64,000 bases of DNA, taken from assembly GCA_016946835.1 (NCBI GenBank), contig JACVTC010000013.1:483001-547000 (forward strand), written 5' to 3'. Positions 1 to 64,000 of the stretch are shown here, piece by piece. The notes beneath the pieces are model-generated. The model saw only the letters and a program-made list of their open reading frames with translations. It did no database searches and had not been told where the DNA came from. The DNA comes from Neocallimastix lanati (nom. inval.). Taxonomy: Eukaryota > Neocallimastigomycota > Neocallimastigomycetes > Neocallimastigales > Neocallimastigaceae. Each line of letters opens with the position of its first letter. Position 1 is the first letter of the stretch. Position numbers and translations under genes: made by a program.

Positions 1-3000
1 TTAGATATATTCTAAGATATTCTTTATAGAATTTAAATAATTCTTGATTTTAATAACAATTGTATTTTAAAAATATAATAACTCTAATAATATATTTAAA
101 GAATATTGATTATAATAAATATTGATATTAATAATAAATTGATATTAAATAAAAATTGGCTTTAGTATTAATGTAATATCTATTTTTATAAAATATTGGA
201 ATTAATAAAGTTTTGGATATTAATAATAAAATATTTATGTTAACAATTTTTAGTAATAAATAAATTAATTTTACAAATATAGAAAAATTTTACAGTATTC
301 AAGAATAAATAAATTTATTCATGGATTTGTATAACTTTTGTAATATTAACAATAATAAGATTATTTGTCCATTCTTTTATAGATGGTACGAAATCAATAA
401 AAGTGTATATTTTTATTATAAAAATCTTATTTTTTTTCTACTTAAAGAATTTTTATTTTATTTAAATATATCAAATATCTAAATTTAACATTAATACAAT
501 TTTAAACAAATTATCAAAAATTTATAATTTAATTATTTTATTATTTTTATTGAAATGGTAATTTCTTTAAATTTTAAAATCTAAATTATCAAATTTATTT
601 ATTTTAATTCAAATAATTATTAAACAAAATATAAGACAATAATAAAAATATTCACCAATCATAATTAATAAAATTCAATTTATAAACAATGTTAAAATTA
701 TTAATAAAAAATTTAATTTCTAGAATTATAATTACATTTTCTTTATATGAAGAGCTAAGCAATATAGACTATAGTTTCTGAAAGTATTCTGAATAAACTA
801 TACAATGATATTAATATCATTCTTTTAATTCAAAATATTAAAAAAGTAATGATCATTTGAAAATGAGTATTAAATTTCTTTTAAATAGATAGAATTAATT
901 AACTTTTCTGACTAAAAATTAAATTATTAATTTTATATTAATAGCAATACCTATTCCGGAACAATTTTAAATATTCCTAGAAAAGTTATTTTTATTATTA
1001 AATATTTTTAAATATTTAATAATACTTAATTGTGTATTAAAGGTAAGTTATAGATAAATTTACTGAAATAGTTTGATTTTTATTAAATATGTAATAAATT
1101 TGATTTTTAGTTATTTTCTTTTATACTAATAATGTTTTCATAAATACTTTTATTATCCTTATTAAAAAATACTATCTATTAAGAGATCAATATTATCTAA
1201 AATTGTAATGTCAATCACACAAAAATATGTCAAAAATATAAATCTATTTTTGATAATTTTCTACCAAATAGTAATTGACCGTTTTCATTTCTCTAAATAA
1301 TAAAGTTATTACTGATATATCATTAAATATATTCTATTCAATATCTGAACAATCCTGTATCATTTCTATAATATCTTCTTTGTTTTCTTCGGAAAAAATA
1401 CTTAATAATAAATAATTTATAATAATTTATATTATATTTACTGTAAATATTAATACTTTTATAAATATTATAAGCTTCCATTAATATAATCTATAAAATT
1501 AAATAAATAATAATATTTTTGGTTTTAATAATTCTTTGAATAAAATTATCATTTATACTAGTTATTTCTTTATATATACTATTCTTATCTATTAGATAAT
1601 TTGGTACATCATAGAAAGAAAAATCTATACATTTATTGAAATTATCTACTTTTTCTTCTTTACTAAATCACCAATTATATTATCAAATATTATCAATTAT
1701 AGTATTTACCATATTAGCTATTCTGAAATTTTGATAGTTACGACATTGTCGTAGATAAAATATATATCTTTAAAAAAAATGGTTTCCTAATTACTACTTT
1801 ATATTCATTATATTGGAACCGATACCAAAAAAAGATTATATATATTAATTATTCATTTTAATAAATGTATTTTATTGTGAATTAATAATTATATTAATAA
1901 ATTTTAAAATTTTTTATTATTTTAATTTGTTATATTGATATTAAAGATATTCATTTTTTTACGGCTTTTTATATATATTAATATTCAATTTTTTATTTTT
2001 ATTTGAATTATATTATTTTTTTAATTTTATAACTAATTATTATATTATTATAAAATTTTATATTAAATAATATATATTTATTATTAAAATAATAGACATA
2101 TTAATTATATTTATTATTTTAAATGTTAATAATTAATTATTATATATATTTCATTTATTATAATTAATAATATTAATTTATATTTAATGTTTATATTCAA
2201 ATATTTTATTATATATATATTAATTATTGATAATTAATTTTACTTCTTATTCACTTTTTAATATTCATATTTATTTAATTCATAGTTTAAAATAAAAGAA
2301 AATATAAATGAATAATTGATATAATTATATATTTATAATTGTGTCTAATTATATGATTATTGTGATAATTTTCTGTTAATCATACTGTTAAAGCAATAAT
2401 ATTAAAGTAATTGATTCTAATAAGGTAATTAAGAAATATTATATTAAATTTGTAATGAATTTTTATTGTAAATTATAAAAATTTAAATTTTTAGCTTAGT
2501 TAATTTATTTTTTGTAATAGAAATAATTAAAATTCCTTATTTCAATTTTGATAATTATTTAATGAATTTTTTTTAATATAATTAAAAAATTAAAAATAAA
2601 AATTAATAATATACTATTTTTTAAATATTAAAATTAAATTTACATAGAATTATTTAATGTTTCATTTTTTTTAAATCTATATAGTATTATGATAGATTTA
2701 AATATATATAGAGCACAAATTTTATTATATATAAATAAATAAATTCAATTAGATATGAAATATATAATATAATAAATTATTAATAAAATAAACCAAATAA
2801 AATTGAAATAAAATAATTGTAAATTTAAAATTATAAAATAAATAAAAAATATAAAAACAAATAAAATAAATACATAATAATCTATAAAAGAGTAAAAAAA
2901 TAATAAATTTCAAAAAATAAATATTTCTTTCGGTTCTTCATGAATTAAAAATAATTATTATAAATTAAAATCAGTAAACTTAATATATATATATCAAAAA

Positions 3001-3400
3001 TATTGCTATGGAATATTCAAAGTATGTTTTTCTTTTTAATAAATCGTTTAATACTTATTACGGAAATTTTATGGATAACGAGTCAATGTTATTAGTATAC
3101 AATATTAAAAAAAAAATAATTTCCTAAAAAAATTAGAGACAAAAATAAATATAAAAATTTCAATTTGTCAGAACGAAGTACATTTTATTGACCTATAAAG
3201 TTCAGAAACTAATCCTTATAACGAAGAGTTAAAAGGTATATGGAATTCACTTAATTTTCCTAAATTAAGAAATTAATTAATATAACCAAATATAATTTAG
3301 CCGTTAGTGGTAGTAATTCCATATTATATTCACTATCCTTTTATGAATTGTATACTATTTCTATGTATGAATTCCATGGAACCGGTAATGTACACAAGAA
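1..3400. other. AT-rich stretch with no recognisable gene
   Basis: The sequence is almost entirely A and T, with dense stops in all frames and no retroelement motif that I could identify. A short perfect palindrome (TACGACATTGTCGTA) lies at 1739-1753. The only hint of former coding is on the minus strand between about 1215 and 1740, listed separately. It resembles the gene-free spacers elsewhere in the window. Confidence 0.6.
1215..1740 (-). pseudogene. possible decayed coding stretch, unrecognised
   Basis: Read on the minus strand, two short runs have a less biased residue mix than the surrounding noise. One begins EEKVDNFNKCIDFSFYDVPN (near 1580-1660) and the other contains EENKEDIIEMIQDCSDIE (near 1340-1400). 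Stops and frame changes separate them and I recognise no family. They may be remnants of a retroelement gag or of a host exon, or chance. Confidence 0.2.
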
Positions 3401-3888
3401 AATCACAATGAGGACAATTCATTTTCCAACTTCAGTAAAACAATATCTAAAACAGTTAAAGTTCTATCAACTCAATACAAAAAGATGAATCCAAGACATA
3501 ATATGAACAAATTGTTAAAATATTGCGAAAAAAAAGAAAAACATACTCAAAAATACATGAAATCATGAAGAAAACGAAAGGTCCTCAGATGTTACACAAT
3601 ATTCCAGTAATATGGGAAGTATTTCTAATAATAGTAGCACAAGTAAGTGATATTAAGGGTTCACATAGTGATTCGATTTCAGAATCAGAAAGTGCTTCAA
3701 GGTCTTAATGGTGGTTCTAAATCTATTTTTGTAATATTAATATCATCAATTATTTTAAATTTTTCTGGAATATATAAATCATTTTTAATATCGACTTTAA
3801 GTGTTCTTTCTGAATCTGTATTTCTTTATATCTTCATTATTTAAATTTCGGAATGTTGTTAACACTAATAAGGTTAACAATTTAATTT
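3400..3888 (+). other. unrecognised segment with a 61-codon ORF
   Basis: This segment is visibly less AT-rich than its left neighbour. It holds an open frame at 3523-3708 whose product is Lys-rich at the start and ends in a Ser/Glu/Asp-rich tail. I recognise no domain. Its position directly upstream of a copia integrase remnant suggests it is another retroelement fragment, but nothing proves this. Confidence 0.25.
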
Positions 3889-4262
3889 TACATTCTTCAT
3901 CTAACTCTGCGCTGAAGGAAGGAAAGCATCATCACAAATTTTAGGAGGATTCAGTTAGAACTGCAAACTAATATATACAACCGACTTCTACATCAAGGAA
4001 ATGACAATAAGATACCGTACGAAGAATTAAACAACGAAAAGGTCGATTATCAAAGGTTGAAAGTGTTCGGATGTCAAGCGTTCTTTTATGTTCCGAAACC
4101 TTTTAGAAGAAAATTTCAAGGAAAATTACTAGATATATTCCTTGGATATGATAAAGTAAATCCAAAGGCATATATAATTTATGATACTAAAAATAATAGA
4201 ATTGTATTATCAAGAACAGTTTAAATCTATGAGGATATACTCCTATATCAATTCCAGAAAAA
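3889..4262 (+). pseudogene. Ty1/copia integrase C-terminal remnant
   Basis: The translation follows the end of the integrase core and the C-terminal region of the intact Copia-I pol in this window (aligned with 46218-50738). Recognisable pieces are the EDSVRTAN block, KVFGCQAFFYVPKPFRRKF and DIFLGYDKVNPKAY. The Trp codon before EDSVRTAN is now TAG, the frame changes near 3963, and a TAA falls at about 4222 just before IYEDI. The catalytic DDE part is absent, so this is a dead fragment. Confidence 0.8.
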
Positions 4263-5340
4263 TAAAACATTGAGGACTTTATAGAATAGAACAATGAAGG
4301 AATACTATCTAATAATTATAATAATAATAATAATGCTAATATTAAATCTATAAACAATGAAGGAATATAGTACACAATAATAATAATTGTAATAATAATA
4401 ACTACAATTATGAAAGTCAAAATGATATTGTAAATAAAACATATAATGAAAGGTATTTGAATGAAAATAATCAAAATAAATTTCTAAATGAAATAAATCA
4501 AAATAAATTTTTACCAAATTTGAAATCAAAATATTTTACAATCAGCCAATATAAATTATATTTAAATAATTTAAATTATAATAAACAAAAAACATTTTCA
4601 CAGGATTTACATTTTAATAATTTTCGAAATTTCATCAATTATTATAAAGAATTTCAAATTTATAAATTTAAATATTTAAACGAAAATTATATTCAAAATT
4701 TAAATAATAAAATTTTATACAATGAATATGATGGTAAAATAAGTTTAAATAATTATAATAGCACTGATAATGAAATTAATATTAAATTAAATCTTATAAA
4801 TAACTCAAATAAGCAAACTGATGGGAATTTAAATTTAAATTTAAGTGCTGGAAATTTAGTAAGTAAAAATAAAAATCATTCTTTAATTGAAAATTCTGAA
4901 AGAAATAATATAAAAGTAATGAAATTAAAATCAGTTAAATTTTGATGAATATAAAAATAATGTCCATGAATTGAAACTTAATTATAAATGGAGAGATAAT
5001 TATGAAATTAATTCATCAAATGAAATAAACAACCAGGTAAACATAAAGGAATTAAGTAAAACGGATAGAAGTATTTATACTTCTATCCGTTTACTCAGGT
5101 ATTTCAGAAAATAAACAATTCGCAACGACAGACTCAAGAAAATTACAGGATAATATGTCCTCAGAAAATAAACATATATAAATTACCAAAAAAAATAATA
5201 AATTAAGTAATAAAAATATTGAAAAGGATGTAAACAATGAAATAAACAATAAAAATACTGAAAAGACAATGAACAATCAATTATGAATCAGCAATTAAAT
5301 TATTCTAATGATAAAAATTTTGAAGAAAAAAAAAACAAAT
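4263..5340 (+). pseudogene. Asn-rich integrase-RT linker of the copia remnant
   Basis: This continues from the integrase remnant and contains an open frame at 4457-4945 (162 codons), almost only Asn, Lys, Ile, Leu and Tyr. Intact copia elements here carry a several-hundred-residue Asn-rich linker between integrase and reverse transcriptase, and this fits that linker by position and composition. No RT follows. A near-perfect hairpin interrupts it at 5056-5095. Confidence 0.55.
5056..5095. repeat. long inverted repeat (hairpin)
   Basis: A 17-bp arm (core ACGGATAGAAGTA) is followed by a 4-nt TTTA loop and its reverse complement, with one bulged A. It is GC-richer than its Asn-rich surroundings and matches no terminator or promoter pattern that I know. 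Confidence 0.7.
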
Positions 5341-5559
5341 CATGATGTAAATGATAAAATAAATAACATTGTGGTTATAAAAAATGATAACATTAAAATT
5401 ATAATTTGTTTTTATAGAAATAAGTTTTATTAATATTTAAAAATTTAAAAATAATATTTAATTAACAGATGTAATGTTTCAAATTACTTGTAAGTTAATT
5501 AATAAATTAAGAGTTAATTAGTTAATTAATAAAAGCAAGAAGAAAAAATATTTTCATTC

Positions 5560-5835
5560 ATGAAGGATTACTATAAGACATATCAAAAACTCAAGAAAAA
5601 TTTCTACTAAAACATTATGATTAATGATATCAGAATAATTGTTAGTAATCGCGAAAAGGCCCAATTACAATGTAATTAAATTTTTAATTAACGTTTTTGA
5701 AAGACAAGGTGTTGTTCCCCAAGTTATTACTACATATAATGGAGTTCAATTCACTTCCAACATGACAAAAACCTTTCTTGAACTTTACGACGTTTATGTA
5801 AAATTCGTAGCTACCATGAATCAAATGGTCTTAAA
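5560..5835 (+). pseudogene. Ty3/gypsy integrase core fragment
   Basis: The readable part (5639-5820) contains FLINVFERQGVVPQVITTYN followed by GVQFTSNMTKTFLELYDVYV, the region around the second catalytic Asp of a chromovirus-like gypsy integrase. The expected T-D-N-G is T-Y-N-G, so the catalytic Asp is lost. Upstream codons are interrupted by stops and the sequence dissolves into AT-rich DNA after 5830. No partner domains are adjacent. Confidence 0.7.
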
Positions 5836-6039
5836 TATAAAAAATATATATATATTTTATTAATATTAAAAATGTATTTTATATATATTATTAGGATTAA
5901 AATTTTATATTATTAATTATAAAAATCAATTTAAAACTAATAATAAATGTAATAACTTTGTGGCATAACAACTTTTATACATTGAAAAAAGTATAAATAG
6001 TTGTAAATTTTAGTACTAATTATTTTTTAAAAAATCTGC

Positions 6040-6665
6040 AGACATTACTCACTTGAAAGTTTTTTGTCGTAAGGCATTTTACTACAATAATCATAAAACT
6101 AACAAATTTGAAAATAATTCTGTTATAACTGCCAGAGTCTGTATACTTTATGGAAGAAGTACTTGTACCATTAATACTTCTTTCTTCACCAATAGGTATG
6201 TTGATTCTTTTATTGATTCTTTAGTTGAGGTGGAAAATAATTTTTCCTCCGATAATGATGATATTCAATTAAAAAGTCTTTCAAATCCTCAACAACTTGA
6301 TAATGATAAATACAATAATGATAAAATAGATATCATTGATAATAATAATAATAAGAATAAGAATATTAACGAAATAGTAACAACAACGCCAATTATAGTA
6401 ATAACAATGATGTGAAAAAAAATTATAAAAATTCAAAAATTGAAAACGATGTCACGAATAATGGTGATGAAAACATCGGAAATTTAAATAATTATAATAC
6501 TCTTATACATGATAATACTGATAATAATACTAATTTAAATATAAACAAAAAATATATTGAAATTAATAATAAAGAATTCAACAAAAGGAAAAGATCAATC
6601 GATGATAATAATACAAATGGTAATGAAAATGATAGTGATTCTGATATTGAATCAGTCAAAGGAAC
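6040..6665 (+). pseudogene. Copia-III-type integrase end and linker, internally deleted
   Basis: The start matches the integrase C-terminus of Copia-III (30600-30790): KAFYYNNHKTNKFENNS here against KAFFFNNHKTNKFENNS there. About 24 residues that Copia-III has next are missing, and the reading jumps to SVITARVC. An Asp/Asn-rich linker follows (6240-6660) with a basic KRKR cluster near 6590, comparable to the nuclear-localisation-like clusters of the other copias. A TGA splits it at about 6413. Confidence 0.75.
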
Positions 6666-6689
6666 ATAAAAATATTAAATAAAAATAAA

Positions 6690-8370
6690 AAGTATAAAAT
6701 AGTAAATATTTTAACTAAAAACCAACCAATTTCAATCAGCTCTTAGAACAAATGACGCTGAAAAATGGAAAATCGTAATTAATGACGAATTTAAAACATT
6801 TACAACAAAGTAATAGAAATAGTGGATAAGATACCAACTAATGCGAATATCATTGATACTAAATGGGTATTTACTAAATAAGATAATAATATCAAAAAGG
6901 CATGATTTGTAGCTAAGGTTTTCATCAAATTCCAGGTCAGGATTTTGTAGAAACTTATTCACCAACAGTACAAGCCGTCAGTTTAAAACTAACAGTAACC
7001 ATTACTGCTAACTTAAATTGGAATTTAAAACAACAGAATATTAAAACAGCTTATTTAAACGCCAAATTGGATCATGAAATATAAACTAAAATTTCAGAAG
7101 GTGACAATAACTATAAAAGGAAAAATAGATATTGGTTATTAAAAAAGGCTTTATACAGATTAAAACAGGATGGTCGTATGTGTTTAATGAAATATCAAAA
7201 TTCCTAAAGAGTATTAGTTATATTCAATATAAAACCGATAAATTCTTATTTAGAAAAATATAATAAAAATAAAAAACTAAGTTTATTAACTTTATATGCT
7301 GATAATATTTTAATTACATTTTATAATAATGAAATAAACAAAACTATTGAAAAACTAAAATATAAATATAAAATATCAAAGGAATCAACTGCAAATAAAA
7401 TTATTGGTATCAATATATACAAAACCAAAAATGGTTATAAAATGAATCAAACAGACTATATATTGATAAAATTATTGATAAATATAATATGAATAAAACC
7501 ATAAAATAAATCAGACTATATTGATAAAATTATTGATAAATATAATATGAATAAAACCATAAAATAAATCAAACAGACTATATTGATAAAATTATTGATA
7601 AATATAATATGAATAAAACCATAAAATAAATCAAACAGACTATATTGATAAAATTATTGATAAATATAATATGAATAAAACCATAAAATAAATCAAACAG
7701 ACTATATTGATAAAATTATTGATAAATATAATATGAATAAAACAAAATTTATTAAAATCCCTACTAGGAACATCACTGAAAAGGAAAGCGAAGGATCTCT
7801 ATTCGTAAATGTAGAAGAATTTAAATATTTATTAGGAGCATTACTCTACATTGCCATAAAATCAAGACCTAATATATCATTTGCTGTAAATCAGGCTTCC
7901 AGACATTGTGAAGAACCTTCAGAAGTGAACTATAAATTATTAATGAATATATTAAAATATTTAAAATGTCCAAAAAATAAATCAATTTATTATAACAGAA
8001 ACAGTGAATTTATTGGTTATTCAGATTAGGACTTCGCAAATAATGAGACTACAAGAAAATCAACCTGTGAATATATTTATTTATTAGGTGTTTTCTATGA
8101 TATAGCCCTATATCATGGTAAACTTAATTACAAAAGACTGTTCCTTTATCAACTGCAGAAGCAGAATTCGTAAGTTTAACAGAATGTGTTAAACAAAGCT
8201 TATGTTTAAAAATTTATATAAAGAGATATTCAATAAAGAAATTAAAATTAAAATAATGATTAATAATAAAACATGTATTTCAGGATACGAACTCAAAAAG
8301 TAGATGTAAACATATTGATAATAGATATAAATTTATTCAAGAGAAAATGTTAGAAAATAAATTTCGTTAG
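6690..8370 (+). pseudogene. Copia-III-type reverse transcriptase / RNase H, decayed
   Basis: Fragments in several frames give IDTKWVFTK, a degraded AAYLNA-type block, KKALYGLKQ-like and LLTLYADNILIT in place of the YVDD box. An open run at 7733-8029 holds LLGALLYIAIKSRPNISFAV and VNYKLLMNILKYLK. The RNase H end (KHIDNRYKFIQEKM) is near 8310-8360, with a deletion before it as in Copia-III itself. The second active-site Asp is changed (YADN) and many stops intervene. A 62-bp tandem expansion sits in the RT-RNase H connection. Confidence 0.8.
7441..7745 (+). repeat. 62-bp tandem repeat, five copies, inside copia pol
   Basis: The block starting CAGACTATATTGATAAAATT recurs at 7452, 7512, 7574, 7636 and 7698. 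The spacing is 60 bp and then 62 bp three times, nearly without sequence change. Each unit corresponds to pol codons for QTDYIDKIIDKYNMNKT. The period is not a multiple of three and each unit brings a stop, so the expansion happened after the gene was dead, or killed it. Confidence 0.9.
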
Positions 8371-8374
8371 AACA

Positions 8375-9465
8375 CAATACAGAAAAGATGCAACAAGAAC
8401 GTCTCAACAAGAGCAACTTCGAAGACTGGTCACTGTCAGATCTGTCTTGGAATCAAAGGAAATTTTGGATTACATCTCCAATGATATATCACCATGGCTA
8501 ATGATGTCAGAAATGGAAACAAAAATCAACAAGATTTAGAAGCTGCCAAGGTTAAGGACTCCTTAGCTCGGACGTTCATTTTAACAAGCACAAGGAAGTT
8601 AAAAAGAAAATCCGTAATTCAAAAACTGCTTACAATATAATGACCAAAATCAAGTAACATTATGATAAATCTAAGTTCAATTATGTTGCTCACTACATTA
8701 GGAAATTAAATTTTAAAATCTAAAAACATTGATGATCCTTTAGTAGTAATTTCTGAAATAATAGATATTATTGAAATTTTTGACGAAAAGAATTATAGGC
8801 TGGGAATATTAGAAAAAGCAAAATATATCTACTTTGCAGTACTTACCGAAATTAGATTAAGATTGCCGCTTAAACATGATATGGATATTGATGATTTTGT
8901 TTCATATGCAAAAGAATTAATGTCTTACAGTACTTTTTAGGGAAGACTACTGGAAAAGAAACAAAATACAATAAAACTGACGATTTTATGGATATAGACT
9001 ATATTGAAAAACCAAAACATAACAATATCAAAAGAAAAAATAATTACTACTACATTTGTGAAATGAAAGAACATACCACTGACAAATGTGGATTCAATCA
9101 GCATATTCGTGAACATAGAAGGATAAGTGCACTTAATCATAATAGAAAATCAAATAAAAGAGATAAAAGAAGAAAATATATCAGTAATGTTGAACTCAGT
9201 GAAAATTATTCATCAGATGTAGACACCAAAGAAAACACATACTTTGATGAAATAAAACTACTATTTGAAAAACAGGTCTGCAATAATGAATCAACATCAC
9301 AACTTAAAAATGAATACAAAAACTTATGTAACAGAAACTCAAGCGTAAACCTCATTACCAAGGAGATTGACAATTCTGACAACAATTCGAACAACGATAT
9401 TATTTTATGGACTTATGGTACAGAACGTTCAGAACATATTGTAACAAATGCATTTTAAAGAATTT
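8375..9465 (+). pseudogene. Copia-II-like gag and protease remnant
   Basis: Gag-like text starts near 8393 (ERLNKSNFEDWS) and continues through several frames. One run at about 8740-8937 is open (VSYAKELMSYSTF). The zinc-knuckle region at 8988-9110 reads YYICEMKEHTTDKCGFNQH; its first Cys is gone. At about 9405 WTYGTERSEHIVTN stands where a copia protease has W-x-x-D-S-G-A, so the catalytic Asp is lost. The open frame 8988-9458 is the longest surviving piece. Confidence 0.7.
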
Positions 9466-10293
9466 TTACAAGCATATAATTCAGATGAAATAGTGGTAAT
9501 AACTCTACCTGTGAATTTCAGGGAATCCGAACTTTTGAAGGTAAAATAAATGACGTTCACATACGACTCGACAAGGTTTACCATTCAAATAACATAAACA
9601 AAAACTTACTTATAGGAAACTTATTACCAAAGATGGGAATCAACAGTGAAATTAAACTAATTAACAACAAAACTAATTTAACACTCAAAAAAGTCGACGT
9701 AAACTACAATAACAAATAACTACAACAACAACAATGCTAAAATTATAGGAATATACACAGCTGAGGAAAACAACATTATTAGAATCCCAATAAGACTAAC
9801 GGATTCATCAATTAATAGTATAACTAAACAACAAAACAAAAACTCAAATCTAGATGAATACAGTGCAAATCTTTGGCACAGACGTCTAGGCCATTTTCAA
9901 CATGAAAACTTAGCTGAATATTTAAACCTTTACAACAATAGAAAAGACGACTGTTTAACCTATAAGATAGCTAAGCTTAAAAGATTACCACACAACGGTA
10001 ATCCTCCAAATGCGACCAGAATCTTAGAAACTATACATTCCGACCTTATAGGACCAATAAACATTATCTCATGTTCTGGGAAGAGATTTATATTAACATT
10101 TATTGATGAATACTCTAGAAAGTCATGGATATATCTTTTGGAAAAAAAATAAGGATGTACCCAAAACAACTACTCAATTTCTTAAATGTATAATAAATTG
10201 TTTTAATGGTAATATTAAATTCTTCAAAACAGACAACAGTTTAGAATTTAAAAACAATGATTTTTTACCAAATATAATTAAAAATATTATAAT
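9466..10293 (+). pseudogene. Copia-II-like protease end, pre-integrase and integrase start
   Basis: This continues the preceding remnant. The reconstructable blocks are LWHRRLGHFQHENLAEYL (pre-integrase), YKIAKLKRLPHNGNPPNAT, ETIHSDLIGPIN with the first integrase Asp, and FILTFIDEYSRKSWIYLLEK. These are close to Copia-II (23205-23480). It ends with KTDNSLEFKNN, the second Asp block, at about 10230 and is cut off at about 10293. Frameshifts and stops occur throughout. Confidence 0.75.
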
Positions 10294-10965
10294 ATTTTAA
10301 AGAAGTTTATATTTTTTATTATATTTTTTAAATTAATAAAATTAGTAATTTTTAACATTCTAATTTTCAAAGTATGTTATTAAAACTTTTAATTAATGAA
10401 TTTTTTATTAGAGAACTTTTTTCTAATTAGTATTTAATAATGTTATATTTCTTATTTTGATCTTTAAAATTTCAAATTTGAATATTTACTACTATTAATA
10501 CTAGAAAAAAATTCTTCAATACTTTATTGTAAATAAAATTTTTCATTTTTATTTCAAATCTAAAATAATATATTCAAAATTATACATTTTCAATAGTATA
10601 AATAAAAATAATAATAAGTATTTTTAATGTTTAAATTCATAATATTTAATTCTTTTAATTATTAAATATAGTAATTATTAATTTCATATAATAAATAATT
10701 AAAATATTTAAAAAAATTATTATTAAATAAATTATAATAAAAAGTTATATTAATATAAATGTAATAACAAAATAATGATTAATAACCAAATTCATAGATA
10801 ATTTTCTTTCTTTTATAAAGGGGGGAACGATATTTGTATTAAAAAGAAAAATTATAATAAGTAAAAAAATGTAAAAAAATATTAATTACCTTTTTTTTTA
10901 TAATAATAATTATTTAATTTATGTAAAAAAATTATTGATTAAAATATATAGGTTCCCATTATATA
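10294..10965. other. AT-rich spacer, no gene seen
   Basis: No open frame of interest, no LTR boundary and no homology that I could detect to other parts of the window. It separates the truncated copia integrase from the solo LTR. A short G-run (AAGGGGGGAACG) near 10818-10829 resembles a polypurine tract but has no pol upstream. Confidence 0.5.
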
Positions 10966-11796
10966 TGATCCGGAACTAGCTTATTTATTTCAAATAAGTA
11001 TATAAAAAGAAATATACAAAAAAAAAATAATAATGAAAGAAAAAAAGGAATATAATAATAATATAATAATAATAATAAATTATAATAATTATAATAAATA
11101 TTAAATATTAGAAATAATTATTATAATTTGAAAACAGTAATGGAATTATTTAAATTTATTTATAATAAAATAATTAAAATAATGAAATTATTTAATTCAT
11201 AATAATATTATTTACCATAAATTGTTTTTAATAAAATTAATCCAGAAATATTTAATTCTGTATAAAGTTAGAATTTAATTTTATAAAAAAACAACTTCTA
11301 TTTCAATAAATTAAATTGCTTGATACAATATTTACTATTTTTATTATTTTCTCGAAATAAATTATTATTTTCTGTATTTTTTAAATAATAATAAATTTTA
11401 TGAAAATGTAATATTAACAAATTATTAGAATACTAAATTATTTATTAATTGATAAATTAAATATTATTAGAATAGATAGTTAAAATTTTAAATATAAATA
11501 AATCATTAATAAATATAACTATATTTTAGAACAAATACTTTAGAATAGGTTAATTTTAAAAATATATTATTAAATTAATGTTAAGAATAGAATAATATAA
11601 ATTAATTCATATGTTTATGTATAATCTAATACTCAAGAAAAAATTATAAAATGAAGAAATTTTCTTTCTTTTGAAAGAGGAAGAAAAAGGCAATAAAATG
11701 ATAAAATTAATAAAACACTTTTATTTGAATTCACAATTTATTTATAATATTTAATATTGTGTTTTAAAATATTGTGCGTGATCAATGCCTATATCA
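10966..11796 (+). mobile_element. solo LTR of a Ty3/gypsy-type element (TGATCC...ATATCA)
   Basis: It begins TGATCCGGAACTAGC and ends CCTATATCA. The flanking tetranucleotide TATA is present on both sides (10962-10965 and 11797-11800), a candidate 4-bp target duplication. The same LTR occurs inverted at 55519-56201, there abutting a gypsy integrase end through a polypurine tract, which identifies the family. The shared internal block TTTTCTTTCTTTTGAAA lies near 11663. Confidence 0.75.
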
Positions 11797-11800
11797 TATA

Positions 11801-12210
11801 TGTTACGAGATAATGAAAAAATAAATAATTATTAAATATTCAATTATATATTAAAAAGAATATAATATTTATCAACAATATTTTATAATAATTATATCAA
11901 TATATTATAATAATTTTATATTAATATTTTATAATAATGCTAAATTATTACAAAATAATAATTTTATATTAATTTTTAGTAATAATTTATATTAATAATT
12001 TATAATATTTTTATATATAAATTTGAAACCAATTAAATTAAAAATTTTATTATTCTAACAAATCAAATTGATAGAATATTAAATATTTAAAAAAGTATGA
12101 AAATAATATAATCAAAACTCTCTCTTTCAAAATAAAAATAATTAATAGAGATATATATAAATGATCGAATATATTATTACTAAAACTTTGATAATTACCT
12201 GTGTTTCACT
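11801..12210 (+). repeat. 5' LTR-like repeat of a deleted gypsy element
   Basis: From about 11851 the sequence is a direct repeat of 14067-14345, allowing indels, and ends ...AATTACCTGTGTT. The two copies bracket gypsy gag, RNase H and integrase pieces, so they are best read as its LTRs. The 5' edge may be TGTTACGAG at 11801. No standard TGG primer-binding site follows directly. Confidence 0.6.
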
Positions 12211-12370
12211 AAAATCTGGTGAGCTATGCAGGACACAAAATAGTAATAATATGAAAAGATTATAAATATATTATATTTCAAAGACTGATGGATGAGTAAT
12301 CAAAAAATAAAAGAGTAATAATAATAATATTTAATTAATAATAAGTTAACAATATGAAAATCCAGATTGG

Positions 12371-13448
12371 ATGAATCTGGAAAAGATTGTTGATAATTGG
12401 TCTAAAGAATTTGTCAGACTAATGAAGTTAGCGGATATTAACACTTCATCTTCAATACATACTAGGACTATGGAGTATGTAGAAGGGAAGCTACTAGGTG
12501 CTCTTCAAGACTTAGTTACTACTAATGAAGATGGTGAAGTTTATCCTAATGTTAACCAAATGAAAAAGGCCCTAGAGGATGTATTAGAAGTGACTCCTCG
12601 GTTGAAGTACAAAAGATTACAAATACTAAAAAAGAAGAACATGACTATTAAAAACTTCAACTGGAGATACAAGAAATTTTATAACAATTTGCCTAGATTA
12701 TATTAAGAATTCATTACTGTCAATGATTACACTGAATCCATCTCGTAGAGAATACGCAAGGGCACAAGTAGTTACCAAATAATTCATTGTCTTAGAGGAA
12801 GACTTTGAGGAAGCCGAATTGGCCGAGAGGGCTGAAATGAATGATAAAAATTTCTCTAGTGATAAGGTTTTCATTACCATTTATTCCCCTAACAAAGGAA
12901 TCCATCAACACCGATTTAGGTTAATTAGTAATTATTCGTCAAGTAGGAATGATGTTAGAAGCAATCAATCAAACAGAACAGAAAAAATTGAAAACAAAGA
13001 ATATAGATCCCATAAACTTCCAACTAAGCCAAACCCAAAAATTACTTCGTTAAAAGATAATACAGTCCCATTTCATTACCATAAAACCATGAACAATTTC
13101 AAGAACCACCCCCAATGTTTCAGAATCCTGTATCAAATAATGAGGTATTAAATGAAATTGATGTTTCGATTATAGCCAAGCCACCAATAAGGAATAGCAA
13201 AATAAAAGCTAAGAAACAAAAACCTCAAGAGATGTTGAAGCAGTCACCCGAATTTAGTGATAACATCAATAAATCTAAGACAATCACATCAAAATTGCCA
13301 TGTACTTTATTAAAAGAAAAACTAATCAAAATACAGAAAACTTCCAATACGGAAAAGAGAGGTGTTGAACACATAGAATTAGCTCAAGAGATTGAAACTT
13401 ACGATATCACCGATCCTGATGGAACCTCAGCAGCGTACTGGGTAAAAG
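12371..13448 (+). pseudogene. Ty3/gypsy gag remnant
   Basis: The open frame 12371-12706 has the features of a retrotransposon Gag (EFVRLMKLADINTSS, then ...NFNWRYKKFYNNLPRLY). A TAA, probably from CAA, stops it at 12704 and the same protein continues as EFITVNDYTESISSREYARA and EEDFEEAELAERAEMNDKN. Later frames 12819-13151 and 13115-13507 are Lys-, Ser- and Asn-rich and lack a zinc knuckle or protease motif that I can see. It sits between two LTR-like repeats. Confidence 0.65.
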
Positions 13449-13664
13449 AAGTTCAAATCCTATATTGGAGGAAACCCACATACTACCTTGTTGTACACAG
13501 ACTATAAACTGTTAGTAAGTTTATTTAAGAATAAAGAAACTAATAACTCTAGGCAGACCAAATAGGTATTGCTACTCTCAATGCCTAAGGTTGAAGTAAT
13601 CTACGAACCAGGCATGAAGAATGTACTTGTAGATGCCCTTTCGAGATTAAAATCTTCCAATTAG
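13449..13664 (+). pseudogene. gypsy RNase H remnant joined directly to gag
   Basis: Reading THILL-type text then YTDYKLLVSLFKNKET followed by PKVEVIYEPGMKNVLVDALS gives the end of a gypsy RNase H (TD..L and DALSR boxes). It follows the gag-side frame with no room for protease or RT, so some 1.5-2 kb of pol has been deleted here. Confidence 0.75.
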
Positions 13665-13779
13665 ATTGTTTCAACGGTTGAAGATCAATTCTATTAATGA
13701 AATAAACTTATTGAACCCTATCAGGAGCAAATTTATTACAATAAATGATGATGAATATTATTTATAGGAAGATAATTAA

Positions 13780-14066
13780 TGATGATAATCAAAAGCTACA
13801 AGTAATACTTGATGCACACAGAATTACTCAAGAAGGTGTGTTTAATATGTACAATCGCCTAAAAAGAGACTATTATTAGATAAACATGATCTTAGACGTT
13901 AAATACATTGTCAACACGTGTGATAGGTGTCAAAAAATCAAGCCATAACCCAAAATGCTTAGGTTGAAAATATTCCAACCAAACCGGGTAGACCTTTCAC
14001 AAAAGTAGGACTAGATATTATTGGTTCGTTGCCTCAGACTAACAAAGGAAACCAATAGATTATAGT
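13780..14066 (+). pseudogene. gypsy integrase zinc-finger and core start
   Basis: ILDAHRITQEGVFNMYNRLK, then YIVNTCDRCQKIKP, is the H-H-C-C zinc finger. VGLDIIGSLPQTNKGN carries the first integrase Asp (GLDIIG). TAG/TAA codons interrupt it (about 13879 and 13949). It is cut at about 14066 and joined to the LTR-like repeat. Confidence 0.75.
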
Positions 14067-14351
14067 ATTGATATTAAAAAGAATATAATATTTATCAACA
14101 ATATTTTAAAATAATTTTATATTAATATTTATATTAATAATTTATAATAATTTTATATATAAATTTGAAACCAATTAAATTAAAAATTTTATTATTCTAA
14201 CAAATCAAATTGATAGAATTTTAAATATTTAAAAATTATGAAAATAATATAACTAAAACTCTCTCTTTCCTAAATAAAAATTATTAATAAAGATATATAA
14301 ATAATCGAATATATTATTACTAAAATTTTGACAATTACCTGTGTTGCATCA
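14067..14351 (+). repeat. 3' LTR-like repeat of the deleted gypsy element, 5'-truncated
   Basis: Direct repeat of 11851-12208 (shared blocks TAAAAATTTTATTATTCTAA and CGAATATATTATTACTAAAA, ending ATTACCTGTGTT). The first roughly 50 bp of the upstream copy are missing where it joins the integrase remnant. TCATATAT follows the copy here and also precedes the upstream copy, a possible target duplication. Confidence 0.6.
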
Positions 14352-14509
14352 TATATTTGTAAAGAATTATAATTATTCTCAAAAAATAATTATTATTTAT
14401 TAAAAAATTAAAATTTAAAGATTGAAAAAGAGAAACGATTAAAAAGAGAAAACCATGAAGAAAATTTCAACATCGAAACCCATGAAAATAGCTCTATCAA
14501 TAACAATAA

Positions 14510-15340
14510 TGATTTTTAATTGAATGGGTGGTTGATTCAAGTGCCACTCAGACTATAATCAACAATCCTGAATTATTGAAATCTTTAAAAATAAAATATA
14601 CTCTTATTAATTTCCTCAATTACAAAATCAATGATTCAAATATTTCTGGAAAATTAAAAATAAAAATAGGATCAGAAATATTAAACATTGATAATGCTAT
14701 TCTCTTTCAAAATGGTAGAAGAAACTTATTATCAATAATAGATTTATTAGATAATAATATCAATTGTATATTTTATAACCAAAATAATAAAAAATACTTA
14801 AAATTGTTTAAAGATAATATTAAACAATTAAACATAAAAAATTCTATAGATACTATAGAAATAAACAAAGGATTATTTAAAATAGTAACGAAAAATGAAC
14901 CAAATGCTAAAAATAATAATCTAATTGAGAACTACTTAGTCGAATCAACAAATGAAAAAGTAAACAAAATTATTTGGCATAATAGATTCCTACACTATGA
15001 TGATAATCAATTAATAATAAATTAAAAAATATTAAATTATCACTCAAAACATGCAAGGATTGTAATATATCTAAAATCGCTAAATTACCAAATAAAGCCA
15101 GTAATCTCAAGGCTAAATCTAGAGGAGACTTAATATTTAGTGATGTACTAGAATTTAATAAAGGGAAAAAAGGTGTTGAAGGGGTAAATGGTGAAAATTA
15201 TTCGGTAATTTTTGTGGATGATTTTTCAAGAAAATTATGGATCCATAATATTACAAGTAAAAGAGAAGTGGGGAATACAGTTATAAAATTTTTTAACTAC
15301 TTGAAAACACACTTCGATATCACACTTCAATATTAAGTAT
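14510..15340 (+). pseudogene. Copia-IV protease, pre-integrase and integrase start
   Basis: The frame 14528-15025 begins with VDSSATQTI, a copia protease active site in which the expected D-S-G is D-S-S, so it is probably inactive. IIWHNRFLHYDDNQL is the pre-integrase box. After a TAA at 15023 the same protein continues with TCKDCNISKIAKLP and DLIFSDVLEF, which carries the first integrase Asp, then VIFVDDFSRKLW. It belongs to a copia family distinct from Copia-I, II and III. Confidence 0.8.
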
Positions 15341-15690
15341 TTTAAAACATTGTGCTCCAGAATATAGTACACCGTTAGTAAATGAATTATATGATAATTA
15401 TGGAACAATTCATCTAACCTCCGCTCCTAGAAATCCTGAAGAAATCGGAAGATCTGAACGAAATAACAGATCTTTGGATAATTGTGTTAAAACTATTCTT
15501 AAATATTCAAATTTAAATTTAAAATATTGGCCGTATGTCATAAAGTCAGCTATTGATGTCAAAAACATACCTCATAAGGGTATAAATAATAACAACCCTG
15601 ATCTGGAATGGTATGGTCCAGAACATACCATTAGGTGTGACAAATTAAGAGCTTTCAGCTGTTTTGTAACATGATAGACAAGAAAATTAA
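15341..15690 (+). pseudogene. Copia-IV integrase catalytic end
   Basis: After a frameshift near 15335 the text reads HCAPEYSTPLVNELYDNYGT, the place of the second catalytic Asp, which I cannot find. It continues GRSERNNRSLDNCVKTILKY, with the third acidic residue Glu present, and ends with KLRAFSCFVT and a TGA at 15672. It is open from 15474. Confidence 0.75.
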
Positions 15691-15701
15691 ATAAGTTACA
15701 T

Positions 15702-16403
15702 ATGTTTAAAAAATTCGGTATAAACTTAGACAGAGCAGAAAATGCAAATACCTACAAAATTTTAGATATACAAAGTGGCGCAATATACTTGTGTAGAAAT
15801 GTAGAATTCTATGAGACCAAATTTATAAAGTCAAAAGATATTGATATATTCCATATAAATAAAGAAATTAGTGAAAATATTGAAAACTTAAACAATATTG
15901 AATTTTATCAAGAATTAATTCTTGAAGATATAATTGAAGACCTTGAAAATAAATCAATAAATTTAAACGTAGATAATAATACCAACGACAATACTCAATC
16001 TAATACATAAATAAACAAAAATACAAGCATAAATAATGAAAAGTCAAATAACGGAGTTACCGAAGGTAACCAAGAAAATACGGAATCTAACATTTCATCG
16101 AATAATGAGGTTGAAAAACAAAATATAAGGAAGAACAATATTGAAGAAAATAATAATGAAGTTGATAATATAGAAGAAAGTGACTCACTAAGTGGCGCAG
16201 TAGATAATGTAAACAACAATAATTATAATTACGTAAGTGGATCGGAAAGTGATATTGAAAGTAGTTATGATTCATCAAGTGAAATTGTACCACTTACTGT
16301 AAGAAAAATGAATATCAAAAGAAAATTAAATAGTACTGATTCTTTTTCAAATAATGAATATGACCATAAAAAGAAGAGATTTGAAAGTAATAAAAATAAC
16401 TAA
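15702..16403 (+). pseudogene. Copia-IV integrase C-terminus and acidic/Asn linker
   Basis: YKILDIQSGAIYLCRNVEFY is the conserved end of copia integrases. An Asn/Glu/Ser-rich linker follows, split by a TAA at 16008. The linker closes with two basic clusters, KRK near 16320 and HKKKRF near 16370, spaced like a bipartite nuclear-localisation signal. The equivalent pair occurs in Copia-I. Confidence 0.75.
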
Positions 16404-18008
16404 AATGGAGAAATATATTTTACTGAAATATGGGATAATTTACCTATTATCGATGCTGATGATTTATATATTCCTAAGACTATTCACGAAGCATTAAATA
16501 GCAAATATAAAAATTATTGGACACTCGTAATCAATGAAGAATTAGAAAATTATGACATTCATAAAACTGCAACCAAGATCCGTTTAAATCAAGTAGACAA
16601 AAACAGAAAATTAATAAAATTAAAATAGATATTTTCTGTAAAAACAAATGAAGATAATAAAGTAAAAAAATTCAAAGCCAGGTTAGTAGCAAAAGGTTAT
16701 ACACAAAAGAAAAACGTTGATTACTTTACAACATACTCTCCTACATTTGCCTATGAATCTTTGAGATATTTAATAGCTTATGCAGCAAGACATAGCTACA
16801 ATTGCTATCAATTAGATATTAAAGGAGTTTACCTCAATTCAAAAATTGATATAAATCTATATACAGAAATTCCTATGTTGCATCCGGATTATGAAGATGG
16901 CTATTGCTGGAAATTAAACAAAGCTTTATACGGACTTAAACAAGCCAGAAAACTATGGTATGAAGAAATCAATGATTCCTTAATCAATAAATTAGGATTT
17001 ACAAGAACATACGCCGATACTAATATATACTATAAAACCATTGGCAACAACGATATGTTAATCATAGGATTATACGTTGATGACATGGTTATCATAGGCA
17101 CAGATGAAAGCATACAAGACATAATCAGTAAAATTAAGGAATTATACACTATCTCCAAAGTTGAAGAAATTAATAGCATATTGGGAATAAAGATTACAAG
17201 AACAAATGAAGACGAATATATTATGGACCAATCCAAATATATACAAAATAAATTAAACGAATACAATATTACGGATGAGAAGGATAATCCTTATTCGGAG
17301 ATATCAGATAGCGAAAAGAATAAAATTGATATAAATCCTATAAATCCAACTAAGCATAGATCAGCCATAGGTTCTCTAATACATTTAGCAAGATGTACAA
17401 GGCCAGATATTAATGAAACTATCAGTAAATTATCAACTAAAAGGAACAATCCGACTATGAAAGATTGGAAAATGCTTCTAAACGTTTTAAAATACTTAAA
17501 GAAAACTAAAAACTATTATTTAAAATTCAACAGTAAAGGGGATATTCTTGGATATTCTGAAGCAAGCTTTGGACCAAAGGATGAAAATGATGACGCTAAA
17601 TCAACTACCGGATACATTATATATTTTGGAAGTGCTCCAATCTGTTGGAAATCAAAGAAGCAAAAGTTTACTGCTAGGAGTACAAACGAAGCTGAATTTA
17701 ATGCAACAGCGGATCTTATCGAAAAGGTCATCTGGTTAAATAATTTAAATAAAGAAATAGAAGGTAGAGTTCTATTATTTCACATCTATTCTGATAACAT
17801 TAGTAACATAAAAATACTTACTAATGAAAAAAGAACAAATTCCTCTAGACAATTTGATATTGATTATTCGTTTGTCATGGACTATATAAAAGAGGACTTT
17901 ATTAATATTTCCTATATTAACTCTAATAATATGCTTGCTGATATTCTTACTAAAAAAATTACAAAAGACTCTTTTAATTATTTTATTGACAATACCTTTT
18001 ATTATTAA
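16404..18008 (+). pseudogene. Copia-IV reverse transcriptase and RNase H
   Basis: The RT start (TIHEALNSKYKNYWTLVINE) lies before a TAG/TAA pair near 16401 and 16626. From 16761 to 18008 the frame is open for 415 codons: QLDIKGVYLNSKID, KLNKALYGLKQARK, GLYVDDMVIIG with an intact YVDD, then RNase H blocks GYSEASFGP, STNEAEFNA, SDNISNIK and SRQFDIDYS. The first RNase H Asp appears as Glu (YSEAS). The RT core could still be translated, but the element upstream is broken. Confidence 0.85.
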
Positions 18009-18044
18009 TTATTTTATTTTATATTTTGCTTAAAGAAATTTTAC

Positions 18045-18057
18045 TTTGAGGGGGGAG
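18045..18057 (+). promoter_or_regulatory. polypurine tract of Copia-IV
   Basis: TTTGAGGGGGGAG directly follows the end of pol and precedes the LTR. The same tract stands before the Copia-II 3' LTR (27551-27563). It primes plus-strand DNA synthesis during reverse transcription. Confidence 0.8.
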
Positions 18058-18155
18058 CGTTAGGTTTTCAAATTAAAATTCCTTTCATCAAAATACAAAA
18101 TTCATTTTTCGTACGAAATATAAAAATTTCTATTACATATTTCTGAATCTTATTT
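18058..18155 (+). mobile_element. Copia-IV 3' LTR, split by the nested stack
   Basis: The LTR should begin TGTTAGG; here it reads CGTTAGGTTTTC, a likely T-to-C change. It runs to the TATTT target of Copia-III and should resume at 32787 beyond the other TATTT copy. The far end of this LTR was not located. Confidence 0.55.
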
Positions 18156-18324
18156 TGTTAAAATATAGTAAATAAAATTATACATTATGCTTTATTATAA
18201 AATAAAATTAAATAAAATACATGTAATAATTATTCAGAAAATGATTCTTCTTTATTAATAAAATATTATTAAATAAATAAAATATATTATATAAAATAAT
18301 TAATCTGAGCTTCACTCATTGTCA
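18156..18324 (+). mobile_element. Copia-III 5' LTR
   Basis: 169 bp, TG...CA, preceded by the TATTT target copy and followed directly by the primer-binding site GATTAAGAGTTTC. Confidence 0.9.
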
Positions 18325-18341
18325 GATTAAGAGTTTCATGA
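18325..18341 (+). promoter_or_regulatory. Copia-III primer-binding site (tRNA-Lys half type)
   Basis: GATTAAGAGTTTCATGA abuts the LTR. Copia-I and Copia-II carry GATTAAGAGTCTC and GATTAAGAATCTC at the same place. The complement, ...GAAACTCTTAATC, has the anticodon-loop sequence CTCTTAA expected of tRNA-Lys(CUU), so an internally cleaved tRNA probably primes, as in Drosophila copia with initiator tRNA. Confidence 0.65.
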
Positions 18342-18492
18342 AAGAGACCATAAATATATTTATATAATATTATATTTTTAAAAAAAAATTACTATATTCA
18401 AATTTAAATTTATTTTATAAAATAAATAAATATATAATTAATTTATTAAATAATTAAATATAAAAGTAAATAAATAAAATTTTATTAAAAAT

Positions 18493-19480
18493 TTGATGCT
18501 TAAAATCATGGGAAGAAAAAGAACTCAAGAAACAGAAATCTCCGAAATTAGTTCCACTTCCTCTTCATCAACCCCTACTATGAATAAAAATGAAAACATT
18601 AATAAAGATGAGGATAATGTTCCTCAAAATGAAATTTTATTTCAAAATTATGTCTATAAAGATTTATTAATTAAATCCGTATTTAATTACAAAGATTTTA
18701 AATTAAATACCTCAAATTTTGAAGATTGGTTTATTGAATTAAAACGTCATCTAATTGCATAAGATTACGACGAATATATTGAAAAAGAATTTGTGTATGA
18801 TGACATGACTAGAAAGCAAATAAAATATGATAACGCAGTTCAATCAATAATATCTGGTAGCTTAGACTTAGAAACAAAGGCTTATCTAAAAGGTTGTAGG
18901 ACTGCATATCAAATGATTGATAGACTTAAAAAACAATTCTACAAATCAGGAGAATCCTTATTAAATTTATTAATGCAAAAAATCAAAATTTTAGAAATTA
19001 ATAATAACAATTATATTCTATATCTCAATGAATTAAAAAATCTATTTGAACAATATGATATAGAATGTGTCAAACTAAATAAAAACAACTAACTGAAGAA
19101 AGTAAAATCATCTATGCTTGCGCTAAATTTAAAAACATTGGATTTAATTTTACATTAACTTACAAATATAAAAAATTTAATGAACTTTATGATGATTTGC
19201 AAAAAATGAGAAATCATGAAGAAAGAATCAACAATTATCTAAACACTCAAATTAATAATAATAATGAAAATAATAACAAAAATAATAAAATTAATTATAT
19301 TTCAAATAATAGCAAGCAAACTATATACAAAAATAATAATAATCAAAATAAACCTAATAATTCAAGAAATAAAAACAATAAAAATATAAAAAGCAAACAC
19401 TGTCTCCTATGTAAAAAAGATGGTCTATTATAGAAGAATGTTATTATAATCCATTCAATAAAAATTAAAATACAATAAAT
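18493..19480 (+). pseudogene. gag: Copia-III gag
   Basis: Gag starts at about 18493 and reads through NTSNFEDWFIELKRHLIA, where a CAA has become TAA (18760). It continues as DYDEYIEKEFVYDDMTRKQI and SLLNLLMQKIKILEINNNNY. A frameshift near 19092 is followed by an Asn-rich tail and one zinc knuckle near 19390 (CLLCKKDG...EEC) that is itself broken by a frameshift at about 19425. Gag would form the particle shell and bind the RNA. Confidence 0.8.
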
Positions 19481-19499
19481 AAATATAATAATAATAAAA

Positions 19500-20437
19500 A
19501 TAATATTAACAACAAAAATAAATTTCACTCTTATAAGATAAATGAAAATAATTCAGAGTATTCATCAGACACAAATGATGATTACATTAACTTTACCGGA
19601 AATATATCTGTATTACAAAACAATATTAAATGTAACAATTTAAAAACAAATAATAAATATACAACATGAATTATAGATAGTGGTACAGGATTAAATTTAA
19701 CCAACAACATAAACCAACTAAATAATATTCAAAATTCTAATGATAAAACAATAATTTATCCAAATGGTACCACTGATAAAATAAATTGTTCTGGTACATA
19801 TTATGGAAGTTTCAAGAATAATAAATTCAAATTGTCAAATGTTCATTTTGCATCAAACATTAAAAACAATCTAATCTCAATACATCATATCTTAAGTCTT
19901 CGCAATAAAATAATTATGGAAAATATCAATAAAAAAGATAGATAACAAATAATTAATAAAGATAATAATATAATCGCCAATATTTATGCAAATGATGAAA
20001 ATTTATTTACATTTAATACTATTTCAAATATCAATAGTATTAATGTTGATATTCAAAGTAATAATTATGACAATTATTCAAAATTTAATATTCACAATGT
20101 AGATTATTCACTTTGGCATTCAAGGTTAGGACATTTCAATAATTATAACAATATTAAAGAATTTATTATTAACCATACTTCTTTTCACAATAAAAAAGAA
20201 TGTCCTAAATGCAAAATCAGTAAATTGAGGAGAAAACCTTTTTCTGCTTCTGATTCTTTCACAACTGAACCTTTAGAATTGGTTCACACTGATGTTGTGG
20301 GTAAACTAGAAACTTCATTTCAAGGATATAACTACTATCTAACTTTTCTAGATGATTTTTCTCGCAAATGTTGGATTTATCTTTTAAAAAATAAATCAGA
20401 TGTCTATGATAAATTTGTTGAATTTTATAAATTAACT
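19500..20437 (+). pseudogene. pol: Copia-III protease, pre-integrase and integrase start
   Basis: IIDSGTGLNLTNNINQL is the protease active site; the preceding Trp is now TGA (19668). A TAA lies near 19944. YSLWHSRLGHFNN and CPKCKISKLRRKPF form the integrase zinc finger. LVHTDVVGKL carries the first catalytic Asp and FLDDFSRKCWIYLL follows. The reading stops at EFYKLT, where provirus A begins. Comparison with the related minus-strand copy at 35761-36198 shows that about 14 codons are missing between here and 30298. Confidence 0.85.
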
Positions 20438-20893
20438 TGAATAGGGTTTTTGTTGAACTCATTCTTATATACCTGATATTAGGATGGTTACTAGGGAAAG
20501 GTTGGTTAGCTTCAGGGGGATATTCTACATCAAAATATCTTAGATTTCTCGAATTAATTGGACCGTCAACATAGTTTAGGTAAGAGTGTATATGATCCAA
20601 AGCAATATCGCCGTTGTGATTTTTTTCTTTGCTTACAATAAATTCGATATTCTTCTGTTTATTTTCAATCATTAGAGCAACATCACTTTTAGTAATAATT
20701 CCCCTGGTGTCTGCATAAGTTAACAAGAATAATTCTTGTTATTTATACGGAAACCATCACTATTAGATCCTTTTCTCTTCTTACTAGCGGTAGCTGAATC
20801 CTTGCCTTTAGAAACCCTTTTTCTCTTGGAGCTTGAAGCCATTTCAGTAGCAGTAACAGCGGTAGCAACCTTTTGAGCGTTATCGAAAGTCAT
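20438..20893 (-). pseudogene. rep: provirus A replication initiator protein (Rep), truncated and frameshifted
   Basis: The start is MTFDNA at 20893, followed by a basic Ser/Lys-rich leader (SSSKRKRVSKGKDS). A one-base-type frameshift near 20730 precedes rolling-circle motif I (LTYADTRG). Motif II is DHIHSYLNYVDG, with the metal-binding H-x-H. A second frameshift lies at about 20475 (IRYIRMSS) before motif III, and the gene is cut at about 20438 against copia sequence, so the helicase half is absent. Family role: a HUH endonuclease that nicks the origin hairpin and starts rolling-circle replication in the nucleus. Compare the longer copy at 38304. Confidence 0.85.
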
Positions 20894-20932
20894 TTTTCAA
20901 AAAAAAGTTTATAAAAATTATAAGTTAAAAAA

Positions 20933-20979
20933 TGACTAAGTGGTTTGATCTTAAATATTATGATTAAACCACTTAGTCA
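20933..20979 (-). promoter_or_regulatory. origin-like hairpin of provirus A
   Basis: A perfect 14-bp stem (TGACTAAGTGGTTT) with a 19-nt loop lies between rep and cap. On the rep strand the loop contains ATAATATTTAA, shared with provirus B (38218-38264). CRESS origins carry a TAxTATTxx-type nonanucleotide in such a loop, which fits TAATATTTA. Rep would nick after TATT in this model. Confidence 0.8.
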
Positions 20980-20987
20980 ATTAGACT

Positions 20988-20999
20988 GTTTATATACTT
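20988..20999 (-). promoter_or_regulatory. TATA-type promoter element for rep (provirus A)
   Basis: On the minus strand GTATATAAAC lies about 95-105 bp upstream of the rep ATG and just outside the hairpin. Provirus B has GTATAAAAGA at the same place (38199-38208). Confidence 0.6.
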
Positions 21000-21346
21000 T
21001 TTTTACAATGATATAAAACAAATTTGTGTAGCAACATATTTGTATATTTAATAATAATTATTAAATATTAAATTTATATCTCTTTTGTCAATAATAATAT
21101 TTGAACTAATTTCTTATTCATATATTATTCAATATTTATATATATATTATTCATTATAATATGAAATATATTAAATATATTAAATTAAATAGTTAATTTC
21201 TTCTAAATATATATAATAAGAATATTATTATATATATAACTTAAATATTCATATTTATTTTTAAAATTTATATTAAAAATACATAATACTTCTATATATT
21301 ATAATATATAATATAATGAAATAGTTTTAGTTATTTTAATTATAAT

Positions 21347-21636
21347 TGTTAACAATCAAGATTATTATATAATAATTATATAATAACATAAATTTAATTT
21401 AATAAAAATGTATATACATATAAATTTATTCTAACATATGACGCCACATGTATTTATTCATAATTTAATTTTATTCATATATTTATGTAAACAATTGTTA
21501 TACTTTAAAAACTGTACTCTCTCTCTTTTATAAAAATCTTAAATAAATAAAGTGTTAATAATAATTATTAATACAAAACAATATTAAAGGTATTATTTTA
21601 TCTTTGTGTCTTTTTTCTACCGATAGTCGGTTAATA
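21347..21636 (+). mobile_element. Copia-II 5' LTR
   Basis: 290 bp, TGTTAACA...TTAATA, preceded by the ATAAT target copy. It contains a CT-rich block (ACTCTCTCTCTTTT) near the middle, also present in the 3' LTR. Confidence 0.92.
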
Positions 21637-21650
21637 GATTAAGAATCTCA
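21637..21650 (+). promoter_or_regulatory. Copia-II primer-binding site (tRNA-Lys half type)
   Basis: GATTAAGAATCTCA abuts the LTR. Its complement contains TTCTTAA, the loop of a CUU anticodon, with the stem partner GAGA/TCT. It is the same type as in Copia-I and Copia-III. Confidence 0.65.
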
Positions 21651-21749
21651 AAGAAGACCAGAGACTAAAATATCATAAAAAAAAAAAAAAAAAAAATTTT
21701 AATAAAAATTTTTAATATATTAATAAATTAAAAATTTATTATTTTTTCC

Positions 21750-22643
21750 ATGAGCGAGATTAATAATTATATAATATTAAAAGGTACAGATAATTATGCA
21801 TTATGGTTTAATTATCTGTGCAATGAACTAAGAAAGGAAGGTTTATTACACTACATTAAAGAAAATGTATTGAATAACGTGGATATTGATAATCCACCAA
21901 ATGATAAGAAAGAACAAATTAAAAAGGATGCAAAAGTTGTATCTAAAATTCTAAATACAATAAATATAAATATCCATAGAGAAATAGTAGGACTAAATAC
22001 TTCCTATGAAATTATATCAAAATTAAAGAAGAAATATGGTAGTTCAACTACTGATTCATCATACTGGTTGAAGAAATTAAACTCAATAAAAACAACTAAT
22101 AAACAAGGAATTCTAGACGTGATAGATCAGTTAAAAGATATTTTTGAAAACATGGATAATATAAATTTCCACTTATCTGAAGATGAAAAATTAAGATACC
22201 TATTTAACGCTATGCCAGAAGATTATACAAATAAATTTACTCTTACTGATATAGATAATTTTACTAGTATTAGTAAGAAAATAGTGGAAGACATAAACAA
22301 ACTTGCTTATATCCAACAATGGAACTTAAATAATCAACCTATGGATGATCCAATGGAAATAGACTATGCTGGTAAATTCCAAAAGAAGAATAAAAATAAC
22401 AATAATAGAAACTACCAGACAAAGAAAGCAGATAAAAAATACTGTCATATATGTAATAAAAATAATCACAACACTTTTGATTGCTGGTTTAACGCGTTAA
22501 ATAAGAACAGTAAATTTAATAAATATGTAAACCAAGAGTATTCCAAGGAAGAGAATACAAACAATAGTAAAAGTAATAATAATAATCAATCATCTTCAAA
22601 GAAAAAAGGAAAAGGAACATATTATACAGGAATAATTAAATAA
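21750..22643 (+). CDS. gag: Copia-II Gag, 297 aa
   Basis: An intact open frame, starting at ATG after an A-rich leader (poly-A run near 21677-21696). The N-terminal YALWFNYLCNELRKEGLLHY and the central ETIVG-like and LRYLFNAMPEDYTNKF blocks are typical of copia Gag (UBN2 type). A zinc knuckle CHICNKNNHNTFDC lies at about residues 231-244, followed by an Asn/Ser/Lys tail. Gag builds the virus-like particle in the cytoplasm and packages element RNA. It is the only intact copia gag here apart from that of Copia-I. Confidence 0.9.
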   Translation: MSEINNYIILKGTDNYALWFNYLCNELRKEGLLHYIKENVLNNVDIDNPPNDKKEQIKKDAKVVSKILNTININIHREIVGLNTSYEIISKLKKKYGSSTTDSSYWLKKLNSIKTTNKQGILDVIDQLKDIFENMDNINFHLSEDEKLRYLFNAMPEDYTNKFTLTDIDNFTSISKKIVEDINKLAYIQQWNLNNQPMDDPMEIDYAGKFQKKNKNNNNRNYQTKKADKKYCHICNKNNHNTFDCWFNALNKNSKFNKYVNQEYSKEENTNNSKSNNNNQSSSKKKGKGTYYTGIIK

Positions 22644-22765
22644 TATAATATAAATGAACAATACAATGCTAATGTAGATTATGAAGATATAAAGATCATG
22701 TTTAAAAAGGACACTAATAAATCTCATAAATCAGTATATTTAATTATAAAAATAACGCGTCAAAA

Positions 22766-23160
22766 GTGTTAAAGAACATTTCTTCAATTAATTTCTATGA
22801 TAAATCCTACTGGTTATATGATTCTGGAGCAGGAGAACACTTAACAAACAATAAAAACTTATTAAAAAACTACAAAAAAGAAGAAATTGAATTAACCTGT
22901 GCTAATAATACTGTATGCACCTTTGAAGGTTATGGAGAATTTTCTTTCTTTATAAATAATTATAAAATTATTATACTCAAAAGATGTTGCCAAGAACATG
23001 ATAAGTGGTGTGGAATTAGCTAAATTATGCATTAAGACTCTAACTGAATCAATTAATAATGATACAGTTAAAATTACTTTAATGGATCATTTGTATCAAA
23101 TAGTCGCAATGAATTAATTATTACAGCAATACATGATAATTCAATAAAAGAAAATATAAA
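22766..23160 (+). pseudogene. pol: Copia-II protease region, frameshifted
   Basis: YWLYDSGAGEHLTNN is a good aspartic protease active site. The frame then breaks near 22975: the expected continuation (KNMISGVELAKLCIKTL) lies in another frame and the called frame ends at 23023. A further stop follows near 23117. The connection from gag to this frame is also out of phase, and no clear recoding site is visible. Confidence 0.8.
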
Positions 23161-24283
23161 AAATAATATAATGGCAATAAATAAACTAAATAATGAAAGT
23201 AAATTATTATGGCATAGAAGATTAGGCCATTATTATTTAGAAAATTTAAATGAATATTTAGATATTCATAATATTAAAGAATCAGAATGAATTGACTGTA
23301 AAATTGCAAAATTAAAACGATTCCCACATAACAAAGAAACTCCAAAAGCAACAGAAATATTAGAAATAATACATTCCGATATTATTGGACCAATTAATGA
23401 TTCAATTACTGGGAAAAGATTTATACTAACAGTAATTGATGAAAAATCACATAAAAGTTGGATTTTTCTGATGAAAAGTAAATCAGAAACAATTGATTTA
23501 CTTATTGATTTTATTAAATATTTAAATAATATTTTTAATGATAAAAAAGTAAAAAATTTTAAGTCTGATAATGCTAAGGAATATAGAAATAAAAAGTTAA
23601 CTAGATTTTGTAAAGATAACGGAATAAATAAAATTTATTCTCCTCCCTACAATCCAGAAAATAATGGTTTAGCAGAAAGGTTTAATCAAACCATTATTTC
23701 TTGTACTAAAACTTTGCTATATTGGAGCAAATTATCTGAAAATTTTTGGGATTTCGCTATCCAATATGCAAATTATTTATATAATAAAACTCCGCATCTT
23801 ATCTCTGAGAAAACTATCCCAGATGAAGTTTTCTTCAATGAAAAAGTTAAAATTGATCATATTAGGACTTTTGGATGTATTACCTATTATAAAATTTTTG
23901 ATCAAAATAAATCTAAGTTTTCACCAAATTCAAAGAAAGGAATTTTCCTTGGATTTAGTGAAGTTACTAACTCTAATATTGTTATGGATTATGAAGATTA
24001 TAAAATCCATAATGTTAGAGAAATAATATGTAAAGAAAATGAGCCAGCAAAACTCTCACTATCTAATTCAGTAGGTGAAGAAAATGGATATCCATCCTTT
24101 TTAAATTTTGACTTTAATTTTAGCAAGACAAACAGGATAAAAAGTGGTACAATCCTTAATTTTCCTGGTCAAAATGACCATAAAAACTTGGATTCAAATT
24201 CAGTAGAAAATGAAAATAAAAATAATTCTGAAAAAGAAAATTCTGGTGATATTAATAATACTGATTTTAATACTATTACTAAT
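23161..24283 (+). pseudogene. pol: Copia-II integrase
   Basis: LLWHRRLGHYYLENL starts the zinc finger. A TGA at 23288 precedes IDCKIAKLKRFPH, and the second Cys of that pair is missing. The catalytic triad is present: IHSDIIGPI, KSDNAKEYRN and NNGLAERFNQ. From 23471 the frame is open to the 775-bp insertion at 24284. YKIFDQNKSKFSPNSKKGIF is the C-terminal module, followed by an Asn/Glu-rich linker. Confidence 0.88.
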
Positions 24284-25058
24284 TATAAAGTGTTTTATGA
24301 TAAAACAGATTATAATAATACAAAAACACTATATTAAATAAATTCTTTTTATTAAAAATATTTGGTTTATTAAAAATCTTATATTAAATAGTTCTTATTA
24401 TGTTATGAACTATCAAATAATAAAAAATAACAATTACATTTTTTCAATTAAAGAAAATTTACAATATTTATATTTTTTCTTAATTATATTCTAATATATT
24501 AAATTAATTTAATTTACATATATTCAATTTAAATATTAATAATAATTAATTTTATAAAATAATAAAATATTTAAACTAAAACTAATTATAGTATAATTTT
24601 CTAATTAACTATTTTTTATTATAACTATTTTTTATTATAACTATTTAAATATTTTAACTAATTTAAAATTAAACTAAAAACTATTAATAATATTAAACTA
24701 AACTATTTAAATAAATAAAAATTTAACAATAACAGATTTAGCGAATTTTTTGTGACTAAATTATTTAATTTCATATTTAATAAATATAAATTTAAATTTA
24801 AATAATTTAAGTTCTAATTTATAATTTTAAATTTCAATTATTAATTTAAGGAGAAATAATTATTTAAAGTATTTAATTCATGTACGTAAATTTGATGTAT
24901 GATTTTTCGTTTACATAAATTTATTGAAATATGCTTTAATTCATAAATTAATGTAAATTACATAATTTTATTCAAGATATCGTGGAAAAAATTTCATACA
25001 TAAATTAATGTAATAATGAATTACATAAATTTATTAAAGATATAAAGATATCTTTACA
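24284..25058 (-). mobile_element. 775-bp solo-LTR-like element inside Copia-II pol
   Basis: Read on the minus strand it begins TGTAAAGATATC and ends CACTTTATA. CTAAT flanks it (24279-24283, 25059-25063). Removing the element and one CTAAT joins the integrase and RT frames exactly, so the insertion is clean. Related copies: 42088-42769 and 45834-52406 (interrupted); a more distant one lies near 52560-53253. It has no open frame. The 5-bp duplication and TG start suggest a solo LTR; a MITE is the alternative. Confidence 0.85.
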
Positions 25059-27550
25059 CTAATACTAAAAATGATATTGAAAATACATTAAATGAAAACC
25101 ATAATAATGATGTAAATAAAAATGAAAATAAAATGAAAAAGAAAAGCAATATTGAGGTAACCCAAGAAAAGGAAATAGAAGATCCTAATAATTTTTCTGA
25201 TGATGAATTTTTTGACGCAGTGGATGAAAAAAATTTTATTAATAAAAATTTTCAAAATTTTGATGAAAAATCTGAAAATGTAAATATTGAAGAAAATTAT
25301 AATAATTTAAGTTCTGAAAAAAATTTTTCTACTGAAAACTCTAATTCATATGAAAATAATAAAATTTCTGATGACAATAATAATAATTCCATAAATGGAA
25401 ATAATATTAATAATCATGAAATTAAAAATTTGAATAATAATAATAAAATTCAAAATGAATCAAATAATAAAGAATATACAGATAATATTTTACAAAATGT
25501 AAATTTCCATATATTAAATAAATCAGAATTAAATCCAAAATTCAATATTAATAACAATCAGTTAAATAATAATATATTACAAAATAAAAGTGTAAAAACA
25601 CCTTCTCTTAATGTAAACAAAAGGATAAAACTAAACTTTAAAAGAGGAAGAAGGCAACTTGTTATTGACAAAAAAAAAAATGTTTCACAAGATATATTAA
25701 ATTTTAATAAAAATTTAAATATTAATAATAATTTTAATTTAAATAAAAATTTAAATAATAAATTATTAAATAATAAAATCTCAAATAACAAAAAGAATAA
25801 AAATATAAATAAAAATAATTTATATTATAATAATTCTGAAAATGCTTCCTATATTGATAATAGCCAAAGTAATGTTGCTTTTATTAAAAATAATTCAAAT
25901 ATCATTAATAACAATATTAATTTAAAAAGAAATTTTTCTGAAGTTGATTATGAAGAGAGTTTTTTACGGCCTATTAAATACAAAAGAATAAATAATAATA
26001 GATATGTTGCTACCATTTCCACAAATGTTCCTCTTTCCTATACTGAAACTATAACATGTAAAAACCACGAAGAATGGGAAAAAGCAATTCAGGATGAACT
26101 TAAAAATTTATATGATAATAATATTTTTACTTTTGTAAAGTATATTCCTAAAGGAAAAAATATTATTTCTTCAAAGTGGGTTTTTGCAAATAAATATAAT
26201 GGTGAATATATTATTACCAAAAGAAAAGCACGTCTTGTAGCTAGAGGTTTTAGACAAAGACGTGGTATCGATTATGATTTGACCTATTCTCCGACTCTCA
26301 ATACAGACACCTTAAAACTTATTTTCTCCCTTGCTGCAAAATACAAATGGCCAATTCAACAATTAGATATTAAAGCTGCGTATCTCAATGCAGTTTTAGA
26401 CAAAGAAATCTATATGTCTATTCCGCCAGGAGATCCTAACTTTGGGAGGGGATGGTGGAAGTTGAATAAGGCATTGTATGGGTTGAAGCAATCTGGCCGA
26501 CAATGGAACAAAACTTTATCAAAATTTTTAATCAAAAACGGATATACTCAATTAATAACAGAAAAATGTATATTCGTTAAGAAAAATGAAAAAGGTGATG
26601 TATTAGTTATAATAGGTGTATATGTAGATGACATGGTCATTACAGGTATAAAAATAGAAATACAAAATACAATTAATATTATAAAGAATAATTTTAAAAT
26701 ATCCAAATCAGAACAAATAAATTATATTCTTGGAATTGAAGTAAAGAAAATTGATAATAAATATATAATCTCTCAAGTAAATTATATTAATAAGATTTTG
26801 GAAAATTTTAACATAAAATATACAAGAAAAGTAAGTACTCCATGTGTTGGTGATAATATCAAAGGTGAAAATAATAAACCCTTTGATAGAACAGTCTACA
26901 AAAGTGCCATAGGCATGTTAATATATTTATCCAAATGTACTAGACCTGATATTTCTTTTGCAGTACATAAAGCTGCAAGAAATTCAGAAAATCCTATTAT
27001 TACAGATTGGGTAAAAGTTACTAATATATTAAAATATTTAAATAACACAAAATATTATAAAATATGTTATGATGGTGAAGGTGAAATTATCGGTTACACT
27101 GATTCGGATTTCTCTGGAGACATCAAAGATAGAAAATCAACTTCAGGGCATATTATCCTAATGGGTAAAAATCCTATATGCTGGTATTCTAAAAAACAAA
27201 CAATAGTAGCTACATCGACAGCCGAAGCTGAATATATCAGTACTTCAGAATGTGTAAAAAAGGTTTTATATTTTAGAAATATTCTTAAAGAATTATTTAA
27301 CTTTAAAAAACCAATAACAATTTATACTGATAATATAGCAAGTAAAACAAATATAGAAAATGATGAAATAAACACTAAATTAAAGCATATTTCAATCAAG
27401 TATTTTTTCAACAAAGATAATATTGAAAAAGGAAATATAAAATTAGAATATATTGAATCTAAACAAATGTTAGCTGACATACTCACTAAAAATAAAAATG
27501 GAAAAGATATGACGAACTTCGCAAACCAAGTTTTTATACATAAAAACTAG
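25059..27550 (+). CDS. pol: Copia-II reverse transcriptase-RNase H (805 codons open from 25133)
   Basis: After an Asn-rich linker with basic clusters (KRIKLNFKRGRR; RPIKYKRI), the RT begins with NHEEWEKAIQDELKNLYDNN. ARLVARGFRQRRGIDYDLTY, QQLDIKAAYLNAVLD, KLNKALYGLKQSGR and GVYVDDMVITG show all catalytic Asp residues. RNase H follows: GYTDSDFSGD, TSTAEAEYIS, IYTDNIASK and KLKHISIKY; the last acidic position is Ser here. It stops at 27548-27550 just before the polypurine tract. It has no start of its own in an active element, being part of pol. Confidence 0.9.
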
Positions 27551-27563
27551 TTTGAGGGGGGAG
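27551..27563 (+). promoter_or_regulatory. Copia-II polypurine tract
   Basis: TTTGAGGGGGGAG lies between the pol stop and the 3' LTR and primes plus-strand synthesis. Confidence 0.88.
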
Positions 27564-27852
27564 TGTTAACAATCAAGATTATTATATAATAATTATATAA
27601 TAACATAAATTTAATTTAATAAAAATGTATATACATATAAATTTATTCTAACATATGACGTCACATGTATTTATTCATAATTAATTTTATTCATATATTT
27701 ATGTAAACAATTGTTATACTTTAAAAACTGTACTCTCTCTCTTTTATAAAAAACTTAAATAAATAAAGTGTTAATAATAATTATTAATACAAAACAATAT
27801 TAAAGGTATTATTTTATCTTTGTGTCTTTTTTCTACCGATAGGCGGTTAATA
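27564..27852 (+). mobile_element. Copia-II 3' LTR
   Basis: 289 bp. It differs from the 5' LTR by three substitutions and one T deletion, and is followed by the ATAAT target copy. Confidence 0.92.
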
Positions 27853-28221
27853 ATAATTAAATATATATAGTTGATATTATTTATTATATTCATATTTATT
27901 ATATAATTATATTCTTATATATTTAACTTTATTATTCTTATTTTCATTTTAAGAATTATATAGTTATATTTATTATATTTATTATTTTAATATATATTTA
28001 TTATATATTATACTATACTCCAATATAATATATTTTAAATGTATATTTATTATTATTAATAATTAAATTATTATAAAGATTCCTAATAACTACTCTTCTT
28101 GATTGTAGTTTAGAGAAGACCCTTGGTTAATTGGGTTTTTAAATTAAAATATATTAATAAAGGTTAATTAAATATAACGATACTATTAAAAATTAGTAGC
28201 ACATAAAAGTCCGGCATATCA

Positions 28222-28492
28222 ACAACTCACACACGTGACACGAATGGCTTCAAAAATTTTTTTTTTCAAATTAAATTATTCATATATTGATTGAATTAAA
28301 AACTAATTTTTTTTTTCAATCACCGCTATGGCGACCAATTAAATTTTTTTGTGGCTTACTATAAATAGTAAATATTTTTAGTTTATTTTAAATTTCTTCT
28401 TTAATTTTTTAATTTACAAAATTTCGATAGTTTGGATTATTTTATTTATAAATCAAATATTTATTTACCTTTTATTAATAATAAAAATAGAA
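28222..28492 (+). promoter_or_regulatory. cap upstream region of provirus A, with TATA element
   Basis: Homologous over its whole length to the reverse complement of 37923-38190 in provirus B (shared blocks CACACACGTGACAC, GGCGACCAAT, TTTTGTGGCTTACTATA, AATTTCGATAGTTTGGATTA). TATAAATAG lies at 28360-28368, 125-133 bp before the cap ATG. A CACGTG palindrome sits near 28232. Confidence 0.7.
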
Positions 28493-29014
28493 ATGGAAAG
28501 AACTACCACTACAACATCAACCAGATCTGGAAGAAAAAACAAATATAATGTTGAAAATACCCCATTTAATGGAAAATTAGGAACAGCATTACCATATGGT
28601 GATAATTCAATTATGAATGCCCCAGAATTTCAACAATTTAGTTATACAGTAGTTCCAGCAGTTGAATCTGAAGGTGTACGTAAAGCAGGAAAATTTACTA
28701 TTAGTGTTTCTATTGTTGGAAATACTGAAGGTATTCTTTATTGGGCATTAATTTATGTTCCTAAAGGATATTCAGCTAGAAACTTTTTCGCTGAACAACA
28801 AGCAAATCCACCATTATATGAACCTTCTACTAATGTTTTGGCTTCCGGAATGAATGATACTAATGCAGGACCTGTAAGAATTTACTCAACATTATTCAAG
28901 AATTTAAATACAGGTGATTCTATTGTGTTCCAAGTTGCTGCTCAAAAAACTGAAGGAATTACTGCTAACACTTTTGTTGCTGGTTTAGTTAGATATGCTA
29001 TATGTTATAATTAA
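28493..29014 (+). CDS. cap: CRESS-type capsid-like protein, 173 aa (provirus A)
   Basis: An intact frame with ATG after an A-rich context. The N-terminus is Thr/Arg/Lys-rich (TRSGRKNKYNVEN). The body is beta-rich, with YWALIYVPKGYSARNFFAEQ, PLYEPSTNVLASGMNDTNAG, then VRIYSTLFKNLNTGDSIVFQ. This pattern (a YWALxYVPxG strand, a YEPxxxVLxSG turn and a terminal LNxGD strand) resembles single-jelly-roll capsids of circular Rep-encoding ssDNA viruses. The family call is from memory of the pattern; a profile search would settle it. It would form a small icosahedral shell. The homologue at 37446-37922 has a nonsense codon. Confidence 0.75.
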   Translation: MERTTTTTSTRSGRKNKYNVENTPFNGKLGTALPYGDNSIMNAPEFQQFSYTVVPAVESEGVRKAGKFTISVSIVGNTEGILYWALIYVPKGYSARNFFAEQQANPPLYEPSTNVLASGMNDTNAGPVRIYSTLFKNLNTGDSIVFQVAAQKTEGITANTFVAGLVRYAICYN

Positions 29015-29119
29015 TTTAATCTAATTATTTAGTAAATTATTTAAAATGTAATATTAATAATTATGGGTATGGCTATTAATATATTACAAAAATTAATAAA
29101 GTTTATTTTTTAAAAAAAC

Positions 29120-29204
29120 TATAAATACCTGTGTTTTTCTTAAATAATTTTAGTGTTTATTTTTCTTGTTATTTTATTTTTTTTATTTTAATTATATATC
29201 AAAA
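29120..29204 (+). promoter_or_regulatory. TATA element and leader of ORF2
   Basis: TATAAATACCTGTGTTTTTC at 29120-29139, followed by TTTTAGTGTTT and TATATATCAAAA just before the ATG. The leader of ORF3 repeats this pattern, so each gene seems to have its own promoter. Confidence 0.65.
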
Positions 29205-29653
29205 ATGGCTGCAATAACAGATGGTATTGTTTATAGGCATGCTACCACTACCACCACTAGTACGGTTACGAATAAGTTCAATTAATATTAAATGCAACAA
29301 ATCATTATATTGAATTTGATATTAAAAAAGTTGAAATTTATTTTAGTATGAAAAAAACATCTTCTTCTCCCTTCACTTATACCGAGCCTTATGTATGGTC
29401 AATAGTTTTTGGTACTCCTGCTCAATGGAATTCTTATAGCACAATTTCTTACGGGAATTATCAACCTAATTTAGCTGATGGTAATTTAGTATGTGCAGGT
29501 ATTGGAAATGGTTATAATAATACTTTTAATATAGATAATGGTAAAATTATACTTCCAAGACAAACAGCTTTAGGGTTTATTATAGAACCAGAAGATAAAA
29601 CATCAGGTGCTACGTATGATTGTGAAGTTATGGTTCATTATGATAATTATTGA
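29205..29653 (+). pseudogene. provirus A ORF2, probable second structural protein, one frameshift
   Basis: ATG at 29205 (MAAITDGIVYRHATTTTTS), Thr-rich like the capsid N-terminus. The frame ends after 26 codons at 29283. A second frame, open to 29653, continues with NATNHYIEFDIKKVEIYFS and later QWNSYSTISYGNYQPNL, NIDNGKIILPRQTALGFIIE and VMVHYDNY. A single-base loss near 29280 explains the break. The composition suggests a beta-sandwich. I recognise no family; a capsid paralogue is the best guess from position and promoter. Confidence 0.6.
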
Positions 29654-29740
29654 TAAAATAATTAAAATAATAAAAATGTAATTAATTAAAATTAATTAAA
29701 TTAAATTTAAAAATAAATAAAATTTATTTTTATAAAAAAG

Positions 29741-29815
29741 TATAAATATGTGTATTTTTCTTGTTATTTTTTAAAATTAGTGTTTTTATTTTTATTTATT
29801 TATCAAAATTTTATT
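29741..29815 (+). promoter_or_regulatory. TATA element and leader of ORF3
   Basis: TATAAATATGTGTATTTTTC at 29741-29760, then TTAGTGTTTTTATTT and TATCAAAA before the ATG. It is closely similar to the ORF2 leader, as if one promoter had been duplicated. Confidence 0.65.
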
Positions 29816-30301
29816 ATGGTTTCTGAAACTAATAGAACGGTTAAAAGATATCATTATGAATGTATTGATAGTAATGATATTACAACATTAGATAGAAAAT
29901 TAGCTATTAGAGAATGGATTATAGGTTATAATGTAGGAGGGGTAAGGGTGAAATTAAAAAATATTTCGTTCGAAAGCGTTAGAAGATCAACAAATCCACC
30001 ATATGATCCTCCATTTCTTGTTTACTTTATTGTTATAAGAAATGGATATCATAATATGCTTACACAATTCAGGTTTAATGATGGTTCAGAAAATAATATT
30101 CCATTTGCCTTTTTTTATGATGGATATGATACCGTTAAGAGATATAATATAAACAAGGAATTTATTTTATGTAGAGGTGATACCTTATATTTTATTTTAA
30201 AGTCTATTTCTGATAGTTCTATTCCTGAAAATGATAAATATTACGTTTTAGTTAGAAGAAGAGTTATCATATCTTTAATAATTAATAATTTATTATTTTA
30301 A
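29816..30301 (+). CDS. provirus A ORF3, probable third structural protein, about 161 aa
   Basis: I chose the ATG at 29816 (MVSETNRTVKRYHYECIDSN) because the upstream ATG at 29750 overlaps the TATA box. The protein is beta-rich: FLVYFIVIRNGYHNMLTQFR, then YNINKEFILCRGDTLYFILK. The GD(S/T)-hydrophobic-x-F strand near its end parallels NTGDSIVFQ in the capsid, hinting at a shared jelly-roll fold. The stop coincides with the junction to copia at about 30298, so the last residues may be altered. No family recognised. In a circular genome it would converge on rep. Confidence 0.6.
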   Translation: MVSETNRTVKRYHYECIDSNDITTLDRKLAIREWIIGYNVGGVRVKLKNISFESVRRSTNPPYDPPFLVYFIVIRNGYHNMLTQFRFNDGSENNIPFAFFYDGYDTVKRYNINKEFILCRGDTLYFILKSISDSSIPENDKYYVLVRRRVIISLIINNLLF

Positions 30302-31205
30302 TGAAACTGAATACATAAATAAAAATGTTATTTCGTTTTTAAATAATCACGGAATTAAATTTATTCACTCTATTCCTGGATATCCTCAACAAAATGGTTG
30401 TGCTGAACGATTAAATCAAACAATAAATAATTGTGTTAAAACACTTTTAAATTCTGCTAAATTACCTATTTATTTTTGGGATTCTGCCGTTCAATGTACT
30501 GCCTTCTTATATAATTCAAATCCTCATTCTAGTATTAATTTTAAAATTCCTAATGAACTATTCTTTAATAAACCTGTTGATATTTCTCATTTTAAAGTAT
30601 TCGGTTGTAAAGCATTTTTCTTTAATAATCATAAAACAAATAAATTTGAAAATAATTCGAAACAAGGTATTTTTCTTGATTATCCTGAAAATTCTTCTGG
30701 GTACCGAATTTTAGATATTTCTACTAACTCTATCATTACTGCTAGAGATGTTTATTTCATGGAAGATATTCCTGGTACTATTGACACTTCCTTTTTCTCA
30801 TCGAAAACTATTGATTCTTTATTCATTTACTCAAATTTATCGATTGAGGGGGAAAGTGCAAATATACAATCGACAAATTCTAATATCAATAATAATAATA
30901 ATAATAATATCAATTATAATAATAATAATATTGATGATAATAATATTAATGATAATAATAACAATATAAACAATAATATAAAAAATATTAACAATTTTTC
31001 AGATAGCGATATTAATAAAAAAAGAAGAATTCAAGATGATGAAGACTCAGGCGATGAATCAGACACCCAAACATTAAATATAAGAAAAGAAATATTATCA
31101 AAAAATAAAAACATTAATAAAAAACATAAAATTTTCAATATTATGACACAATGTCCAAGTACATATGAAGAAGCTATTATTTCAAAAGATTCTAAAAATG
31201 GAACA
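30298..31205 (+). pseudogene. pol: Copia-III integrase catalytic end and linker
   Basis: Resumes at NETEYINKNVISFLNNHGIK, where only the Glu-Tyr side of the second catalytic block remains. It continues GYPQQNGCAERLNQT with the third acidic residue, HFKVFGCKAFFFNNHKTNKF, then YRILDISTNSIITARDVYF. The reading frame shifts near 30750 and an Asn/Asp linker follows (to 31205), with the basic cluster NKKRRIQDDE. TYEEAIISKDSKN marks the start of the RT region. It is the direct continuation of 20437. Confidence 0.85.
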
Positions 31206-32523
31206 TAGCTATAAAAAATGAAATTAAAAATGTAATGATGGTAGTCAATATTAAAGATATACCAAAAAATACAAATATTATAGATACAAGATGGGTTTTA
31301 GCAAAAAAAATGATAATACTAAAAAAGCCCGATTAGTAGCAAAAGGTTGTCAGCAAAAGGAAGGTGAAGATTTTATTTCAACATATTCACCTACATCACA
31401 ATCTGATAGTTTAAGAATTACCATCGCAATAGCTTCAATAAATAAATGGAATTTAAAACAATTAGACATAAAAGCGGCATATTTAAATGCTGACCTTAAT
31501 GAAACAATTTATGTTGAAATTCCAAAAGGAGAAAAAAATTATAATAAAAATAAAGTATGGTTGTTGAAAAAAGCACTATATGGTTTAAAACAGGCTGGAC
31601 GTATGTGGAATGAAGAAATCATTAATTATTTAAAATCAATCGGCTTTAAACAATATAAATCAGACAAATGCTTATTTGGAAAATATAATAAAGGAAATAA
31701 ATTAATAGGGTTATTAACATTATACGTTGACATTTTAATAACTGGTGAAGATTATGAAATCAAAAATATAATTAAAAAATTAAAAAATAAATATACAATT
31801 TCAAAAGAATCTGATGCCAGAAAAATTATTGGAATAAATATTTATAAAATTAAAAATGTTTATAAAATAAATCAAGAAGATTATATAAATAAAATTATTA
31901 ATAATTATAATATGAATAAAACTAAAATAATAAAATATCCATGTAGAAAAATTTCAAATGAAGAAAGAAAAAATGCAAAACCTGTAGATGTTGGAAAATA
32001 CAAATCACTTTTAGGTTCACTATTATATATTGCAATAAAATCTAGACCAGACATTACATATGCAGTTAACCAAGCATCAAGAAATTGTGAACATCCAACA
32101 GCTATAGACTATAAAGCATTGCTACTGATATTACAATATTTAAAATCTACAATAAATAAATCAATATACTATAATGGAAAAAATAGATTAGTTGGATTTT
32201 CAGATGCCGATTATGCTAATGATGAAGCCACTAGAAGATCTGTAAGTGGATATATATTCTTACTTGGAAATATTCCAATTTCCTGGAAATCACAAATTCA
32301 AAGAAATGTAGATAATAAAGCTTGTATAGCAATAGCTGAAGATGAAAATGCTAAAGGTAGATGCAAACATATTGATACTAGATATAAATTTATTCAAGAA
32401 AAAATAAAAGAAAAGAATATAAAATTAGAATATATTAGCACAAATGATATGTTAGCTGATCCTTTAACAAAACCAGTATCCGGTATTAACATTAAGAAAT
32501 TTAACGATATAATTTTTGATAAT
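31206..32523 (+). pseudogene. pol: Copia-III reverse transcriptase-RNase H, catalytic codon lost
   Basis: IDTRWVLAKKN is followed by a frameshift at an A-run near 31300; the frame is then open to 32523. ARLVAKGCQQKEGEDFISTY, QLDIKAAYLNADLN and KKALYGLKQAGRMWNEE are intact. The active-site box reads LYVDILITG: one Asp codon of YVDD is deleted in frame. In RNase H, YADADYAND-type text is followed by an internal deletion (SWKSQIQRNVDNKACI), removing the TAEAE box. The enzyme is therefore dead even where the frame is open. Confidence 0.9.
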
Positions 32524-32602
32524 TAAAATATAATATAAAAAAAAAAATAAATAAAATAAAAATAAAAATTAATAAAATAAAATAGTTCTAATAAAGACAT
32601 AA

Positions 32603-32613
32603 TGTAGGGGGAA
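32603..32613 (+). promoter_or_regulatory. Copia-III polypurine tract
   Basis: GTAGGGGGAA directly before the TGTTAAAATATAG of the 3' LTR. Confidence 0.8.
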
Positions 32614-32786
32614 TGTTAAAATATAGTAAATAAAATTATACATTATGCTTTGTTATAAAATAAAATTAATATAAAATACATGTAATAATTATTATTCAGA
32701 AAATGATTCTTCTTTATTAATAAAATATTATTAAATAAATAAAATATATAATATAAAATAATTAATATGAGCTTCACTCATTGACA
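32614..32786 (+). mobile_element. Copia-III 3' LTR
   Basis: 173 bp, partner of 18156-18324 with four substitutions and two small indels. Followed by TATTT, the second target copy. Confidence 0.9.
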
Positions 32787-33417
32787 TATTTTATATTATT
32801 TTATTTTAATTATATAGTTATTAGTTAAACTAATTTAGCCTTTAAAATATAATATTAAATTATTAAAAAAGCCCTTTTCCAATAAAAGAAAACAAACAGA
32901 AGAAGGTGTTATAAAATAATAATAAAAAAAAATTAATACTTATTTAGTAATAATTAAAAAAAAAAAAAAATTATATAAATACGATAAAAATTAATATTTT
33001 TTTATTTTAGAGGGTTTTTTAAAAAAAAGGAAGTTTAAAAGGAATTTTATTTTTAAAATATAACGAGAAGAAGTTATATTTACATAAGGTGTTTTAATAA
33101 ATAAAAAGTAAACAAAAGAAAATTTTTCATTTTAGTACAAATCATTTTATTATTTTAATAAATAATAAATTTTATAATAAATAAGGTTTATATTAAAAAT
33201 TTTTGTAAATTATTGAGTTTTAATAGTCGAGCTTATCTAAAATACTACAATATATAAAATAAATTAATCTATTTAAATAATTCAATAAATACATATATTA
33301 CAATAAATTCTTTAATATTCAAATAATAATGATAATAATAAAATTATATATATATTTTGACACTACTTAAATTTTTATTTTATTTTATAATAATTTTTTT
33401 TTTCAGGAAAATAAATC
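32787..33417. other. AT-rich region; remainder of Copia-IV LTR and gypsy leader
   Basis: It should begin with the rest of the Copia-IV 3' LTR, since Copia-III lies inside that LTR, and ends just before a gypsy gag. I could not locate the LTR end or a gypsy LTR. No gene is visible. A-runs are common (for example near 32957-32973). Confidence 0.4.
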
Positions 33418-34050
33418 ATGATGGAACAAAATAATCAAAGTATGAAAGAATATGCTCCTAAAGTAAACTAAACTTCAAAATTTATCTCCACTCCTAATGA
33501 GTTTATTCAAACAATTTTTTCATTAAATGGCGTCTTGTCTAAGTACGAAGATGAAATGTTGATAAACATTAATGACGTCCTGGAACAAAGCGTAATGCTC
33601 TTTCAAGAACATCCAAACTCTTTTCCATCTGACATAGATAAAAACACCTTTGTTATTAATAAACTTCACGGTGTTGCAAAAAAATGGGATCTCTCTCTAA
33701 AAACTAGTAATATTTTAGAAAATTTAAGATACAAAAAATTTAAACATTTAATAAAAATTTTGGAGATACGAATGAGGGGAAATACGTTCTTATCGAATAA
33801 TTATTGGAGTTAAAACAAAAACAATTAGGAATAGCTACCTTTTATACTATTTAACTTAGAAGATTGTCAAGGAAGATCGAATAGCAAGATAATGTCATAT
33901 ATCTAATAAGACGTGGACTAATTGATTAGGTTAAAAAAGAATTTGATAAGATAAAAAATAAACCTCTACTTTTTTTGAAGCTTCCAAAATGATAATTGGA
34001 ATTGATAAACGATGTCTTTTGAATAATTAAGTAATGAACAGCCCTATTAA
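33418..34050 (+). pseudogene. gag: Ty3/gypsy gag remnant
   Basis: An ATG pair near 33419 starts MMEQNNQSMKEYAPKVN, then a TAA at about 33470. The main piece (33535-33813) reads INDVLEQSVMLFQEHPNSF and INKLHGVAKKWDLSLKTSNI, the retrotransposon-Gag capsid core. A frameshift near 33765 leads to LIELLELKQKQLGIATFYTI and RRGLIDVKKEFDKIKNKP with stops. No zinc knuckle was found. It is the first gene of a gypsy element whose protease and RT start follow. Confidence 0.75.
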
Positions 34051-34149
34051 CAAATTTAACAAAAAATCAACCTTCAGAAAAAAAAGACATGACCTGAACA
34101 AGAATATATAAATATTCCAACTATAACGAATTAAAAACAAAAAACAAAA

Positions 34150-34845
34150 ACTTATTATAAACAAATTTCATACCTAATTTTACAGTGAAAATGACTAATA
34201 CTTTTACTATATTATTCAACAATAAGTCTTTAAAAATAAAACTTGTGAGAGATTACGTATCTGCAAGAAGCTTTATATATAAAAACTTTGTAACTACTAA
34301 CAAAATACAAGTTTCTGGTATCCCTTTACTAATAAATATTCAACTTCCGAATAATAAAAATATGAAAAAGTAAACTACTAAGGTCTTCAACTTCAATTTA
34401 TGGAACATAAAAAACTTTGAATTTTGTGTAGCAAATTTTCAATTCCATGGAATTTCTAGAATTCTCGGAAGAGATTGCCTCAATATCTTCTTTTTGGAAA
34501 ATAGTTATATCTACTTTTTGAAAATTTTTGTTCTGATCATTGTCTTTCGTCCAAAGGAAACAAATTCATATTTCACTCAAAAGAAATAACTGTATCTATG
34601 GTACCCGAGGTTATCCTAACTAGTGATTGGATCTTCTCTGAAAACAACCTTGAGGAAGATAGCTCTGACAGTGATTTGTGAGCTGTTATGGTAGATAATC
34701 ACAAACAATAATGGAAGAGAAAGAAGCGATAATCAATAAATATTACTTGGAATTTAAGATAGTTTTTGAGAAACAAGTTGACAAACTACCAAAGCATAGA
34801 AAATATGACATGTCGATAGATATCATTTCTAGGATAAAAATGTAG
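34150..34845 (+). pseudogene. pol: gypsy protease and reverse transcriptase start
   Basis: VSGIPLLINIQLPNNK and FQFHGISRILGRDCLN give the flap-side and ILGxD strands of a retropepsin. The active site (expected D-S/T-G-A) is degraded to VRDYVSARSFI. After stops, EEKEAIINKYYLEFKIVFEK followed by VDKLPKHRKYDMSIDI is the N-terminal edge of RT. It is cut at about 34845 where copia sequence begins. Confidence 0.7.
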
Positions 34846-35410
34846 TTTATAGAATTTTAGATCTCTCCAATAATTCGATTATTACTGTTAGAGACACTTA
34901 TTTTATGGAAAATATTCCTGGTTCTATCGAAACCACGTTTTTATTTTCAGATTCTATTGATTCATTATTTGATATTACAGATTCACCAATTGAGGGGGAG
35001 CACTCTAACAATAATTCATAATTAATGAATAATAAACAATTAAATAACAATTCAGGTGCTTCAAATAATGATACTAATAATAATAACTTAGATAATATTA
35101 ATTATAACAAACAAAATATTTATGAAAGTAATAGCAAGTATTTCAATAACAAAAATAATAGCACACAAATTACTAAAAGAAATGATAACAATAAACAAAT
35201 AGAATCAATAAATAGTAACGGTAGTTAATTAATCAATAATTACAACAATAAAAGAAAATTCAATGATGAAAGCAATATAAAAAAAAACTGCTAATAATGA
35301 AGTCACTAAAGAATTTATTTCAAATCCGGAAAAGTAAAATTTTAAACAACAAACTTAATAATCCATTAAACTATGAGGAAGTAACTAACTCTCATGACTC
35401 AAAAGAATCT
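34846..35410 (+). pseudogene. Copia-III-type integrase end and linker, + strand
   Basis: YRILDLSNNSIITVRDTYFM and ENIPGSIETTFLFSDSIDSL match Copia-III (30700-30830). An Asn linker follows (open 35025-35228) with KRKF near 35260, and an NYEEVTNSHDSKESDA block equivalent to the RT entry. The homology then flips to the opposite strand at about 35410. Confidence 0.75.
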
Positions 35411-35414
35411 GATG

Positions 35415-36198
35415 CATGACCACGAAAGATATCAGGTTTAGTATTATTATCAAGTTTATTTTTCTAGTGATTATTGTAAAAGTATACTCAACAACCAAAA
35501 ACTTTTAAGTGGGAAATATAAACAGGTTTATTAAAAAATACATCATCAGGTATATGTAAATTGTTTCCATAATGTGTATTTAAGTTGTAAAGACGACAAG
35601 CACATAAAATAGCGAAATCCAAAAATTTTAAAGGTAATTTGGAAGAAGATAATAGAGTTTTAACACAATTATCCAAAGTTTGATTAAGACGTTCCTCGCG
35701 TCCGTTCTGTTGAGGACAATTTGGTAATGAATAAATAAATTAAATATCATTATCTGCAAGTTACTTGATAAGAGGAGCTTTGTCGTATTCATTATCATTA
35801 TCAGATTTTAAAGTAATAACATTATAATTGGTGGTATTTTTCATTAATTTATGAAAATGAATAAATGCGTTAAACACATCAGGTTTGTCTTTTGATAAGC
35901 ATTTCCAGCATTTTCTGGAAAAATAATCAAAAAATATGTAATAATTAAAACCATTATAATGGGTAATAAGTTTATCAACAACATCATAGTGTATAAGTTG
36001 AAGAGAATGTGTGAATTTGTTAATCGAAGTGTAAAATGGTTTTTTCTTCATTTTACTGATATGACATTGTGGACAATCCCTTTTATTAAGAAAATTGGTA
36101 TGTTCTAAGACATAATTTTGAATATTTTTATTATTGTTATTAAAGTGTCCAAGTCTTGCATGCCATAATTCATAATTCGTAATCAAAATCAGTAACAC
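35415..36198 (-). pseudogene. Copia-III-type pre-integrase and integrase, minus strand
   Basis: From 36198 leftward: YELWHARLGHFNNNNKNIQN, CPQCHISKMKKKPFYTSI (zinc finger complete), QLIHYDVVDKL (first Asp), TLKSDNDNEYDKAP (second Asp). After a TAA near 35744 come NCPQQNGREERLNQTLDNCV (catalytic Glu) and PDDVFFNKPVYISHLKVFGC. This fragment preserves the codons that are missing from Copia-III at the provirus A junction. It ends facing the + strand fragment at 34846-35410. Confidence 0.82.
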
Positions 36199-36993
36199 TT
36201 AATTGATTAATTTTGATTTATTAATATTTGATATAAAATGCAAATAAAAACTTTAATTATTAATAAATTATTTTATTAATAATTACATAAAAATAAATTA
36301 ATAAATCATTTGCAAATTCGTGACATAAATAAAACGTGATCGAAAATAATGTGATGTGATAAAATTAAATTTTGCAAAGACAAAAATTATTCAAGAGCAT
36401 AAAAATTAATGTAAACATAAAATTTATTACATAAATTTTATGTTATGTTAAAATTGAAATAATTTATAAATTTCTTTTTATTATTTTTATATTATTTTAT
36501 ATTGATATTTATTTTATTATATTTTTAATTATTTTAATAATTATTACTTTATTAATATTTTATATTTTATTAATTATAATAAATTTCTAATATTATTATT
36601 TTTTTATGAATATTTTATTTTAATATTTTATATTTTTATTTTATACTTTATATTAAATACTTTAAATACTTAATAGTTATTCTAAAAAAAAAAAATTAAT
36701 TAAATAGTTTATTATGAATTACAAATATAAAAGCAAGAATAATTCTTAATAATTATTCTTTGTACAGTTTTATGCCAAATTTATTTTATAATTCTTTTAT
36801 ATTTACGAGATAATAATTAAATACATGTATTAATTTTACAATTATTTTTAAATAATAAATAAATAAAAGTTAATAATTAAACACTACAAAAATAAAACTT
36901 TTCACAACAAGAGAACTTGAACCTAGGCGTACTTTATCATATTATTAGTATTTAAAGTGAATAAGTGATCGTTATTGACATATATGGGGGAAA
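36199..36993. other. AT-rich insertion separating two parts of a minus-strand copia
   Basis: The protease part of the minus-strand copia ends at 36994 and its pre-integrase begins at 36198, so about 0.8 kb has been inserted. A block near 36905-36942 (TACTTTATCATATT preceded by GAACCTAGGCG) recurs in altered form near 44364-44396. A G-run (TATATGGGGGAAA) lies at 36962-36974. This may be a solo LTR with leader, but I could not fix its ends. Confidence 0.35.
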
Positions 36994-37445
36994 TTAATTT
37001 TTATTTATAAATATTTGTAAATGATTTCTGTTTTCAATATTGTCAAAGTCAATTATTAAAGTATGCCCATTTAACACTAAATGATGTGTTTGTATTAAGT
37101 TATTCTTAATATTTTCAGCATAATATACTTTCGACAAATTTAAAGGAAAGTTATTTAAAGTTCCGACGTATATTCCTACCATTTTAATCTTTTCAGTTTC
37201 GTCATTCAGATATATTATTGATTTATTATTGATATCCTTTGGATTTTGTAATTTATTTATTTAGTTAGTTAAATTAATAGGATATCCAGAATCAATTATC
37301 CATTCAATTTCATCATTGGTTTTTGAATTTTGTTTAATATGATTTATTAAAATATTTCCAGAAAATCCTTGATTTATATCTTCTTCATCACTAGATTAAG
37401 AGGTAGCTTCGGAATTGTTATTAGTTTTTTCCTTTTCATTGGATC
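36994..37445 (-). pseudogene. Copia-III-type protease region, minus strand
   Basis: IEWIIDSGYPINLTN is a protease active site with D-S-G present. The piece 36994-37182 contains YVGTLNNFPLNLSKVYYAEN. Stops are scattered (about 37263 and 37396). Upstream it abuts the truncated capsid gene of provirus B at about 37446, so the provirus and this copia were joined by a recombination or deletion event. Confidence 0.75.
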
Positions 37446-37922
37446 TATTCCATTAGTATCTTGTGCAGCAACTTGGAATACAATAGAATCACCTGTATTT
37501 AAATTCTTAAATAATGGTGAATAAATTCTTACAGGTCCTGCATTTGTATCATTCATACCGGAAGCTAAAACATTAGTAGAAGGCTCGTATAATGGTGGAT
37601 TTGGAATTTGTTCAGCGAAAAAGTTCTTAGCTGTATATCCCTTAGGAACATAAATTAATGCTCAATAAAGAATAGCTTCAGTATTTCCAACAATAGAAAC
37701 GCTAATTGTAAACTTACCAGCTTTACGAACACCTTCTGAATCAATTGCTGGAACCACTGTATAACTAAATTGATGAAATGTTGGGGCATTCATAATAGCA
37801 CCATTTCCATATTGAAGTGATGTTCCTAATTTTCCATTAAAAGGCGTGTTTTGTACGTTATATTTGTTTTTTCTTCCAGTTCTGGTAGATGTAGTTGTAG
37901 TTTTAGTTGTAGTTCTGGCCAT
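37446..37922 (-). pseudogene. cap: provirus B capsid-like protein, nonsense and truncated
   Basis: Start at 37922. Very close to provirus A cap: RTGRKNKYNVQNTPFNGKLG, VVPAIDSEGVRKAGKFTISV. The Trp codon of the YWAL strand is TGA at about 37662, after which the same frame continues through PLYEPSTNVLASGMNDTNAG and NLNTGDSIVFQVAAQ. The last roughly 20 residues are replaced by copia sequence from about 37446. The N-terminus contains the same Thr/Arg-rich arm. Confidence 0.8.
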
Positions 37923-38198
37923 TTTTATTATATATTATATTTATAAGGTAAATAAATATTTTGTTTATAATTAATATAATCCAAACTATCGAAATTTTGG
38001 AAATTAAAAAATTAAAGAAGAAATTAAAATAAATCAATAAATGGTTTCCTTATATAGTAAGCCACAAAAAATTTCATTGGTCGCCAAGGCGGTGTTTAAA
38101 AAAAAAAATTTGGATTGTAAACCAATCAACATATAAATAATTTAATTTGAAAAAAAAATTTGAAGCCATTTGTGTCACGTGTGTGATTTGTAAAAAAA
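37923..38198 (-). promoter_or_regulatory. cap upstream region of provirus B
   Basis: Reverse-complement homologue of 28222-28492. On the minus strand CTATATAAGG (38049-38058) takes the place of the TATAAATAG of provirus A. CACACGTGACAC lies near 38174. The empty site for the LTR of provirus A is at its right edge (38180-38195). Confidence 0.7.
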
Positions 38199-38199
38199 G

Positions 38200-38207
38200 T
38201 ATAAAAG
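38200..38207 (+). promoter_or_regulatory. TATA-type promoter element for rep (provirus B)
   Basis: TATAAAAG, about 100 bp before the rep ATG and immediately outside the origin-like hairpin. Two GACTAA repeats (38211 and 38219) sit between TATA and stem and could serve as Rep-binding iterons; that is inference. Confidence 0.55.
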
Positions 38208-38217
38208 ACGGACTAAT

Positions 38218-38264
38218 TGACTAAGTGGTTTAATTATAATATTTAAAATTAACCCACTTAGTCA
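38218..38264 (+). promoter_or_regulatory. origin-like hairpin of provirus B
   Basis: 14-bp stem (TGACTAAGTGGTTT, one mismatch) and a 19-nt loop, the same stem and loop lengths as in provirus A. The loop carries TATAATATTTAA. It lies between divergent rep and cap, as CRESS origins do. Confidence 0.8.
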
Positions 38265-38303
38265 ATTTGATTTTTATAATTAATAAACTTTTTTTTTAAA
38301 AAA

Positions 38304-39225
38304 ATGACTTTTGATAACGCTCTCAAGGTTGCTACCGCTGTTGCTGCTACTAAAATGGCTTCTGGCTCCAAAAGAAAAAGATCTTCCAAAGGTAAAGAAT
38401 CAGCTACCGCTAGTAAGAAGCAAAAGAAAAATACTAATGGGGGGTTCCGCATAAATAACAAGAAAGAATTCTTATTGACTTATGCAGACACCAGGAGTAT
38501 AACTACTAAAAGTGATGTTGCTCTGATGATTGAAGAAAAACAGTTGAATATTGAATTTATTGTATCTAGAGAAAAAAATCACAATGGAGAAATTGCTTTG
38601 GATCATATTCATGCTTATCTAAATTATGTTGACGGTCCTGTTAATTCTAGAAACGTTAGATACTTTGATGTAGAATATCCCCCTGAAGCTAACCAACCTT
38701 TTCCTACTAATCATCCAAATATTAGATACAAGAATGAATTTAACAAAAACCCAATTCAAGCAACAATTGACATGATTAATTATGTTACAAAGGAAGATAA
38801 AGACCCTCTTTGTAATTTTGATTGGAAAAAAAGACTTGATGATTTAGAAAGTCAATTGAAAACAAAGGTAAAGGCAAAGAAAATTTGGAAATTCCTTTTT
38901 TTGAATGGGTTAATGAAGATCCACGTCCTGATGGTGAAGAAGTAAAAAGACGTATTAGATCTAATAAAGTATGGTATGATCAATATTGCTTGAAATTTAT
39001 TAATTTTAATTCTTTGATTAAAGCTGAATTTGATTGCCGCAGGGGGAATGAAAAACCTAAAGCCGTTTATGATAGAAAATTTATTATTCCTTTAAAACTT
39101 CGTAATTGGATTAACTCTTTTGAAGAATGGCGTTTAAATAAATATGATCGTCCTAGAGGTTTAGTTCTTACAGGTCCTCCCAAGTCTGGAAAAACAAGTT
39201 TTATCGAAAGGCTTTTTTATTTTTA
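38304..39225 (+). pseudogene. rep: provirus B replication initiator protein (Rep), one frameshift, 3' truncated
   Basis: Start at 38304 with a basic leader (SGSKRKRSSKGKESATASKK, a nuclear-localisation-like pair of clusters). HUH endonuclease: motif I FLLTYADTR, motif II ALDHIHAYLNYVDG, a YFDVEYPPEANQPFP block and motif III INYVTKEDKDP with the catalytic Tyr and Lys. A frameshift near 38875 joins to a second open frame (38885-39226) with EIPFFEWVNEDPRPDGEE and superfamily 3 helicase Walker A GPPKSGKTSF. The gene ends there, so Walker B and later motifs are lost. The motif set resembles geminivirus/genomovirus-like Reps more than circovirus Reps, in my judgement. Confidence 0.88.
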
Positions 39226-40030
39226 GATATATCGTTGTCTCCTGTGAAGGGTGTTTTTCTTTTTCGAGTATTGTTTATGCTGAATTTTTCTAACATATTT
39301 TCAATAAAGCTTTTCTGAAAAATAATAACTATTATTTTTTTTTCTACTTTAATCCCTAAAAATATATTCAATTGGTCCGAAATTCGATATTTTGAATTTT
39401 TTTTTAATTTTTGATATTATATCTTTGATAAATTTTATTTCACTAGCAATAACAATATCATCAACATAGAGTCCAATTATACATTTTGTTTTATCATTTA
39501 TTGTATGTTTGAATATGCATTGTTCGGCTTTAATTTGTTCAAAATTATTATTAATTAAAAATTTTCTTATTGTTTCATACTACTATCTACCGGACTGTTT
39601 AAGGTCATATAATGCTTTGTTAAGTTTCCAGTATCCCCTCCCAAAATTTATATCTCCTTTAGGAATGGTAGTGTAAATATCTTTGTTGAGAGGAGCATTA
39701 AGATAAGCAGCCTTAATATCAAGTTGAAAGATGTCCCAATGAAAAGCAGCAGATAATGCAAAAATGAGTTTTAGACTATCAATATTTAAAGTAAGGGAAT
39801 AAGTTAGATCGTAATCAATACCCCATTTTTGACGGAAATCTCTGGCAACTAGACGGACTTTATATTTGTAAATAAAATTATTACTATCCTTCTAAGTAGC
39901 AAAAACCCATTTCGTAGAAATAATGTTTTTACCTGGAGGAACTTTTGAAGCAAAGGTCATCTTATTTGAATATAAATTATTTAATTCATCTTTAATGGCG
40001 TTAATCCAGTGATTTTTATTTATCAATTAA
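39226..40030 (-). pseudogene. Copia-II-like reverse transcriptase, minus strand
   Basis: From about 40020 leftward: NAIKDELNNLY, KVPPGKNIISTKWVFAT, VRLVARDFRQKWGIDYDLTY, FQLDIKAAYLNAPLN, GRGYWKLNKALYDLKQSGR, CIIGLYVDDIVIASE. The YVDD box is intact; stops occur near 39583, 39895 and elsewhere. It ends at 39226 against provirus B with QKSFIENMLEKFS. RNase H is missing here. Confidence 0.8.
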
Positions 40031-41260
40031 TAGCTTCATCATAGTTATTTGGGGAATCAGAATAAATAGATGCAATCATATAGGAATCATCAATATCCAA
40101 CTTTTTTCTTAAAGTTCTAAGAGTAGAAGGAATAACTATTTTGGAATCGGGAGAATTAAGTATATTGTTTTTATGATATAATTGTTATAATTATTATTAT
40201 TTGTTTGGTTTGTTAATTGGCTTTGATTTTACATTTTGATGCATTTTTATTTTTGATATTTATTTGTTTCAAATATTTATTACTATAAATGTTGTTGAAT
40301 TGGGAATTTTTAACTAAATCGTAAATATTATATTGTGAATTTGAAGATATATAAATATTAGATTTGAAATATGAGCTATCCTCCATGATTTCGTTATTGG
40401 AAAAGTAATTAATAATTTGAGAAAAACGGTGATTAAGATGTGAGTTTTTGGGAGTGGTTTCTAAGAAAATAACTGAACGAGAGAAAATGATTTTATTATT
40501 ATTTAAATATAATATCTTAAATACGACGTTGTAACTTAAAAATATACCATAAGATGCGTTTTTATCAAATTAGGATCAACAAACTTAGGAACATAAAATT
40601 GTACTTTGTATCTGAAAACCCGTAAGTTGGGGTAATCAACCTTTGAATAATAAAGTATTTCGAATGGGATTTTATTTTTTATAATGTGATTAGGAATGCG
40701 ATTATGGATGTAATTAACCGTTCCAACGGCATCTTCTTAGAATTGCTTATTGAGTTTTACATCGTTTAAAAGAACTTTGGCTGAGTTTATAATTGTATCA
40801 TTAAATCTTTCAATTCTAAAATTCTGTTGTGGATCATAAGGAATGGTGAATTGTTGTTGTATACAGTATGTTTTTACAAAAATCATGGAATTTAGCGTTT
40901 TTAAAATCAGTACCATTAACTAAAGGTATAAATATAATTCTAGTGTTAAAGATATTTTTAAATTTTGAAAAACAATTATAATAGATTTCAAAGGTATCGC
41001 TTTTGCATTTAATAAAGAGAATCCATTAATACCATGAATGATAATTATGGATTGATAGTATATATTTATTATTATAAAGTGATTCTGTAATAAGACCCAT
41101 GAGATTTATATGAATTAATTCAAAAATATGTTTATCTCTATTGAAAGAATTTTTGAAAGATTTATTTTTTAATTTAGAATTAGGGCAAAAAGGACAGGTA
41201 GAAGGAATATATTTATAATAATTTGTTTTTAATGTCGTCAATATTGAAGTAGGCAATTCT
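40031..41260 (-). pseudogene. Copia-II-like integrase and linker, minus strand
   Basis: CPFCPNSKLKNKSFKNSF is the zinc-finger end. LIHINLMGLITESLYNN has Asn where the first catalytic Asp should be. TIPYDPQQNFRIERFNDTII gives the catalytic Glu, and EDAVGTVNYIHNRIPN follows. VFRYKVQFYVPKFVDPNLIK is the C-terminal module; a decayed linker follows to 40031. Several stops and frame changes. Part of the same element as the RT to its left and the protease to its right. Confidence 0.75.
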
Positions 41261-41702
41261 ACTATTCCACAAATTTAATTTTTCGGAATGTTTTATATAA
41301 GTATAATTTATTTCATTGAAATTATTATTATATATTTCATAAAAGTTAATTTTATTAATCTATATATTTTGAAAGTATTTGTATTATTTGTTAATACATT
41401 GTGTATTCTATTACCATTTGAATCATATATTAATACTTATATTATGTTGTTACGTTTGTTAAAAACGATTTTTAATTTTGTTGAATAAGTTTGAAAATAA
41501 ATATTAAGTTTATATTAACAATAGGTGAATAATACACTTAATTGATAATTATTTCATAGGTATAATGTGCCCTTTGAAATTGCCAATGAATTCAGATCGA
41601 AAATATTGACTATTTGCCAAATAAGTCTTTTCCTCGTGTTCATTGATGTTGCTGAGAATGTTAATTTTATTGGTAATATTTATTGAGGCTCCGGAATCAA
41701 GG
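41261..41702 (-). pseudogene. copia protease, minus strand, cut by a solo LTR
   Basis: LDSGASINITNKINILSNIN is an intact-looking protease active site directly at the LTR boundary (41703). The residues in front of it (FVLYH) are LTR-derived. TYLANSQYFRSEFIGNFKGH follows; the frame ends at 41549. Confidence 0.75.
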
Positions 41703-42087
41703 TGATATAAAACAAATATGTGTAGTAACATATTTGTATATTTAATAATAATTAGTAAATATTAAATTTATATCTTTTTGATAATAATTATTTTATTTTA
41801 TTTTATTTCTATATGTATTATTATTATTATAATAATTATAATACTTTATTTCATATAAAATTTATATAGTTCTATATATTAGAATATATAATTAATATAT
41901 TACCTATTTTTTATAAATAGATTAAATTATTTATAATAGAAATAGGAACTCTCTTGTAAAATTTGAGGAATTAGAATTATTATTTTAATTGTACGAATAT
42001 TATAATTTTATTAATAAAATTTACTAAACTACAATTATTTAAAACCCACTGCTTGTAAATTATTGCACATAAAAGTCCCGCATATCA
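41703..42087 (+). mobile_element. second copy of the TGATAT...ATATCA solo LTR
   Basis: Starts TGATATAAAACAAATATG and ends GTCCCGCATATCA, like 21009-28221, but is about 320 bp shorter through internal deletion. The flanking bases (AAGG, AAAT) do not match as a 4-bp duplication, so one side has probably been lost. Confidence 0.75.
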
Positions 42088-42769
42088 AAATTTTTGTCAC
42101 GATATCCTGAATAAAATTATATAATTTACATTAATTTATGAATTAAAACATATTTCAATAAATCTAAACGAAAAATCATACATTAAATTTACGTACATGA
42201 ATTAAATACTTTAAATAATTACTTCTCTTTAAATCAATAATTGAAATTTAAAATTATAAATTAAAACTTAAATTATTTAAATTTATATTTATTAAATATG
42301 AAATTAAATAATTTAGTTACAAAAAAATTCACCAAATCTGTTATTGTTAAATTTTTTATTTATTTAAATAGTATAGTTTAATATTATTAATAGTTTTTAG
42401 TTTAATTTTAAATTAGTTAAAATATTTAAACTGTTATAATAAAAAATAGTTAATTAAAAAATTATACTATAATTAGTTTTAGTTTAAATATTTTATTATT
42501 TTATAAAATTAATTATTATTAATATTTAAATTGAATATATGTAAATTAAATTAATTTAATATATTAGAATATAATTAAGAAAAAATATAAATATTGTAAA
42601 TTTTCTTTAATTGAAAGAACGTAATTGCTATTAACGATTTTATAGTTCATAACATAATAAGAACTATTTAATAAAAGATTTTTCATAAAACGATTATTTT
42701 TAATAAAAGAATTTATTTTATAATTGAGTGTTTTGTATTATTATCTGTTTTGATATAAAACTCTTTATA
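42088..42769 (+). mobile_element. 775-bp-type solo-LTR-like element, 5'-truncated
   Basis: Reverse-complement homologue of 24284-25058 from TGTCACGATATCC to ...CTCTTTATA, missing the first roughly 90 bp where the other LTR joins. It lies between the gag and protease pieces of a minus-strand copia. Confidence 0.8.
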
Positions 42770-43280
42770 GATATATTTTTTTTTCGTTTTATTTATGTCT
42801 TCCTTTTTGTTCCAACATTCTTTAGCATAATATCCCCTTATTCCACAATAGTTACTACGGCTATTCCTTCTTTTTCTATTAAAATTTCTTTTACTTTTTT
42901 TAATATTTTTCTTTTTACTTATATTATTCTCTAAATTAAATACAACTTTACAAGTATTATTTCCTGGTAAATTTCATCCTTTCAGGTTTGAGAAAATAAT
43001 TTCAGGTATAATGTTTTTCACATAGGAGCAATATTTTGACCAATCATTATTATATTGAAAAACATTAACCCAGCGTAGTTCTTGAGGTAAACTTCTATTG
43101 AGGAGTCTTACTTTTGCACTATCGATAACGTCATAGTCTAATTTCTCTAATTCAATGAAATCATTTTGCAGGGTGGTATAAAATAATAATATTATCATCC
43201 ATATTAAATTTGGCATTTTCTAATTTTTCTTTTAATTCTAACTTTCTTTTTCCTATACTATTTGTAAATGTTCCTTTGAA
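42770..43280 (-). pseudogene. copia gag with degraded zinc knuckle, minus strand
   Basis: LLNRSLPQELRWVNVFQYNN and WSKYCSYVKNIIPEIIF come from 42974-43216. Further left NYCGIRGYYAKECWNKKEDI is a zinc knuckle in which the first Cys and the His are replaced (Ser and Tyr). A frameshift and stops separate the parts. Likely the gag of the minus-strand copia 39226-41702. Confidence 0.7.
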
Positions 43281-43539
43281 AATTATTAGAAAAATAAGGT
43301 TTTTAAAGTTTATTATTTTAATATAATTATATTTTATTATGGTAATTACAAAGATTTAATACTACATGAATTTCTACTTTATTTATACTAATGCAATACA
43401 TGGCATATTTATAATGTGGCTTTTATTAGAGTAATTCATATTTGTAAATATGGCCCTTGTTGTAAATATTGGTTTATTTTTCATATTGATATTTATTTTA
43501 TTTTTATCTCTTTATTTATTTTATCGTACGTTTGTTTTA

Positions 43540-44287
43540 ATTATGCTTTCACTCCATTTCAAATCTAATTTACTCATTAAAAATTTGATTTGCAAAATCA
43601 TCCATCTTTTTCCCATTTACATTAATACGTCTGCTAACATCTTGGTTGCATCAATGTACTTTAATTTTATAATCTTTTTATCAATTTTATCTTTATTGAA
43701 GTAATATTTTATTGCGATATGTTTTAATTTTGGATGAGATCCCTATTTTCAATACTTTTTTTACTTGCTAGATTGTCAGTGTATAATATTACTGTTTTAT
43801 TATAGTTAATAAGTTCTATAAGAATATTTTTCAGTCATAAAATTTTCTTAATACATTCATAAAAACTCTTATATATTCTGCTTCTGAAATAGATGTGGTC
43901 ACTATAGTTTGTTTTTGGATGCCCAGCATATAGGTGATTTTCCCATCAAAATAATAAATCCTGATGTGGATTTCTTATCATTAGTGTTCCCTCCAAAATC
44001 GGCATCAGAGAAAGCAAAGAAATTACCTGAACCATCAAAAGAAATCTTGTAATATTTAGAAGAAAGTAGATATCGAAATATGTTAGTAACATTTTTCCAA
44101 TCCAGAAAATTTGGAGATTCGCAGTGACGGGCTGCATTGTGAAAAGCAAAAGAAATATCAGGGGCATGTGCATTTAGCAAAAAAAAAATAAGGGAGCCAA
44201 TAGCACTTTCGTAGGTGCTAGGATTAAAAGGTTCTAAATTTAAATTTTTGGAATTGGTGTCGGAGCAAGGAGTGTGAATTGTCCTAG
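43540..44287 (-). pseudogene. Copia-II-like RT end and RNase H, minus strand
   Basis: From 44287: RTIHTPCSDTNSKNLNLEPF and STYESAIGSLI. The open frame 43902-44180 holds PDISFAFHNAARHCESPNFL, FFAFSDADFGGNTNDKKSTS and PICWASKNK. The TAEAE box is still visible as ISEAEYI near 43890, and RINVNGKKMDDFANQIFNE near 43600 is the pol C-terminus. It starts abruptly at 44287, so the upstream part of the element is gone. Confidence 0.8.
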
Positions 44288-44867
44288 TAAATAAATAAAA
44301 TTTAAATAAAATTATTTTTATAAAACATATAAATTATATCCCCCATTTAAAGAACAAACCTTAAGAGAACCGAACCTGAACTTCGTACTTTATCATATTC
44401 TAATATAATAATTTATATATAAAATAAATATATAATTTTATATATATTAAAAATAAATATATTATTAAATATATTATAAATAATATACAATATATATTAT
44501 AATAGTAATTATAAAAATGAATAACTAATAATATATTATAAAAATTATTATTTTAAAGTATTGAAAATAAATTGGAAATTGATCAATTTAAATTTCCTTT
44601 ATTAACTTCATTATTTAAAATAAAATAATATACATTTTAATATATCATAATTACGTTACATAAATCATAAATGTATTGCATAAATTTTATAATATAGCTA
44701 GCCACATTTTACATACATAAAAATATCATAATAAAATTAATACTATATATTTTGTATTAACTATATAATTAATAATAAAATAGAAATAATATTAACTTTA
44801 TTTTCAACATCCCTTCTAAAGTTTGATATTATTTAAAACTTTATAAGTAAATTGTTTCTGAGTTTAT
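44288..44867. other. AT-rich spacer
   Basis: No gene seen. A C-run at 44339-44345 and the block GAACTTCGTACTTTATCATA (44373-44392), related to the one near 36920, suggest a decayed retroelement leader. Confidence 0.35.
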
Positions 44868-45327
44868 TCATTGATTTTCCATTAGGCTTTCGTATATTTT
44901 ATTCCAATTACGAAAAGCATTTATATAATAAGATGTTACTATAACATCTGAGATTGCCACTGTTTTACTTATTTGGTTTAGCAATTCAGAAAATCGTATG
45001 TCAAAGTCTGTAATCGTTTCATCTTTACGTATAGTAATAGATGAAAGTTCCAGAAGTCTGGAATTCTTTGAGGCTGTTTTCTTATGATACTTTGCTAAAT
45101 TTGCTACTATAGTATCATAATCATCAGGTATTTTTTTATTTAGAGAATTACTAACTATTGTCCTTGCAACACCATCTGTTATTGCAATAAAATAATCTAT
45201 TTTCTCTTTTTCTTCGCTTACTTTTAAAGTAAGGCACCAAAGTTCAAATGCAAACTTCCATTCATCGAATGCAACTTTTGTTTTTCCGAGAATGGGAAGT
45301 CTGTTGAACGTTATTAGTCTTTTCCAT
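44868..45327 (-). pseudogene. LTR-retrotransposon Gag-like remnant, minus strand
   Basis: A frame of about 145 codons without a start in phase: LPILGKTKVAFDEWKFAFEL, CLTLKVSEEKEKIDYFIAIT, DYDTIVANLAKYHKKTASKN, then ITDFDIRFSELLNQISKTVA, ending MENQ with a TGA at 44868-44870. An ATG at 45325-45327 is out of phase by one base. The helical pattern (W...F..W, FDIRFSELLNQI) is that of retroelement Gag capsid domains. I cannot say copia or gypsy. Confidence 0.5.
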
Positions 45328-45833
45328 TTTTATATATATATATATTATTTACTTATATTATTTGTACTATTTTACTTATTTATATTTAAATTATTTAAAT
45401 TATTTATATTATTTATATTATTTAACTTATTTTATTATTTCATTTATAATTTATTATATATTATCTTTACTTCATTTAATATAAACTATCTTTAGTTTGT
45501 TTTATATATACACTTAAATTAATTTTTAATATTTAAAAATTATATATTATTACTAGTACTATAATGGTTATATATATATATATATATATTTTTGTTAATA
45601 GTAATTAATTATAATTTAATTTACTATATTTTGTATTTTAATTTTAAAAAAATTATATCAACAATTTTTAAATTAATTATTACATTAATCTATTTTAATT
45701 AATTTCTGCTAAATGTTATTAACCTTTATTACTATGATTTAATAATCTTCGGTTAATTTATTATTAATTTTCGCTTAAGTATTTTACCTCATTGGGTTTT
45801 ATTTTTATAAAATAAAGAATTCTACTTACCTCA
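45328..45833. other. AT-rich spacer, no gene seen
   Basis: Long TA and TTA microsatellite-like runs (for example TATATATATA near 45332 and 45570). The open frame on the + strand at 45292-45495 is Leu/Phe/Tyr noise. Confidence 0.55.
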
Positions 45834-45965
45834 TGTAAAGATATTATTAATATCTTTATAAATTTTAATTAAATTTAATCATAAATTTAAGTAAAATTGA
45901 AATAAATCTATTAAAAATCACGTGTATAAAATTATTGCAAATAATTTTAAACAAAACTTCGACTT

Positions 45966-46204
45966 TGTTGTGAAATATATAACTTTATTAATAAATATCA
46001 AAGGTGTACATATATTAAATTTTAATTTTACATGTATTTTATACTATTACATTTACACATGATTCACATACATTTATTACATATATCATATAACTTATTT
46101 TACGCCACTATTACGTACGCTAGCTCATATATCTATGTTATACTATATACATTATATTATTTATATTATTTATACTTGTGTAATATTAAACTTAATTTCT
46201 AACA
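45966..46204 (-). mobile_element. Copia-I 3' LTR
   Basis: On the minus strand TGTTAGAAATTAAG...TTTCACAACA, 239 bp, identical to the 5' LTR by eye. It contains a GC-richer block near 46105-46125 (GCTAGCGTACGTAATAGTGG on the minus strand). Confidence 0.95.
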
Positions 46205-46217
46205 TTCCCCCGTAAGT
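46205..46217 (-). promoter_or_regulatory. Copia-I polypurine tract
   Basis: On the minus strand ACTTACGGGGGAA directly precedes the TGTTAGAAATT of the 3' LTR and follows the pol stop. Confidence 0.85.
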
Positions 46218-49200
46218 TTAATATTCATAAATTTTGTATAGTAAAGAGTTCTTGAATTTTTTCGTTAAAGTACCATTAAGGTATTTGGTAAAACCGTCTG
46301 CAATATTGTATTGTGATTTGATATACTTGAGGTCTATTTTATCTTCTTTTATCAATTCTCTTATTTTATGATATCTCAAATCTATGTGTCTTGATTTTGG
46401 ATTAATTGTTTCATTCTTACTATTATAAATTGCAGCTCTATTATCAATGTTAATTGTTATACAATCAATTTTTATGCCTAATTCATTCAGTAAATTTCTT
46501 AACCACATACATTTCAAAGCACATTCATTCAGACTATAATATTCACTTTCAGCGGTAGATATAGCTACGCAGTGTTGCAACTTTGAATACCATGTCACAG
46601 GAGCTGAACCCATAAATATTACGAAACCAGTAGTTGATCTTTTTGTCTCTCTATCACCACCTAGATCTGCGTCTACATATACTCTTATATTAATGTCTTT
46701 AGTAATCTTTAAACCATAATGTTTTGTACCTTTTAAGTATCTAAAAATCTTGATAACATTCATCCAATCTTCGAGAGTAGGATCTTGATTCTTTCTAGTA
46801 GCTTTACTTGTCGCATACATAATATCTGGTCTTGTTCCCATAGCTAAATATAGTAAGCATCCTACAGCCTGCATATATGTAGTTTTATCAAACTTTGTTT
46901 CTCTTAATTTCTCATTTTCAGTATACATCATATTTGATATCGCATTGTATTTATCAATGTCAAATCTATCTAAGATATCATTTAAATATTGTATTTGATG
47001 CATAATATAACCATCCTTGCATTTAATAAATTTGATTCCTATTATGAAATCAACCATTCCTAAGTCACTTAAATTGAATTTGTCTTTAATTTCTAATTTA
47101 ATTCTATCTATAACACTTTTCTTTCCAGAAATTAGGATATCATCAACATAAATAGCAATTATACAAATAATATTCTTATTCTTATCTTTCAATATATAAA
47201 CACATGGTTCGCTCTTTAATCTTTCAAAACCTATTTCAGTAAGAACACTATCTAATTTATTATTCCACATACGACCAGCTTGTTTTAAGCCATAAATCGC
47301 TTTGTTCAACTTCCAATAGCCTTTACCATAATCTTCACTACCTTCAGGTATTTCCATATATAATTCTTCCTCTAAGTCAGCATTTAAATATGCCGCTTTA
47401 ATATCAATTTGATAAATTTCAAAACCATAATAAATTGAAATTGCTATAATGACTCTTAACGAATCTTGCTTTAAAGTAGGTGAGAATGTTTCTATATAGT
47501 CTATTCCATAAATTTGAGTAAAACCGCGAGCAACTAACCTCGCCTTAAATCTTATAATTATACCTACGTCATTTCTCTTATAGCTAAATACCCACTTAGC
47601 TGAAATTATATTCTTTCCTTTTGGAATTTCTTTAACAAGTGTGTACACTTCCATATTCTTCATGTTATTTAATTCAGTTTCAATTGCCTTTAACCATTCC
47701 TCTTTATCAGGTCTATCAAATATATCTTTATACGAGTTTGGTAACGGTAATTCCATTTCACTACAATTTAATGCAACTAAATTATAATAATTACTTGCTC
47801 TCCTTTTCTTATAATTATTACTTTCATTCCTATCATTTAATTCTTCTTCATTCATTTCTTCAACATGTTTTCTTTTAGATAAAATACTTTCTTTATCTTT
47901 ATTCATATTATCCGAAGTACTTACATTTGATTTACTTGCATATGGTTTATTTATGTTTTGTTTGTTTATATTTTGGTTAATTTCCGCATTAGAATTTCCA
48001 GATGTTGAGCTTGAATTATTATTTCTATTCGTTAAATTATTTAAATCAATTGATTTTCCATCACGCTTATTATAATCTCCATTATCTGTAATTCTTGGTA
48101 TTTTACTGATTATTTCTTCTACCCTAGTATTATTATATTTCGAATTATTTTGAGTTAACTGGTTTACATTATTGATATTATTTACATTATTAATTGAATT
48201 AGTTTGGTCATTTAAGTTGTTTCTATTATTCTTGTTAACATTATCATTTTGAATTGCTTGATTTAAGTTGTCATTTGGACTGCCTTGTTTTAAATTGTTG
48301 TTCGAAATAACTTGATTTAAATTATTTAAATTACCTTGATTTAAATTGTTCGAGTTAAATTGATCATTATTGTCTGAATTATTTTGATTTGAATTATTGT
48401 TTAAATTATTTTGATTTAAATGGTCTACATCATTTGAATTTAATTGATTTAAATTATTTTGATTAATATTTGAATTATTAGAAACGTTTAGATTTTGGTA
48501 ATTTATGGGATGTCCATTCTGAGAATTTAAAACAGGAGAGGGAAAGTTTTGTGCTGTATAATTATAATAATTTGGAGGAATACAATAATTTAAATTATTA
48601 TATGGATTTAAATTATATTGATTTGGAGCATAATGATTTTGGAAATTATTTGGATAATTTACAAATGCATATGGATTATAATAATATAAATTATTAGGAG
48701 GTGGATAATCTAAATTATTGTAGTAATAGTTTGTGTACCCATTTATATTATCATTTATGTTGTTGTTCATATTATTATTATTATCTACATTATTGTTTGT
48801 ACTATTTTCCATATTGTTATTATTTTCATTTATACTTTTATCATTTACGTTATTGTCCTCAAAGTCTACAACGTCTTCATCATCATTACTTCCCCCGATT
48901 TCATAATAAGGAGTGAAATTTATTAAATCCGGAGGAGAAGGAGGAGCAGAACCATTACCAGGAATATCTTCAAAAAATACAACAGAACGAGAAATAACAA
49001 CTTTATTATTAGTGATATCAAAAATCCTATAAGCAGTTGGGTTGGTATCGTATCCAAGAAAGATACCTGGGAGGGAAGAGTTAGTTAATTTATTTCTAAA
49101 CTGTTTAGGGACAAGGAAAAAGACTTGACAACCAAAGACTCTAAACCTTGAATAATCGACTTTTTCATTATAAAGAAGTTCATACGGAACATTATTATCA

Positions 49201-50738
49201 ATACCTCTATGTGGCATCCTATTGTGGATATAGTTAGCTGTCCTAATGGCATCCTCCCAGAAAACATGATTAAGGCGGGCATCCTCTAACATCGCTCTAG
49301 CATTTGGAAGGAGAGAACCGTGTAACCTTTCGATACGTCCATTTTGTTGAGGTTCGTAAGGGACAGAAAACTCATGTGTAATTCCATTAATATTACAAAA
49401 CTCTATAATTTTATTGTTAGTAAACTCTGTTCCATTGTCAGTCCGTAATCTTTTAATATTTTTATTAAATATGTTTTTAATGTTATTATACCAATTTAAA
49501 AAGGCGTTAAAAACATCACGTTTGGATTTGATAAATAAGACCCAACCAAAACGAGTGTAATCATCTAAAATAGAAACAAAGTATTTATTTCCATACATGG
49601 ACCTACTATTAATAGTAACAGTGTCCATATGAACCAATTCAAATGGTTCAGTAGCGCGACTATCTGAGGGGTAATGTGGGAAACTTTTTAATTTTGTTTT
49701 CGCACACGTCTTGCATTTACATTTTATATATATTCTTTTTAATGTTTTCCTAAGTGTTCCTAGATTATAATGTCCCAAACGTCTATGCCATACGTAGAGA
49801 CTTTCCTCTTCTTCACTATTGGCATTATTACAATTGATATCATTATTATAAAAATTTATTTTATTCTTGGAAGTCCAAATAATATAAGTTCTGGAATAAT
49901 TTGAATATGTTGTACAGATTCTATTATTTTTACTATTAAATAATATTACACAATTTTTATTATTTCTTTTACAAAAAACAGTTTTGTATCCTTGTTCGGA
50001 TAAACAGTCTACTGAGAGTAAATTTTTCTTGAATGAGGGAACATACAATACATTTTTAAGAGTAATTTTGTTGTCATTTATATAACCTATGTAAGTACCT
50101 ATTCCTCTGCACTTAACGTATTCACCATTGGCGAAATAAATTCTCCGATTGTGTTTTTTATAATTTGATAATAGATTTGGATCACATATCATATGGTATG
50201 TGGTGCCAGAATCTAGTGTCCATGTACTAATATTTTTGGTTAATTTATTTTTATTATTATCATTTAATTTTTTATTTTGTTTATTTTTATTTTCTTTAAA
50301 ATAAGATGGTTTGTTGAATGGGAGAATACTTCTTGATGCATTACCTGTTTCAATATTATACGCATCATTATAGTCTTTGAAAAAGTATTCTCTGTGTTTA
50401 TCTTGTTTATTTACTTCATTTACTGTGCTGTTTAGGCAACGCGTTTCGCCTCCCATCATAGTTTTTATCATTTTTGTAATATTTATTATTATTATAATTT
50501 TTATTATTATTTCTATTATTATTAAATTTATTTTTATTATATTTGTAATAATTGTTATTATTATTTTTATTAAAATTCTTTCTATTATTACATTCACTTT
50601 GATAGTGACCTTTTTTACCACAACTCCAACATTCAATATTATTTTTATAATTTTTATTATTATATTTATTATTATTATTACTATAGTTTTTATTGGTATA
50701 ATTACTTTGAACATTTGGCGTATTAAGATTTGAAACAA
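46218..50738 (-). CDS. pol: Copia-I Pol polyprotein (protease, integrase, RT, RNase H)
   Basis: 1506 codons open. About the first 94 (Ile-rich) are an out-of-phase reading of gag; pol proper begins in the overlap near 50460. Protease TLDSGTTYHM (about residue 176). Integrase zinc finger WHRRLGHYNL...CKTCAKTK, catalytic HMDTVT, RTDNGTEF and GRIERLHG (about 370, 434, 468). A long Asn linker (about 590-950) ends with KRK and KKRR clusters. RT QIDIKAAYLNAD and IYVDDILIS (about 1111, 1199). RNase H VYVDADLGG, STAESEYYS, INIDNRAA and RHIDLRYH. It copies element RNA to cDNA in particles and inserts it in the nucleus. No defect seen. Confidence 0.95.
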   Translation of the reverse strand: MFQILIRQMFKVIIPIKTIVIIIINIIIKIIKIILNVGVVVKKVTIKVNVIIERILIKIIITIITNIIKINLIIIEIIIKIIIIINITKMIKTMMGGETRCLNSTVNEVNKQDKHREYFFKDYNDAYNIETGNASRSILPFNKPSYFKENKNKQNKKLNDNNKNKLTKNISTWTLDSGTTYHMICDPNLLSNYKKHNRRIYFANGEYVKCRGIGTYIGYINDNKITLKNVLYVPSFKKNLLSVDCLSEQGYKTVFCKRNNKNCVILFNSKNNRICTTYSNYSRTYIIWTSKNKINFYNNDINCNNANSEEEESLYVWHRRLGHYNLGTLRKTLKRIYIKCKCKTCAKTKLKSFPHYPSDSRATEPFELVHMDTVTINSRSMYGNKYFVSILDDYTRFGWVLFIKSKRDVFNAFLNWYNNIKNIFNKNIKRLRTDNGTEFTNNKIIEFCNINGITHEFSVPYEPQQNGRIERLHGSLLPNARAMLEDARLNHVFWEDAIRTANYIHNRMPHRGIDNNVPYELLYNEKVDYSRFRVFGCQVFFLVPKQFRNKLTNSSLPGIFLGYDTNPTAYRIFDITNNKVVISRSVVFFEDIPGNGSAPPSPPDLINFTPYYEIGGSNDDEDVVDFEDNNVNDKSINENNNNMENSTNNNVDNNNNMNNNINDNINGYTNYYYNNLDYPPPNNLYYYNPYAFVNYPNNFQNHYAPNQYNLNPYNNLNYCIPPNYYNYTAQNFPSPVLNSQNGHPINYQNLNVSNNSNINQNNLNQLNSNDVDHLNQNNLNNNSNQNNSDNNDQFNSNNLNQGNLNNLNQVISNNNLKQGSPNDNLNQAIQNDNVNKNNRNNLNDQTNSINNVNNINNVNQLTQNNSKYNNTRVEEIISKIPRITDNGDYNKRDGKSIDLNNLTNRNNNSSSTSGNSNAEINQNINKQNINKPYASKSNVSTSDNMNKDKESILSKRKHVEEMNEEELNDRNESNNYKKRRASNYYNLVALNCSEMELPLPNSYKDIFDRPDKEEWLKAIETELNNMKNMEVYTLVKEIPKGKNIISAKWVFSYKRNDVGIIIRFKARLVARGFTQIYGIDYIETFSPTLKQDSLRVIIAISIYYGFEIYQIDIKAAYLNADLEEELYMEIPEGSEDYGKGYWKLNKAIYGLKQAGRMWNNKLDSVLTEIGFERLKSEPCVYILKDKNKNIICIIAIYVDDILISGKKSVIDRIKLEIKDKFNLSDLGMVDFIIGIKFIKCKDGYIMHQIQYLNDILDRFDIDKYNAISNMMYTENEKLRETKFDKTTYMQAVGCLLYLAMGTRPDIMYATSKATRKNQDPTLEDWMNVIKIFRYLKGTKHYGLKITKDINIRVYVDADLGGDRETKRSTTGFVIFMGSAPVTWYSKLQHCVAISTAESEYYSLNECALKCMWLRNLLNELGIKIDCITINIDNRAAIYNSKNETINPKSRHIDLRYHKIRELIKEDKIDLKYIKSQYNIADGFTKYLNGTLTKKFKNSLLYKIYEY

Positions 50739-51405
50739 TATTTTCCGATTTTTCTTTCTTTTCTTTTACTCTTTTTAGTAGCTGTACCCTTTCAATTAAC
50801 TTTTTGGTAGTATCTTCCCAGTCCGTTTGTAGGTCTATTAAATTTGTTTTTATAGTTAATTCTTCTGGCATAGCATTAAATAGATAAATAAATTTTTCCT
50901 TAAATTCTAGTTTTTCTCCGAGATTTTCAAGTTCCTTAAACTTTAAATTCATATTAGAGATAAATATGGACAACGATGGATCACTTTCTGGGTCGTATTT
51001 TGAGTGATTAAGGGAATCTTTAATTTCCTCAATTCTATCCTTTTCATCACTTAAATTTAGGTTTACTATCATCCTATAGATTTCATATGCTGTACCAGAT
51101 ATGAAATCTATACTGGATGCTAGTTCTTCATTAATACTATTTAAAATAATTTCCTTGACCTTAGCATCATTTTTGAGGACCTCACTTTTTGTTCCTTTTT
51201 TATAATAAGTGTTTATAGTGTCATCCACTAGAATTAAATTTTGTTTTTCTTCTTCCTTTAAAGTGGAACCATCCACTTTTTCAATTTTGACACTATTAAG
51301 ATAATCCGTTAAATTAAATCTCCTTAATAATAAATACAATTGTTGTTTCCACAACTTAAAATTAGAGCTATTTAGCTGATCTTTTGTTTTTAAGACTTCG
51401 GACAT
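50416..51405 (-). CDS. gag: Copia-I Gag, 329 aa
   Basis: The ATG at 51405 follows a poly-A leader (T-run 51408-51448 on the + strand). NSSNFKLWKQQLYLLLRRFN, GTAYEIYRMIVNLNLSDEKD and FKEKFIYLFNAMPEELTIKT are typical copia Gag blocks. Zinc knuckle CWSCGKKGHYQSEC at about residue 260, then an Asn/Lys/Tyr tail. The C-terminus (RRNALPKQHSK) overlaps the pol frame, which lies one base forward. It forms particles and packages RNA. Confidence 0.93.
   Translation of the reverse strand: MSEVLKTKDQLNSSNFKLWKQQLYLLLRRFNLTDYLNSVKIEKVDGSTLKEEEKQNLILVDDTINTYYKKGTKSEVLKNDAKVKEIILNSINEELASSIDFISGTAYEIYRMIVNLNLSDEKDRIEEIKDSLNHSKYDPESDPSLSIFISNMNLKFKELENLGEKLEFKEKFIYLFNAMPEELTIKTNLIDLQTDWEDTTKKLIERVQLLKRVKEKKEKSENIVSNLNTPNVQSNYTNKNYSNNNNKYNNKNYKNNIECWSCGKKGHYQSECNNRKNFNKNNNNNYYKYNKNKFNNNRNNNKNYNNNKYYKNDKNYDGRRNALPKQHSK
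50440..50460 (-). promoter_or_regulatory. candidate +1 frameshift site between Copia-I gag and pol
   Basis: In gag phase the sequence reads GAT GGG AGG CGA AAC GCG. GGG followed by AGG C mirrors the Ty1 site (a slip-prone codon before the slow AGG). A Gly-tRNA could move from GGG to GGA and enter the pol frame. The GCG-TTG a few codons later is another candidate. Pol is exactly +1 relative to gag; the precise site is inference. Confidence 0.5.
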
Positions 51406-51415
51406 TTTTTTTTTT

Positions 51416-51451
<36 letters not shown>

Positions 51452-51515
51452 TTAAAATTAATCAAAATTAAAACCTCTTTAAACTTTACTATAACTCTTC
51501 TAGTACACTTAGAGT

Positions 51516-51532
51516 CATTGAGACTCTTAATC
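51516..51532 (-). promoter_or_regulatory. Copia-I primer-binding site (tRNA-Lys half type)
   Basis: On the minus strand GATTAAGAGTCTCAATG abuts the 5' LTR. On the + strand CATTGAGACTCTTAATC reads like the 5' half of an anticodon arm: stem GAGA, loop CTCTTAA with anticodon CUU. It is not the usual TGG-type site for a tRNA 3' end. Confidence 0.7.
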
Positions 51533-51771
51533 TGTTGTGAAATATATAACTTTATTAATAAATATCAAAGGTGTACATATATTAAATTTTAATTTTACAT
51601 GTATTTTATACTATTACATTTACACATGATTCACATACATTTATTACATATATCATATAACTTATTTTACGCCACTATTACGTACGCTAGCTCATATATC
51701 TATGTTATACTATATACATTATATTATTTATATTATTTATACTTGTGTAATATTAAACTTAATTTCTAACA
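51533..51771 (-). mobile_element. Copia-I 5' LTR
   Basis: Identical to 45966-46204 by eye; followed on the right by GACTT. It provides the element promoter. Confidence 0.95.
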
Positions 51772-53849
51772 GACTTCTTCCCAATCATATTAATAAATTA
51801 AAAATTTCTCTTGTGAAACTAGTAATTGAAAATCATTTCTTTTTATGTAATTTAATTTAAATAATAAGAGTTAAGGTTTTTTACAAGATAAATTAACAAC
51901 ATGAAACTATGCAATTAGTCATGTTGAAACTTGCGGCATTTTATGCTAAAATCATATTAAATAATTATGACAACTTTTATATTAATTTTAAATAGAAAAT
52001 ATAATAAGAATTTATTAATAATATTTAAATAATAAATGAGCTCGATTGAAATTGTTTATATTTATTTTAGTTATTAATTATAATTCTCTTTATTTAGTAA
52101 TAGTTAATTATTTATTATTAGTTTAGGTTAGTATTGTTTTTAAATAAATAGTTAGATAATATAATTCAATAGGAATTATATATTCTAAATGTAATAAGAT
52201 AAAAATATAAATAGTTAACCAAATTTCATGTATTTTAATCGATGTAATTGTTATTAACGATTTATTGTTAATAACACTAATAATTAATAAAGATTATTTT
52301 AAAATCTAAATATAATAAAACTTATTTGTTTATAAAACATTTTTGTGTTATTTAGTGTTATTATAATTTTTGACTTATAATCTATTTTTTAAATCAAAAC
52401 TTTATACCTCACCGGGCTTAGTTAGGATTCTCCACCAGTTTGACAAAGATTGATTATTATCTTAATTTAGAATTTACTTCTAAAAGTGATAATAATGTGT
52501 CAATTGAAATAAGTATTTATTAATTGTAAAATGTTCCTTATGGAGCAGATTACAATTACGAAAAAAACAACAAAAACAACACTATCAATAATAATACTCT
52601 AATGAAATTTATTTTTATTAAAAAATTCTTTTATTAATCTCTTTATTATAAAAATTCTTTTTATTAGTTATTAACTGCAAAAATAGTTAATAACAACTAC
52701 ATTTTTTTAATAGAATAATTTTACATGTATTTATATTTTTTCTTAATTATATTATAATATACTATTTCTATTTATTTAAACATATATTCAATATAAAATA
52801 AACAAAAACTAATCTAAAATTAAATAAAGTTATAAAAAACTAAAACTAATTCAATAAGCTTTTTATTCAATTTGTTTTGACTCAAATTGAATAAGTTTTT
52901 ATTTATTATTTATTTATTCTTTTATTATTAATACTATTAATTATATATTACTATTTAATTTTTATGATTATTAAACTAAACTAAAATTAAACTAAACTAA
53001 AATTATTAAAATATTTTATTACTAAATTTTAGGTTATTTAAAAATTAATCTTATATTTTTAAATTTATATATTATATAAAATATAAATTTATTATTAATG
53101 TTCATAAATCAATTAATTTAAATTAATATATTTTACATAATTTAATGCATTAGCATTATTTTGTAAACGTTAATTACATTAAATAACTTAATGTACAAAA
53201 CAAATTAATTAATGTACTAAAGATATTGATCATATCTTTACATTAACACAAAAATGTTAATTAAAACACTAAAGTTTAAGAGTAAGAAAAGAGTATTTGT
53301 TTTTATTTTTAATAATAAAACTTTATCTATTAATATAAAATTGTACTTTTTATTATTTATAATATTTATATTCTTAATAAAAAAGTATTTAAAAAATGAG
53401 AATAAAAGAAAATAATTTATTAAATTTTATTAAAATCTAAATTCTTAATTCTTAAATTCTGATTTCTCAATTTTTAAAGAAATATTTCCATGTTTATATA
53501 TTTTTCTTTTAAGTTTAGATTTTTAAAAATAAAACTATATAATTATTTTAAGTAAACACTTCTAATATAAAATAAACAATTTTGTTATTATTAATAAGTT
53601 TCTTTTCAATTAATATTAATATCAATTTATACTGAGATTTAATTTAAAATCGTTAAAGTAAAATAAAAGAATAATTTAATATAAAATACATTGTTCTTTA
53701 AATTACAATAATATTTATTTAATAATTTTAAATCTTTTAATTTATTTTTATTAGAATATTATTTTATAATTATTGTCAGAAGTATAATTATTAAGGTTTA
53801 TGTGTAACATAGATTTAAAGGGTTTAGTAATGTATTTTGCGTAAATGAG

Positions 53850-53930
53850 TGACCAATGATATTACTATCGAGCCACAATTAATACAAGCTATAAATAGTT
53901 AAATATTGCTAGTAAATTTATTGATAACTA
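53850..53930 (+). promoter_or_regulatory. possible relic of a CRESS cap promoter
   Basis: GTGACCAATGATATTACTAT, then GAGCCAC, then CTATAAATAGTTAAATATT. The order GACCAAT, a GCCAC/GTGGC block, TATAAATAG and the leader TAAATATT..TAGT parallels 28330-28390 of provirus A. No capsid frame follows. Confidence 0.3.
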
Positions 53931-54435
53931 CTTTTATATAATAATAAGAACATAATAAAAGAAATCTTTTTACTTTTAACAATTATCAATAACTAATGAA
54001 GAGGGTTATTATTCAATTTTATTGATTTTTCTTAATTTATAATTTGGTTATTTATCAGTAAAGAATAATAATTAATTTTTATTAAAATAAAAAATAATTA
54101 TTAATCTTTATTAAATAAAATAATAATTATTTAATAAAATTTATTAACTTTCTAATATAAAATTATTATTAATAATTTATAATTAATATTATAAAAATTA
54201 TTATTCTAATATTAAAATAATTAAACATTAATATTTTTTATATTTGCTAAAATTCATTTGATATTTAATTTTAAGTTTTAATATAAATAATTGTTACATT
54301 AATATAATTTTAAACAAATCTAATATAAATTATAGAATTGTAATTTAAAAATAATTATAAAATTATATTAAAAAATATAATGTAACAAATCAAATGAAAA
54401 TAGAATAATTAATGTTTAAAAAATTAATTAAAATA

Positions 54436-54465
54436 AAACAATGTCATGTATAATTGACATTGTTT
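54436..54465. repeat. perfect 11-bp hairpin upstream of a TATA box
   Basis: AAACAATGTCA, loop TGTATAAT, TGACATTGTTT. 160 bp further right CTTTACTATAAATAATT matches the provirus A cap TATA context (GGCTTACTATAAATAG). No gene follows. It could be a decayed CRESS intergenic region of another lineage. Confidence 0.4.
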
Positions 54466-55518
54466 AAATAAAACAAATGTTAATTGAAGTTTTTCGATTG
54501 GAAAAATTTGGTTTTTATTCAATTAACATATGATCAATATTATTAATAATTGGTCATTAAGCTTTTTAGGTTTTTCTCCCAAATCTTTTCCTAAAAAGTT
54601 ATTTATTAAGATTTGGAACTTTACTATAAATAATTCTTGATTTTCCTTATTTTGAAAATTAAGAGTTATTATTATAAGAATATGTTTATAATAATAAACA
54701 AAATTTAAAATTTAATTATTTTTAAAATAAAAAAATCTTAAATAAAAATATTTCTAAATAAAAAAAAAATTTTTTTAAAAAAAAATTTTATTTTAATTGT
54801 GTAATCAAATTTCTTATAATAAACTCTCTCTTTTTTTTAAGTTTAGATAAGTATTTCTTTTATTTTTTTTTAATTTCTCGATTAATATTTATTATTGTAG
54901 AAAAGGATTAAATTTAATTCTTTACACACAATTGATACGTGATATTTATTAAACATCAATATCAATATTTATTTTATTTTATATGGACGATAACATTAGG
55001 AAATAATTAACAAAATAATATATTCTAATATTATATAGAATAATATACACAATAATAATATTTACTCTTTAATATTTAGTTTATTTAGTTTATTCATCAA
55101 TAGAAATACATTATTTATTATTCATCAATATTAAATAATTATTAACTAGTTAAAATATAATTAAATCATTCAATAAAATATAATTAATACTAAAATCTTT
55201 CATATTATTAATGTAAACTAAATATAAAACTATACTAAACTATACTAATAAACATGTTTATGGGTTGAATTATTAATAAACTAAATTAATTTAATTTTAC
55301 TATTAATATAATTTAAACTATTTATATTATAAAAATTATCTTAATTCAAATATAAATTATTTATTTAAATATTAATTAATAAAAATATATTATTTATAAG
55401 AAAATATTAATAAAATATATAAATTAGTTTTAATATATAAATTAATAATATAAATATAATATAATTAAATATAGTATAATAAGAATATTAAGTATATAAT
55501 AGAATATTGCATCACAAT

Positions 55519-56201
55519 TGATATGGGCACAGATCACACACAATATTTTATAAACACAATATTAAATATTATAAAAGTACTTTATAAATTTTTATTTTTT
55601 TTTAATTGTCCCCTTTTCAAAAGAAAGAAAATTTCTTCCTTTTATAGTTTTTTACAAGAATCTTGAATTGAACATTAACATATAAATTTATTTATATTAT
55701 TCTATTATGAATGTTATTTTAATATTAATATATTTTAAAATTAACCTATTCTAAAGTATCTAATTTAAAATATAGTCGTATAATTATTAATAATTTATTT
55801 AAATTTAAAATTTTAACTATCTATTCTAATAATATTTTAATTTATCAATTAATATATAATTTAGTATTCTTGTAAATTATTAATAACATATTTTCATAAA
55901 ATTTATTATTGTAAAAAGAATACAGAAAATAATAATGTATTTTAGAAAAAACAATAAAAATAATAGTTAGTATTGTCAAACGATTTAATTTTATACAGAA
56001 TTAAACATTTCTGTATTTATTTTATTAAAAATAATTTATAGATAATTATTTTTATTATAAATAATTTTATTATATATAATTTTTTTTATTATAACTATTT
56101 TAATTTTAAATAATTTCATTATTATAAACATTTTATATTTTTTTTTCTTTTTAACATTATTATATATGCTTATTTGAAATAAATAAGCTAGTTCCGGATC
56201 A
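55519..56201 (-). mobile_element. 3' LTR of a minus-strand gypsy element (TGATCC...ATATCA)
   Basis: 683 bp. On the minus strand it begins TGATCCGGAACTAGC, directly after the purine run GCGGGGAGATTC, and ends GTGCCCATATCA. It is the same family as the solo LTR at 10966-11796. Confidence 0.8.
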
Positions 56202-56669
56202 GAATCTCCCCGCTTAACTATGGACTTCGTCTCTTGAAGTCTCACTGTGACATGTATAATAATGAATTAGGCTTTTCTTATGGACATTTCTATCAGGAAT
56301 TTCGCCAGTAAGTGGGTCACATAATATTGCTGTATTAAATTCCATCTTGACCATTTTCATAGGTCCAATACAATAAGGATCAAGTTTTTTGCGTGAAAAA
56401 TTCTAGATTAAAACTAAGTCTCCTTGTTCAAAAGTAGATTTCATTGAATCTTTTTATCTTCGTCTATTTTCCCATAGCTTATTAGCATTATTAATGTTAT
56501 TGGTAGCGTCTAAAATCCATCTCCAATGAGTAGTAAATTTCCTAATTAAATATTCTTCTGTTGTTTCATGAATATGTGTAACGAATACTGATACGGGCTG
56601 GGGTTGAAACGCTAAGATATTCAAAACAAAAAAATAAAAATTAACACACAAAAATGAATTTGGAAACAA
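56202..56669 (-). pseudogene. gypsy integrase C-terminus, minus strand
   Basis: VFVTHIHETTEEYLIRKFTT followed by HWRWILDATNNINNANKLWE (56454-56669) is the integrase tail. After a stop the reading continues with TFEQGDLVLI, KKLDPYCIGPMKMVKMEFNT (the GPY module), LCDPLTGEIPDRNVHKKSLI and ends HSETSRDEVHS before the polypurine tract. The rest of the element to the right is missing beyond about 56700. Confidence 0.8.
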
Positions 56670-57001
56670 AAAAAATTAATTTTTAAAATATTCTTTATTT
56701 AAAATTAAAACTAAAATTATTTGTTTCAAGTATTAAAAAGAAAGAAATTTATTCTTCTTTTTATAATTTTATTTTAATACATTTATTATTAATATATTCT
56801 TTATGAAAAAAAACAATTATAACTATTTTATTTTAATTTTTAACTATTATTTTAAATTGTTTTTTTTTTAAAAAAAATAACATTTATTAAATAAAAATTA
56901 ATTTAGAGATTGTATCACGAAGTGCATTCCGGGCGGTAGCTTCTTCTTGATATTGTCTTCAGAGAGAGAATTATACAGAATTGATATTTTCTGTATTTTA
57001 G
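56670..57001. other. AT-rich junction between two gypsy elements
   Basis: No gene. A less AT-rich block at 56912-56975 (TGTATCACGAAGTGCATTCC then GGGCGGTAGC) could be the outer end of an LTR or part of the neighbouring element; it has no match elsewhere in the window that I noticed. Confidence 0.4.
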
Positions 57002-57120
57002 ATCATTTTTATTATTGAAATTCTTCTGTATTTTAGTTCATTTTTATTATTGAAATTCTTCTGTATTTTAGTTCATTTTTATTATTGAAATTCTTCTGTA
57101 TTTTAGTTCATTTTTATTTT
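57002..57120. repeat. 35-bp tandem repeat, 3.3 copies
   Basis: TTCATTTTTATTATTGAAAT starts units at 57002, 57037, 57072 and 57107, with exact 35-bp spacing. It lies near the outer part of the gypsy 3' LTR and may belong to it. Confidence 0.85.
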
Positions 57121-57239
57121 AATAAAGATTTAATTTATTTTTGATTTTTGTTTTATTTTTAGTTTATTTCAAAGGTTTAGAAAATATTATACAGAAACTT
57201 ATAATTCTGTATTTTATATCAAATATTTATTGAAATAGG

Positions 57240-57496
57240 TTTTTATTATACTTAATATAAAAATAAGAATTAGTAATGATTTAAATTATATATAATTTTT
57301 AATAAGAATATTTAGTAATAATTTTTATTATATTTAATATTAATAAAAGATTTTTATTAGAATATTTTATAATAATTTTCATTATATTTAATATTAATAA
57401 AAGATTTTAATAAGAATCTTTAATAATAATTTTTATTATATTATTATTAAGAGTATTTAATAGGAAATACAAGGTATTTAGTGACACCCCGTATCA
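57240..57496 (-). mobile_element. 3' LTR (approximate) of the RT-only gypsy element
   Basis: On the minus strand the LTR starts TGATACGGGGTGTCAC at 57496, identical in its first roughly 45 bp to the 5' LTR at 61324. The outer end is not clear, because the LTR interior consists of variable AT-rich repeats and the copies have diverged in length. Confidence 0.65.
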
Positions 57497-57512
57497 TAAT
57501 CTCCCCCCTTAA
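57497..57512 (-). promoter_or_regulatory. polypurine tract of the RT-only gypsy element
   Basis: On the minus strand AAGGGGGGAGATTA abuts TGATACGGGG. The neighbouring element has the equivalent GCGGGGAGATTC. Confidence 0.85.
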
Positions 57513-57959
57513 GATGAGACTTCATCTCCTGAAGTCTGATTATACCAAGTATAATAATAATTTTCAGAAATATTATTTAAAGAATTTTTATCATAATTAT
57601 TTTCATAAAATTTTTTTGAAAAATTTTTAATATAATTTTTATTAATATTATTATAATTAGATTTTCCAGAAAAATTTTTAATATAATTTGAATATGGTTG
57701 CAAAATTCTTTTGAAAAATTTTTAATATCGTTACTACTATTATTATAATTAATATCAAAATTTTTTAAATAAAAATTTTTGTCATTATTATTATTATTAA
57801 AATTTTTATAATAACTATTAACACTGGAATTATTATTTATATTTTTAGAAATATAATAAATATTATTATAATTATCTAATTTATTTAAGGAATTAATTAT
57901 ATTATTATTTAAATTATTTTTATTAAAGTTAACGTAAATATTTTCTTCAGAAATATTAT
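57509..57959 (-). pseudogene. gypsy pol C-terminus with Asn-rich filler in place of integrase
   Basis: The last codons, NYYYTWYNQTSGDEVSS, match the pol end of the neighbouring gypsy (HYYTCHSETSRDEVHS). Between this and RNase H (57960) there are only about 400 bp of Asn/Lys/Phe-rich text and no integrase motifs. The integrase has been lost and the gap filled by low-complexity codons. Confidence 0.65.
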
Positions 57960-58600
57960 TTAATTATAATCATTTTTATTTGTATTATTCATTTTATTTG
58001 TATTTTCAACAGAATTGCAATTAATATTTTCATTATTATTCAAATGAGTAAATAAGGTAGTATTTTTAATTTCTTTATTACTATTTTTAGAGTCAGGGAT
58101 TAATCGAGAAAGTGCATCAGCAATAACATTTTTCTTTCCTTGTTCATATTTAATTATAATTTTTAACATACTAAAAGTTATAACCCATCTATCTTGGCGA
58201 GCATTATTTGGTTCTTTATTATTAAATAAACCTACTAAAGGTTTATGATCAGTATATAAAATAATATTATATTTATTACCGCTAAAATATGGTTTAAATT
58301 TTAAACAACAATAGTAAGCAGCTGTACCTTCAAAATCAGTAATACTATAATTTATTTCAGTAGGTTTAAAAGATCTACGAAAGTATTGAATTGGGTGTTC
58401 GATGTTATTTTATCTTTCTGCATTAATACACCACCTATTCCATCTAATGAAGCATCCGTTCTAATTAAAAATTGTTTATCATAATCTGGATATTTAAGAA
58501 TAGAAGCTTCAATAAGTTTTTCCTTAAGAATTTTAAATCTTTCTTCAGTTATATCATCCCAGATATATTTTATATTTTTCTTTAATAGTTTAAATAATGG
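57960..58600 (-). pseudogene. gypsy RNase H, frameshifted
   Basis: IRTDASLDGIGGVLMQKDK is the first RNase H box. After a frameshift near 58415 the text reads EINYSITDFEGTAAYYCLKF and ILYTDHKPLVGLFNNKEPNN, then FSMLKIIIKYEQGKKNVIAD and ALSRL. The frame 57960-58169 continues into an Asn-rich tail. Confidence 0.8.
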
Positions 58601-59540
58601 TTGAGCAATTATAGTAAATCTTTAATAAAATTTCTGTAATATTCAATTGCACCTAAGAAAGATCTTAATTGAGTAATATTTTTAGGTGATTCCCATTTGG
58701 ATATTACATCTATCTTTTTGGGTACTGTCCTTATACCTTCTATGGATAAAATATGACCTAGTACTTCAACTTCTTGTTTAATAAAATGGCATTTTGATAA
58801 ATTAGCCTTTAGAGCATTTTCTTTAATAATATCAAAAACTTTTTGAAGATCCAATATGTGTTGTTCTAAGGTATCAGAAAATATTACTAAATCATCCATA
58901 TAAAATGAACATACATTAATCAATTAAAAGCAAGAATATTCTGTTCATTTCACGTTGGAAAGTTGCAGGAGCATTACAAAGTCTGAATGGCATAACTTTG
59001 TAATTATTATTTCCAAACATTGTTGTAAAGCAAGTTTTATCTCTGTCTTCTTTTTCCATAGGAATCTGATGAAAACCAGAAAATAAGTCAAGCGTGGTTA
59101 AGTACTTAACTTTATTGCCTATAGAAAATAATATTTCTTCTATATAAGGTAAAGAATATGAGTCTTTAATAGTAATATCATTTAATTTTCTATAATCCAC
59201 TACCATTCTCCATTTACCATTCTTTTTAGGAACGAGAATAACTGGGAATGATCATGATGATTTTGAAGGTTCTATCAATCCATTTCTTAATAATTTACTT
59301 ATTTCTTCTCTTAGTATACTCATTTGCTTCTTATTTGCTACTCAATACATTCTTTGTTTAATTGGCATTCGACCACTTATGATTTTTATTTTATGACTTA
59401 GTAATTTCGATTTACCTAAATCATCTGTATCAAGTGCTAATTCATTTATATTATTTAATAATAAAAATTTTGGTTTGTTTCTAATTTTTGTTGGTGCTTT
59501 AGCCGCAATTTCATGAATAGTTATTTCCTTTGCACTTTAA
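58601..59540 (-). pseudogene. gypsy reverse transcriptase, several breaks
   Basis: From the right: HEIAAKAPTKIRNKPKFLLL, a stretch with stops (SILREEISKLLRNGLIEPSK then TGA), KKNGKWRMVVDYRKLNDITI (to 59206), TTLDLFSGFHQIPMEKEDRD, FRLCNAPATFQREMNRIFL. A frameshift near 58920 leads to NVCSFYMDDLVIFSDTLEQH, an intact catalytic Y-x-DD, and FLGAIEYYRNFIKDLL. Order and motifs are those of Ty3/gypsy. Confidence 0.85.
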
Positions 59541-60905
59541 AATTCTTATCAGTTTTTTCAATAGAAATATCAATATTTTTGATTACACTGTTTTCATAAT
59601 TCTTTTTATTATTAATTTCATTTATTTTTGTTAATAAAGAATAATTATTTTGTAAAGAATTTTTATTATCACTTTTGTTACCACTTATAACGAAATCATT
59701 AATATCATTAACATAATGATTAATTTCGAAAGAATTTTTATTATTAACATCTTCATTAAAAATTGAGGAAAAATTTTTATTACTAATAGTATAATCAACA
59801 TCTTTAGAAACTATATTATCATTATTACCATTACAAAAATTTTTAGAAAGTTATCAGTATTAATATTATTTTTATTAAGGTTTTATGAAAAATTATTAAT
59901 ATTATTTTTATTAAGGTTTTATGAAAAATTATTAATATTATTTTTATTAAGGTTTTATGAAAAATTATTAATATTATTTTTATTAAGGTTTTATGAAAAA
60001 TTATTAATATTATTTTTATTAAGGTTTTATGAAAAATTATTAATATTATTTTTATTAAGGTTTTATGAAAAATTATTAATATTATTTTTATTAAGGTTTT
60101 ATGAAAAATTATTAATATTATTTTTATTAAGGTTTTATGAAAAATTATTAATATTATTTTTATTAAGGTTTTATGAAAAATTATTAATATTATTTTTATT
60201 TCCAAAATTATTATAAGAATTATTAGTATTATTAATGCAATTTAAATTTTCATAAATATTATTAATATTATTTAAATCTAAAAATTATCAGTATTATTAA
60301 TATCATTTAAATTTTTAGAGAAATTATTAATATTATTTTTATTATTAAAATTTTCAGAAGAACAATTTTCATTATTAATACTATTCGAATTATTGATATT
60401 ATTTTTATTATTAATTTTTTCAAAAATATTATTAATTCTATTATTAAAATTTTTATTAGAAAAATTTTCGATATTATTATTATTATAGATATTAATTTCA
60501 CATGGATTATCATGATTATTTATAATATTAAAATTTTTTGTTAGTATTATTATTATTAATATCTTTATTAGAAGAACAATTATTATTATAAATTTTAGAA
60601 ATTTTATCATTATTAATTTTATATCCAAATACATTCTTTAAATAATTATCATTATTATTTATATTATCATTAATATTGCAAAAATTATTTCCATCTTTAT
60701 CATCATAATTTCCAAAGGAATTATCAATATCATTATTATCATTATTTTCTTCATATAAAATTTGAATACATTTATCTTCAGTGGTTAGTAAATAAACTAC
60801 TAGCACATCTTTATTCAATTCTTCTTCGAATTCATCTTTAATATCATCTTCCTCATCTTCTACTTCTGTCACACTTTCAAAACTTCCTATCTTTTGTATC
60901 TCATC
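59541..60905 (-). pseudogene. Asn-rich region between 5' LTR and RT of the gypsy element
   Basis: The first frame (60528-60872) starts TEVEDEEDDIKDEFEEELNK, an acidic segment such as precedes RT in related elements, then becomes Asn/Asp-rich. Frames 60278-60634 and others continue with Asn, Lys and Ile. No gag, zinc knuckle or protease motif can be seen, so the element is internally deleted and non-autonomous. It contains the nine-copy 36-bp repeat. Confidence 0.6.
59858..60200 (-). repeat. 36-bp tandem repeat, nine copies
   Basis: The marker AAGGTTTTATG recurs every 36 bp from 59877 to 60165 without visible change. In the Asn-rich reading frame of the neighbouring element text each unit reads roughly FS-stop-NLNKNNINN, so each copy contains a TAA in that frame. 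The open frame at 59843-60205 is a different-phase reading of the repeat, not a gene. Confidence 0.92.
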
Positions 60906-60911
60906 TGTTTT

Positions 60912-61324
60912 TTGATATTAATAAAAGAAATTAATAAGAGTATTTAATAATAATTTTTATTATATTTGATATATAATAAAAGAATATTTAATAATAATTT
61001 TTATTATTTTTAATATTAATAAAAGAAATTTATAAGAATATTTAATAATAATTTTTATTAGATTTGATATTAATAAAAGATTTTAATAGGAATATTTAAT
61101 AATAATTTTTATTATATTTAATATTAATGAAAGAAATTAATAAGAGTATTTAATAATAATTTTTATTATATTTGATATTAATAAAAGAATATTTAATAAG
61201 AATTTTTATTATTTTTAATATTAATAAAAGAAATTTAATAATAAAATTTAATAATAGTTTTTATTTTATTATTATTAAGAGTATTTAATAGGAAATACAA
61301 GGTATTTAGTGACACCCCGTATCA
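60912..61324 (-). mobile_element. 5' LTR of the RT-only gypsy element, next to tRNA-Gly
   Basis: Outer end TGATACGGGGTGTCAC on the minus strand at 61324; inner end near AATATCA at about 60912. The interior consists of repeated units of about 60 bp (ATTTAATAATAATTTTTATT recurs). The outer end is 15 bp upstream of the tRNA-Gly gene. Confidence 0.75.
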
Positions 61325-61339
61325 CAATAATTAGTACTA

Positions 61340-61410
61340 ACGTTAATAGTGTAGAGGTAGAATATTTGCCTTCCAAGTAAATGGCCCGGATTCGATTTCC
61401 GGTTATCGGA
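61340..61410 (+). tRNA. tRNA-Gly (anticodon UCC), possibly decayed
   Basis: 71 nt. Anticodon stem TTTGC/GTAAA (one G-T pair) around loop CTTCCAA; T arm CCGGA-TTCGATT-TCCGG is perfect; A box TAGTGTAGAGG and B box GATTCGATTTCC are recognisable. The acceptor stem has two mismatches (A-G, T-T) and the D stem one. T5 at 61421-61425 is a Pol III terminator. No intron. It could be functional or an early pseudogene. Confidence 0.75.
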
Positions 61411-61420
61411 TTAATATAAA

Positions 61421-61425
61421 TTTTT
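61421..61425 (+). terminator. Pol III terminator of tRNA-Gly
   Basis: TTTTT, 10 nt after the tRNA 3' end; a second T-run follows at 61428-61432. Confidence 0.65.
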
Positions 61426-62759
61426 AATTTTTAAATACTTTAAAAATTAAGTAAAATAATAATGTAACTTAAAATATATACAAATACTTAAATCACGTAT
61501 AAATATAAAATAAAATATAAATTATTAATACAACTACAAACTCTAATATTTATGACTTAAAAGTATGTAAATTTTACTATGATTTTTATCAAATAACATT
61601 AAATTAATTTAACAAATTATAGTAAACAATAGAATTTATAAATATTGAAGAATTTTTTATTTATTAAATTAATTTTATTAGAATGAATATTTTAATAATA
61701 TTAAAATTATTAAAAAATGTCTTAAATGCTTATTATTACTTTATTATTGTTAATATTAGTATTTACTATTAAGTTTATTATTATTATATTTGTTATATTA
61801 TAAATATTAAAAAGTTCTAAAATTAATTATGAATTTATGAATTTATATAGCTATATTTATACTTTATTATTAAAATAAAATTATAAAAAAGGTTGTTTTT
61901 AATCTTAATAAATATCTGATCTAGAACAATTAGATATATTTTTCAATCGATATTCAATCTTTACTGATAATCATATTAATTAAGTACTAATTAAATACCG
62001 CTAAAAGTTTGAAAGTATTATGATTTTTTTTTAACTTTTAGCTATATTTATTTAAAAAACATAACAATTTCAAAGTAATACTACATTATCGTTTATTTAT
62101 ATTGTTATAATAATAATAATAGATATCAATTTATATTCTTTGATTTTTTAAATCTACATAAATTAATATATATTATATTATGGAGTACATAACACTAATA
62201 TTGTAACTAAACTGCTAGAAGTCTCGCTAGGTCGTTGTGAAAAATTAATAATAAATAAACTAAACTAAGAACTAAAACTATTTAACACACTATTTAACAC
62301 TAAAATAATATTTAAAACAAATATTTATAATTATGGTTTGTATTATTATTTTTTATTTATTATTAATATGATTTGAACAATACTGACTCAAAGAGTCAAA
62401 AAGCAAAATAATAATACACGATATTTATATTCAAGAAATATTTATTCTAATACATGATTCGTTAAAAGTAAATATACAAATATTATTTACTTAAATAAAT
62501 TTAATTAAATAAATGATTATTAATTATTAAATAAATACAATTAAATGAATGAATATATAAATTAATTTTTATTTTCCTGAAAAGGTAAAAAGTTGAAGTC
62601 GAACCAATGACATCCAGTGTAGGTACTATTGAGTAATCTTGGCAAGTTATAACGATGCTGATATCGTTACAAGTATATATTATTTATTTATACATTCACT
62701 ATCTTTCTTTAGATAATAATATATGAGTTTTATTTTTTGAGAGACCTTTTATTAATATT
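61426..62759. other. AT-rich spacer with no recognised gene
   Basis: Gene-free. Two less AT-rich blocks stand out: 62207-62240 (GCTAGAAGTCTCGCTAGGTC) and 62590-62680 (GAAGTCGAACCAATGACATC, then GTAGGTACTATTGAG). The second may be LTR or leader of the gypsy element to the right. Neither folds into a tRNA. Confidence 0.45.
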
Positions 62760-63243
62760 TTTTATGCCGATATTATGCTGTTATTGTTGTTTGTACGATT
62801 TCCTAAAGTCGGAAAAATTCATCTTGATATTAGTTGTTCGCCATTCCCTGAAGTTCCTTTTTAGTAATTGAGTAATTTACTTCTACTTTACTGAGGGTTT
62901 TGGAATAATAATATATTGGGTGAAGGGTACCATCGTCACCCTTCTGAGATAACACTACTCCTATGGTGTAATTACTAGCATCACATTCGATAAAGAACTA
63001 TTGTCGTGGTCAGGGTAAGCTAGCACTAGCGGTAATTGCAAAAGCTTAAGAAGCTTCGCATCTGTGTAACATCTCTGGTTGTGGTTATTCTGCTACTGCT
63101 TTTATTTTTTCTGGGTCAGTCTCTACACCATCTTTGCTGATCAAATGCCCTAAAAACGAAATCTTTAGCTTGTGTAGCTCACACTTGCATTTTTTAGCTA
63201 TAAGTTTATTTTCGATTAGCTTCTTTAATATAGTACGAACATG
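62760..63243 (-). pseudogene. gypsy RT thumb and RNase H, internally deleted
   Basis: Downstream of the open RT frame: ILKKLIENKLIAKKCKCELH and FLGHLISKDGVETDPEKIKA. The reading then jumps to a short tail and FFIECDASNYTIGVVLSQKG, DDGTLHPIYYYSKTLSKVEV and NYSITKKELQ. The RT connection is partly missing and stops occur (TAA at 63243, TAG near 63113). It ends near 62780 before the RNase H is complete. Confidence 0.8.
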
Positions 63244-64000
63244 TTATACATGCTCCTCCAACGTTCTTGAATATACTACTATGTCATCCAGGTAAACTTG
63301 GCAGTACTTCTCAATATCTTCGCTGAAGATATCATTCAAGAAGCTTTGGAACACAGCAGGTGCATTAGTAAACCCAAATGGCATAGCTAAATGCTCGAAG
63401 TGCCCAAACTTGGTGTTGGAGGCTGTCTTATATTCATTGTCTTCTCGTATTCTCACCAGGTTGTATGCGGATTTGGGATCAAACTTTGAGAACCTCACAG
63501 CTCCTTTCATTGCCTCAAATACAGAAAAAATTCTTGAAATATGATAGGAGTTTCTTTTGGTCCATTGATTAAGCTTTCTTAAATCCATGCACAGCCGTAA
63601 CTCGCTTGACTTCTTGGGTATGAACAGCACAAAATAACCTACTAGAGATTCCAACTTACGGATAAACTCTTTTGCTAAATTTTCATCAATATACTCTTTT
63701 AAGACTTTTTCTTCTCTTGGACTAGTAGGGTAAATCGCTCCTTTATAAAGTGGTGTATCTGGCTCAAGATCTATCTTATAGTCATATAGTCCGTACTCTA
63801 CTAACGTTTCGGCGATTTCTTCGTTAAAGGCTTCGGATAAGTCTCCATAATACTTATCAATTATCTCACCAATAGTTAACAACTTTTCAAGCCTCACTTT
63901 TCTTATGGTTTCCTCTACTGAGCCCTCTTGCGCAACCATAGCAGTTTGTTCCCTTTTCGAATTACTTTCTAGCCTATCTTTTTCCGTAGGGTTATCTATA
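63244..64000 (-). CDS. pol: Ty3/gypsy Pol fragment (protease-RT), continues past the window edge
   Basis: The frame is open from the right edge to 63243, about 250 codons. RT blocks: RLCMDLRKLNQWTKRNSYHI, RFSKFDPKSAYNLVRIREDN, AMPFGFTNAPAVFQSFLNDI and CQVYLDDIVVYSRTLEEHV with an intact Y-L-DD. The upstream part (DKYYGDLSEAFNEEIAETL, YDYKIDLEPDTPLYKGAIYP) is the usual RT entry. The VGYFVLFIPKKSSE block looks altered at one or two positions against the usual SP.LFVPKK. Its base composition is less AT-rich than the copias, suggesting a different or younger family. Confidence 0.85.
   Translation of the reverse strand, partial: IDNPTEKDRLESNSKREQTAMVAQEGSVEETIRKVRLEKLLTIGEIIDKYYGDLSEAFNEEIAETLVEYGLYDYKIDLEPDTPLYKGAIYPTSPREEKVLKEYIDENLAKEFIRKLESLVGYFVLFIPKKSSELRLCMDLRKLNQWTKRNSYHISRIFSVFEAMKGAVRFSKFDPKSAYNLVRIREDNEYKTASNTKFGHFEHLAMPFGFTNAPAVFQSFLNDIFSEDIEKYCQVYLDDIVVYSRTLEEHV

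What the first reader, a model, noticed from the sequence alone, without database searches (positions are those of the whole stretch)
20438..30297. Endogenous CRESS-type virus with one capsid-like gene and two further possible structural genes
Seen: a Rep with HUH motifs, an origin-like hairpin, then three consecutive + strand genes (28493, 29205, 29816), each with its own TATAAATA element. Cap has the pattern of CRESS jelly-roll capsids; ORF2 has a similar Thr-rich N-terminus; ORF3 shares a GD(S/T)-x-x-F strand with cap. Typical CRESS genomes carry one capsid gene. A roughly 3-kb virus with tandem capsid-like paralogues and separate promoters would be unusual. Whether ORF2 and ORF3 are capsids is inference.
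Basis: partly seen in the sequence, partly recalled or inferred. Interest (0 to 1): 0.92.

Follow-up and report, generated by a model that had tools for sequence, protein, structure and literature searches.

The report
Fossil fungal virus, three capsid-like genes
The genome of an anaerobic gut fungus holds broken remains of a small DNA virus that seems to have carried three different capsid-like genes in a row instead of the usual one, which could mean a more complex shell than such tiny viruses are thought to build.

The parts
20439..20893 (-). Rep gene, N-terminal fragment only (endonuclease part to just past the HPNIRY stretch), one frame break; cut by the integration junction at 20439
   Evidence: tblastn to the better-kept Rep of copy 2 (88.5% over residues 56-142); 84% DNA identity to copy 2; Pfam Gemini_AL1 E 0.002 here, 4.5e-5 in copy 2
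20933..20979 (+). origin-like hairpin; loop region holds AAATATTAT at 20953-20961, 8 of 9 letters of the CRESS nonamer NANTATTAC (consensus recalled)
   Evidence: a hairpin in the same place with a different stem sequence in another Rep lineage (L013, z -7.2)
21009..28221 (.). later insertion, not viral: LTR-like element TGATAT...ATATCA flanked by ACAA/ACAA, holding a copia element (LTRs 21347-21636 and 27564-27852)
   Evidence: copy 2 and the C434 copy lack it; ACAA on both sides, single ACAA in copy 2; copia LTR divergence 0.014
28493..29014 (+). cap (ORF1), 173 aa, open, basic N-terminus; relatives in Anaeromyces, Piromyces and small metagenome contigs
29088..29180 (+). promoter-like spacer before ORF2 (TATAAATA at 29120), 71% identical to the spacer at 29709-29801 before ORF3
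29205..29653 (+). ORF2, broken by a frame change; open homologue of 154 aa in Piromyces sp. E2 (69%)
   Evidence: structure of the homologue
29709..29801 (+). promoter-like spacer before ORF3 (TATAAATA at 29741)
29816..30301 (+). ORF3, 161-codon open frame whose last dozen or so codons are out of the family's frame; its stop codon is already retroelement
   Evidence: structure
18156..20438 (+). host copia element, left part (5' LTR region from 18156, gag and first part of integrase)
30299..32790 (+). host copia element, right part (rest of integrase, RT, RNase H, 3' LTR region)
37447..39235 (.). second viral copy in the opposite orientation: cap (-, one stop, last 16 residues missing), hairpin (38215-38267), Rep (+, 38304-39226, frame-broken, cut in the helicase part); right limit approximate, no ORF2/ORF3

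Best explanation
The locus is an integrated, partly deleted copy of a CRESS-type virus that infected an anaerobic gut fungus. Rep would nick the hairpin loop and drive rolling-circle replication. The three late genes each make a small protein of about 150-190 residues; ORF2 and ORF3 are single jelly rolls of the kind that build ssDNA-virus shells, and cap, the only one of the three with a clearly basic N-terminus, would be the DNA-contacting major shell protein. The likeliest role of ORF2 and ORF3 is structural, as further shell or vertex proteins. A broken linear piece entered a copia element by end joining (40 bases of target lost, no duplication, ends not at the origin) and then decayed. 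Shown: anatomy, junctions, linkage of the genes, past selection on cap and Rep, predicted folds of ORF2 and ORF3. Inferred: circularity, virion roles, mode of integration, that cap is a capsid protein.
Against: The two models come from alignments of 3 and 2 sequences; the five models of each range from pLDDT 44 to 67 and 55 to 72. Foldseek TM-scores on the model side are only 0.25-0.47 (ORF3) and 0.17-0.46 (ORF2) in the rows shown, and jelly rolls also occur outside capsids (TL1A, spore fibre proteins). No free circular genome was found. ORF2 and ORF3 relatives were found for only a few gut-fungus loci, not for the wider cap family, so three capsid-type genes may be a trait of a small clade, or the word-based search is too blunt. 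The Anaeromyces gene between cap and ORF3 was not seen. The C2 ORF3 tail was missed by the genome-wide search with P0024.
Confidence: 0.72

Rival explanations
1. One true capsid (cap) and two accessory jelly-roll proteins that are not shell subunits: for example spike, cement, movement-like or host-interaction proteins made by the virus.
For: In the sample (4 of 21 caps, 1 ORF2 and 2 ORF3 proteins) only cap has a clearly basic N-terminus: net +4 to +7 in the first 30 residues against +2 (ORF2) and 0 to +1 (ORF3); pI 8.9-9.7 against 5.0-6.3. In A. robustus cap is better conserved than ORF3 (75% against 50%). Fold lists include a phage cement protein and spore fibre proteins.
Against: Among the best VIA matches of both models are shell proteins of ssDNA plant viruses and of very small icosahedral viruses, over most of the chain.
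Confidence: 0.2
2. ORF2 and ORF3 belong to a second small virus or satellite and were joined to the Rep-cap virus only at integration.
For: Copy 2 in the same window has Rep and cap but no ORF2/ORF3, and more cap relatives than ORF2/ORF3 relatives were found.
Against: Copy 2 is cut inside cap, so the region that would hold them is missing. ORF2 and ORF3 remains recur with Rep pieces in the C2 fossil, and cap and ORF3 have neighbouring gene numbers in A. robustus.
Confidence: 0.05
3. ORF2 and ORF3 are host or retroelement genes next to a viral cap.
For: The surroundings are dense in retroelements.
Against: The empty-site comparison puts all three inside the inserted piece; each was found at one or two places in a 199-Mb genome (lower bounds), whereas a 456-base stretch of the copia element gave 40 scored matches from 437 candidates; virus-type folds.
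Confidence: 0.02
4. The copy is kept by the fungus for a use of its own, for example cap as an antiviral decoy.
For: Cap of copy 1 is still open over 173 codons while its neighbours are broken.
Against: The insertion is younger than its copia host, whose flanks are still 97-99% identical to relatives, so an open short gene needs no selection; no expression data were seen.
Confidence: 0.05

Closest known systems
Geminivirus/genomovirus-like Rep insertions in fungi (PMC3198968; passages seen)
   Same: Geminivirus-type Rep sequences integrated and decaying in fungal genomes
   Different: That survey's table total is 302 Rep and 3 capsid insertions in 35 species; here cap and two more capsid-like genes came along
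Gemycircularvirus in Pecoramyces ruminantium transcriptomes (PMC9501391, passages; tabulated in PMC10224137, passages)
   Same: ssDNA virus sign in an anaerobic gut fungus
   Different: Mentioned in one clause of a survey; no capsid set or genome layout in the passages I saw
Naryaviridae, Nenyaviridae, Vilyaviridae of Entamoeba and Giardia (PMC7493932, passages)
   Same: CRESS viruses tied to gut eukaryotes through integrated copies
   Different: Rep plus one Cap (recalled); hosts are protists
Po-circo-like / bo-circo-like viruses of swine and cattle (PMC8307498, passages)
   Same: Multi-ORF CRESS genomes from guts; the authors suggested that ORF2 and ORF3 of one group may be capsid proteins
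   Different: Their Rep groups with CRESSV2/Kirkoviruses; their capsid call rests on conserved N-termini and basic residues, no fold in the passages seen; sequence relation to the genes here not tested
Nanovirus FBNSV and geminivirus (AYVV, 6ek5, MSV) capsid proteins
   Same: Best or near-best structural matches of ORF2 and ORF3 (MSV for ORF2 only)
   Different: One capsid gene per virus (recalled); 5-16% identity; no significant Pfam or PDB sequence match
Picornavirus VP1-VP3 (recalled)
   Same: Three different jelly-roll proteins in one pseudo-T=3 shell, the model for the novel case
   Different: RNA genome, one polyprotein; no evidence here on assembly

Membership tests
CRESS DNA viruses (Cressdnaviricota) | HUH endonuclease Rep | tested here: met
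   Gemini_AL1 4.5e-5 in copy 2 (23.9 bits, just under the curated 24) and 1.2e-8 in C762 (35.4 bits); solved Rep domains 1.7e-4 and 1.2e-3 for C762, 0.022 for copy 2; motifs I, II and III seen by eye in copy 2
CRESS DNA viruses (Cressdnaviricota) | SF3 helicase domain in Rep | tested here: inconclusive
   Walker A-like GPPKSGKTS in copy 2 and C129 by eye; Pfam weak (C762: Gemini_AL1_M 4.8e-4 at 20.6 bits against a cut-off of 24, RNA_helicase 0.95)
CRESS DNA viruses (Cressdnaviricota) | Hairpin origin with nonanucleotide NANTATTAC in the loop (consensus recalled) | tested here: inconclusive
   Hairpin found in copy 1, copy 2, C434 and C762; the nonamer fits 8 of 9 letters, last letter T not C (read)
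CRESS DNA viruses (Cressdnaviricota) | Circular genome | tested here: inconclusive
   Copy 1 and the C2 fossil are consistent with different cuts of one circle; no free circle found
CRESS DNA viruses (Cressdnaviricota) | Single jelly-roll capsid protein | tested here: inconclusive
   Predicted jelly rolls for ORF3 and the ORF2 homologue; cap not folded
Genomoviridae | Genome about 1.8-2.4 kb (or 1.3-kb segments) with Rep and one CP (PMC10224137, passages) | tested here: not met
   Viral part of copy 1 alone is 2647 bases with most of Rep missing, and it carries three late genes
Genomoviridae | Geminivirus-like Rep with a GRS element between motifs II and III (recalled) | tested here: inconclusive
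   Gemini_AL1 match; a GRS-like stretch seen by eye only (RYFDVEYPP...HPNIRY)
Geminiviridae / Nanoviridae / Circoviridae | Capsid protein of the family by sequence | tested here: not met
   At E up to 1 no Pfam family matched cap, ORF2 or ORF3 or relatives P0026, P0024, P0005, P0008, P0010 and P0019; two chance-level non-viral families for P0021. Matches are by fold only
Three-protein pseudo-T=3 shells | Three different jelly rolls in one shell | not testable with these tools
   Needs particles

The most novel reading that the evidence does not exclude
Cap, ORF2 and ORF3 are three different jelly-roll subunits of one shell, a picornavirus-like pseudo-T=3 capsid in a CRESS ssDNA virus, arisen by gene duplication or capture and letting the virus pack a genome of nearly 4 kb that would not fit the T=1 shell of a 170-residue protein.
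Probability: 0.27. Interest if true: 0.92.

Novelty: new variant of a known kind. Interest (0 to 1): 0.74.

Why it matters
CRESS viruses are the standard example of a minimal virus: one Rep, one capsid protein. A lineage with three jelly-roll genes would show a simple ssDNA virus moving towards a multi-protein shell, a step otherwise known from RNA viruses, and would give a way past the genome-size limit of a one-protein shell. It also ties a little-studied set of gut sequences to anaerobic fungi, key fibre degraders of herbivores, as likely hosts, which can be checked in cultured fungi and rumen metagenomes.
Full report
WHERE IT IS. The window lies in a 199-Mb genome of 762 contigs. It is about 22% G+C (mean) and full of copia and Gypsy elements. 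The cap gene's closest named relatives are in Anaeromyces robustus (87% and 75%) and Piromyces sp. E2 (73%), so the host is a Neocallimastigomycete-like anaerobic gut fungus (inference); the genome carries no name.

ANATOMY OF THE LOCUS. A copia element (LTR pieces from 18156 and from 32614) is interrupted in its integrase gene. The left flank is retroelement up to 20438 and the right flank again from 30299: the 11 relatives compared (L046-L056, the best of 40 scored after the locus itself; 97.6-99.3% identical on the left, 97.0-98.0% on the right) run straight through and have 40 bases in between that are missing here. So 20439-30298 entered as one piece with a small deletion and no target duplication, later than the copia element itself. 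Inside it a second insertion, 21009-28221, starts TGATAT and ends ATATCA, is flanked by ACAA on both sides where the second viral copy has one ACAA, and holds a copia element with LTR divergence 0.014. What remains is viral: 570 + 2077 = 2647 bases.

THE VIRAL PIECE. On the - strand lies the N-terminal part of a Rep, cut at 20439 and with one frame break. Next is a hairpin with an 18-bp outer stem whose inner part carries AAATATTAT. On the + strand follow cap (open, 173 aa), ORF2 (frame-broken) and ORF3 (open for 161 codons, but with the family's C-terminus in another frame). A second copy at 37447-39235 has cap (-), hairpin and a longer Rep (+), cut in the helicase part and again frame-broken; its flanks differ from those of copy 1, so I take it as a separate insertion. 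The copies are 84-85% identical, with dN/dS 0.23 over 141 codons of cap and 0.125 over 87 codons of Rep, and third-position excess p of about 2e-5 for each. They therefore diverged as working virus genes before they were integrated. Rep of copy 2 against the C129 piece gives 0.26 (120 codons, p 0.006). By contrast a C434 copy differs from copy 2 by about 2% with dN/dS near 1 (9 changes; too few to weigh).

ARE ORF2 AND ORF3 VIRAL? Four points say yes. They lie inside the inserted piece. They were found at one (ORF3) or two (ORF2) places in the genome, not as a repeat family (counts are lower bounds). The second ORF2 place, on contig C2, is a decayed viral fossil: ORF2 tail 3866-4048 of L017, ORF3 tail 4079-4168, then Rep C-terminal pieces on the other strand at 5552-5051 and 6684-6604. 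That is the order expected if a circle reads origin, cap, ORF2, ORF3, then Rep from the other side, and it covers a part that copy 1 lost. The ORF3 tail alone is weak (E 6e-4 among the ORFs of the window and 14 loci; missed by the genome-wide search); its place next to ORF2 is what makes it credible. Finally, A. robustus has cap (BCR32DRAFT_247264) and ORF3 (247266, 50%) that both list a longest contig of 117,802 bases, and Piromyces sp. E2 has an open 154-aa ORF2 homologue (69%). The gene between the two in A. robustus was not seen. Of the 17 cap relatives that carry no gut-fungus name (P0004, P0005, P0007-P0021; P0013 is named from a Methanobrevibacter MAG), each lists a longest contig of at most 5071 bases, as expected for a small replicon, though short contigs are also common in metagenomes.

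REP. Copy 2 and its C762 relative match Pfam Gemini_AL1 (4.5e-5, just under the curated score, and 1.2e-8); C762 matches two solved Rep domains (1l2m recalled as a geminivirus Rep), copy 2 only at 0.022. With the hairpin conserved in the second lineage despite a different stem, this looks like a rolling-circle replicon of geminivirus-like type.

HOW IT PROBABLY WORKED. Shown: a Rep-plus-origin module and three late genes in one orientation, the last two with related leader sequences. Inferred: circular genome of about 3.7 kb, rolling-circle replication, each late gene from its own promoter, and three jelly-roll proteins serving the virion. In the proteins computed, cap alone is basic (pI 8.9-9.7 in 4 of 21 caps), which suits a DNA-contacting shell protein; ORF2 and ORF3 have pI 5.0-6.3. 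Whether the three share shell positions, as in picornaviruses, or ORF2/ORF3 are vertex, spike or accessory proteins, cannot be decided from sequence. The integration ends are not at the origin, the target lost 40 bases, and the intergenic origin came along, which fits end joining of broken viral DNA rather than Rep-led insertion or an RNA intermediate.

AGAINST KNOWN THINGS. CRESS genomes are described as having two main ORFs, Rep and Cp (PMC8307498, passages). Geminivirus-like Rep insertions in fungi are known, capsid insertions rare (PMC3198968, passages: 302 Rep against 3 capsid). A gemycircularvirus sign in Pecoramyces is on record (PMC9501391, passages). Po-circo-like viruses have several late ORFs, two of which were suggested as capsids from conserved N-termini and basic residues (PMC8307498, passages), the nearest precedent I saw. 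I found no description of a CRESS virus with three jelly-roll genes in searches; this library lacks most subscription papers. I file it as a new variant of a known kind.

Noticed in passing
G000:C468:893018-894523 (-), L012:346-1851: A CRESS-type Rep of a second lineage, about 489 codons and fully open, with a DUF5906 match (4.3e-6); no cap match within the 8 kb read. Recent insertion or kept gene, unknown.
   Followed up: partly
L036 (C5), L037 (C145), L039 (C146), L041 (C24), L042 (C65), L013 (C762), L016 (C129), L017 (C2), L014 (C468) and others: A Rep helicase-part search gave 16 matches at 14 places in this genome, copy 2 included (weakest place E 1.4e-5); at least two lineages; C145 has two Rep pieces next to each other.
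   Followed up: partly
L041 (C24) 4143-5207; L010 (C762) 1414-2949; window copy 1: Several Rep pieces sit inside LTR-retroelement integrase or neighbouring genes; on C762 the Rep frame runs on into Gypsy integrase as one 511-codon open frame. Not compared with the background density of retroelements.
   Followed up: partly
window about 38822-38945 and L009 about 1650-1683: Rep of copy 2 and of C129 both change frame in the same stretch between endonuclease and helicase parts, where the C762 Rep reads through. Chance, an A-rich hot spot, or an intron as in some geminivirus-like Reps (recalled).
   Followed up: no
window 28222-28341 and copy 2 38078-38202: The stretch between hairpin and cap with CACACGTGACAC is 84-85% conserved even in the otherwise distant C762 lineage; possible Rep-binding or promoter element.
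   Followed up: no
L015 (C434) 3567-4420: Rep plus origin about 98% identical to copy 2 with dN/dS near 1 (9 changes): duplicate of an integrated copy or a near-identical second insertion.
   Followed up: partly
cap cluster P0001, ORF2 cluster P0025, ORF3 cluster P0022: The window's own proteins recur in clusters of 18, 15 and 9 contigs, ORF2 in its broken 101-aa form, so the break is probably real and not an assembly slip; sources are not named.
   Followed up: no
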